The position numbers were made by a program, and so were the translations under genes. A stretch of 33,382 bases of DNA, taken from assembly GCA_013152325.1 (NCBI GenBank), contig JAADGN010000143.1, forward strand, positions 1 to 33,382, read 5' to 3'. This DNA comes from Chloroflexota bacterium. GTDB taxonomy: Bacteria; Chloroflexota; Anaerolineae; Anaerolineales; Villigracilaceae. Shown here one piece after another: positions 1 through 33,382 of the stretch. How positions within the stretch are numbered: position 1 is the first letter of the stretch; each line of letters begins with the position of its first letter. The notes beneath the pieces were generated by a model, which saw only the letters and a list, made by a program, of their open reading frames with translations, was not told the origin of the DNA and did no database searches.

Positions 1-1576
1 CGTCCGTATGCTCGTCCAGTGTGGCGAAGAAATCCGCGCGGGTGGCGCGGCGGTGGGCATAGGTCGCGGCGTAATCCTTCAAGAAGGCAAAAAAGGCCTT
101 ATCCCCAATACGGACGCGCAGCTCTTCCAGGAACAGCGCGCCGCGCAAATAGACCGCGTTCGTGTAAGGCCGGAAGCCGCCGCCATCGTAGATGGTGGTA
201 TCCACCCAGCCGGAGGGCGAGAACCAATTGACGCGGAAGCGCCACCACCAGTCCACCGGGTAGGGCTGGGTAGATTCGTAATAAATGCGCTCGCTGTACA
301 AGGCCAGCGCCTCGTCCAGCCAGGGTTCCAGCGCCTGGTCGTTGCCGACCAACCCGAACCACCACTGGTGCGCGACCTCGTGCACACCAATGGATATCAA
401 ATTGTTCTTGATCGTGCCGTTGTACTCGTCGTAAAACTCGCTGCCCATAAAGATCAGGCCATCGTATTCCATGCCATCGGGGAGTTGGGTCTCGACAATG
501 CCCAAGCTGGCGTAGGGATAAGGGCCAAAACGCTTGCCGTAAATTGAAATGGCTTTCGCGGCCGCCTGCAAGATGGCATTCCCCGCGCCCTCGTAGTCCG
601 GAAAATAGTAACTCGTCACCGTGACCGAGTCGACGGTCTGCGTGGCGACGAGAAATTTCGTGCTGGCCGAAAAGACGAACGTCCGCGCCGCATCGAGACG
701 ATAGTTCGTCCACTTGCCGTCTTTTTCGCCGGGCGCGCTGGCCGCGATGACGGGGGCGGCATCTTTGTCCTTCACACGGATATTGACGTCGAAGTCCGCG
801 GCGTCATAGACCAGGTGCTCGCCAAGCCCGCTCGGCTCGTGCAGGATCCAGCCCTCGTCCGCATCATACGGCACGACAAAGGGATACCAGTCCACCAGGT
901 TGACCTGGTAACCGACGTAGCCGAAGACATCATCATAGGTTTTCGGAGGCAGATCCAGGTCGTAGCGCAGGGAGATGGTCAGCGTCCCGCCCGGAGACAA
1001 TTCCTGCGGCAGCGTGATCTTCAGGCGGTGGCCTTCCAGGCTGTATTTCGGCTGCACATCATCCACGGTCAGTTCCCCCAAATGGAAACAATCCGTCCAG
1101 TGATTGGGTTCCACAGCCAGGATCAGCTTTTTCAGCGCTGCGCCGGTTCGGTTGGGGTAGGAAATGGTCTCCTCCACCGACAGGCTGCGACCGGCATAGT
1201 CCAGCACGGCGGTGAGGGTGTATTGAGGCCGCGCAGGGATCTCCGGAGCGGGCGTTGTCCCGGTCGGCGTGGGGGGCGGGGAAGTCGCGGCAGGCGTGAG
1301 GGTGAACGTCGGTGTGGCGGAGGGAGAGCCGTCCGCAGTCGGAGTCCACGTCGAGGGAAGAGGACGGAACGGCGTCGGGGAGGCAGTTAGGGCCGGGGGC
1401 GCGGTCGCCAGGACAAGGTCCGGGGACGATGCGGGAGGCGGTGCGAGGGCGACGCATCCGGTCAGGAGAAACACGCCACAAAGAACAGAGAGTACACGGA
1501 GAAAACTCCTTTTTCTCCGTGCTCCCTGCGCGCTGCCCCTGCGGGCACACGTCCGTGGTGAATTCGAATGCTGCAT
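1..1576 (-). CDS. M1-like zinc metallopeptidase lipoprotein, C-terminus cut by window edge
   Basis: The frame is open from the ATG at 1576 to the window edge (about 525 codons). A basic, hydrophobic N-terminus ends in a lipobox (VFLLTGC), followed by a long Ser/Thr/Pro-rich linker, so the protein is probably a lipid-anchored surface enzyme. The gluzincin motif HEVAHQWW puts zinc ligands at about His399 and His403, catalytic Glu400 and third ligand Glu422 (HExxH-x18-E). A GMEY segment stands where M1 aminopeptidases have GAMEN. It closely resembles the upstream neighbour, whose end suggests only about 15 residues are missing here. The ATG starts three bases after the neighbour's stop, so the two are surely co-transcribed. 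The start is the only ATG, GTG or TTG in frame between that stop and the signal peptide, but it gives an unusually long Arg-rich n-region and lacks a clear ribosome site. Substrate is unknown. Confidence 0.85.
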   Translation of the reverse strand, partial: MQHSNSPRTCARRGSAQGARRKRSFLRVLSVLCGVFLLTGCVALAPPPASSPDLVLATAPPALTASPTPFRPLPSTWTPTADGSPSATPTFTLTPAATSPPPTPTGTTPAPEIPARPQYTLTAVLDYAGRSLSVEETISYPNRTGAALKKLILAVEPNHWTDCFHLGELTVDDVQPKYSLEGHRLKITLPQELSPGGTLTISLRYDLDLPPKTYDDVFGYVGYQVNLVDWYPFVVPYDADEGWILHEPSGLGEHLVYDAADFDVNIRVKDKDAAPVIAASAPGEKDGKWTNYRLDAARTFVFSASTKFLVATQTVDSVTVTSYYFPDYEGAGNAILQAAAKAISIYGKRFGPYPYASLGIVETQLPDGMEYDGLIFMGSEFYDEYNGTIKNNLISIGVHEVAHQWWFGLVGNDQALEPWLDEALALYSERIYYESTQPYPVDWWWRFRVNWFSPSGWVDTTIYDGGGFRPYTNAVYLRGALFLEELRVRIGDKAFFAFLKDYAATYAHRRATRADFFATLDEHTD

Positions 1577-1579
1577 CTG

Positions 1580-3076
1580 TCAATGGGGCGTCTGGAAATA
1601 CGTTCCAACGATGTCGGAGAAATCCGCGTCGGTATGCTGGCGCAGGATACGGAAAAAATCGTCCGGTGTGGCAATTCGTCCGCTTTCCCGGGAGAGATAA
1701 TCCTGCAAAAAGGCGAAGAAAGCCTCATCGCCGATGCGCTGACGCAGGTCTTCCAAAAAGTGTGCGCCGCGCAGATAGACCGCGTCCGTGTAGGGGCGGA
1801 AGCCGCCGCCCTCGTAGACCGGGATGTCCACCCAGCCTTCGGGCTGGTAGAAATCCACACGGTAGGCCCACCACCAGGGGATCAGCGCCGGGTCGAGCTC
1901 CTCGTAAAAGATGTGCTCGCTGTAGGTCGCCAGCGACTCGTCCAGCCAGGGTTCGAGCGCCTGGTCGTTGGCAACCTGTTCGAACCACCACTGGTGGGAC
2001 GTCTCGTGCACAGCGACGAAGGTCAGGTAATTTTGGGGCGTGCCGTCGTACAGATTGTAAAAATCACGCGGCAGGAAGTAAAAGGCCGAGTATTCCATGC
2101 CATCGTTGAAGTCGCCCTGCACCGCGCTGAGCGTTTTGTGAGGGTAGGCCCCAAAAGCCCGTTCATACGCCTGCACCGCCCGGATGCTGGCCTGCAGCAC
2201 GGCCCGGGCAGGTTTTTCGTTTAGAGGCAGATAATAACTGAAGACGGTCACCTCGCCGACCGTCCCGCTGACGACCTGGAACTCCGGGCTGGCCGAAAGA
2301 GCAAAGGTGCGCCCTTTTTCGAGGGTGTAGCGCGTCCATTCGCCGCTGGATTCGACGAATCCGCTTGCCGCGACGACCGGCGCCGAATCAGGGTCGGCAA
2401 AGCGCAGGTTGACCTCGTAATCCGCGGCCTCGTAGACCAGGTGCTCGCCGTAATACCAGGGATCGTGCAATATCCAGCCCGCCCCCGCTTCATACGGGAC
2501 GATGAACGGATACCAATTCGTCAGGTTGATCTGGCGAGTGCTGTATCCAAAGATGCGCGGCCGCTGGAGGTTGGGGTCGGTGGGCGCGATCTCAGGCAGG
2601 GACAGGCTGTATTTCAGCGCGAGGGTCAGCGTCGCACCGGCCGGGAGCGGTTGGGGCAAGTCGACCGTCAGCCGCTGGCTGTCCAGCGTGTACGCGCCGA
2701 CGGGCGTATCATCGATTTCCAGTTCAGACAGCGAGAAACAATTTACCCACAGGTTCGGCTCGACCGCCAGAACAAGGTCATTCAGCGCCTCGCCGCTGTG
2801 GTTGGGATAGCGAATGGTCTGCTCCACATCCACGAATTTGCGGGCATAGTCAAGGGTCACGGTGAGGGTATATTGGGCGCGCTCCAGAGGGACGAGGGTG
2901 GGAGAAGGAGCCGGAACGGGCGTTGCAGTCCGAGCGGGGATGCCATCACCCCCGGCACTGCCTTCCGTAGGAGAAGGAAGGTCCGGCGCAGGAGTTGGCG
3001 TCTCACCGGGCGCTGGAGACGAACAACCAGACAAAAGCGTCAACAACAGGATGGCAAAAACGATGATACGCTTCAT
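1580..3076 (-). CDS. M1-like zinc metallopeptidase lipoprotein
   Basis: This 498-residue predicted lipoprotein starts MKRIIVFAILLLTLLSGCSS, a lipobox with Cys at about residue 18, then a Pro/Thr/Gly-rich linker to about residue 65. A beta-rich M1 N-terminal domain and a catalytic domain follow. The catalytic signature is HETSHQWW, with His357, Glu358, His361 and Glu380 (HExxH-x18-E); GMEY replaces the usual GAMEN exopeptidase motif. It is shorter than classical aminopeptidase N and lacks the large C-terminal helical domain. The start at 3076 was preferred over an ATG at 3112, because the longer version would place the start inside the terminator hairpin of the preceding operon and add a non-signal prefix. 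It is the first gene of a tandem duplicated pair. Whether it acts as an aminopeptidase or an endopeptidase cannot be told from sequence. Confidence 0.88.
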   Translation of the reverse strand: MKRIIVFAILLLTLLSGCSSPAPGETPTPAPDLPSPTEGSAGGDGIPARTATPVPAPSPTLVPLERAQYTLTVTLDYARKFVDVEQTIRYPNHSGEALNDLVLAVEPNLWVNCFSLSELEIDDTPVGAYTLDSQRLTVDLPQPLPAGATLTLALKYSLSLPEIAPTDPNLQRPRIFGYSTRQINLTNWYPFIVPYEAGAGWILHDPWYYGEHLVYEAADYEVNLRFADPDSAPVVAASGFVESSGEWTRYTLEKGRTFALSASPEFQVVSGTVGEVTVFSYYLPLNEKPARAVLQASIRAVQAYERAFGAYPHKTLSAVQGDFNDGMEYSAFYFLPRDFYNLYDGTPQNYLTFVAVHETSHQWWFEQVANDQALEPWLDESLATYSEHIFYEELDPALIPWWWAYRVDFYQPEGWVDIPVYEGGGFRPYTDAVYLRGAHFLEDLRQRIGDEAFFAFLQDYLSRESGRIATPDDFFRILRQHTDADFSDIVGTYFQTPH

Positions 3077-3095
3077 ACGCTGAATTTTACCCGCA

Positions 3096-3130
3096 AAAAC
3101 AATCTCCCGCATGTTTGGAACCTGCGGGAG
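3096..3130 (-). terminator. Rho-independent terminator of the metal-uptake operon
   Basis: On the minus strand a 7-bp perfect stem (CTCCCGC at 3130-3124, GCGGGAG at 3110-3104) with a 13-nt loop is followed by ATTGTTTTTG. It lies just past the permease stop at 3138 and before the first M1-like peptidase gene, so it separates the two transcription units. Confidence 0.7.
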
Positions 3131-3137
3131 GCCGGGG

Positions 3138-3989
3138 TCATTGTCTCACACGCTGCCGCAGCATCTTTCCTCCCCACACCAGCCCAAAGACCGCCGTGGC
3201 AATCAGCACGATGGCGGCGCCGGAGGCAATGCCCAGATAGTACGAGAGATACAACCCCACCACGCCCGAAAAAGACGCGATCGACGCGGCCAACGCCATC
3301 ATGATCGGCAGACGTTTGGTCAACAGGTAGGCCGTCGCAGCCGGCGTGACCAGCATGGCGACCATCAGCGCCACGCCAACCGTCTGCATCGAGACCGCGA
3401 TCGTGATCGCGATCAGCACCAGCAGCAGGTAGTGCAGCAGGTTTCCGGGCAGGCGCAGCGTGGAGGCCAGGATCGGGTCGAAGGAGAGCACCAGGAATTC
3501 CTTGTAAAAGGTCAAAATGGTGAGCAGCACCAGCGCGGTGAAGATGCCGGTCAGCCACAGGTCGCTGGTCGAGACGCCCAGCACGTCCCCAAAGAGGAAG
3601 TGCGTCAGGTCCACCGAGTAACTGCGTACAGTCGAGATCAAGGCGATGCCCAGCGCAAACATCCCGGCAAAAACAATGCCAATGGCCGTATCTTCCTTGA
3701 CCTTGCCGCTCTTGCCGATGGCCCCAATGCCCAACGAGGCCAGGATGGCCGTCCCCAGGCTCCACCAGAAAAGATCGCCGCGCGCCGCACCGCCCCCCAC
3801 CAGATAGCCCAGCGCCACACCCGGCAGGACGGCATGCGCCAGCGCATCGCCAAAAAAAGCCATGCCGCGCAGCACGATATACGTCCCAACCGTGGCGCAG
3901 ACAATGCCAACCAGCAAAGCCGCGATCAGGCCGCGCACCATGAAGGCGTACGAAAGCGGCTGCAAAAGAAAATCTGCCAGGCTACTCAT
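3138..3989 (-). CDS. Metal ABC transporter permease, ABC-3 family (ZnuB/MntB-like)
   Basis: This is a 283-residue polytopic inner-membrane protein with about eight hydrophobic segments and the ABC-3 hallmark text near the N-terminus (GTYIVLRGMAFFGDALAHAV). Family members form the channel for zinc, manganese or iron taken from a lipoprotein receptor. The chosen ATG at 3989 overlaps the ATPase stop as ATGAGTAG and has AAGGAG nine bases upstream. An ATG at 3998 sits directly against that ribosome site and is less likely; longer versions would run deep into the ATPase gene. It is the last gene of the operon. The permease itself cannot distinguish zinc from manganese; the Fur-family regulator and three-His receptor favour zinc. 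Confidence 0.9.
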   Translation of the reverse strand: MSSLADFLLQPLSYAFMVRGLIAALLVGIVCATVGTYIVLRGMAFFGDALAHAVLPGVALGYLVGGGAARGDLFWWSLGTAILASLGIGAIGKSGKVKEDTAIGIVFAGMFALGIALISTVRSYSVDLTHFLFGDVLGVSTSDLWLTGIFTALVLLTILTFYKEFLVLSFDPILASTLRLPGNLLHYLLLVLIAITIAVSMQTVGVALMVAMLVTPAATAYLLTKRLPIMMALAASIASFSGVVGLYLSYYLGIASGAAIVLIATAVFGLVWGGKMLRQRVRQ

Positions 3990-4821
3990 CGGCGCCATCT
4001 CCTTCGCCACAACAGGTATCCCCCACGGCAATGATGCCCTGTTCCCCCTCGACAAAATGCAGATGGCTGCCATACGCGTGCATCAGAATCTCCGGCTCGA
4101 AAACCTGCTCCGGCGCGCCGAAGCCGAGCAAGCGCCGGTTGAGCAGCATGACGCGGTCAAAATGCTCGGCGGCCTGACCCAGGTCATGCGTGGCGACCAT
4201 CACCGTCACCCGCTCCTGGCGCAAATCATCCAGGATGCGAAAAATATCCTTCTGCGAAGGGACATCCAGGCCGGTCAGCGGTTCGTCCATCAGCACGAGA
4301 TGAGCCTCTTGGGCCAGCGCACGGGCGATGAACATGCGCTGTTGTTGGCCGCCGGAGAGTTCACTGATCTGCCGCTGCGACAGGTCGGCCATGCCGACCA
4401 CCTCCAGGCTCCGCCGGACGATATTCCAGTCTTGCGCCTTGGGCCAGCGCAGCGGCCCCAGCTTGCCAACACGCCCCATCATGACCACGTCGGCTACACT
4501 GACCGGGAAAGACCAGTCCACCTGGCTGCGCTGGGGCACGTAGGCGATACAGATATGTCCGCTGGGCCGGTCGCCCGCGATGTTCACCTGTCCGCTCAAC
4601 GGCACCAGGATACCCGCAATGACCTTGAACAGGGTGCTCTTCCCGGCCCCATTCGGTCCAATCACGGCCACCCGCTCGCCCGTGTGCAGGTGGAACGTCA
4701 CGTCGTCCAACGCCAGGTGGCCATCATAGCCCGCGCTCAAATGGGAAACGTCCAGTACCGGAGCGCCCTCGGCGTGAACCGCACTCCCGTAAGTGCTGTG
4801 TTTGGATGAAGATGAACTCAT
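3982..4821 (-). CDS. Metal ABC transporter ATP-binding protein (ZnuC/MntA-like)
   Basis: This 279-residue cytoplasmic ATPase energises the adjacent permease. The Walker A motif GPNGAGKST lies near residue 60, the Q-loop at AYVPQRSQVDW, the ABC signature LSGGQQQRMFIARAL near residue 155, Walker B LVLMDEP, the D-loop LTGLDVPSQ, and the switch His in VATHDLGQA. The first roughly 25 residues (Ser-rich) precede the ABC fold and may be an extension or a slightly early start. It starts 26 bases after the binding-protein stop and overlaps the permease start, typical of a translationally coupled uptake operon. Sequence and order fit the zinc/manganese/iron chelate-independent class. Confidence 0.92.
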   Translation of the reverse strand: MSSSSSKHSTYGSAVHAEGAPVLDVSHLSAGYDGHLALDDVTFHLHTGERVAVIGPNGAGKSTLFKVIAGILVPLSGQVNIAGDRPSGHICIAYVPQRSQVDWSFPVSVADVVMMGRVGKLGPLRWPKAQDWNIVRRSLEVVGMADLSQRQISELSGGQQQRMFIARALAQEAHLVLMDEPLTGLDVPSQKDIFRILDDLRQERVTVMVATHDLGQAAEHFDRVMLLNRRLLGFGAPEQVFEPEILMHAYGSHLHFVEGEQGIIAVGDTCCGEGDGADE

Positions 4822-4847
4822 TGTTCGTTCTTTCGCTGCACAAATCC

Positions 4848-5783
4848 CTATTTCAACGCCTCGACAATCGCCGAAACATTGTAGTCCATAAAGTTCAGGT
4901 ACGTGTCCGCCGGGCCGTCCGCCGCGCTCAGTGAGCCGGTATAGATCGGCACCAGTTTCACGCCCGTATCCTCGGCCACCCGCTCCGCCAGCGCAGGATT
5001 AACCGTCTTGCCCGTCAGCACAGCCCTGACGCCGTATTCCCGGATGGCATCCTCGATGGCGGCCAGTTCCTGCGCGGAGGGCGTCGAGCCGGTGCTGAAG
5101 CCGGGGATGATCGCGCCGACCTGCTCAAACCCGTACCGCTCGGCGAAGTAGCCAAAGACCATGTGATCGGTGACCAGTTTGCGATTCTCGGCAGGGATTT
5201 GCGCCACCTGTTCTCGAATCCAGGAGTCCAGTTCCTGCAATTGGGACTCATACGCGGCCGCGTTGGCCGCATACTGCCCGGCGTGGGCGGGATCCGCCGC
5301 GCTCAACGCCTGGGCGACGTTCTCCGTCCAGACGAGGACGTTGTTCGGGTCCATCCAGACATGCGGGTCGGCTCCCGTTTCATGGGCCTGCCCTTCGCCC
5401 CCGGCCATTCCCGTCAATCCCCGCGCCGTGACCCCATCCGAAACCCGGACAACGAGCGCCTGGCTGCCGGCATTATCCAGCAGCGGCTCCAGAAACTCCT
5501 CCAGACCCAGACCGCTGGCAAAGATGACTTGCGCATCCGCCACGGCAGCCACATCCTGCGGACGGGGGTCAAAGGTATGCGGGTCCGTGCCAACAGGCAG
5601 CAGCACTGTCAGGTCCACAAGATCGCCTGCCACCTGACGCACCACGTCGCCGACGATGGTCGTCGTTGCGACCACGCGCAGCCTGCCATCGTCGGTCTCC
5701 GCGGACGAGGGAGCACAACCCGTCAAAGCCGTCATCAAGAGCGGGATCAAAAATAAAACTGTTGCATACCTACGAAACGTCAC
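4848..5783 (-). CDS. Metal-binding ABC receptor lipoprotein (ZnuA/TroA/MntC family)
   Basis: This 311-residue lipoprotein has signal peptide and lipobox LTGC (Cys23). The TroA-type fold shows the three conserved histidine ligands in DPHTFDP (His69), ADPHVWMDP (His141) and TDHMVFGYFAERYG (His207). The fourth ligand, Asp in a TDS motif in manganese receptors, appears replaced by Gly in IYTGSL near residue 283. That leaves a three-His site closer to zinc receptors. The His/Asp-rich loop between the first two ligands is very short (GEGQAHETG). Its start overlaps the end of the regulator gene by 14 bases, and it is followed by the ATPase. Zinc is favoured, manganese not excluded. Confidence 0.9.
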   Translation of the reverse strand: MTFRRYATVLFLIPLLMTALTGCAPSSAETDDGRLRVVATTTIVGDVVRQVAGDLVDLTVLLPVGTDPHTFDPRPQDVAAVADAQVIFASGLGLEEFLEPLLDNAGSQALVVRVSDGVTARGLTGMAGGEGQAHETGADPHVWMDPNNVLVWTENVAQALSAADPAHAGQYAANAAAYESQLQELDSWIREQVAQIPAENRKLVTDHMVFGYFAERYGFEQVGAIIPGFSTGSTPSAQELAAIEDAIREYGVRAVLTGKTVNPALAERVAEDTGVKLVPIYTGSLSAADGPADTYLNFMDYNVSAIVEALK

Positions 5784-6213
5784 GATTCACCTCTGGTTGA
5801 CACTTGGCGCATAGGCCGAACAATTGCAGCCAATGTTCCCGAACGACAAAACCATGTTCGTCGCCAACCCGCGCAAAGAGCGCGGTCAGGTCGTCGCCGT
5901 CAAAATAGACCGCCCGTCCACAGCGCTGACAAATGAGCAGGTGCTGATGTCCCTGCGCATGGGGAAGATAGGCATTGCAGCCCTGCTCCTGATGGACGCG
6001 CTGGATCAAGCCGAGTTCCTCCAGTTTTTCGAGCGTGCGGTAGACGGTAACCAATCCCAAGGCAGGATAGGCCGTCCGCGCCGCGTCATAGACTTCGACC
6101 GGCGTCAGGGCGCGCGCACTGGAGGCAACGACCTGCACCACAGCACGCCGCGCGCCGGTCAGCCGGTACCCGTGGGCTTTGAGTTGGGTGAGCCAATCTT
6201 GACTCTCAGCCAT
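5770..6213 (-). CDS. Fur-family metalloregulator, probably Zur
   Basis: This 147-residue protein has an N-terminal winged helix (residues about 10-85, with TPVEVYDAARTAYPALGLVTVYRTLEKL) and a C-terminal dimerisation and metal domain. The domain contains HAQGHQHLLICQRCG and a final CAKC, so both CxxC pairs of the structural zinc site are present, plus the clustered histidines of the sensor site. The start at 6213 has GAGGTGAG close upstream. The gene leads the metal-uptake operon and overlaps the binding-protein gene by 14 bases. A Fur-type palindrome sits at the predicted transcription start. Autorepression together with the transporter when metal is sufficient is therefore the likely mode. 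Zur is preferred over Mur or Fur from the transporter class; the sensed metal is inference. Confidence 0.88.
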   Translation of the reverse strand: MAESQDWLTQLKAHGYRLTGARRAVVQVVASSARALTPVEVYDAARTAYPALGLVTVYRTLEKLEELGLIQRVHQEQGCNAYLPHAQGHQHLLICQRCGRAVYFDGDDLTALFARVGDEHGFVVREHWLQLFGLCAKCQPEVNRDVS

Positions 6214-6235
6214 ATCTCACCTCGGTAAACGATAA

Positions 6236-6250
6236 TGAAAATCGTTTTCA
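6236..6250. promoter_or_regulatory. Fur/Zur-type operator
   Basis: TGAAAATCGTTTTCA is a 7-1-7 palindrome with six of seven pairs matched. It agrees with the classical Fur-family box (TGATAAT, N, ATTATCA) at 11 of 14 positions. It lies immediately downstream of the -10 box of the regulator-transporter operon, over the predicted start of transcription, where bound repressor would block initiation. Confidence 0.75.
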
Positions 6251-6278
6251 ATTATAAGCAAAAAGGGAGAAACGTCAA
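6251..6278 (-). promoter_or_regulatory. Sigma-70-like promoter of the metal-uptake operon
   Basis: On the minus strand TTGACG (6278-6273), a 16-bp spacer and a perfect TATAAT (6256-6251) precede the regulator gene by about 40 bases. The operator at 6236-6250 abuts the -10 box. Confidence 0.75.
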
Positions 6279-6286
6279 GGGATTCC

Positions 6287-6382
6287 AAAAGTGTCACTGC
6301 GAAGCGCGTTTTCCGCGGCGAAGCAGTCCCCAAGGCAGCCCGGGAGATTGCTTCGCACATTCGGGCTCGCAGCGACACTTTT
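6287..6382. repeat. Palindromic dispersed-repeat-like element
   Basis: The 16-base ends are inverted copies with one mismatch (AAAAGTGTCACTGCGA at 6287-6302, TCGCAGCGACACTTTT at 6367-6382). Inside, a second inverted pair GCGAAGCA and TGCTTCGC is visible. The whole could fold into one long cruciform of about 96 bases. It fills the gap between the metal operon promoter and the methyltransferase 3' end, and has no coding potential of its own. Confidence 0.65.
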
Positions 6383-6408
6383 CGTTTTTATTCACAACTC
6401 AGGCTGCG

Positions 6409-7026
6409 TTACTTTTTTCCTTTGGCAAAACGTACCAGCCCCGGTCCCATCCTGGTCACGCTCCCTGTGAGATGCAGGCCGGCGGCGGTAAAGAGTGCGC
6501 GCAAATCATCCTCGCTCCAGCGATGATGACGTTCAGCACGCGCCGCATAGTTGAGCAGTGTTTCGCGCGCCAAGCCCGTCAGACCGCGCGCCTCGGCCAG
6601 GGCAGCCGCGGCGGATACGCTCATCCGCTCGGATGGGTTGAGGACGGCCACCTCCCCGCCCTCACGCAGCAAACGCGTCATCCCGGTCAGCGCGGCAGGG
6701 GGATCGGGGAGCAGGAAAAGCAGGTTGGAGGCGGTTATCAGGTCGAAAGTTGAAGGTCGAAAGGGCAAAGACAACGCGTCGGCGAGGACCAAATTTCGAT
6801 GAAGGGCATCGCGGAACATCCCGGGGGCGGCGTCCACGCCCAGGGCGCGGCAGCCAACGCGGGTCAGGAGCGCGGGGAGCAGCCCTGGGCCGGTGCCCAC
6901 GTCCAGGGCGCGGCAGCCCGGCGGAGGGGCGATCCATGCCGCGAAGCGTTCCAGCATCCGCCCCCAGCCGGTCTGGGTCTGGAGTTCAAGAAAGTAGCCA
7001 GGGTCGGCGCGCATGGGCAGGGTCAT
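6409..7026 (-). CDS. Class I SAM-dependent methyltransferase
   Basis: This 205-residue protein has the SAM-binding motif I ALDVGTGPG near residue 43. Motif II-like GVDAAPGM follows, then DALSLPF and a post-motif FDLITASNLLFLLPDP, in the Methyltransf_11/UbiE-like pattern. The substrate is not evident. The start ATG at 7026 shares ATGA with the stop of the upstream gene, so the two are translationally coupled; upstream ATGs in the same frame would lie inside that gene. It is the last gene of a two-gene unit. Confidence 0.85.
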   Translation of the reverse strand: MTLPMRADPGYFLELQTQTGWGRMLERFAAWIAPPPGCRALDVGTGPGLLPALLTRVGCRALGVDAAPGMFRDALHRNLVLADALSLPFRPSTFDLITASNLLFLLPDPPAALTGMTRLLREGGEVAVLNPSERMSVSAAAALAEARGLTGLARETLLNYAARAERHHRWSEDDLRALFTAAGLHLTGSVTRMGPGLVRFAKGKK

Positions 7027-7493
7027 GGGATGACGATGATTTGCAAACTGCCGCGATTGTCGTAGAGACCTTCGTCGCAATCGTTCAGGCGCAATTGCAA
7101 AGGGCCATTCGCCGGGGAGACGAATACGCCGCCGTTGCCAAGATAAAAGATTTCACGGCCCACACGCCCGATAAGTGCACCGCGCGGCGCACCGGGGAGA
7201 GGCTCACAGCAATATTCGTGGCCGCAGGTGTAGGACGAACCGGCGGCATCGGCGAGGACGGTTGCGCCATCCGCCGCCTGGCCGGAGAGATAAGCCGCAC
7301 GAAAGGTCTGTTCGCTGCGCAGGAGGAGACCTGTATCCCCCCAACCGCGATCCGCCGGGACCTCAAACACATACGCCCTGACCTGCTCAGGCTCGAGGCG
7401 GAAAGGCGCCGTCCCTCCAGCGGCAGGCAGTCCACCCGCGCAAGCCAAGGCAGTCAACAAAAACAGCAGGATAAACAACCAACGGGGTCGCAT
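7023..7493 (-). CDS. Small exported protein with PA-IL (LecA)-like lectin domain
   Basis: This 156-residue protein has an N-terminal export signal (RWLFILLFLLTALACAGG); the cleavage region LAC resembles a weak lipobox or a type I site. The body fits the PA-IL galactose-lectin pattern, with a W-x-D-TG-hydrophobic strand (GWGDTGLLL), ALIGRVG, then FYLGNGG. The closing block LQLRLNDCDEGLYDNRG is the region that carries calcium and sugar ligands in LecA (an ND...DN/NN pattern). It contains four to five cysteines, including an adjacent pair (CGHEYCC), which may form disulfides outside the cell. It is coupled to the methyltransferase by an ATGA overlap. The family assignment is by motif recognition only; the ligand is unknown. 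Confidence 0.6.
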   Translation of the reverse strand: MRPRWLFILLFLLTALACAGGLPAAGGTAPFRLEPEQVRAYVFEVPADRGWGDTGLLLRSEQTFRAAYLSGQAADGATVLADAAGSSYTCGHEYCCEPLPGAPRGALIGRVGREIFYLGNGGVFVSPANGPLQLRLNDCDEGLYDNRGSLQIIVIP

Positions 7494-7543
7494 GTTTATT
7501 TTTCAGGAACCTTGTGAAGCGGCGAATCTTCGCGGGGTTGCGC

Positions 7544-7653
7544 TAAAAACCTGTCCGAAAAATGTGTAGTAGCGACTTTTAGTCGCTGCTTGACGGCTGA
7601 CACTAAAGTGTGCTACGCGAAGCCGTTACTACAAAAGAATTTTCGGATAGATA
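7544..7653. repeat. MITE-like dispersed repeat, copy 1 (with 20-bp insert)
   Basis: It begins AAAACCTGTCCGAAAAATG and ends ATTTTCGGATAGATAC, giving imperfect inverted ends (TCCGAAAA and TTTTCGGA). Internal short hairpins are AGCGACTTTTAGTCGCT and GACGGCTGA...AGCCGTTAC. Related copies lie at 29300-29387 and, inverted, at 33190-33276. Relative to those, this copy carries 20 extra bases at 7601-7620 inside the GGCT/AGCC hairpin. It ends exactly at the stop codon of the next minus-strand gene. Confidence 0.85.
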
Positions 7654-8568
7654 CTAATTCAGCACTTCGATGTTCGGCACCAGCGGGATGCGCTCGATCA
7701 GGTCAACGAAGTCGGCCTCGGTGACTTCGGACTGCGGCTTGTCCATCAAGGCCAGCAGCGTGGCTTCCATCACATTCGTGCCGAAAGTACGCCCTTCCAG
7801 CCGCGGCGTGGAGGTGACCAAAATGTGCACGCCACGCTCGCGCAGCTCTTCCACATTTTTGGCGGTGGTCGTGTTGGTGACAATGATCTTGCCGCTCAAG
7901 TCGTCGGGCATATGGGCGCGAATGGAGACGAAATCTCCGGCAATGACATCGGATTCCTGGTAGTATTTCGTCCAGCGGGGCTCCGGGGCCTTATCCTGCG
8001 CCGAGCCGAGGGGATAAAACCATTTAAAGGGCATCTGGGTAATAACGGGCAGCAGAACCGCGGCCACAGCCCGCACGGTGGACAACCTGTGAATAGGAAC
8101 AGGCAGCCCCAGCGAAAACATGAAGTCGCCAAACGTCGCATCACAGCCGGCCTCGACCAGCGCGGCGGCCATCACATAGCGGTCAACCGCGTTGGTTTTC
8201 AGGGCTTTCATCCCCTTAAGCGTCTTGCCTTCGGCGTTGAGATGTTTTTCCAGCGCAGCAAATGCACGCTTGACCAGTAATCCTTTAATGCCGTTGCCGT
8301 CCCCCACTTTGCTGATCTTGATTGCGTCACGAATGCGTTTTACCTCGCGAAAATAATAGCGCCGATCCCCCACCCCCAGATAGAACTCCACACCACCGAC
8401 GCCGAAGGCGTCCACTTTGCCATCATAGGATCTATACGCCTCGACGGCTTTGTCCAGATCGGCGTTGAAACCGATACGCGATATTTCGCATTCTTGTCCT
8501 AGAAACTCGTGGACGGTGGTATGGTCACGCGAAGATGAACCCAGGCTGATCGATAGAATCTTTTTCAT
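7654..8568 (-). CDS. Conserved protein of the family annotated as quinate 5-dehydrogenase
   Basis: This is a 304-residue soluble protein without signal or membrane segments. It starts MKKILSISLGSSSRDH behind a good ribosome site (GGAGG, seven bases upstream). Recognisable family text includes DGKVDAFGVGGVEFYLG, KTNAVDRYVMAAALVEAGCD and the C-terminal GKIIVTNTTTAKNVEELRERGVHILVTSTP. I recall such proteins being labelled quinate 5-dehydrogenase in public annotation, but I see no classical shikimate/quinate dehydrogenase dinucleotide motif (GxGGxxxA) here. The enzymatic name should therefore be treated as unproven. It is monocistronic or leads nothing: a dispersed repeat follows directly, and a deacetylase gene on the same strand ends 78 bases upstream. 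Confidence 0.7.
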   Translation of the reverse strand: MKKILSISLGSSSRDHTTVHEFLGQECEISRIGFNADLDKAVEAYRSYDGKVDAFGVGGVEFYLGVGDRRYYFREVKRIRDAIKISKVGDGNGIKGLLVKRAFAALEKHLNAEGKTLKGMKALKTNAVDRYVMAAALVEAGCDATFGDFMFSLGLPVPIHRLSTVRAVAAVLLPVITQMPFKWFYPLGSAQDKAPEPRWTKYYQESDVIAGDFVSIRAHMPDDLSGKIIVTNTTTAKNVEELRERGVHILVTSTPRLEGRTFGTNVMEATLLALMDKPQSEVTEADFVDLIERIPLVPNIEVLN

Positions 8569-8646
8569 GGTACGCCTCCATAGCTCCTTGTCTCTCCCAA
8601 CGAAAGTATTTGCACTACCAAAAACACGGCCGCTGAGCAGTCGTTT

Positions 8647-9558
8647 CTATTGAGTCGGCTGAGTCGGCGTTTCCGTAACGTCAACCGGTCCCGTCCAGGG
8701 CAACACTGCGGCAAAGCGCGTCAGGTCGTACTCCCACCCGACCGGACGACGCTGCAAATAGAACAGGTTGCCTTTACCTTGTTCAGCCGTATAGCCAAGT
8801 CCAACCGCGGCTTCGTACTTTATGAAATGCACGTAGTCCACAGCCGCATCGCTCAGCTTCCCAAAAGGATAGGCAAAAGAAGCCACTGGAACACCAAGCG
8901 CCGCTTCGAGGTCCTTGCGCGACTGCACGACCTCGGCATAGAGGCCGTCGTTGTCCCTCTTGGTCAGGTCCGCATGGCTCATGCTGTGACTGCCCACCTC
9001 CCAACCCGCGGCGGTCATCTCTTTGATCTGTTCTACATTCATGAACCCGTCCGCTTCCAGCCGGTTGCTGACAATATACAACACCCCCGTGAAACCATAC
9101 CGCTGCATGATCGGAAATGCGTTGTCATAAACGCTCACGTCGCCATCGTCAAACGTAATGATGACCGGACGCGGCGGCAGATCGGCGCCCTCGGTGATGG
9201 CCGCCACCAGCAGCGAAAGCGGGATGGAGGTGTAGCCCCAATCGCGCAAAGCCCGCATCTGGGCTTCGAAATTTTCCGGCGAGACGTAGTACCTGCTGCC
9301 CGTCTCCGACTCGGCGATGTGGTGGTATAGCAAAATCGGGCACTCGACGATGCCCGGTCCCTGCGCGACCCAGGACGGGGTCGGCGTGAACGAGGGCGCA
9401 GGCGTCAGGGTGGGCGCAGCGGTTTGGGTGGGGGTGGCCGTACTGGTCGGAGGGAAAGGCGTAACGGTCGGCGTCGCCGTTGGAACGGGCGCGGCGCAGC
9501 CGGTCAGCAGGAGGGCGGCGATGAGAAGGACAAAGAATCGGTTAGAAAAATGGGACAT
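8647..9558 (-). CDS. Polysaccharide deacetylase (NodB domain) lipoprotein
   Basis: This 303-residue protein has a signal peptide and lipobox LLLTGC (Cys21), then a Thr/Pro-rich linker to about residue 70. The carbohydrate esterase 4 (NodB) domain follows. Motif 1 TFDDGD supplies the catalytic and metal Asp; motif 2 is GSHSMSHADL with the H-x3-H zinc ligands; motif 3 is reduced to SFAYPFGKLSD. Family members remove acetyl groups from peptidoglycan, chitin or surface polysaccharides. Lipid anchoring with a spacer suggests action at the cell surface. The start has no strong ribosome site. No neighbouring glycan genes point to a substrate. Confidence 0.9.
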   Translation of the reverse strand: MSHFSNRFFVLLIAALLLTGCAAPVPTATPTVTPFPPTSTATPTQTAAPTLTPAPSFTPTPSWVAQGPGIVECPILLYHHIAESETGSRYYVSPENFEAQMRALRDWGYTSIPLSLLVAAITEGADLPPRPVIITFDDGDVSVYDNAFPIMQRYGFTGVLYIVSNRLEADGFMNVEQIKEMTAAGWEVGSHSMSHADLTKRDNDGLYAEVVQSRKDLEAALGVPVASFAYPFGKLSDAAVDYVHFIKYEAAVGLGYTAEQGKGNLFYLQRRPVGWEYDLTRFAAVLPWTGPVDVTETPTQPTQ

Positions 9559-9611
9559 AGGAAAATGAGTGGAGGGTAACGAGCAAGCTGCTGACCGTCA
9601 ACCGGCGATCT

Positions 9612-10379
9612 CTACCGGCTGTTCAGTTCCCAGATAATGCGCAGACCATCGAGGGTCAGCCAGGGAGCAATGACCTGAACGACGTCTGTCTCGCGGGCGA
9701 TGACCTCCGCCAACCCGCCCGTCGCGACAACCTTCATCTCCGGGCCAAGTTCGGCGCGGAAGCGGGAGACCATCCCTTCGACCATGGCGACATAGCCGAA
9801 CAACAGGCCGGATTGCATGGCATGGACGGTATTCCTGCCAATCACGGAAGGCGGGCGAGCGATGCTCACCGGCGGCAGTTTGGCGGCATGTTGGAAGAGG
9901 GCTGCCGCGGCCAGATTGATGCCAGCCGTGATCGCGCCCCCCAGGTATTCGCCTTCAGCAGTGATGGCGTTGAAGGTGGTCGCGGTGCCGAAGTCCACCA
10001 CGCAGGCCGGGCCGCCGTAGAGATGCAGCACCGCGACCGCGTCCGCGACGCGGTCTGCGCCGACGGCGTGCGGATCGTCATAGAGGATGCGGACGCCGGT
10101 CTTGATGCCCACGTCCACCACCAGCGGGTCAATGTGAAGATATTGCTTGCAGGCCTGGACAACGCGTTCGGTCAGATTCGGGACGACCGAAGCCAGGCAG
10201 ATGCCGGTCAGGCAGTCCATGCCGCGATTGGCTTGCTGCAGCAAGCCGAGAAATTGCAGGCCGTATTCATCGGGCATGCGTGCGTGGTCCGTCGCCAGCC
10301 GCCAGTGCGAACCAAGCGTCTCGCCATCGTACAGGCCGAGGGTCAGGTTGGTGTTGCCGACATCAATCGCCAAAAGCAT
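9612..10379 (-). CDS. coaX: Type III pantothenate kinase
   Basis: This 255-residue protein has the hallmarks of CoaX: LLAIDVGNTNLTLGLYDGE at the N-terminus (phosphate loop of the ASKHA fold), GADRVADAVA near residue 105, and ACVVDFGTATTFNAI near residue 125. It phosphorylates pantothenate in the first committed step of coenzyme A synthesis, in the cytoplasm. It follows panD by 94 bases on the same strand, and panD follows metH by five. The three may therefore share transcripts, with two CoA-pathway genes placed together. Confidence 0.95.
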   Translation of the reverse strand: MLLAIDVGNTNLTLGLYDGETLGSHWRLATDHARMPDEYGLQFLGLLQQANRGMDCLTGICLASVVPNLTERVVQACKQYLHIDPLVVDVGIKTGVRILYDDPHAVGADRVADAVAVLHLYGGPACVVDFGTATTFNAITAEGEYLGGAITAGINLAAAALFQHAAKLPPVSIARPPSVIGRNTVHAMQSGLLFGYVAMVEGMVSRFRAELGPEMKVVATGGLAEVIARETDVVQVIAPWLTLDGLRIIWELNSR

Positions 10380-10473
10380 AGGTAGTCACCCGTTGTTGGT
10401 CAGAGAAAACGGAACGCAGAGAATAAAGCTGACTGCCATCCTCTACCCATTATTCTACAGCAATTCCAATTTC

Positions 10474-10854
10474 TCAGTTATGGGAATTCTCCCCAGCCCC
10501 TCGGATTTCACGAATGCGGTTGGCGTCATCCAGCAGGACAATCGTCGGCGACCACGCTTCCGGCAGCGGTTCGGGAACGAGGGCGTAGGTCATGATGATG
10601 ACATGGTCGCCCGGATTGAGCAGCCGCGCCGCCGCGCCGTTCGCCCGGATCACGCCCGATCCGGCCGGCCCGGCAATCGTATACGTCTCCAAACGGGCGC
10701 CGTTCTCCACGTCAACGACCTGCACCAACTCGAATTCGCGGATGCCTGCGGCATCCAAAAGCGCCGCGTCCACGGTAAGGCTGCCCTCATAGTGCAGGTC
10801 CGCATCCGTGACGACAGCCCGATGGATTTTGGCTTTCAACAACTTTCGATACAT
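10474..10854 (-). CDS. panD: Aspartate 1-decarboxylase precursor
   Basis: This 126-residue protein has the PanD self-cleavage site Gly24-Ser25 in YEGSLTVD; Ser25 becomes the pyruvoyl group. Conserved [16 protein letters not shown] precedes it, and [20 protein letters not shown] follows. The enzyme makes beta-alanine for pantothenate. Length matches the family. AAAGGA lies eight bases before the ATG, and the gene begins five bases after metH, so it is expected to be co-transcribed and perhaps coupled to it. The pyruvoyl enzyme is followed by coaX of the same pathway. Confidence 0.95.
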
Positions 10855-10859
10855 CGAAA

Positions 10860-13800
10860 TTATCCTTTCATCAACTGCTCCACGCGACTCTCGCCCACGC
10901 TAAAGTATTTGGCCTGTGGATGATGCACCACGATCGCGGCGGTAGATTGTTCGGGGACGAACTGGTAAGCTGCCGTCAGGGACATACCCAATTCACTTTC
11001 GGCGGGGAGCAAATCGAAGACGATGCGATGGTCTTTCAACTCAGGGATGGCCGGATAGCCCCACGAGTAACGTTTTCCCTGCCCTGCAGGGATACCCAGT
11101 TCGCGGCAGATGTGACGGTGCAGGTATTCGGCGGTCGCTTCGGCGGTCTGGACGGCCAGTCCGTGCACGAAGTAGGCTTCGGAGTAATCGCCCTTCGCCT
11201 GGAGCGCATCAAATTTCTCTGTGGCCTGCTGCCCCACCGTCACCACCTGAAAAGCGACCACGTCCATCTGCCCCGAGCCGACGGGGGCAAAGTAGTCTGC
11301 CAAACACAGGTTGTCGCCGGAGGGCTGGCGGGGGAAGGAAAAACGGGCCAGCGGTTCGGGAGAATCAGCGATGGTCTCAGGATTATAGACGACAAGCTCA
11401 TTCCCGTCGGATTGGCAGGGCCAGAATCCGTACACACCCTGGGGTTTGAGCCAACCATCTCGCAGGGCCTCCTTCTGCATGCGCGCCAGGCGTTTTTCGA
11501 ATTCGGCCTGCATTTTCTCCCACTCTTCGCCATGGGTGTTCTTGGCTCCCCACGAAAGGCGGAAAAGTTCCTTTTTGTAGAGGTGCTGGAAGACGATCTC
11601 CAGGGGCATTTCCCTGACGAGACGCGGGCCCCACTGATCCGGGAGTTTGATCGGCGCGGGGACAATATTCGAACGCAAACCTTTGGGGCGTTTCGACGTT
11701 TTAGCGTTCGAGCGTTTGGCCTCCCGTGTGGCTTCCGAGAGAACACTCTCCAGGAGAGGCAAACGCTTTTCCGGATCGGTCAACGCTTCCATCGTCTCCA
11801 GCCCTTCAAACGCATCCTTGCAATAAAAGACACCCGGCGCATAATGCTGACCATCCTCCGTGAAAAGCATGCGGCGGCCAAAACGACGGTTGATGGCCGC
11901 TCCGCCCACCAGCACAGGGAAGTTCAGGCCGCGGCGGTGCAGTTCATTGACGATAAGCGGCATTTGCTTGCTGGTGCTGACCAGCAGCGCGCTCAGGCCA
12001 ATCGCGTCGGCATCCTGCTCGACCGCCGCGTTGATGATGGTCTCCGCGGGAACTTGTTTGCCGAGGTCGATCACCTCGTAGCCATTATTGCTCAAGATGG
12101 TCTTGACCAGGTTCTTGCCGATATCATGTACGTCGCCGTAGACGGTGGCCAGCACCAGGCGTCCCTTGCTGGTGCCCTCCTCGCGTTCCAAATACTGTTC
12201 CAGGTGGGCGACGGCCTTCTTCATCACCTCGGCGGATTGCAGCACGAAGGGCAGGATCAGCTCACCCGCGCCGAATTTTTCGCCGACTTCTTTCATGGCG
12301 GGGAGCAGGACATTGTTGAGGGTGTAAATGGCGGCGGCGTGTTTTGTGCCCTCATTCCCCCCCCTTCCCCCAGGGGGAGAAAGGTCAGGACGAGGGGCCA
12401 AACCGAGAATGACCTCATCAACATCATCCTCCACGCTCGACGAATCCCCAACCTGTGCAGGCTGACGATGCACAATACGCCAGTGCAGGCGCTCTTCGAC
12501 GGTCATGCCGGCAGTGGGATCGACCTGATGCGTCGAAGCCGTTGCATCGCGGCCATCGAAATATTGAATGACACGTTCCAGCGCGTCCGGGCGGCGGTTG
12601 AAGATCAGGTCTTCGGCCAGTTCGCGCTCGTTTTCAGGGATTTCGGCGTAGGGCGTGATCTGCGCCGGATTGACAATTGCCATATCCAGGCCGGCCTGAA
12701 CGCAGTGATACAGGAAAACGCTGTTGAGCACCGGCCGGGCAGCCTTGCTCAGTCCAAACGAGACGTTGCTCACTCCCAGCGAGGTGAAGACGCCCGGCAG
12801 CCCGGCCTTGATGCGCTTGATGCCATCCAAAGTTTCCTTTGCCGAATCAACGTACTCGGCCTCGCCTGTCGCGAGGGTGAACGTCAGCGCGTCGAAAACC
12901 AGATCCCCGGCTTGCAGGCCGTGTTCATCCACCGCCATGTCGCGCAGACGTTTGGCGATCTCCACCTTGCGCGCGGCGGTCTTCGCCATTCCCTTTTCAT
13001 CAATCGTCAGCACCAGCACAGCCGCGTTGTACTTCTTCGCCAACGCAAAGACATGGTCAGCTTTCTCGCGCCCGCTCTCAAGGTGCGTGGAATTGAGCAG
13101 GCATCGTCCCGGTGCGGCCTTGAGTCCGACTTCCATCACGTCCGGGTCGGTCGTGTCAAAGACCAGCGGTACGTCAATGCCCGCCGTGACCAGTTTGCGC
13201 ACCACCAGGCGCATCAGTTCAGCTTCGTCCTGCCGCTCGGTGACAGCCACGGAAATATCGAGCGCGTGCGCGCCGTTGTCCACCTGATGACGGGCGACTT
13301 CGAGGATCGCGTCCCAGTCTTCGGCCAGCAGCAGACGTTTGAATTTGCGGCTGCCCTGGGCATTGCAGCGCTCGCCGATCAGCAGCGGCGGCGGCTCCTG
13401 GTGCATGGTGAAGGCGCGAATGCCGGAAGCCAGCCGGGGGATATCCAGAACCGGGCGCGGCGGGCGTTTCTTCCCGTGAATTTTCTCCACCAGTTTTGCA
13501 AGATGCGCGGGGGTCGTGCCGCAGCAGCCGCCGACCACGCTGATGTCGTACTTTTCCACGAATTCGGCCAGGGCTTCGGCGAAGGGTTCCGGCTCGAGGG
13601 GGTAGACGGCTTCGCCGTCCACGTTGAGCGGCAGCCCGGCGTTCGGGATGCAGGAGACCGGAAGGGGAGCGTGCTCGCCCAGGAACTCGATCGGCTGGCG
13701 CATGTGTTCGGGGCCGGTCGAACAGTTCAGCCCAATGACGTCGATCGGCAGCCCTTCCAGAATGGTCAGCGCGGCGGCGATGTCGGTTCCGAAGAGCATC

Positions 13801-14426
13801 CGTCCGGTCGTATCGAGCGTGACCTGGGCCTGGATCGGCAGGTAGACGCCGGTCTCTTCAAAGGCTTTTTGGATGCCGGTAATGGCGGCCTTGACTTCAA
13901 GGATGTCTTGGGAGGTTTCGAGGAGCAGCACGTCCACGCCGCCCTCGAGAAGACCGGCGGCCTGCTCACGGAAGATGTCGGCGAGTTCGTCGAAGTCGAC
14001 ATCCGAGAGATCGGGGTCGGCGGCGGAGGGCAGCTTGCCGGTCGGGCCGATAGAGCCGGCGACGAAGCGCGGCTGCCCGGGCGTGCTGAACTCATCGGCC
14101 AGTTTGCGCGCCAGCGCAGCGGCCGCCCGGTTGATCTCGATCACCCGGTCCTGCAGGCCGTATTCGCCCAGCGTCAGTCGGTTGGAGCGAAAGGTGTCGG
14201 TCTCGAGCACGTCCACGCCGACTTCGAGGAAGGAGCGATGGACATTTTCCACGGCTTCGGGATGCGAGATGACCAGGTAATCGTTGCAGCCGTTATATTG
14301 CTCACCGCCAAAATGTTCGGCGGTCAGGTTTTGGTCTTGGAGGCTGGTGCCCATGGCGCCGTCGAAAATGAGAACACGTTCGTCGAGGGCGTCGAGGTAC
14401 GAGCGGTTGGTGTATTTGCGGGTCAT
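10860..14426 (-). CDS. metH: Cobalamin-dependent methionine synthase
   Basis: This 1188-residue protein carries all four MetH modules. The homocysteine-binding barrel has zinc cysteines Cys235 (GLNCSTGP) and Cys301-Cys302 (GGCCGTTP). The methyltetrahydrofolate (pterin-binding) domain covers about 335-600 ([15 protein letters not shown]). A helical cap and the cobalamin domain follow, with His767 in DVHDIGKN as the lower cobalt ligand. The reactivation domain is C-terminal, with SAM-binding [12 protein letters not shown]. It methylates homocysteine with methyl-tetrahydrofolate. Residues about 676-692 of the linker before the cap are Pro/Gly-rich and encoded by a palindromic G/C-rich repeat. 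A SAM-I riboswitch lies upstream, but a transposase unit separates the two. Downstream panD starts after five bases. The long ORF on the opposite strand is a shadow. Confidence 0.97.
12349..12399. repeat. G/C-rich palindromic repeat inside metH
   Basis: On the metH strand this reads CTTTCTCCCCCTGGGGGAAG inside a longer run of C and G. It is a palindrome of a type often seen between genes rather than within them. It is translated in frame as part of a Pro/Gly/Arg linker ([16 protein letters not shown]). A related string, CCCCCAAGGGGGAAAGGGTG, occurs in the noncoding tail at 33101-33120. Confidence 0.5.
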
Positions 14427-14460
14427 GTAATCTCCATAAATAACTTTGGATAAGTACGGT

Positions 14461-14524
14461 GCGGGCTAAAGCCCTGCCTCAACTCATGGAAGTCCGCTGA
14501 AGCGGACTCGGCCGTTCAGCCCGC
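14461..14524. repeat. Dispersed hairpin repeat, family 3, copy 1
   Basis: Reads GCGGGCTAAAGCCCTGCCTC, then AAGTCCGCTGAAGCGGACTC and ends CAGCCCGC. It matches 29471-29533 in layout and in its unpaired segments, while the paired stems differ compensatorily (GGGCT/AGCCC versus GGACT/AGTCC; AGTCCGC/GCGGACT versus AGTCGGC/GCCGACT). It lies between the transposase unit and metH. Confidence 0.7.
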
Positions 14525-14568
14525 AGGGCTTCCATGTACTGAGCAGGGGATTTATCCCCGGCGGATAC
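14519..14568. repeat. REP repeat, copy 1
   Basis: This 50-base repeat is identical to 15021-15070. It holds two hairpins, GCCC-GCA-GGGC at its start and GGGGAT-TT-ATCCCC at 14546-14559, followed by GGCGGATAC. A double-hairpin layout is typical of REP substrates of Y1 transposases. Confidence 0.85.
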
Positions 14569-14577
14569 GGATTGTTC

Positions 14578-14988
14578 TCATTCACCATCTATTCTCTCAT
14601 AAACCGCAACCATCGTTTCTTCACGATGATGTTCTTTTTGATTGGCAGCATAAGCCACCGCTCTCTCCAAATTTCGCTCGCTGACACTCAAGGCACCGTA
14701 ACCAGCCTGCCATTTGAATTGGCCTTCGCGCTCATCCATTTTGTTGATGGCATACGCGCTTGCCCCTTTCAGGTGACGGACACAGTCGGCTACAGACAAT
14801 TTTGGCGGGATAGAGACGACGACATGAACATGATCGTCCACATTCCCCGCGGCGTGAATTTTTAGGCCCAGTTCTTTGGCCTTGCCATATAGCACACCAT
14901 ACAAGACCTTTTCTCGCTCAGCCGTCAACACCGGCTGACGATCCAGAGTTGCCCAAATGATGTGGTAGTGGAGTCGCCAATAAGTCAT
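14578..14988 (-). CDS. REP-associated Y1 transposase (IS200-like HUH)
   Basis: This 136-residue single-domain Y1 transposase starts MTYWRLHYHIIWATLDRQPV. The HUH metal motif is His53-Val-His55 in DDHVHVVVSIP, the catalytic tyrosine is Tyr113 in YAANQ (Y-x3-Q, Gln117), and the helix RHLKGASAYAINKM is conserved. It cuts and joins single-stranded DNA at hairpins. The same frame stays open upstream to 15222, but that extension would be translated from the riboswitch terminator and repeat, so the internal ATG at 14988 is used. It is oriented like metH and would be read by any transcript escaping the riboswitch. Confidence 0.88.
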   Translation of the reverse strand: MTYWRLHYHIIWATLDRQPVLTAEREKVLYGVLYGKAKELGLKIHAAGNVDDHVHVVVSIPPKLSVADCVRHLKGASAYAINKMDEREGQFKWQAGYGALSVSERNLERAVAYAANQKEHHREETMVAVYERIDGE

Positions 14989-15020
14989 GGTCGTTTTCCA
15001 TATTTTCTTCGGCGCGGGCT

Positions 15021-15070
15021 GCCCGCAGGGCTTCCATGTACTGAGCAGGGGATTTATCCCCGGCGGATAC
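15021..15070. repeat. REP repeat, copy 2
   Basis: Identical, base for base, to 14519-14568 and in the same orientation. It ends seven bases before the T-run of the riboswitch terminator. Confidence 0.85.
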
Positions 15071-15077
15071 TTCTCGC

Positions 15078-15106
15078 AAAAAACGCCTCTCTGAAATAGA
15101 GAGGCG
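15078..15106 (-). terminator. Intrinsic terminator of the SAM-I riboswitch
   Basis: On the minus strand a perfect 9-bp stem CGCCTCTCT-ATTTC-AGAGAGGCG (15106-15084) is followed by TTTTTT (15083-15078). The 5' arm could instead pair with AGAGAGGC of the aptamer's 5' side (15267-15260), giving a mutually exclusive antiterminator. Confidence 0.85.
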
Positions 15107-15127
15107 CCACGTTCATGCATGTCATCT

Positions 15128-15274
15128 CTCATCTTCCAGACAATTCGTCTGCCGGAGTTGGCACCTTTCTCAGTGATCGGCTGTCGGTTGTACCTGACCA
15201 CCGATTGCTGATGACCGTTCACTGGAAGGTTGCCGAGGCGTCACAGGGCCGGTCCCTCTGCCTCTCTGGATGAG
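15128..15274 (-). ncRNA. SAM-I (S-box) riboswitch aptamer
   Basis: The minus strand reads P1 CTCATC (15274-15269), then the conserved core AGAGAGGCAGAGGGACCGGC, CCTGTGACGCCTCGGCAACC, a P3 arm, AAGGTGCCAACTCCGGCAGA and closing P1 GATGAG (15133-15128). These are the invariant blocks of the S-box aptamer. When SAM binds, P1 is stabilised, which should favour the downstream terminator and switch expression off. The expected target is metH, first methionine gene downstream, now reached only through the transposase unit. Confidence 0.93.
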
Positions 15275-15303
15275 TGTGATTCTATCCTAACTTGTTGGGC
15301 GCG

Positions 15304-15332
15304 AGTTTACCATATCGGACAGGGACTGTCAA
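15304..15332 (-). promoter_or_regulatory. Sigma-70-like promoter of the riboswitch leader
   Basis: On the minus strand TTGACA (15332-15327), a 17-bp spacer and TAAACT (15309-15304) lie about 30 bases before the riboswitch P1. It is divergent from the plus-strand promoter at 15346-15375, with 13 bases between the two -35 boxes. Confidence 0.75.
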
Positions 15333-15345
15333 TTTTGTCTCCGGC

Positions 15346-15375
15346 TTGACATCAAGGAGGAGGCTGTGCTACACT
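15346..15375 (+). promoter_or_regulatory. Promoter of the tungstate/molybdate regulator-transporter operon
   Basis: TTGACA (15346-15351), an 18-bp spacer and TACACT (15370-15375) predict transcription from about 15382, which excludes the upstream ATG at 15366 and supports the ATG at 15405. Confidence 0.65.
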
Positions 15376-15383
15376 CGCAGCAA

Positions 15384-15399
15384 TTAAGTTTTTTCTTAA
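15384..15399. promoter_or_regulatory. Candidate operator at the transcription start
   Basis: An inverted repeat TTAAG-TTTTTT-CTTAA covers the predicted start of the regulator-led operon. It could be the binding site of the HTH regulator encoded just downstream. No other copy was noticed, so this is tentative. Confidence 0.35.
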
Positions 15400-15404
15400 C
15401 CGCG

Positions 15405-16379
15405 ATGAAAAGAATCAGACGTCTGCATACCTTCGAACAGATCAAATTGCTGGCCGACCCGCGTCGGATGCAGGTGCTGCGTCTTTTAATGGGCGCCCCC
15501 GCCACGCTGACGCAGTTGGCCGGTAAGCTCGGTCAGTCTCCGGCCTGGGTCCGTCATCACGTCCGCAAACTCGAAGAGGCAGGCTTGATCGAATTGGCCG
15601 AGATCCGCACGAAAGGCACGGTCACCGAAAAATACTATCGGGCAAAATCCGCGGCTTTGCTGCTGCAGGAATTGATCCTGCCGGAAAGCGACCGCCCAAC
15701 CCTGGTGTTCTCCGGCAGTCACGACATGGCCGTCGAAGCCCTCGCGGAGGCTGTGGCGCCGTACATGGACGTCCTCATCCATCCAATCGGTTCGCTGGAC
15801 GGGTTGGTGAATCTCCGCCAGGGAATCTGTCACTTGAGCGGCATTCACCTGTTGGATACCAGCGGAGAATACAACACTCCCTTTGTACAGCGCTTCTTCC
15901 CCGACCGCGCAGTACGCCTGATCACCGTGGCCCACCGTGTACAGGGACTGATGACCGCGCCGGGCAACCCGAAGAATATCCGTTCGATCCAGGAGTTGCT
16001 TCGAACGGATATCCGGCTGGCGAACCGCAACCCCGGTTCGGGAACCCGGCTGTGGCTGGATGCGGAACTCGGGCAATTAGGGGTTTCGGGGACCCACATC
16101 AACGGGTACGATCAGGTGGTGGCCACCCACACAGCCGCTGCGGAATTAGTGGCCGGCAACCAGGCCGACGTAGCCCTCGGTTTGCAGGCCGCCGCAGCGC
16201 AGCAGCAATTGCACTTCCAGCCCCTGTTCGAGGAACGGTATGACCTTGTTCTTCCCGAAGACTTGGTCAACACCCTCGCTCCCCTGCTGGACCATCTGAC
16301 CAGCGCGGCATTCCGGCAAAGCGCACAAGCCCTGACAGGCTACAACACCGCGCTCAGCGGTACGACGATCACACTATAG
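15405..16379 (+). CDS. One-component regulator: ArsR-like HTH fused to periplasmic-binding-like domain
   Basis: This is a 324-residue cytoplasmic protein. Residues about 1-85 form a winged helix of ArsR type (FEQIKLLADPRRMQVLRLLM, then TLTQLAGKLGQSPAWVRHHVRKLEEAGLI). Residues about 100-320 resemble the periplasmic-binding-like domain found with molybdate regulators and MoeA-type proteins (NRNPGSGTRLWLD, THTAAAELVAGNQADVALGL, FEERYDLVLP). It probably senses an oxyanion such as tungstate or molybdate directly. It leads the transporter operon and ends eight bases before the binding protein, so it likely controls its own uptake system. The start at 15405 follows from the promoter. No good ribosome site is seen and the leader is only about 22 bases. 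Confidence 0.82.
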   Translation: MKRIRRLHTFEQIKLLADPRRMQVLRLLMGAPATLTQLAGKLGQSPAWVRHHVRKLEEAGLIELAEIRTKGTVTEKYYRAKSAALLLQELILPESDRPTLVFSGSHDMAVEALAEAVAPYMDVLIHPIGSLDGLVNLRQGICHLSGIHLLDTSGEYNTPFVQRFFPDRAVRLITVAHRVQGLMTAPGNPKNIRSIQELLRTDIRLANRNPGSGTRLWLDAELGQLGVSGTHINGYDQVVATHTAAAELVAGNQADVALGLQAAAAQQQLHFQPLFEERYDLVLPEDLVNTLAPLLDHLTSAAFRQSAQALTGYNTALSGTTITL

Positions 16380-16387
16380 GAGTTCCC

Positions 16388-17200
16388 ATGAAACGTATAC
16401 TGACCCTGCTATTGATCTTTCCCCTGCTGCTGACCGCTTGCGGCAATCTGATAGAAGACAACGTCATCATCCTGGCGACCACGACCAGCACCCAGGATTC
16501 AGGTCTGCTGGACGTCCTCATCCCGATCTTTGAAACCGAGAACGGGTACACGGTCAAGACCATCGCCGTCGGGACCGGCAAGGCCCTGTCGATGGGCGAG
16601 AACGGGGACGCCGACGTCCTGCTCGTCCACGCGCCGGACGCCGAAATGGCGGTCATGGAGTCCGGGTCCGGTCTGGACCGGTTCCTGGTCATGCACAACG
16701 ACTTCGTGATCGTCGGCCCCGCGTCCGATCCCGCCAACCTGCGTGGAATGACGAGCGCCTCCGCAGCCTTTATCCGGATCGCCGAGTCATCCGCGCCCTT
16801 CGTCTCACGCGGCGACGATTCCGGCACCGACAAAAAGGAGCGCGCCATCTGGGAAAGCGTCGGGGTGACGCCCGCCTGGGACGGCTATATCGAAAGCGGG
16901 CAGGGCATGGGCGCGACCCTGCTGGTCGCCTCCGAAAAATCGGCCTACACCCTGACAGACCGCGCCACCTACCTGGCCTATCAAGACAAGGTTGCGCTCG
17001 ATATCATGGTCGAAGGCGACGAGGTCTTCATGAACATTTACCACGTCATCACGATCAACCCCGAAAAATGGCCGGAGGTCAATTACAAAGGCGCCCTGGC
17101 CTTTGCCAACTTCCTGGTCGCGCCGTCAACCCAGGGGATCATCAGCACCTTCGGCGTGGACGAGTACGGCCAACCGCTCTTTTTCCCCGACGCCGAATAA
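16388..17200 (+). CDS. tupA: Tungstate-type ABC substrate-binding lipoprotein
   Basis: This 270-residue protein has lipobox LLLTAC (Cys18). The mature start, VIILATTTSTQDSGLLDVLI, is the TupA signature (TTTSTQDSGL), an oxyanion-contacting loop. Further family text is GTGKALSMGENGDADVLLVHAP, FVSRGDDSGTDKKE and GQGMGATLLVASEKSAYTLTDR. TupA proteins bind tungstate with high affinity; some relatives take molybdate. TAGGAG stands six bases before the ATG. It follows its regulator and precedes permease and ATPase genes, completing a transporter. Confidence 0.9.
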   Translation: MKRILTLLLIFPLLLTACGNLIEDNVIILATTTSTQDSGLLDVLIPIFETENGYTVKTIAVGTGKALSMGENGDADVLLVHAPDAEMAVMESGSGLDRFLVMHNDFVIVGPASDPANLRGMTSASAAFIRIAESSAPFVSRGDDSGTDKKERAIWESVGVTPAWDGYIESGQGMGATLLVASEKSAYTLTDRATYLAYQDKVALDIMVEGDEVFMNIYHVITINPEKWPEVNYKGALAFANFLVAPSTQGIISTFGVDEYGQPLFFPDAE

Positions 17201-17263
17201 TCCGACCCCCTCGCATTCGCAGGAGCGATTGGTCAGCCGCCCCCGCGAATGTCCTGACAGCCG

Positions 17264-17911
17264 ATGAACCCCGAAATCTTCCAGATCACCGTCCTCTCCC
17301 TGCAAGTCTCCGGCCTGGCGACCGGCATCAGTCTGCTGCTCGGCCTGCCGCTGGGCACATGGCTGGCGCTGGGCCATTTCCGCGGACGGAAACTGCTGCT
17401 CAGCCTGGTCAACACCGGCATGGCCCTGCCGCCGGTCGTGGTCGGGCTGGTCGTCTCGCTGACCTTGTGGCGCAGCGGTCCGCTCGGCAGTTTGCGGCTG
17501 ATCTACACCCCGGCGGCCATCGTCACCGCCCAGACCATCATCGCCGCCCCGGTCGTGACCGGCCTGACCGCCGCCGCCCTGCAGGCCCTCGACCCGCGTC
17601 TGGCATTGCAGCTGCGCGGGCTGGGCGCGTCGCGCTGGCAGGTCACGCTGGCCCTGTGGCGTGAAGCCCGCCTGCCGCTGCTGGCGGCGCTGATGGCCGG
17701 CTTCGGCTCGGTCATTTCGGAGGTGGGCGCTTCGATGATGGTCGGCGGCAACATCCGCGGCCAGACCCGCGTGCTGACGACCGCCATCGTGCTCGAGACC
17801 GGCAAAGGCAACTTCGACATCGCCATCGCGCTCAGCATCCTGCTGCTGGCCCTGGCGCTGCTGGTCAACCTCGGCCTGACCTGGATCCAGCAGCGGGAGG
17901 GGCGGACATGA
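17264..17911 (+). CDS. tupB: Tungstate-type ABC transporter permease
   Basis: This 215-residue inner-membrane protein has about five hydrophobic segments. The binding-protein-dependent permease EAA-loop region is ALDPRLALQLRGLGASRWQV, where GA-x-R-W is the ATPase contact. GSVISEVGASMMVGGNIRGQTRVLTTAI, the characteristic block of TupB/ModB-like permeases, lies near the C-terminus. It begins 63 bases after tupA without a strong ribosome site, and its stop overlaps the ATPase start as ATGA. Confidence 0.88.
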   Translation: MNPEIFQITVLSLQVSGLATGISLLLGLPLGTWLALGHFRGRKLLLSLVNTGMALPPVVVGLVVSLTLWRSGPLGSLRLIYTPAAIVTAQTIIAAPVVTGLTAAALQALDPRLALQLRGLGASRWQVTLALWREARLPLLAALMAGFGSVISEVGASMMVGGNIRGQTRVLTTAIVLETGKGNFDIAIALSILLLALALLVNLGLTWIQQREGRT

Positions 17912-18975
17912 CCCCGATCCTGCGTGTGGAAGACCTGCACGTCAAAGACATCCTGTCCGTCCCCCGGCTGGATGTCCGGCGCGGCGAGGTGCTGACGGTC
18001 GTCGGGCCGAACGGGGCGGGCAAAAGCACCCTGCTGCTGACCCTGGCCGGGCTGCTGCGTCCCGAGGCCGGGCAGGTCTGGTTCGACGGCGCGCCGCTCG
18101 ATTTCGGCCGCAACCTGTCCTACCGCCGCCGGATCGGACTGGTGATGCAGGCCCCGCTCCTGCAGGACATCAGCGTATTCGACAATGTGGCCGCCGGGCT
18201 GCGCTTCCGCGGCGCGGCGGAGGCGGACGTCCGGCGCATCGTGCCGCAGTGGCTGGAGCGGCTGGACATTGCCCATCTCAGCCGGCGCGGACCGCGCAAA
18301 CTCTCCGGCGGCGAGGCCCAGCGCGTCAGCCTGGCCCGCGCCCTGGCCGTGACGCCCGACCTGCTGCTGCTCGACGAACCCTTCAGCGCCCTGGACGCGC
18401 CCACCCGCGCCCACCTGATCGGCGACCTGCAATCCCTGCTGGCCGAGACCGGCATCACCACGGTTTTCATCACCCACGACCTGGATGAAGCCCTGCAACT
18501 GGGCGACCGCATGACCGTGCTGATCGACGGCCAGGTACGGCAGATCGCCGCGCCCGAAGACATCTTCGCCGCGCCCGCCGACGCGGACGTGGCCGCTTTC
18601 GTCGGGGTGGAGACGGTCGTCCCGGGTACGGTCAGCAGGTCCGGGTCCGGGATGGTGCTGGTGCAGGTCAAGGATCAGGAACTGGAAGCCGTCAGGGAAC
18701 TGGATGTCGGCCGGGAGGTGCTGTTCTGCGTCCGGCCCGAAGATGTCACCCTGCACAGCAAAAAGCGGACGCCCGGTTCCAGCGCCCGCAACTGCCTGTC
18801 AGGGGTTATCCGGCAGATCGTCCCACAGGGCGCGCTGATGCGGGTCACGCTCGATTGCAGCTTCCCGCTGACAGCGCTGGTCACCCGGGCTTCCGCCCGC
18901 GAGATGGGCCTGGCCGAGGGACGGACCGTCCAGGCCTCGTTCAAAGCCAGCGCGGTCCACCTGATCCCCCGTTAA
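17908..18975 (+). CDS. tupC: Tungstate-type ABC transporter ATP-binding protein with TOBE-like domain
   Basis: This 355-residue ATPase has Walker A GPNGAGKST near residue 32, signature LSGGEAQRVSLARAL near 132, Walker B LLLLDEP, D-loop FSALDAPTR and switch His in ITHDLDEAL. Residues about 230-350 form a C-terminal regulatory region of TOBE type (VLFCVRPEDVTLHS, PLTALVTRASAREMGLAEG), which in molybdate relatives can bind the oxyanion and inhibit uptake. GGAGGGG precedes the ATG inside tupB. It is the last gene of the operon; a 13-bp hairpin follows. Confidence 0.88.
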   Translation: MTPILRVEDLHVKDILSVPRLDVRRGEVLTVVGPNGAGKSTLLLTLAGLLRPEAGQVWFDGAPLDFGRNLSYRRRIGLVMQAPLLQDISVFDNVAAGLRFRGAAEADVRRIVPQWLERLDIAHLSRRGPRKLSGGEAQRVSLARALAVTPDLLLLDEPFSALDAPTRAHLIGDLQSLLAETGITTVFITHDLDEALQLGDRMTVLIDGQVRQIAAPEDIFAAPADADVAAFVGVETVVPGTVSRSGSGMVLVQVKDQELEAVRELDVGREVLFCVRPEDVTLHSKKRTPGSSARNCLSGVIRQIVPQGALMRVTLDCSFPLTALVTRASAREMGLAEGRTVQASFKASAVHLIPR

Positions 18976-18978
18976 TTG

Positions 18979-19009
18979 GACAAATCCCGCGCCGTTCGCG
19001 GGATTTGTC
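18979..19009 (+). terminator. Hairpin after the tup operon
   Basis: A perfect 13-bp stem GACAAATCCCGCG-CCGTT-CGCGGGATTTGTC begins four bases after the ATPase stop. There is no T-run, so it could be a 3' stabiliser or a weak terminator. The rest of the gap to 19177 shows nothing recognisable. Confidence 0.55.
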
Positions 19010-19177
19010 AGACCAGCTCAGAGGGAGGAGAGAGTATTTTTCAAAGCAGGCCAAAGGAGGAATGCGCCCGCTTTAGTTTTAGTGTAGGATATGTCTGACA
19101 ATTCGACCAGTGACAGGAGTCACAAAACGGGGTGACGAAGTGCGCATTTACAGCAAGACAATACTCACCAACCAGGT

Positions 19178-20422
19178 TTAACGTTTGTCCAAACGATAAA
19201 TCGCGCCGCCATAATCCGCCAGGTAGACCTCGCCACGCTCATCCTGTCCAAAAGCGGCAATGGTGAACCGCGTCTCGAACAGCAGGCGGGCCTGCCACAC
19301 ACCGCCGACAGGCAGCAGCCCCCAGATCTTCCTGCTGCAAAAGTCAGCATACAGGTACACGCCCTGCCATTCCGGCAAATCCGCGCCGCGATAGACCACG
19401 CCGCCCGTCACCGAGCACCCCTGCTCGTGGCCGTACTCCATCACCGGCGCGACCAGCGCCATCCCCGCCGGAGGCTGCCCGGCATAGACATGCGTTCCTT
19501 CCATATAATTCCAGCCAAAATTCACCCCGCCGGGCGTGCCTGCGGGCAGGTAGTCGATCTCCTCCCACAACTCCTGTCCCACGTCGCCAATATACAGGTC
19601 GCCGGTTGCCGCGTCGAAGGTATAGCGCCAGGGATTTCGCAGACCGTAAGCCCAGATTTCCGGCAGGCCGCCGCCAGAGACAAACGGATTGTCCGCCGGG
19701 ACAGCATATAACTCGCCGCCGTCCACGTCAATGCGCAGCATCTTGCCGAGCATCGTATCCAACGACTGGCCATTGCCGTGCGGATCGCCGCCGGAGCCGC
19801 CGTCGCCCAGGCCGATGTAGAGATAGCCGTCCGGGCCGAAGACCAAGCCGCCGCCGTTGTGGTTGCTGTAGGGCTGCTCAACATGCAACAGGGCGGTTTC
19901 GCTCGCCGGATCGGCCTGGTTCGGGTCGGCGGAAACGTGAAAGCGGGCAACGACGGTGTTCCCATCGCGATCGGTGTAATTGACGAAGAACAAACCGTTT
20001 TCGGCGTAACGCGGATGAAAGGCCAGCCCCAGCAAACCCTGTTCCGCCTTGCGGCTGCCAACCCGTTTGCGGACGTCGAGGAACGGCGTCTCCAACAACC
20101 GGCCATTCTGGATAATGCGGATGCGCCCCTCCTGCTCGACCACGAACAGCCGCCCGGAGCCATCGCCTGCGTGCTGGACGTCCAGCGGCTGCTCCAACCC
20201 ATCCGCGACGACGACCCACTGGTAACCCTGCGGATCGGGGAATTCGCTCACGGACTCCGGAGGCGCTATCGGGGAAGCGGAGGGAACGGCGACCGTCGGA
20301 GGCGAGGGTTCGGTCACGACAACGGGAGCAGGCTGGGTCGGCGGTCGAACCGTCTCGACTGCCGGTGCGGGCGCACAGGCGGAGAAAAACAGAACGGACA
20401 GCAGGAACACAAACGTCTTCAT
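19178..20422 (-). CDS. PQQ-type sugar dehydrogenase (GSDH family) lipoprotein
   Basis: This 414-residue protein starts MKTFVFLLSVLFFSACAPAP (lipobox FSAC, Cys16) and has a Pro/Val-rich linker to about residue 60. A six-bladed beta-propeller of the glucose/sorbosone dehydrogenase family follows. Recognisable text is ADGLEQPLDVQHAGDGSGRLFVVEQEGRI, RKAEQGLLGLAFHPRYAENG and NHNGGGLVFGPDGYLYIGLGDGGSGGDP; the His in NHNGGG corresponds to the catalytic base of soluble glucose dehydrogenase. GLRNPWRYTFD and INFGWN-like VNFGWNYMEG follow. It would oxidise aldoses at the cell surface with PQQ, although no PQQ synthesis genes are in the window. The frame extends upstream to 20497, but the signal peptide fixes the start. 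It begins 13 bases after the DUF1232 gene on the same strand. Confidence 0.9.
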   Translation of the reverse strand: MKTFVFLLSVLFFSACAPAPAVETVRPPTQPAPVVVTEPSPPTVAVPSASPIAPPESVSEFPDPQGYQWVVVADGLEQPLDVQHAGDGSGRLFVVEQEGRIRIIQNGRLLETPFLDVRKRVGSRKAEQGLLGLAFHPRYAENGLFFVNYTDRDGNTVVARFHVSADPNQADPASETALLHVEQPYSNHNGGGLVFGPDGYLYIGLGDGGSGGDPHGNGQSLDTMLGKMLRIDVDGGELYAVPADNPFVSGGGLPEIWAYGLRNPWRYTFDAATGDLYIGDVGQELWEEIDYLPAGTPGGVNFGWNYMEGTHVYAGQPPAGMALVAPVMEYGHEQGCSVTGGVVYRGADLPEWQGVYLYADFCSRKIWGLLPVGGVWQARLLFETRFTIAAFGQDERGEVYLADYGGAIYRLDKR

Positions 20423-20435
20423 GCCATTTCCGTAT

Positions 20436-20816
20436 CTAATCCCTGTCATCGGGCATTTCGACCACTTCGGCGTCCACCACGTCTTCGTTCGCGTCATCCA
20501 CGATGTCCACGTTGCTGGTCAACCGCCTGACGTGCTCCTGGACGATGTCGGGCGGACAGAATTCGAGGAACAGATAGACGCCGAGCCACAGCACGGCAGC
20601 ATCGTCCAGCGCGCCAATGACGGGCAGCGCGATGCCCGGCGCCAGGTCTATCGGCCAGATCAGGTAGGCCAGCGAGGCCAGCGGGAGCAGTTTGAGCAGC
20701 GGATTGACGCGCGGGTCGCTCATCAGGCGCGAGACCAGTTTTATGCGCATGACAAGGCCGCGTATGCCCCCGCCGTCGGGGGGAATCGTGATTTTGCTTG
20801 GTTTTTTGTTTGGCAT
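20436..20816 (-). CDS. DUF1232 (YkvA-like) membrane protein
   Basis: This is a 126-residue small protein. The DUF1232 core runs over residues about 28-70 (SDPRVNPLLKLLPLASLAYLIWPIDLAPG, IPVIGALDDAAVLWLG), where the PIDLxPxxxxxxGxLDD pattern is characteristic. Two hydrophobic segments suggest membrane association, and the C-terminus is strongly acidic (DIVDDANEDVVDAEVVEMPDDRD). AGGAGA precedes the ATG. Function of the family is unknown. It is probably co-transcribed with the sugar dehydrogenase, and is divergent from the OsmC-like gene. Confidence 0.85.
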   Translation of the reverse strand: MPNKKPSKITIPPDGGGIRGLVMRIKLVSRLMSDPRVNPLLKLLPLASLAYLIWPIDLAPGIALPVIGALDDAAVLWLGVYLFLEFCPPDIVQEHVRRLTSNVDIVDDANEDVVDAEVVEMPDDRD

Positions 20817-20944
20817 GGTGTCTCCTGTCTGCCTGTCTGGGCGGGAACGATAACAGCATTATAAAGCACAACATGCAACTTTTTTCACCCCGCGTCATCT
20901 TAAAGAAAGTACGTGTAACGAATCCAACTCAGGAGATTACCATC

Positions 20945-21349
20945 ATGGAAATGATCATTGATTTTCCCGGCGGCGCGCGCGTAGACGCGCACTTCGGCCC
21001 GTATACCGTCAAGACCGACCAGCCGCCGATGGGCGGCGGAGAAGGCTCCGCGCCGACGCCGTTTGCCATTTTCCTGGCTTCGCTCGGCACCTGCGCCGGG
21101 ATTTACGTGCTGGGCTTCTGCCGTCAGCGCGGTCTGTCCGCCGAAGGTATCCGCATCATCCAGCGCATGCACAGCAACCCCAAAACGGGACTGGTCGGCA
21201 AGTTCGAACTGGAGATCCAGGTTCCGCCGGATTTTCCGGAGAAGTACCGCCCGTCGCTGGTGCGCTCGGCGGAATTGTGCGCGGTAAAGAAGCATTTCGA
21301 GAATCCACCGCAGTTCGAGATCACGACCAAGGAAGTTGCCGCGGCGTAA
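20945..21349 (+). CDS. OsmC family protein (YhfA-like)
   Basis: This 134-residue cytoplasmic protein has both conserved cysteines of the OsmC/Ohr fold: Cys in FLASLGTCAGIYVLGFC (about residue 51) and Cys in LVRSAELCAVKKHFENPP (about residue 114). GEGSAPTPFAIFLASLGTC is the usual signature. OsmC and Ohr members reduce organic peroxides with these thiols; the YhfA-like branch is less well characterised. The ATG at 20945 has AGGAG nine bases upstream; an ATG two codons later is also possible. The reading frame is open far upstream, but the family begins here. Confidence 0.88.
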   Translation: MEMIIDFPGGARVDAHFGPYTVKTDQPPMGGGEGSAPTPFAIFLASLGTCAGIYVLGFCRQRGLSAEGIRIIQRMHSNPKTGLVGKFELEIQVPPDFPEKYRPSLVRSAELCAVKKHFENPPQFEITTKEVAAA

Positions 21350-21394
21350 CGCCAACGGGGCGGCCTGACGGCCGCCCTGCTGTATAATTGCGCC

Positions 21395-21871
21395 ATGCCT
21401 TATCTGATCGACGGTCACAACCTGATCCCCAAAATTGGCCTGAGCCTGCACTCGCTGGACGACGAGATGCAGTTGGTGGCAATCTTGCGGGAATTTTGCA
21501 GGCTGCAACGGAAGCGGGTGGACGTCTATTTCGACGGCGCGCCGCCCGGACAAAACGGCGCGCGCAAATTCGGCGCGGTGACCGCGTACTTCGTCCGCCA
21601 GGGCCGCACCGCCGATGACGCCATCCGTTCACGATTGCAGAAGCTGGGCAATGCCGCGCGCAACTGGACGGTGGTCTCGTCCGACAGGGCGGTACAGGCC
21701 AATGCGAGGGCGGCACGCGCAGCCTGCGTCTCGTCCGATGCGTTCGCCCGCCAGGTGACGCAGGCCCGTCTCGCCAACTTGGAGAACCCGGCGGAGGAAA
21801 GCACGCTTTCCCCCGAAGAAGTGGACGAATGGATGAAAATTTTTGGCGACGAAATAGGAGAAAGCGGATAA
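21395..21871 (+). CDS. NYN-domain (YacP-like) predicted RNase
   Basis: This 158-residue protein has PIN-like NYN text. The first acidic site is YLIDGHNLIPKIG, the second VDVYFDGAPPG, and the third, VVSSDRAVQANARA, follows ADDAIRSRL. The Asp residues in these blocks correspond to the metal site of YacP/Rae1 ribosome-associated endonucleases. It starts 45 bases after the OsmC-like stop on the same strand. A Glu-rich C-terminal tail (LSPEEVDEWMKIF) follows the fold. RNA targets cannot be predicted. Confidence 0.85.
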   Translation: MPYLIDGHNLIPKIGLSLHSLDDEMQLVAILREFCRLQRKRVDVYFDGAPPGQNGARKFGAVTAYFVRQGRTADDAIRSRLQKLGNAARNWTVVSSDRAVQANARAARAACVSSDAFARQVTQARLANLENPAEESTLSPEEVDEWMKIFGDEIGESG

Positions 21872-21907
21872 CTCTAATCTTATTTTAAGGTAAATGGGAT
21901 AATTTTG

Positions 21908-21922
21908 GTGTATATTATACAC
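21908..21922. promoter_or_regulatory. 15-base perfect palindrome (GTGTATA-T-TATACAC)
   Basis: This is a 7-1-7 perfect palindrome in an AT-rich stretch after the NYN gene. It contains TATATT/TATTAT, which could serve as a -10 box for the segment leading to the terminator at 22029-22066. It could equally be an operator. No convincing -35 box was seen. Confidence 0.45.
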
Positions 21923-22066
21923 AACGACACCTGCCCTCCCTTTTATTGGTATTTAGGTGTCTACCACCGACAAAACGGGCCAGCGTGCTCCCCCCATGTT
22001 AGCCCACGGTGGTGTCCCTCCCCCCCTAGATCACCAGACGTTTCACGTCTGGTGATCGTTTTTTTT
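21923..22066 (+). ncRNA. Candidate structured small RNA ending at an intrinsic terminator
   Basis: Between the palindrome and the terminator, two further complementary pairs are visible: GACACCT (21926-21932) with AGGTGTC (21955-21961), and ACCACCG with CGGTGGT flanking GGGCCAGCGTGC...GTTAGCCC. No ORF or known RNA family was recognised. It may be a free small RNA or merely the 3' end of the NYN transcript. Confidence 0.35.
22029..22066 (+). terminator. Strong intrinsic terminator
   Basis: A perfect 12-bp stem GATCACCAGACG-TTTCA-CGTCTGGTGATC (22029-22057) is followed by G and eight T residues. It ends either the NYN transcript or the candidate small RNA, and isolates the deacetylase gene. Confidence 0.9.
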
Positions 22067-22089
22067 ACATCTGCGCCGCACAATTCTTG

Positions 22090-22095
22090 TATAAT
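22090..22095 (+). promoter_or_regulatory. -10 box of a near-leaderless promoter
   Basis: A perfect TATAAT ends seven bases before the deacetylase ATG, so transcription would start at or beside the ATG. The -35 region is weak (TTTACA, 20 bases upstream). Confidence 0.5.
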
Positions 22096-22101
22096 GGAAA
22101 C

Positions 22102-23109
22102 ATGAAGACCGTTTACACGCTGGTCTCCTCGCCGACACATGCCTATGCCGGGCACCCCGAATCGCCGCAGCGTTTCGCCCGACTGGAAGCCTGCCTCAGC
22201 AGGCGGACGGATATCGAACGCCTGGAGGCGGCTCCGGCCCGCCTGGACGAAATCAGCCGCGTACACACGCCGCGCATGATCACAGGCCTGGAGGCCGCCT
22301 GCCGGCAAGGGCCGGGCATCATCGACCACGCCCCCACGTACGTCACCCGGACATCTTTCGACGACGCCCTGCTCGCATCAGGCGGGACGTTAGCCTGCTC
22401 CCGCCTTGTTTGGGAGGGCGCGGCCCCGAACGGATTCGCCCTCGTCCGCCCGCCGGGGCATCACGCCGAGCCGGGCCGCGCGATGGGCTTCTGCCTGTTC
22501 AACAACGCGGCCGTGGCCGCCAAAGACGCGCTGGCCCGCGGGTTGGAACGCGCCCTGATCGTGGATTTCGACGCCCATCACGGCAACGGCACACAGGCCG
22601 CCTTCCGGGACGATGAACGCGTGGCCTATCTCTCGACACACCAGGAGGGCATCTACCCAGGCTCCGGGCGGATCGAAGACGTCCCGCACGCCAAAGGACG
22701 CATTGTCAACGTGCCGCTGCCGGCCTTCAGCGGCGACGCGGCTTTCCGGCGGATCGCCGAGGCCGTCATCACGCCGCTGGCGGCGCGTTTCCGTCCGCAG
22801 ATGATCTTCGTCTCAGCCGGATTCGACTCGCACTGGAACGATCCGCTGACCAGCCTGGGACTCACCAGCGCGGGATTCTTCGTCCTTGCCCAACGCCTGG
22901 TCGGGCTGGCGCAGGAACACTGCGGAGGGAAGATCGTCTTCGTGCTGGAGGGCGGCTACGACCCGCAGAACGTCGCCGACGGGGCGACGGCCGTCTTCGC
23001 CGCGCTGACCGGCTCCGAGTCCGCGCCGGGTGGCGGCGACGCGTCCCCCCATCCGGAGCCGGACATCACCCCGCGCCTGGACGAGGTGCGGCGCTGGCAG
23101 GGGCTGTAG
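22102..23109 (+). CDS. Histone deacetylase family protein (class II/AcuC-like)
   Basis: This 335-residue protein has the full arginase/deacetylase site. The His120-His121 dyad lies in VRPPGHHAEPGRAMGFCLFN, zinc ligands Asp157 and His159 in VDFDAHHGNGTQ, and the third zinc ligand Asp242 in SAGFDSHWNDPLT; EGGYD carries the Gly-Tyr pair near the C-terminus. Bacterial members deacetylate small amines, polyamines or acetylated proteins; the substrate here is not evident. The reading frame opens 15 bases earlier, but the promoter position fixes the start at the second ATG. It is monocistronic, preceded by a terminator and followed by the nirS control region. Confidence 0.92.
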   Translation: MKTVYTLVSSPTHAYAGHPESPQRFARLEACLSRRTDIERLEAAPARLDEISRVHTPRMITGLEAACRQGPGIIDHAPTYVTRTSFDDALLASGGTLACSRLVWEGAAPNGFALVRPPGHHAEPGRAMGFCLFNNAAVAAKDALARGLERALIVDFDAHHGNGTQAAFRDDERVAYLSTHQEGIYPGSGRIEDVPHAKGRIVNVPLPAFSGDAAFRRIAEAVITPLAARFRPQMIFVSAGFDSHWNDPLTSLGLTSAGFFVLAQRLVGLAQEHCGGKIVFVLEGGYDPQNVADGATAVFAALTGSESAPGGGDASPHPEPDITPRLDEVRRWQGL

Positions 23110-23122
23110 CTTCACTTCAAAT

Positions 23123-23138
23123 TGTGACTTATATCACA
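23123..23138. promoter_or_regulatory. CRP/FNR-family binding site upstream of nirS
   Basis: TGTGA-CTTATA-TCACA is a perfect half-site pair with the six-base spacer of the CRP class. A -10-like TAGAAA at 23160-23165 would put the transcription start near 23172, centring the site at about -41.5, the class II activator position. The leader of about 130 bases contains a palindrome CCGTTCGAACGG at 23233-23244. Confidence 0.7.
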
Positions 23139-23300
23139 GCACGCGGCGCGTTTTTGTGCTAGAAAGAACATGTATGCTGCGTTTCTCAAAGCACACGCCC
23201 CTCCGGGGCTGTATCCCAACAGGCTCAACGCACCGTTCGAACGGCGAACTGCGTGAGTCCTGACGTTAAACAGGAGACCATCTTGAAGGAGATTTACACC

Positions 23301-25346
23301 ATGAAAAAAACACTTTTTCTCTGGCTGACGATTGGCGCGCTGGCGCTGTTGCTCGCTGCCTGCGGGCCAAAAGCGACCGAGGCGCCGACCGAGGCACCCG
23401 TCCCGGCTGCTGAAACACCCGCCGAAGAGACGGTGGACGTGCAGGCCGCCTTCGCCGCGGGCGGCTGCGGCGCCTGCCATGTGATCCCCGGCGTCCCCAA
23501 CGCGGCGGGCACCATCGGGCCAGACCTGTCCGAGGCAGGCATTATGGCCGCCGAACAGGTCGAGGCTGCCGATTACAACGGCGAAGCCGACAACGCCACG
23601 GATTACCTTTACGAATCCATCGTAGCCCCCGACGCCTACATCGCTCCGGATTGCCCCAGCGGCCCGTGCCAGGAAGGCCTGATGCCCAGCCCGTCCTCGG
23701 CGTTGAGCGATGCGGAACTCCAGGCCATGGCGGAGTATCTTGTCGAGCTGAAAGGCGGCGAGGTGGCGCAACCCGCGGACACCGCCGCGCCGGCAGGTTC
23801 CGCCCCATCCATGACGGACGAAGAGTTTTCCGAAGCCAAGCAAATCTTCTTCGACCGCTGCGCGGGCTGCCACGGCGTGCTGCGCAATGGCGCGACCGGC
23901 CCGGCCCTGACGCCGGATGTGACCCTCCCCAAGGGCACCGCGGCGCTGACCGCCATCATCTTCAACGGCACCCAGCGCGGCATGCCCGACTGGGGCAAGC
24001 AGGGCGTGCTGACCGAAGCCCAGGCCGAAATGATGGCGAAGTACATCCAGAACGAACCGCCCGCGCCGCCGGAAATGTCCATGGGACAGATGAAGGAAAC
24101 CTGGAGCGTCATCGTTCCTCCGGATGAGCGCCCCACAGAACCACAAACCAGCCGCGACTGGCAGAACTACTTCGTGGTTACCCTGCGCGACGCCGGCCAG
24201 GTGGCCGTCATCGACGGCGACACGTACGAGGTGGTCAGCACCGTGGACACCGGCTACGCCGTCCACATCACCCGCATGTCCGCCACCGGGCGCTACGCCT
24301 ACGTCATCGGGCGCGACGGCAAAGTCGCGCTGGTCGACCTGTGGATGGAAAAGCCCGACAAGGTCGCCGAAGTGCAAACCTGCTACGACGCCCGCTCGGT
24401 GGACGTGAGCAAGTACAAGGGCGAAGAAGGCGACTTCTTCGACAAGTACGCCGTGGTGGGCTGCTACTGGCCGCCGCACTTCGCCATCCTGGACGGCGCG
24501 ACCCTCGAACCGATGAAGGTCGTCAGCACCCGCAGTTACACCTACGATACCGGGGAATACCATCCCGAACCGCGCGTCGCCAGCATCGTCGCCTCGCACT
24601 TCGCGCCGGAGTGGATCATCAACGTCAAGGAGACCGGCCAGGTCTGGCTGGTGGACTACAGCGACCCGCTCAACCCGACCATCAAGATGCTGGAGGCCGA
24701 ACGCTTCCTGCACGACGGCGGCTGGGACGCCAGCGGACGCTACTTCCTGGTGGCCGCCAACGCCCGCGACAAGGTGGTCGTGGTGGACGCCCAGGAAGAG
24801 AAGGTCGTCGCCATCGTCGAGACCGGCACCAAACCGCATCCGGGCCGCGGCGCCAACTTCGTCGATCCGGAATACGGTCCCGTGTGGTGCACCGGCCACA
24901 TCGGCGAAGGCCTGATCTCCTGCATCGGCACCGACCCCGACGGGCATCCCGATTCGGCCTGGAAGGTGGTGCGCGAAATCGAACTGCCCAGCGCAGGCTC
25001 ACTCTTCATCAAGACGCACCCCAACAGCCAGTGGATTTGGGTCGACCTGACCCTCAGCACCGACGAGACCCTGCAGCGCTCGGTCTGCGTGATCGACAAG
25101 CAGAACCCCACCGAAATCTCCAAGTGCTGGGAGGTGTCCGATTACGGCCGCGCCGTGCACTTCGAGTACAACAAGCAGGGCACGGAAGTGTGGGTCAGCG
25201 TGTGGGGACGCATCGACCAGCCCGGTCAAATTGGCGAGATCGTGGTCTACGACGACGCCACCCTCGAGGAAATCGCCCGCATCCCGGACCTGCCCACCCC
25301 GACCGGCAAGTTCAACGTGTACAACACAGTGGACGACATCTACTAA
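23301..25346 (+). CDS. nirS: Cytochrome cd1 nitrite reductase, lipoprotein with two c-haem sites
   Basis: This 681-residue protein starts with a lipobox signal (LLLAACGPK, Cys21), then an Ala/Glu/Pro linker. A first cytochrome c-like domain has Cys56-x2-Cys59-His60 and a second has Cys187-x2-Cys190-His191. The eight-bladed d1 propeller occupies about residues 285-681. The proximal d1 ligand is probably His322 (YAVHITRMS). The two active-site histidines of NirS are present as His471 (LHDGGWD) and His513 (KPHPGRGANF). It would reduce nitrite to nitric oxide in denitrification, on the outer face of the membrane. AAGGAG lies nine bases before the ATG. Most NirS proteins have one c domain and are soluble. 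NirN is an alternative, but the paired His favour NirS. No haem d1 biosynthesis genes are in the window. Confidence 0.9.
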   Translation: MKKTLFLWLTIGALALLLAACGPKATEAPTEAPVPAAETPAEETVDVQAAFAAGGCGACHVIPGVPNAAGTIGPDLSEAGIMAAEQVEAADYNGEADNATDYLYESIVAPDAYIAPDCPSGPCQEGLMPSPSSALSDAELQAMAEYLVELKGGEVAQPADTAAPAGSAPSMTDEEFSEAKQIFFDRCAGCHGVLRNGATGPALTPDVTLPKGTAALTAIIFNGTQRGMPDWGKQGVLTEAQAEMMAKYIQNEPPAPPEMSMGQMKETWSVIVPPDERPTEPQTSRDWQNYFVVTLRDAGQVAVIDGDTYEVVSTVDTGYAVHITRMSATGRYAYVIGRDGKVALVDLWMEKPDKVAEVQTCYDARSVDVSKYKGEEGDFFDKYAVVGCYWPPHFAILDGATLEPMKVVSTRSYTYDTGEYHPEPRVASIVASHFAPEWIINVKETGQVWLVDYSDPLNPTIKMLEAERFLHDGGWDASGRYFLVAANARDKVVVVDAQEEKVVAIVETGTKPHPGRGANFVDPEYGPVWCTGHIGEGLISCIGTDPDGHPDSAWKVVREIELPSAGSLFIKTHPNSQWIWVDLTLSTDETLQRSVCVIDKQNPTEISKCWEVSDYGRAVHFEYNKQGTEVWVSVWGRIDQPGQIGEIVVYDDATLEEIARIPDLPTPTGKFNVYNTVDDIY

Positions 25347-25367
25347 ACCAAAGAGGTCAGCCTCACA

Positions 25368-25398
25368 AAACGGCGGTTGCAAAATGCAACCGCCGTTT
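25368..25398 (+). terminator. Hairpin terminator after nirS
   Basis: A perfect 14-bp stem AAACGGCGGTTGCA-AAA-TGCAACCGCCGTTT lies 21 bases past the nirS stop. Only the TTT of the stem itself serves as a T-run. Confidence 0.7.
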
Positions 25399-25499
25399 CC
25401 CGTCAACTGTACCCAGCGCCTTCTCCCGTGTCGTATTATGACAGGCGGACAATCGAAGAAGATGTCCGGCGCTGCCAAATGCGCAAATGTGCACAATGA

Positions 25500-25528
25500 T
25501 TGTCTTAACAGGCAAACTGTACTATCAT
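25500..25528 (+). promoter_or_regulatory. Promoter of the ClC gene
   Basis: TTGTCT (25500-25505), a 17-bp spacer and TATCAT (25523-25528) predict transcription from about 25535. That excludes the ATG at 25530 and supports the start at 25578. Confidence 0.6.
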
Positions 25529-25577
25529 TGTGTGTTGCAAAAAATACGAGCCGTCACAAAAGGAGTACAATTATTTC

Positions 25578-27683
25578 ATGAGAGATTCGCAAATATTTTC
25601 CATCAGCAACATGCGCGATCGTTTTCTGAACATCGTGCCTCCATCCAGTGTTTCGCTATTATTCGTAATCGCCATTCTCGTCGGTCTGGGAACCGGATTC
25701 GGCGCGGTATTCTTCATCAAATTGATCGCCTGGGTAGAAAACATCTTCTTCGTCCGCCTGCCCAGTCTTGCGCCCCAACTTGGCCGCGGCTGGTATATTC
25801 TCATCCCGGTGCTGGGTGGACTGATCGCCGGGCCGATCATCACTTTTTTCTCGCCCGAGGCCAAAGGACACGGCGTCCCCGAAGTGATGGAGGCCATTGC
25901 GCTGCACGGCGGACGCATCCGTCCGCGCGTTGTGGTGGCAAAAGTCGCCGCTTCGGCCAGTTGTATCGGCACCGGCGGCTCAGCCGGACGTGAAGGCCCG
26001 ATCGTGCAGGTCGGCGCGGCCCTTGGTTCCACCATTGCACAATGGCTGCACTTTTCAGAGAGCCGCATCCGCAACCTGGTCGCCTGCGGCTCGGCAGCCG
26101 GCATCGCGGCCACCTTCAACGCCCCGATGGCAGGCGTTGTCTTTGCCATCGAGATCATCCTGGGCGAATTGGCCATGGCAGACCTGGGCAGTATCGTGCT
26201 CGCTGCGATCACGGCCAGCACAGTGGCGCGCGCCTTTTTGGGCGACGCCCCGGCTTTTGCAATCCCCCTTTACGCGGTCCAAAACCATCTGGAACTTTTT
26301 CTCTACCTGACGCTGGGAGTCGTTGCCGCGGCAGTGGGCGTGCTGTTCATTCGCTCCCTCTACTGGTTCGAAAACCTGTTCGACAACTGGCATTTCCCCG
26401 ACGCGCTCAAGCCCATGGTCGGCGGCCTGCTGCTGGGGCTGATGGGGTTCATTTATCCGCTCTTTTTTTCACAGGAAGCAGGCGGCATCCCCAACATTTT
26501 TGGGACCGGCTTCGAAGCCATCGAAGCTTCCCTCCTGGGACAAGTCTCCATCGGGCTGCTGATCGTCATGATCTTTCTCAAGGTGCTGGCGACCTCCTTC
26601 ACGCTGGGGTCGGGCAACTCCGGCGGCGTCTTCGCGCCGGCGCTCTTCATGGGCGCCATGACCGGCGGAGGCTTCGGCTGGCTTGTCATGCAATTTTTCC
26701 CCGGTCTGATCGATAGCTCAGGCCCCTACGCGATCGTAGGCATGGCAGCCGTCTTTGCAGCCGCGGCGCGTGCGCCCCTCACAGCCATCCTGATCGTCTT
26801 CGAAATGACCGACGACTACCGTATCCTGCTGCCCCTGATGGGCGCAGTCATCGTCAGTACGGTTATCGCCCAACATTGGCAGAAAGAGTCGATCTACACC
26901 CTCAAACTGGTGCGGCGCGGCATTCATCTCTTCCGCGGGCGCGACATCGACGTGATGGCCGCCGTCACCGTCGAAGAGATCATGGACAAAAACCCCGTCA
27001 CCGTTCCCGTCGACATGCCGCTTCCCGAACTCGTCCAGCTCTTTGCCGAGACCAACAGCCACGGCTTCCCCGTCTTGGATAATGATGGCAAACTTTGGGG
27101 CGTCGTCTCGCTGAGAGACCTGCGGCGCGTCTGCCCCCTGGACGGGCCTGTCCCCCACAAGCTGCAAGTGCGCGACGTCGCCAGCCACAACGTGATCACC
27201 GCCTATCCGGACGAGCATCTCAGCGACATCCTGCCGCGCATGTCCCCCCGCGATCTCTCACGCTTGCCCGTCGTCTCCCACGATGACAACCGTCAACTGC
27301 TGGGGCTTGTCCGGCGGCGCAATATCATCCGCGCTTATGAGATCGGCGTGGTGCGGCGCGGCTTCTCCCTGGGCAATTTCCCCGGCACGCCGCCCGGCAC
27401 CGCCAGCGGCGAATTCACGCTGGCAGCCGACTCCCCGCTGGTCGGCCATACGCTGGCCGAGCTGAATATCCCCGAGCCGTTCCTGGTAATTCACCTGCGA
27501 CGCCACGGCAAGATGATCATGCCGCACGGGGACACAAAATTACAGCCGGGCGACATCGTGACCGTCCTGACCCGCGACGGAAACCTGCGTGAGCTGGAAC
27601 GTTTCTGGCTTCAAAAATCTCCCCCGCCCAAACGGGACGCATCGGACTCCCCCGAAGCGGACGCCGACAAAACGGCCTCCTGA
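25578..27683 (+). CDS. ClC chloride transporter/channel with CBS pair and TrkA_C domain
   Basis: This is a 701-residue membrane protein. Residues about 20-430 form the ClC fold with about ten or more hydrophobic helices. Selectivity motifs are GTGGSAGREGP, with the external gating Glu139, and GSGNSGGVFAPALFMGA. Where exchangers have IIEEM on helix H, the protein has FAIEIIL, so the internal proton-relay Glu appears to be Ile. Residues about 460-600 carry two CBS motifs (IMDKNPVTVPVDMPLPELVQ; RDVASHNVITAYPDEH), which usually bind adenine nucleotides. Residues about 625-680 form a TrkA_C-like domain (DSPLVGHTLAELNIPEPFLVI). It moves chloride or similar anions and is probably nucleotide-regulated. 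AAGGAG lies twelve bases before the chosen ATG. Confidence 0.92.
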   Translation: MRDSQIFSISNMRDRFLNIVPPSSVSLLFVIAILVGLGTGFGAVFFIKLIAWVENIFFVRLPSLAPQLGRGWYILIPVLGGLIAGPIITFFSPEAKGHGVPEVMEAIALHGGRIRPRVVVAKVAASASCIGTGGSAGREGPIVQVGAALGSTIAQWLHFSESRIRNLVACGSAAGIAATFNAPMAGVVFAIEIILGELAMADLGSIVLAAITASTVARAFLGDAPAFAIPLYAVQNHLELFLYLTLGVVAAAVGVLFIRSLYWFENLFDNWHFPDALKPMVGGLLLGLMGFIYPLFFSQEAGGIPNIFGTGFEAIEASLLGQVSIGLLIVMIFLKVLATSFTLGSGNSGGVFAPALFMGAMTGGGFGWLVMQFFPGLIDSSGPYAIVGMAAVFAAAARAPLTAILIVFEMTDDYRILLPLMGAVIVSTVIAQHWQKESIYTLKLVRRGIHLFRGRDIDVMAAVTVEEIMDKNPVTVPVDMPLPELVQLFAETNSHGFPVLDNDGKLWGVVSLRDLRRVCPLDGPVPHKLQVRDVASHNVITAYPDEHLSDILPRMSPRDLSRLPVVSHDDNRQLLGLVRRRNIIRAYEIGVVRRGFSLGNFPGTPPGTASGEFTLAADSPLVGHTLAELNIPEPFLVIHLRRHGKMIMPHGDTKLQPGDIVTVLTRDGNLRELERFWLQKSPPPKRDASDSPEADADKTAS

Positions 27684-27689
27684 AAACAA

Positions 27690-27724
27690 AAGTGGGGTGG
27701 ACCCCTGTCGAGTCCACCCCACTT
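27690..27724. terminator. Bidirectional terminator between convergent genes
   Basis: A 13-bp stem AAGTGGGGTGGAC / GTCCACCCCACTT with a 9-base loop sits between the ClC stop and the ammonia-lyase stop. The minus-strand side runs on into TTGTTTTC, so it serves the lyase transcript best. Confidence 0.8.
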
Positions 27725-27733
27725 CACTTCACG

Positions 27734-29257
27734 TTACGCCAGCTCCCCCACCACCTTCTCCACTTCATCCAAGATTTCGCCCGACCTCACCAGCGCCTTC
27801 ATCGCGTTGTGATCGCTGTAGAGCGGACGATCCACATCCAGGTATTCCACGTGCCGCCGGATGACATCGTGCGCGGTCTGGACGCCCTTGCCCTTCCTGA
27901 AATCACGGAAGTCCAGGCCCTGCGCGGCGGCCATGAATTCGATCCCCAAAATGCCGTAGGCGTTATCCAAAATCTGGCCATTCTTGATGGCCGTATTCAT
28001 GCCCATCGAGACGAAATCCTCCTGGTCTGCCGCCGCCGGGATCGACAAAATGCTCGCCGGAGCCGAAAGGATGCGGTTCTCGGTGATCATCATGTCGGCG
28101 GTGTACTGGCTGAGCATCATCCCGGAGAACATGCCCGCGCCCTTGGTCAGGAACGCGGGCAGCCCCGCGCTCAAGACCGGATTCGTCAGCCGGTTCATCC
28201 GCCGCTCAGACATCACGCAGACCATCGTGATCGCCATCCCGGCCATGTCCATCGGCAGCGCCACCGGCGTCCCCTGGAAGTTGGCGCCGGTCAGGGTCAG
28301 GTCGTCTTCGGGGATGAAGATCGGGTTGTCGCCCACGCCGTTCAATTCCGTCTCGACCTGCAAGCGGGCGTACGCGACCGCGTCCCGCGCCGCGCCGATG
28401 ACCTGCGGGGTGGAGCGCATCGAGTAGGCATCCTGCACTTTGGTCTTGATCTTGCCGGTTTGCAGGTCGCTGCCTTCGATGCATTTTCTGATCGCCCGTG
28501 CGCTGCGCACCGCGCCCGTGAAGCCGCGCAGCTCGTGCAGGCGGGTGTCGTAGGGTTTGAGATTGGCGAGCAAGGCTTCCAGGCTCATCGCGGCCGCGAT
28601 CTCAGCCTGCTTGAGCCAGCGCTCCATTTCATAGATGTGGATGGCGCTCATCGCGGTCAGCAGGTTGGAACCGTTGATGCTCGCCAACCCGTCCCGCGCC
28701 TGTAGCCCGGGGATGGGAATGCCCGCCCGTTCCATCGCCGCGTGCCCCGGCAGGCGTTCGCCCCGATAAAAGGCCTCGCCCTCGCCCATCAGCAGCAGCG
28801 CAATCTGCGACATGGGCGCCAGGTCGCCGGAGGCCCCCACCGACCCCTTCTGGCAGACGACCGGCGTAACCCCCTTGTTGAGCATCTCGACGAACGTCAG
28901 CGTGATCTCCGGGCGGCAGCCGGAGTTGCCGTGCGCCTGGACGTTAATGCGCCCGGCTATCGCCGCGCGCACGTATTCAATCGAAACGGGGTCGCCGATC
29001 CCGGCCGCGTGATTGTAGATCAGATAGCGCTGGAACTGCTGCACCTGCTCGTCGTCCAGCACGACCTCCGAGAATTCGCCGATGCCCGTGTTGACGCCGT
29101 ACATGATCTCGTGCGCGGCGATCTTCCTCTCCAGCATGGCGCGGCAGGTCTTGATCCGCGCCAGCGCTTCCGGCGCGAGTTCAACCCGCTCGCCGCCGCG
29201 GGCGATCCGCACCAATTTCTCAACGGTCAGTCCAGAACCATTCAAAACGATTGTCAT
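27734..29257 (-). CDS. MIO-type ammonia-lyase (histidine/aromatic amino acid)
   Basis: This 507-residue enzyme of the HAL/PAL family has the self-forming MIO prosthetic group at Ala142-Ser143-Gly144 in GSVGASGDLAPMSQIAL. The catalytic Tyr53 is in MYGVNTGIGEFSEV. Further family blocks are RDGLASINGSNLLTAMSA, KVQDAYSMRSTPQVIG, VGDNPIFIPEDDLTLTGANFQGTPVALPMDM and AAADQEDFVSMGMN. The usual call is histidine ammonia-lyase (hutH). However, classical enzymes have PLAHM where this has PMSQI, and no other hut genes are nearby, so histidine, tyrosine or phenylalanine remain possible. The start at 29257 has AAGGAGAT before it; eleven extra upstream codons are not needed. Confidence 0.88.
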   Translation of the reverse strand: MTIVLNGSGLTVEKLVRIARGGERVELAPEALARIKTCRAMLERKIAAHEIMYGVNTGIGEFSEVVLDDEQVQQFQRYLIYNHAAGIGDPVSIEYVRAAIAGRINVQAHGNSGCRPEITLTFVEMLNKGVTPVVCQKGSVGASGDLAPMSQIALLLMGEGEAFYRGERLPGHAAMERAGIPIPGLQARDGLASINGSNLLTAMSAIHIYEMERWLKQAEIAAAMSLEALLANLKPYDTRLHELRGFTGAVRSARAIRKCIEGSDLQTGKIKTKVQDAYSMRSTPQVIGAARDAVAYARLQVETELNGVGDNPIFIPEDDLTLTGANFQGTPVALPMDMAGMAITMVCVMSERRMNRLTNPVLSAGLPAFLTKGAGMFSGMMLSQYTADMMITENRILSAPASILSIPAAADQEDFVSMGMNTAIKNGQILDNAYGILGIEFMAAAQGLDFRDFRKGKGVQTAHDVIRRHVEYLDVDRPLYSDHNAMKALVRSGEILDEVEKVVGELA

Positions 29258-29299
29258 GGGTATCTCCTTGTGGAAAAAGATTTTTCCCAAACTATGCTT

Positions 29300-29387
29300 A
29301 AAACCTATCCGAAAAATGCGTAGTAGCGACTTTCAGTCGCTATTTGACGGCTGAAGCCGTTACTACAAAATAATTTTCGGATAGCTA
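29300..29387. repeat. MITE-like dispersed repeat, copy 2
   Basis: Starts AAAACCTATCCGAAAAATG and ends ATTTTCGGATAGCTAC. It has the same internal hairpins as 7544-7653 but without the 20-base insert, so the GACGGCTGAAGCCGTTAC hairpin is intact here. Confidence 0.85.
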
Positions 29388-29431
29388 CTTATTCCAGCCA
29401 CCGGACACTTTTGGGCGACAAGCCTCTGTGG

Positions 29432-29456
29432 TGTCCGACAGTTGAACTGTCGGACA
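29432..29456. repeat. Perfect palindrome repeat, family 4, copy 1
   Basis: Arms TGTCCGACAGTT and AACTGTCGGACA around a single G make a perfect 12-1-12 palindrome. Near copies occur at 32997-33019 and 33359-33379. Confidence 0.8.
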
Positions 29457-29470
29457 TCGCCAGCCATTCG

Positions 29471-29533
29471 GCGGACTAAAGTCCGGCCTCAGATCATAAA
29501 AGTCGGCTGAAGCCGACTCCCTGGTCAGCCCGC
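29471..29533. repeat. Dispersed hairpin repeat, family 3, copy 2
   Basis: Reads GCGGACTAAAGTCCGGCCTC, then AAGTCGGCTGAAGCCGACTC, ending CAGCCCGC. It has the same layout as 14461-14524, with stem changes that keep pairing. The whole 29291-29607 gap is made of such repeats and holds no gene. Confidence 0.7.
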
Positions 29534-29607
29534 ACCGGTGGTCAAGAAAAACCACAAGCCTGGGCATCTACCAGCAAACTGTCAGGTGGCTAGTGTCTAT
29601 TCTACTC

Positions 29608-29637
29608 CAATAAAATAGGCGGGATATTCGTCCCGCC
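29608..29637 (-). terminator. Terminator of the peptidase/kinase-like gene pair
   Basis: On the minus strand GGCGGGA-CGAATA-TCCCGCC (29637-29618) is followed by TATTTTATTG. It lies 30 bases past the membrane protein stop at 29668. Confidence 0.6.
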
Positions 29638-29667
29638 AGCTTGATTTGCAACGATTTCGTCCGCTTT

Positions 29668-30372
29668 TTAGAACACCAGATACCCCGCCAAAACCGCCGC
29701 CGCCGTGATGGTGAGGTTGTCCACATCCTTGAACGGCAGGGATTCGACCAGCATCCCGACGACGGCGATGATCGCCAGCGGCCGGACGTAGCGGGCGAAC
29801 GGCCCGTCGAAAACGCCCGCGGATACGAAAACGGCCATCACCAAAGCGGCCAAAACCCAGCCCCCGACCAACACCGCCAACGACCCGGCGAGGGATTTCT
29901 GCCTGCTCCAGGGCAGTTTTGCCGATTTGACCCGCCGCCCGACCACGTCCGCGATGCCGTCGCCGCCGCACATCAGCATCAAGGCGACGATGCCGATCGG
30001 GGAATCCTTCCAGAAGAGCAGCGTCATGACGACAAAGACGATGCCATAGAACAGCGGCCCGCGCAAAATCTCGCGCCGGTCGCCGCTGCGGGACATCGCT
30101 TTGACCGAAGCCTCGTCCCGGATGACGCCCAGCCCGATCAGCGCGAACTGCACCGTGATCGCGAAGGGCACCAATGCCGCCAGCCAGCGGGCTTCGGGCG
30201 TATCCGCGAACAGGAGCCAGCAGAGGACAAAGACCGGCCCCGTACCGATATGGATGATCTTGCGGCTCAAACGCGGCTCGATCCAGCCGCGATGCGCGAA
30301 AAAGTCCATCAGGCGCAGCCAGCCAAGCGCGATGGCAAAGGTCAGGATGGTGGCGAAGACATTATTCATCAT
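29668..30372 (-). CDS. Phytol/polyprenol kinase or CTP-transferase-like membrane protein
   Basis: This 234-residue polytopic protein has about six hydrophobic segments. The text LSRKIIHIGTGPVFVLCWLLF near residue 35, MLMCGGDGIADVVGRRVKSAKLPWSRQKSLAGSLAVLVGG near 133-171 and VESLPFKDVDNLTITAAAV near 209 match the CTP-dependent kinase family of VTE5/VTE6, dolichol kinase and CdsA-like proteins. In these, GDG-ADxxG and the K-S-x-x-G segment form the nucleotide site. Phytol, farnesol or another polyprenol is the likely substrate class; the exact one is not known. Two tandem ATGs (30372 and 30369) follow GAAGGGAT. The frame upstream to 30660 belongs to the peptidase gene region and is discounted. 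It starts 11 bases after the peptidase stop. Confidence 0.78.
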   Translation of the reverse strand: MMNNVFATILTFAIALGWLRLMDFFAHRGWIEPRLSRKIIHIGTGPVFVLCWLLFADTPEARWLAALVPFAITVQFALIGLGVIRDEASVKAMSRSGDRREILRGPLFYGIVFVVMTLLFWKDSPIGIVALMLMCGGDGIADVVGRRVKSAKLPWSRQKSLAGSLAVLVGGWVLAALVMAVFVSAGVFDGPFARYVRPLAIIAVVGMLVESLPFKDVDNLTITAAAVLAGYLVF

Positions 30373-30383
30373 GGCAATCCCTT

Positions 30384-31751
30384 CTATTCGTTCTTTCTGC
30401 GGTTTACATACAGGACGCTTCCCACACTTAAACCCAAAGCAGCCAAAAAGGACATGCAGGGCAATGGAGGCGTTGACGCGGGGGCAGTTGCTGTCCCTGT
30501 CGGGGAGGGGCGTTCGGTCGGCGGCGGGGCGGGCGTTCCTGTCGGCGGCGCGGGGTCGGTTGCGGAGAGCACTCTCATGGTTGGCGATGGCCTGAAGGTC
30601 GGCAGCGGCCAGGGGGTATTCGTCGCGTAACCGCCGGACACGCCTATCCAGGAGGCCCAACCCGCTTCGAATTCCCCCACATCAATCCCAATGGCGCTCC
30701 GGAAGGCCTCGTCGGTGGGTTGTCCCTGCTTGTATGCCCGCAGCAAAGCGCCCAGGCTGTCGCTTCCGTAGGTTTCCACAAAATACGTTACCGCGCTCAC
30801 AGATTCATCGTAAGCCAGGTAGATCCGCTCTTCATTGAACGCGCCAAACCCATTTGCCAGCGAGGAAAGCGGAATGATCTCCCCGTTCTTGGCCGCCGTA
30901 CGGACCTGGTTCAGCTCCCATTGCTGGTCAATAAATTCATTGTATTGAGCCAGGCCTTCATTAAGCCAGACCGGAACGGATGTGGTCGGGTTATGCGTGA
31001 CCTGTGCAAAATACAGGTGGGAGATCTCATGCGGGATCACGCCATTGAGCCAACTGCTTTGATAGCCCGAGTCCTCGACGATCTGGGTCGTAATGCCGTA
31101 GTTGCTGAACGTTTCGCCCCCGACCCAGTCGTGCGCCAGGCTGTGCCAGGCCGCGAACTCATCGGAACTGTTGTAGATCACGATGCGCATCTGGTAATCC
31201 AGGTCGGCCTGGAAAAGTTCCCGCTGGCGTTCAATGGCGGTATTGGCGATCTCGAAGATCGCCTCGCCGAAAGACGCCGGCCGGTCATGCCACCAGACGC
31301 CGACGTCGGAATCCTCCAACACCTGCCAGTCGAAACGGACGTCGTCGTAGCGGACGGTCGCCGGTTCGCTCTGGTAATGATCCCCGTCCGCATCCACCAC
31401 GTCCCAGTAGTAGGTGAAAGGCATCATGGGCGGCGTGGTGAGGTCGCGGGTGTCCAGAACGTATTCCAGCGAGACCTCCGTTCCCGGCTCCACCGCGACC
31501 GTTTTCTTGGAATAACTCTTGGACGAATAACGGCTTTCATTGGTGTACACGAATTTCGCGCTGACGATTTCCCCCGCGCTGCTGGAAACCCTGGCGCGAA
31601 AAATCAATTCGTCCGGGAAGCGGTTTTCGACATCCTGCCCGGAAAACCGGACGGAGTTCTGCGCATGAGCGGTGTCGACGCCGGAAATCCCCCCGGAGAA
31701 CAAAGCGGCGACCACAAACAAGAAGAGGCTGATCCTGATCGTACGCGACAT
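30384..31751 (-). CDS. Surface metallopeptidase of the MA clan, C-terminally anchored
   Basis: This 455-residue protein has a Sec signal with a likely Ala-x-Ala cleavage (TAHAQ near residue 29). A beta-rich N-terminal domain follows, then a gluzincin domain with HEISHLYFAQV and downstream WLNEGLAQY, giving HExxH and a Glu ligand as in the Peptidase_MA-like family. A Pro/Thr-rich stalk comes next, then a final hydrophobic segment SFLAALGLSVGSVLYVNRRKNE that should anchor it in the membrane. AAAGGAT lies nine bases before the chosen ATG. The open frame to 32300 is only chance overlap with azlC. It is followed closely by the CTP-transferase-like gene. It is related in mechanism, not closely in sequence, to the lipoprotein pair at the start of the window. 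Confidence 0.85.
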   Translation of the reverse strand: MSRTIRISLFLFVVAALFSGGISGVDTAHAQNSVRFSGQDVENRFPDELIFRARVSSSAGEIVSAKFVYTNESRYSSKSYSKKTVAVEPGTEVSLEYVLDTRDLTTPPMMPFTYYWDVVDADGDHYQSEPATVRYDDVRFDWQVLEDSDVGVWWHDRPASFGEAIFEIANTAIERQRELFQADLDYQMRIVIYNSSDEFAAWHSLAHDWVGGETFSNYGITTQIVEDSGYQSSWLNGVIPHEISHLYFAQVTHNPTTSVPVWLNEGLAQYNEFIDQQWELNQVRTAAKNGEIIPLSSLANGFGAFNEERIYLAYDESVSAVTYFVETYGSDSLGALLRAYKQGQPTDEAFRSAIGIDVGEFEAGWASWIGVSGGYATNTPWPLPTFRPSPTMRVLSATDPAPPTGTPAPPPTERPSPTGTATAPASTPPLPCMSFLAALGLSVGSVLYVNRRKNE

Positions 31752-31810
31752 GGTTATCATCCTTTGAGACGTGAAATGCCGAGCGCGTCGGCCGCGAGAA
31801 AGCGAGGGTA

Positions 31811-31839
31811 ATGGTACATGATAACGAGAACCGTGGCAA
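31811..31839 (-). promoter_or_regulatory. Promoter of the MA-clan peptidase gene
   Basis: On the minus strand TTGCCA (31839-31834), a 17-bp spacer and TACCAT (31816-31811) predict a leader of about 50 bases. Confidence 0.5.
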
Positions 31840-31874
31840 GCGGATTTCGAACACAGGAAACGCGCAGTTTGACA

Positions 31875-31880
31875 TATAAT
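31875..31880 (+). promoter_or_regulatory. -10 box before azlC
   Basis: A perfect TATAAT lies 21 bases before the azlC ATG, predicting a leader of about 15 bases. No good -35 box was found; TTGACA at 31869-31874 directly abuts it and cannot pair with this -10. Confidence 0.4.
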
Positions 31881-31901
31881 TGGCGAAATCTGGACAAGCC
31901 C

Positions 31902-32588
31902 ATGCACACACCTTCCACCCAACGAGAATTCCTCCTCGGCATCAAAGACGAACTCCCCATCCTGCTGGGGGTGATTCCCTTCGGGATGATCTATGGCATT
32001 CTGGCGCTCAGCGCGGGGCTGTCCACAACGGAAGCGCAGGCCATGTCCGTGGTCGTCTTTGCCGGATCGGCGCAATTCATGCTGGTGCAGTTGATCGGGA
32101 TTGGAACCCCCGTCCCCGTGATGATCCTGACCGGCTTTGTGATCAACCTGCGCCACGCACTGTACAGCGCCTCGATCGCCCCCCACGTGCGCAAGCTGAA
32201 CCCGGCCTGGAAAACGCTGCTGGCCTATTTGCTGACCGACGAAGCCTACGCGGTCGCCATCACCCACTACAACCGGCCGGGCGGCGGCAGGCGCAAACAC
32301 TGGTACTTCCTCGGCGCAGGGCTGGCGCTGTGGGGATCATGGCAGGCCAGCACGGCGGTCGGGGTTTTTCTCGGCGCACAGGTGCCGCCCGGCTGGCCGC
32401 TGGATTTTACGCTGGCGCTGACGTTCATCGCGCTGCTCGTCCCGAACCTGAAAGACCGTCCCAGCGTGCTGGCCGCCGTCTCGGCCGGCATCGTCTCGAT
32501 CCTTGCGGCAAGCCTGCCGTACAAACTCAACCTGCTGGTCGCAGCGCTGGCCGGGATCGTCGTCGGCCTGTGGAGCGAGGAAAAATGA
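31902..32588 (+). CDS. azlC: AzlC family branched-chain amino acid exporter, large subunit
   Basis: This 228-residue inner-membrane protein has about six to seven hydrophobic helices. The AzlC signature GVIPFGMIYGILALSAGLS lies near the N-terminus, followed by SVVVFAGSAQFMLVQLI and VINLRHALYSASIAPHV. With AzlD it exports branched-chain amino acids or related compounds. The start at 31902 is the family start; the upstream frame to 31818 overlaps the divergent promoter. Its stop overlaps the azlD start as ATGA. Confidence 0.93.
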   Translation: MHTPSTQREFLLGIKDELPILLGVIPFGMIYGILALSAGLSTTEAQAMSVVVFAGSAQFMLVQLIGIGTPVPVMILTGFVINLRHALYSASIAPHVRKLNPAWKTLLAYLLTDEAYAVAITHYNRPGGGRRKHWYFLGAGLALWGSWQASTAVGVFLGAQVPPGWPLDFTLALTFIALLVPNLKDRPSVLAAVSAGIVSILAASLPYKLNLLVAALAGIVVGLWSEEK

Positions 32589-32902
32589 CGTCCATCTGGC
32601 TCACCATGGTCGCGGTCGGCGTTTTGACGTTCGCCACGCGGCTGTCGTTCATCGCCATCCTGGAACGCTGGAAAACGCCGCCCGTGCTCCAGCGCGCCCT
32701 GCGCTTCGTCCCCGCGGCCGTGCTGGCCGCGATCATCGTACCCGAATTGGCGCTGTACGACGGGACGCTGGACGCCGCGCCGGTGAATCCCCGCCTGTTG
32801 GCCGGGGCGGTCGCCATGATCGTGGCCTGGAAGACGAAAAACGTGGTCTGGACGATCATCGCCGGGATGGGGGTGCTGCTGGTTTTGCAGTATTTTTTGT
32901 AG
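32585..32902 (+). CDS. azlD: AzlD family amino acid exporter, small subunit
   Basis: This 105-residue protein has four hydrophobic helices: SIWLTMVAVGVLTFATRLSF, then RALRFVPAAVLAAIIVPELAL, then NPRLLAGAVAMIVAWKTKN and WTIIAGMGVLLVLQYFL. The RFVPAAVLAAIIVPEL block is the AzlD hallmark. It partners AzlC to form the exporter. Its ATG overlaps the azlC stop, so it is translationally coupled. A 15-bp hairpin lies 39 bases after its stop. Confidence 0.92.
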   Translation: MTSIWLTMVAVGVLTFATRLSFIAILERWKTPPVLQRALRFVPAAVLAAIIVPELALYDGTLDAAPVNPRLLAGAVAMIVAWKTKNVVWTIIAGMGVLLVLQYFL

Positions 32903-32941
32903 CCGCGGCCTCGTCGTTTTCCCCCATAAGTTCAGGCTGCG

Positions 32942-32976
32942 CAGGTGACCGGCACTATGGAAGTGCCGGTCACCTG
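32942..32976 (+). terminator. Strong hairpin after azlCD
   Basis: A perfect 15-bp stem CAGGTGACCGGCACT-ATGGA-AGTGCCGGTCACCTG lies downstream of azlD. There is no T-run, so it may be a terminator-like hairpin or one more member of the dispersed palindromes crowded here. Confidence 0.5.
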
Positions 32977-32996
32977 AAGATTATCTCTCTGGCGAT

Positions 32997-33019
32997 GTCC
33001 GACAGTTGCACTGTCGGAC
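32997..33019. repeat. Palindrome repeat, family 4, copy 2
   Basis: Arms GTCCGACAGT and ACTGTCGGAC around TGC, matching 29432-29456 except for the centre. The surrounding 32903-33382 contains no credible gene: it is made of hairpins and repeats. Confidence 0.8.
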
Positions 33020-33189
33020 GCCACAGGAAACGACTGCTGGAGCTTTCCCATCGCGGACAACTCCTGAGCAAAGCGGCCAATGGAAGTGCGGTCGCATCGC
33101 CCCCAAGGGGGAAAGGGTGGGTCATGCAATCGCCGCGCTTCGACTGCGACGACGCTGTCGCTTCGTCTCCGCTCAGCGACTGGATTATG

Positions 33190-33276
33190 TATCTATCCGA
33201 AAATTCTTTTGTAGTAACGGCTTCAGCCGTCAAGCAGCGACTAAAAGTCGCTACTACGCATTTTCCGGACAGGTTC
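33190..33276. repeat. MITE-like dispersed repeat, copy 3 (inverted)
   Basis: Reads TATCTATCCGAAAATTC to GCATTTTCCGGACAGGTTC, the reverse complement layout of copies at 7544-7653 and 29300-29387. Both internal hairpins are intact and the 20-base insert of copy 1 is absent. Confidence 0.85.
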
Positions 33277-33358
33277 TATGTAAAGCCAGACTGCTTTTCC
33301 AATGTGCAAAACCCGGCTTCCCTGGCGATACCCGACAGTTGACCCATCGGACGCGATG

Positions 33359-33379
33359 TCCGACAGTTGCACTGTCGGA
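33359..33379. repeat. Palindrome repeat, family 4, copy 3
   Basis: Arms TCCGACAGT and ACTGTCGGA around TGC at the window edge. A decayed copy (CCCGACAGTTGACCCATCGG) lies just before it at 33331-33350. Confidence 0.75.
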
Positions 33380-33382
33380 TGC

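Follow-up and report, generated by a model that had tools for sequence, protein, structure and literature searches.

A switch-over of the GAGAG/CTCTC kind is the usual antiterminator logic of the S box, or SAM-I riboswitch (RF00162). The transposases that come closest to the one considered here belong to the TnpAY1 group. Quentin et al. (2018) described TnpAY1 subclass 1.2 by the motifs DH[IV]H, WQ and Y---Q--HH, with the signature YIKNQKEHH, and reported it without REPs, mostly in Cyanobacteria and Bacteroidetes (PMC6006769). RAYTs (TnpAREP, TnpAY1 class 2) are recognized instead by a Y---NP catalytic motif (PMC6006769). A further mark of RAYT genes is that the REPs at their flanks stand in inverted orientation. 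In the REPtron (Nunvar 2010, PMC2817692), a single RAYT gene lies between genome-scattered palindromes and is associated with BIMEs, and a study of REPs infers that transposases of such a kind are expressed by read-through from upstream (PMC3733652). In the literature searched, which covered few subscription journals, no paper was found that places a SAM riboswitch upstream of a transposase or a REP unit.

Such an arrangement is present on the minus strand of the window, a stretch of 33,382 nucleotides from a member of the Villigracilaceae (Chloroflexota, Anaerolineales). A sigma-70-type leader promoter (15304-15332; TTGACA-17-TAAACT, with TG before the -10 and 10/12 matches) is the sole promoter-like site that a sigma-70 consensus scan found on the minus strand between 14300 and 15500. 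It is followed by an aptamer (15126-15276) that matches RF00162 over its full length and well above the cut-off of the covariance model (84.8 bits, with the gathering score at 44.4, E = 6.6e-19). The intrinsic terminator (15078-15108) has an 11-pair stem (15108-15082, -17.8 kcal/mol) and a T6 run, and in the predicted antiterminator (15099-15130) the GAGAG of the P1 3' strand (15130-15126) pairs with the CTCTC of the terminator 5' arm (15103-15099). Folding of growing transcripts predicts that the antiterminator is present in the nascent chain until the terminator 3' arm has been made. By folding, with relatives also examined, the region has the make-up of a SAM-I expression platform, a terminator with a competing antiterminator.

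Downstream of the terminator lie a palindromic repeat (15021-15070), which is the outer half of a BIME-like unit, and the remnant of a lost inner palindrome (15010-15020, AGCCCGCGCCG), recognized by comparison with 22 orthologous units. These are followed by a gene for a Y1 HUH transposase of 136 amino acids (14578-14988), by a second repeat that forms the first half of the right unit (14519-14568) and by its inverted partner palindrome (14457-14518); 14461-14553 matches the genome-wide unit. Then come metH, encoding cobalamin-dependent methionine synthase with all five expected MetH Pfam domains (10860-14426), panD, encoding aspartate decarboxylase (10474-10854; PF02261, 1.1e-45), and coaX, encoding type III pantothenate kinase (9612-10379; PF03309, 9.5e-73). 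The order of these parts on one strand, and the roughly 650 bases from the end of the terminator to the metH ATG, had been given in a preliminary description of this DNA and are borne out by the coordinates. On the plus strand, a divergent HTH/PBP-like regulator (15366-16379) adjoins the switch and serves as a marker of the locus, since it does so in two related loci (L161 and L183) too; it shares 15366-18975 with an ABC transporter resembling those for tungstate or molybdate uptake.

The aptamer, terminator and antiterminator are those of an ordinary SAM-I switch before metH, which in 25 relatives stands directly before the gene. The difference lies in the transposase gene and the two palindromic units that separate terminator and metH here. 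Each component is known in kind, and the combination is, as far as tested, a new variant.

The transposase matches the Pfam family Y1_Tnp (PF01797, E = 1.8e-25) and passes the NCBIfam IS200 model (84 bits, cut-off 55); among proteins of solved structure, those nearest to it in sequence are IS200-type transposases, e.g., 2xm3. An IS200/IS605 insertion sequence would be expected in multiple near-identical copies, but the gene is single copy in the window’s genome, and close paralogues are lacking. Orthologues with 67-79% identity occur in 27 others among 150 genomes of the family, the next class being at 50% or less, and at 65% identity or above they are essentially single copy. The low copy number, the short protein and the motifs DHVH, WQ and YAANQKEHH are all those of TnpAY1 subclass 1.2. 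The preliminary description had spoken of a REP-transposase; the association with repeats stands, but the protein itself falls outside the RAYTs, having YAANQKEHH instead of Y---NP and scoring 29.4 bits with the NCBIfam REP_Tyr_transpos model, whose cut-off is 80. Unlike the reported members of subclass 1.2, the protein is found in Chloroflexota and its gene is flanked by dispersed palindromic units. As far as tested, a REP-bearing TnpAY1 subclass 1.2 in Chloroflexota is a new variant, which extends REP-type repeats to this subclass and phylum. Close pairs of the gene have a dN/dS of about 0.05-0.08 (distant pairs are saturated and uninformative), and by this measure selection on the protein is purifying.

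The 50-nt repeats at 15070-15021 and 14568-14519 are 100% identical. Each forms part of a two-palindrome unit, whose palindromes face each other as inverted copies; the units on either side of the gene are direct repeats of each other, except that the left one has lost its inner half, of which 15020-15010 remains. Of the 23 transposase units inspected, nearly all have a two-palindrome unit on both sides of the gene; L170 on the right, L185 on the left and some reduced units, the window’s left one among them, are exceptions. At least about 25 related units are dispersed in the window’s genome, but within the intervals scanned units are nearly confined to those that carry the gene: intervals lacking it gave three matches in 51 kb, and the 214 kb scanned downstream of metH gave no match. 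Among the 150 family genomes, those bearing an orthologue have more units (median 7 versus 1, Mann-Whitney p = 9e-9, or 7e-4 after discounting the two own copies; the genomes are related and the p-values are thus generous). Flanking repeats that are also dispersed without the transposase were our working mark of a REPtron and are present here, as are the single transposase between scattered palindromes and the link to BIMEs. In contrast to the REPtron (PMC2817692), the protein is not of class 2 and lacks Y---NP, the flanks are directly repeated palindrome pairs, and no GTAG foot was seen. Further copies of the genome-wide unit, or of an associated hairpin, lie at 29396-29534 and 32989-33027 of the window.

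For comparison, we retrieved 80 metH loci from relatives and screened them with a covariance model made for this analysis. The distance between aptamer and metH ranges from overlap up to 2.8 kb. The window, the switch-bearing loci among the eighty and those found via the transposase make up 60 intervals, of which 25 are direct, with the switch immediately before metH, 28 have other genes or sequence in between and 7 contain the transposase. The preliminary description had suggested looking in relatives for an uninterrupted version; with 25 of the 60 intervals of this kind, the unit does separate what is likely an ancestral switch–metH pair. On the metH tree, the direct type prevails among the deep branches, and one clade holds most of the interposed cases, so that a switch directly before metH is likely to be the ancestral state. 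The interposed genes follow a loosely fixed order: YdeI-like, SnoaL, GNAT, an unnamed family, DinB, DUF5946, the transposase, a membrane protein and metH. The first has no Pfam match, and we take it to be YdeI-like. Arrays of this sort, in loosely conserved order and also including YoeB/YefM-like genes, are seen in the loci from L020 to L092. One locus, L025, has tandem SAM-I switches, at 1398-1493 before interposed SnoaL and GNAT genes and at 2490-2585 nearer metH.

A hairpin with a T run follows the aptamer in 58 of the 60 intervals and in 35 of the 35 that are not direct; the terminators of these 35 (28 interposed, 7 with the transposase) all lie 27-51 nt past the aptamer. The switch is therefore not decaying behind its passengers. 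A switch that served passengers only would be expected to decay, and the retention of the terminator argues that the whole operon, including metH, is still gated. Thus, a riboswitch keeps its form in dozens of genomes while unrelated genes, among them a transposase, accumulate before its target, and the interposed intervals provide a natural test of how far riboswitch control reaches.

The most probable reading, which we hold with fair confidence, is that the SAM-I switch heads tnpA-metH-panD-coaX as a termination-type control and that the transposase unit, made up of a single-copy subclass 1.2 gene with a BIME-like unit on each side, is a tolerated passenger. With SAM plentiful, the aptamer would be closed, the terminator formed and all four genes off. 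When SAM is scarce, P1 would open, its GAGAG would pair with the terminator 5' arm, and the antiterminated polymerase would continue across the palindromic units and the transposase gene, so that metH is made. Transposase and metH would then probably share one SAM-sensitive transcript; read-through, co-transcription and the response to SAM in vivo are the parts of this scheme that we infer. The operon could tolerate the passenger because the interval appears to have no terminator: the scan for intrinsic terminators on the minus strand between tnpA and metH found none, although it overlooked the S-box terminator too, and the hairpins read by eye there all lack a following T run. In relatives this interval takes other small genes, and control of the transposase by SAM would probably be a by-product of where the gene lies. 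The preliminary description had the switch cut off from metH and had suggested that it either still works through the insertion or has been replaced for metH by a new promoter within the repeats. With the terminator kept in 35 of 35 non-direct switches and the insert having three weak matches to the sigma-70 consensus against 2.6 expected by chance, read-through control of metH is the better reading.

The opposite case, that metH is uncoupled and transcribed from a promoter of its own, located within or beyond the right palindromic unit, while the switch governs only the transposase, seems unlikely to us, given these promoter counts and the intact switches and terminators of the 7 transposase-bearing and 28 other interposed loci. 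It does draw on the distance and the strong hairpins, which could cut read-through: the gap holding the right unit folds strongly (-53.9 kcal/mol), and this folding, as modelled, could make the polymerase pause or lead to decay or Rho-dependent loss ahead of metH. It also draws on the genus. Two genus mates without the transposase unit at metH (G002 and G003) have no SAM-I switch before metH and must drive the gene otherwise, so another way of driving metH is available in the genus. Relatives that lack both the unit and a metH switch had been named beforehand as evidence against an interrupted switch; they are not what the order as a whole displays, but these two genus mates are of that kind. 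The window’s genome has three SAM-I switches, before metK (L003), before a gene for a PLP enzyme (L004; named as trans-sulfuration type from sequence) and before metH. A lone SAM-I switch, that of metK, is present in seven of the eight genus mates, as read from the downstream gene in six and from a metK match in the seventh; the metH switch is thus missing from the genus mates examined and retained in the window’s species.

The arrangement recurs. At least six other genomes have an orthologue between switch and metH (L161, L169, L172, L174, L183 and L184), which makes seven with the present one, and each of the seven carries the transposase on the same strand as metH. Among the 80 metH loci, a sample unselected for the transposase, the gene was found three times, always between switch and metH. 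That SAM control covers the transposase, as had been claimed, is likely from the position of the gene downstream of this switch, but it is not general, since about 20 of the 27 family orthologues sit outside a switch–metH interval. Only one riboswitch was found by 21 such other neighbourhoods, so that the gene is not generally placed behind switches. That one is a glycine switch at L185 (oriented copy, 1101-6414), where a gcvH-gcvPA-gcvPB operon and a YdeI-like gene are followed by the orthologous transposase, about 4.8 kb downstream of the switch and on the same strand. A riboswitch-gated HUH transposase is in any case open to direct testing.

A single origin of the seven metH-locus transposases is rejected by the AU test (p = 0.0017, or 0.010 with two genus mates added), which requires at least two arrivals or moves out. 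On the phylogenetic evidence, there are at least two separate histories, that of the window’s genus and that of the interposed clade. The window’s protein groups with those of the genus mates G004 and G006 (support 94/86). In G006, the transposase is followed by a small TSP3-type gene, and the same TSP3-type gene precedes metH in G002 and G003. The contig ends suggest that the G006 orthologue is also upstream of metH, with an insertion element in between; contigs C146 and C33 have no joining end overlap, and their linkage is drawn from shared sequence and the insertion-element ends. What reads as a C-terminal remnant of DUF5946 lies in the right flank of L161, L169, L184 and L042, the last being a unit without a transposase gene, and these remnants together with the gene-less unit fit an insertion made long ago at the DUF5946 end and followed by loss.

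These histories bear on a further alternative, namely that a mobile element was inserted recently and neutrally, without lasting regulatory meaning, and that the arrangement will be lost. The 100% identity of the repeats over 50 nt would agree with this, as would the presence of orthologues at many other places in relatives. Moreover, 13 of 25 units have flanking direct duplications that exceed the 95% control score, which speaks for mobility at some time. These are duplications of about 13-120 bp of a neighbouring gene’s end, often abutting the palindromes, as at L160, L162, L163, L165, L166, L170, L172, L178, L185 and others; we know of no target duplication for IS200-type insertion. At the window’s own unit, however, no target duplication was found (the flank score of 18 equals the control median), the left unit is decayed, the reading frame is under purifying selection, and the related G006 orthologue apparently lies upstream of metH too. 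The identity of the repeats may itself stem from gene conversion, and we regard a recent neutral insertion as quite unlikely.

A more speculative extension is that the switch–metH interval is a SAM-gated landing site that collects small unrelated genes in conserved order, and that a REP-associated subclass 1.2 transposase, made chiefly at low SAM, helps to shuffle the array. We consider this very unlikely; if true, transposase activity would be tied to methylation status or methionine starvation. Another insertion element is probably represented by the ends CTAGCCACCAGACA and TGTCTGGTGGCTAG, which occur at the end of L128, at the start of L176 and in the flanks of L007 and L008.
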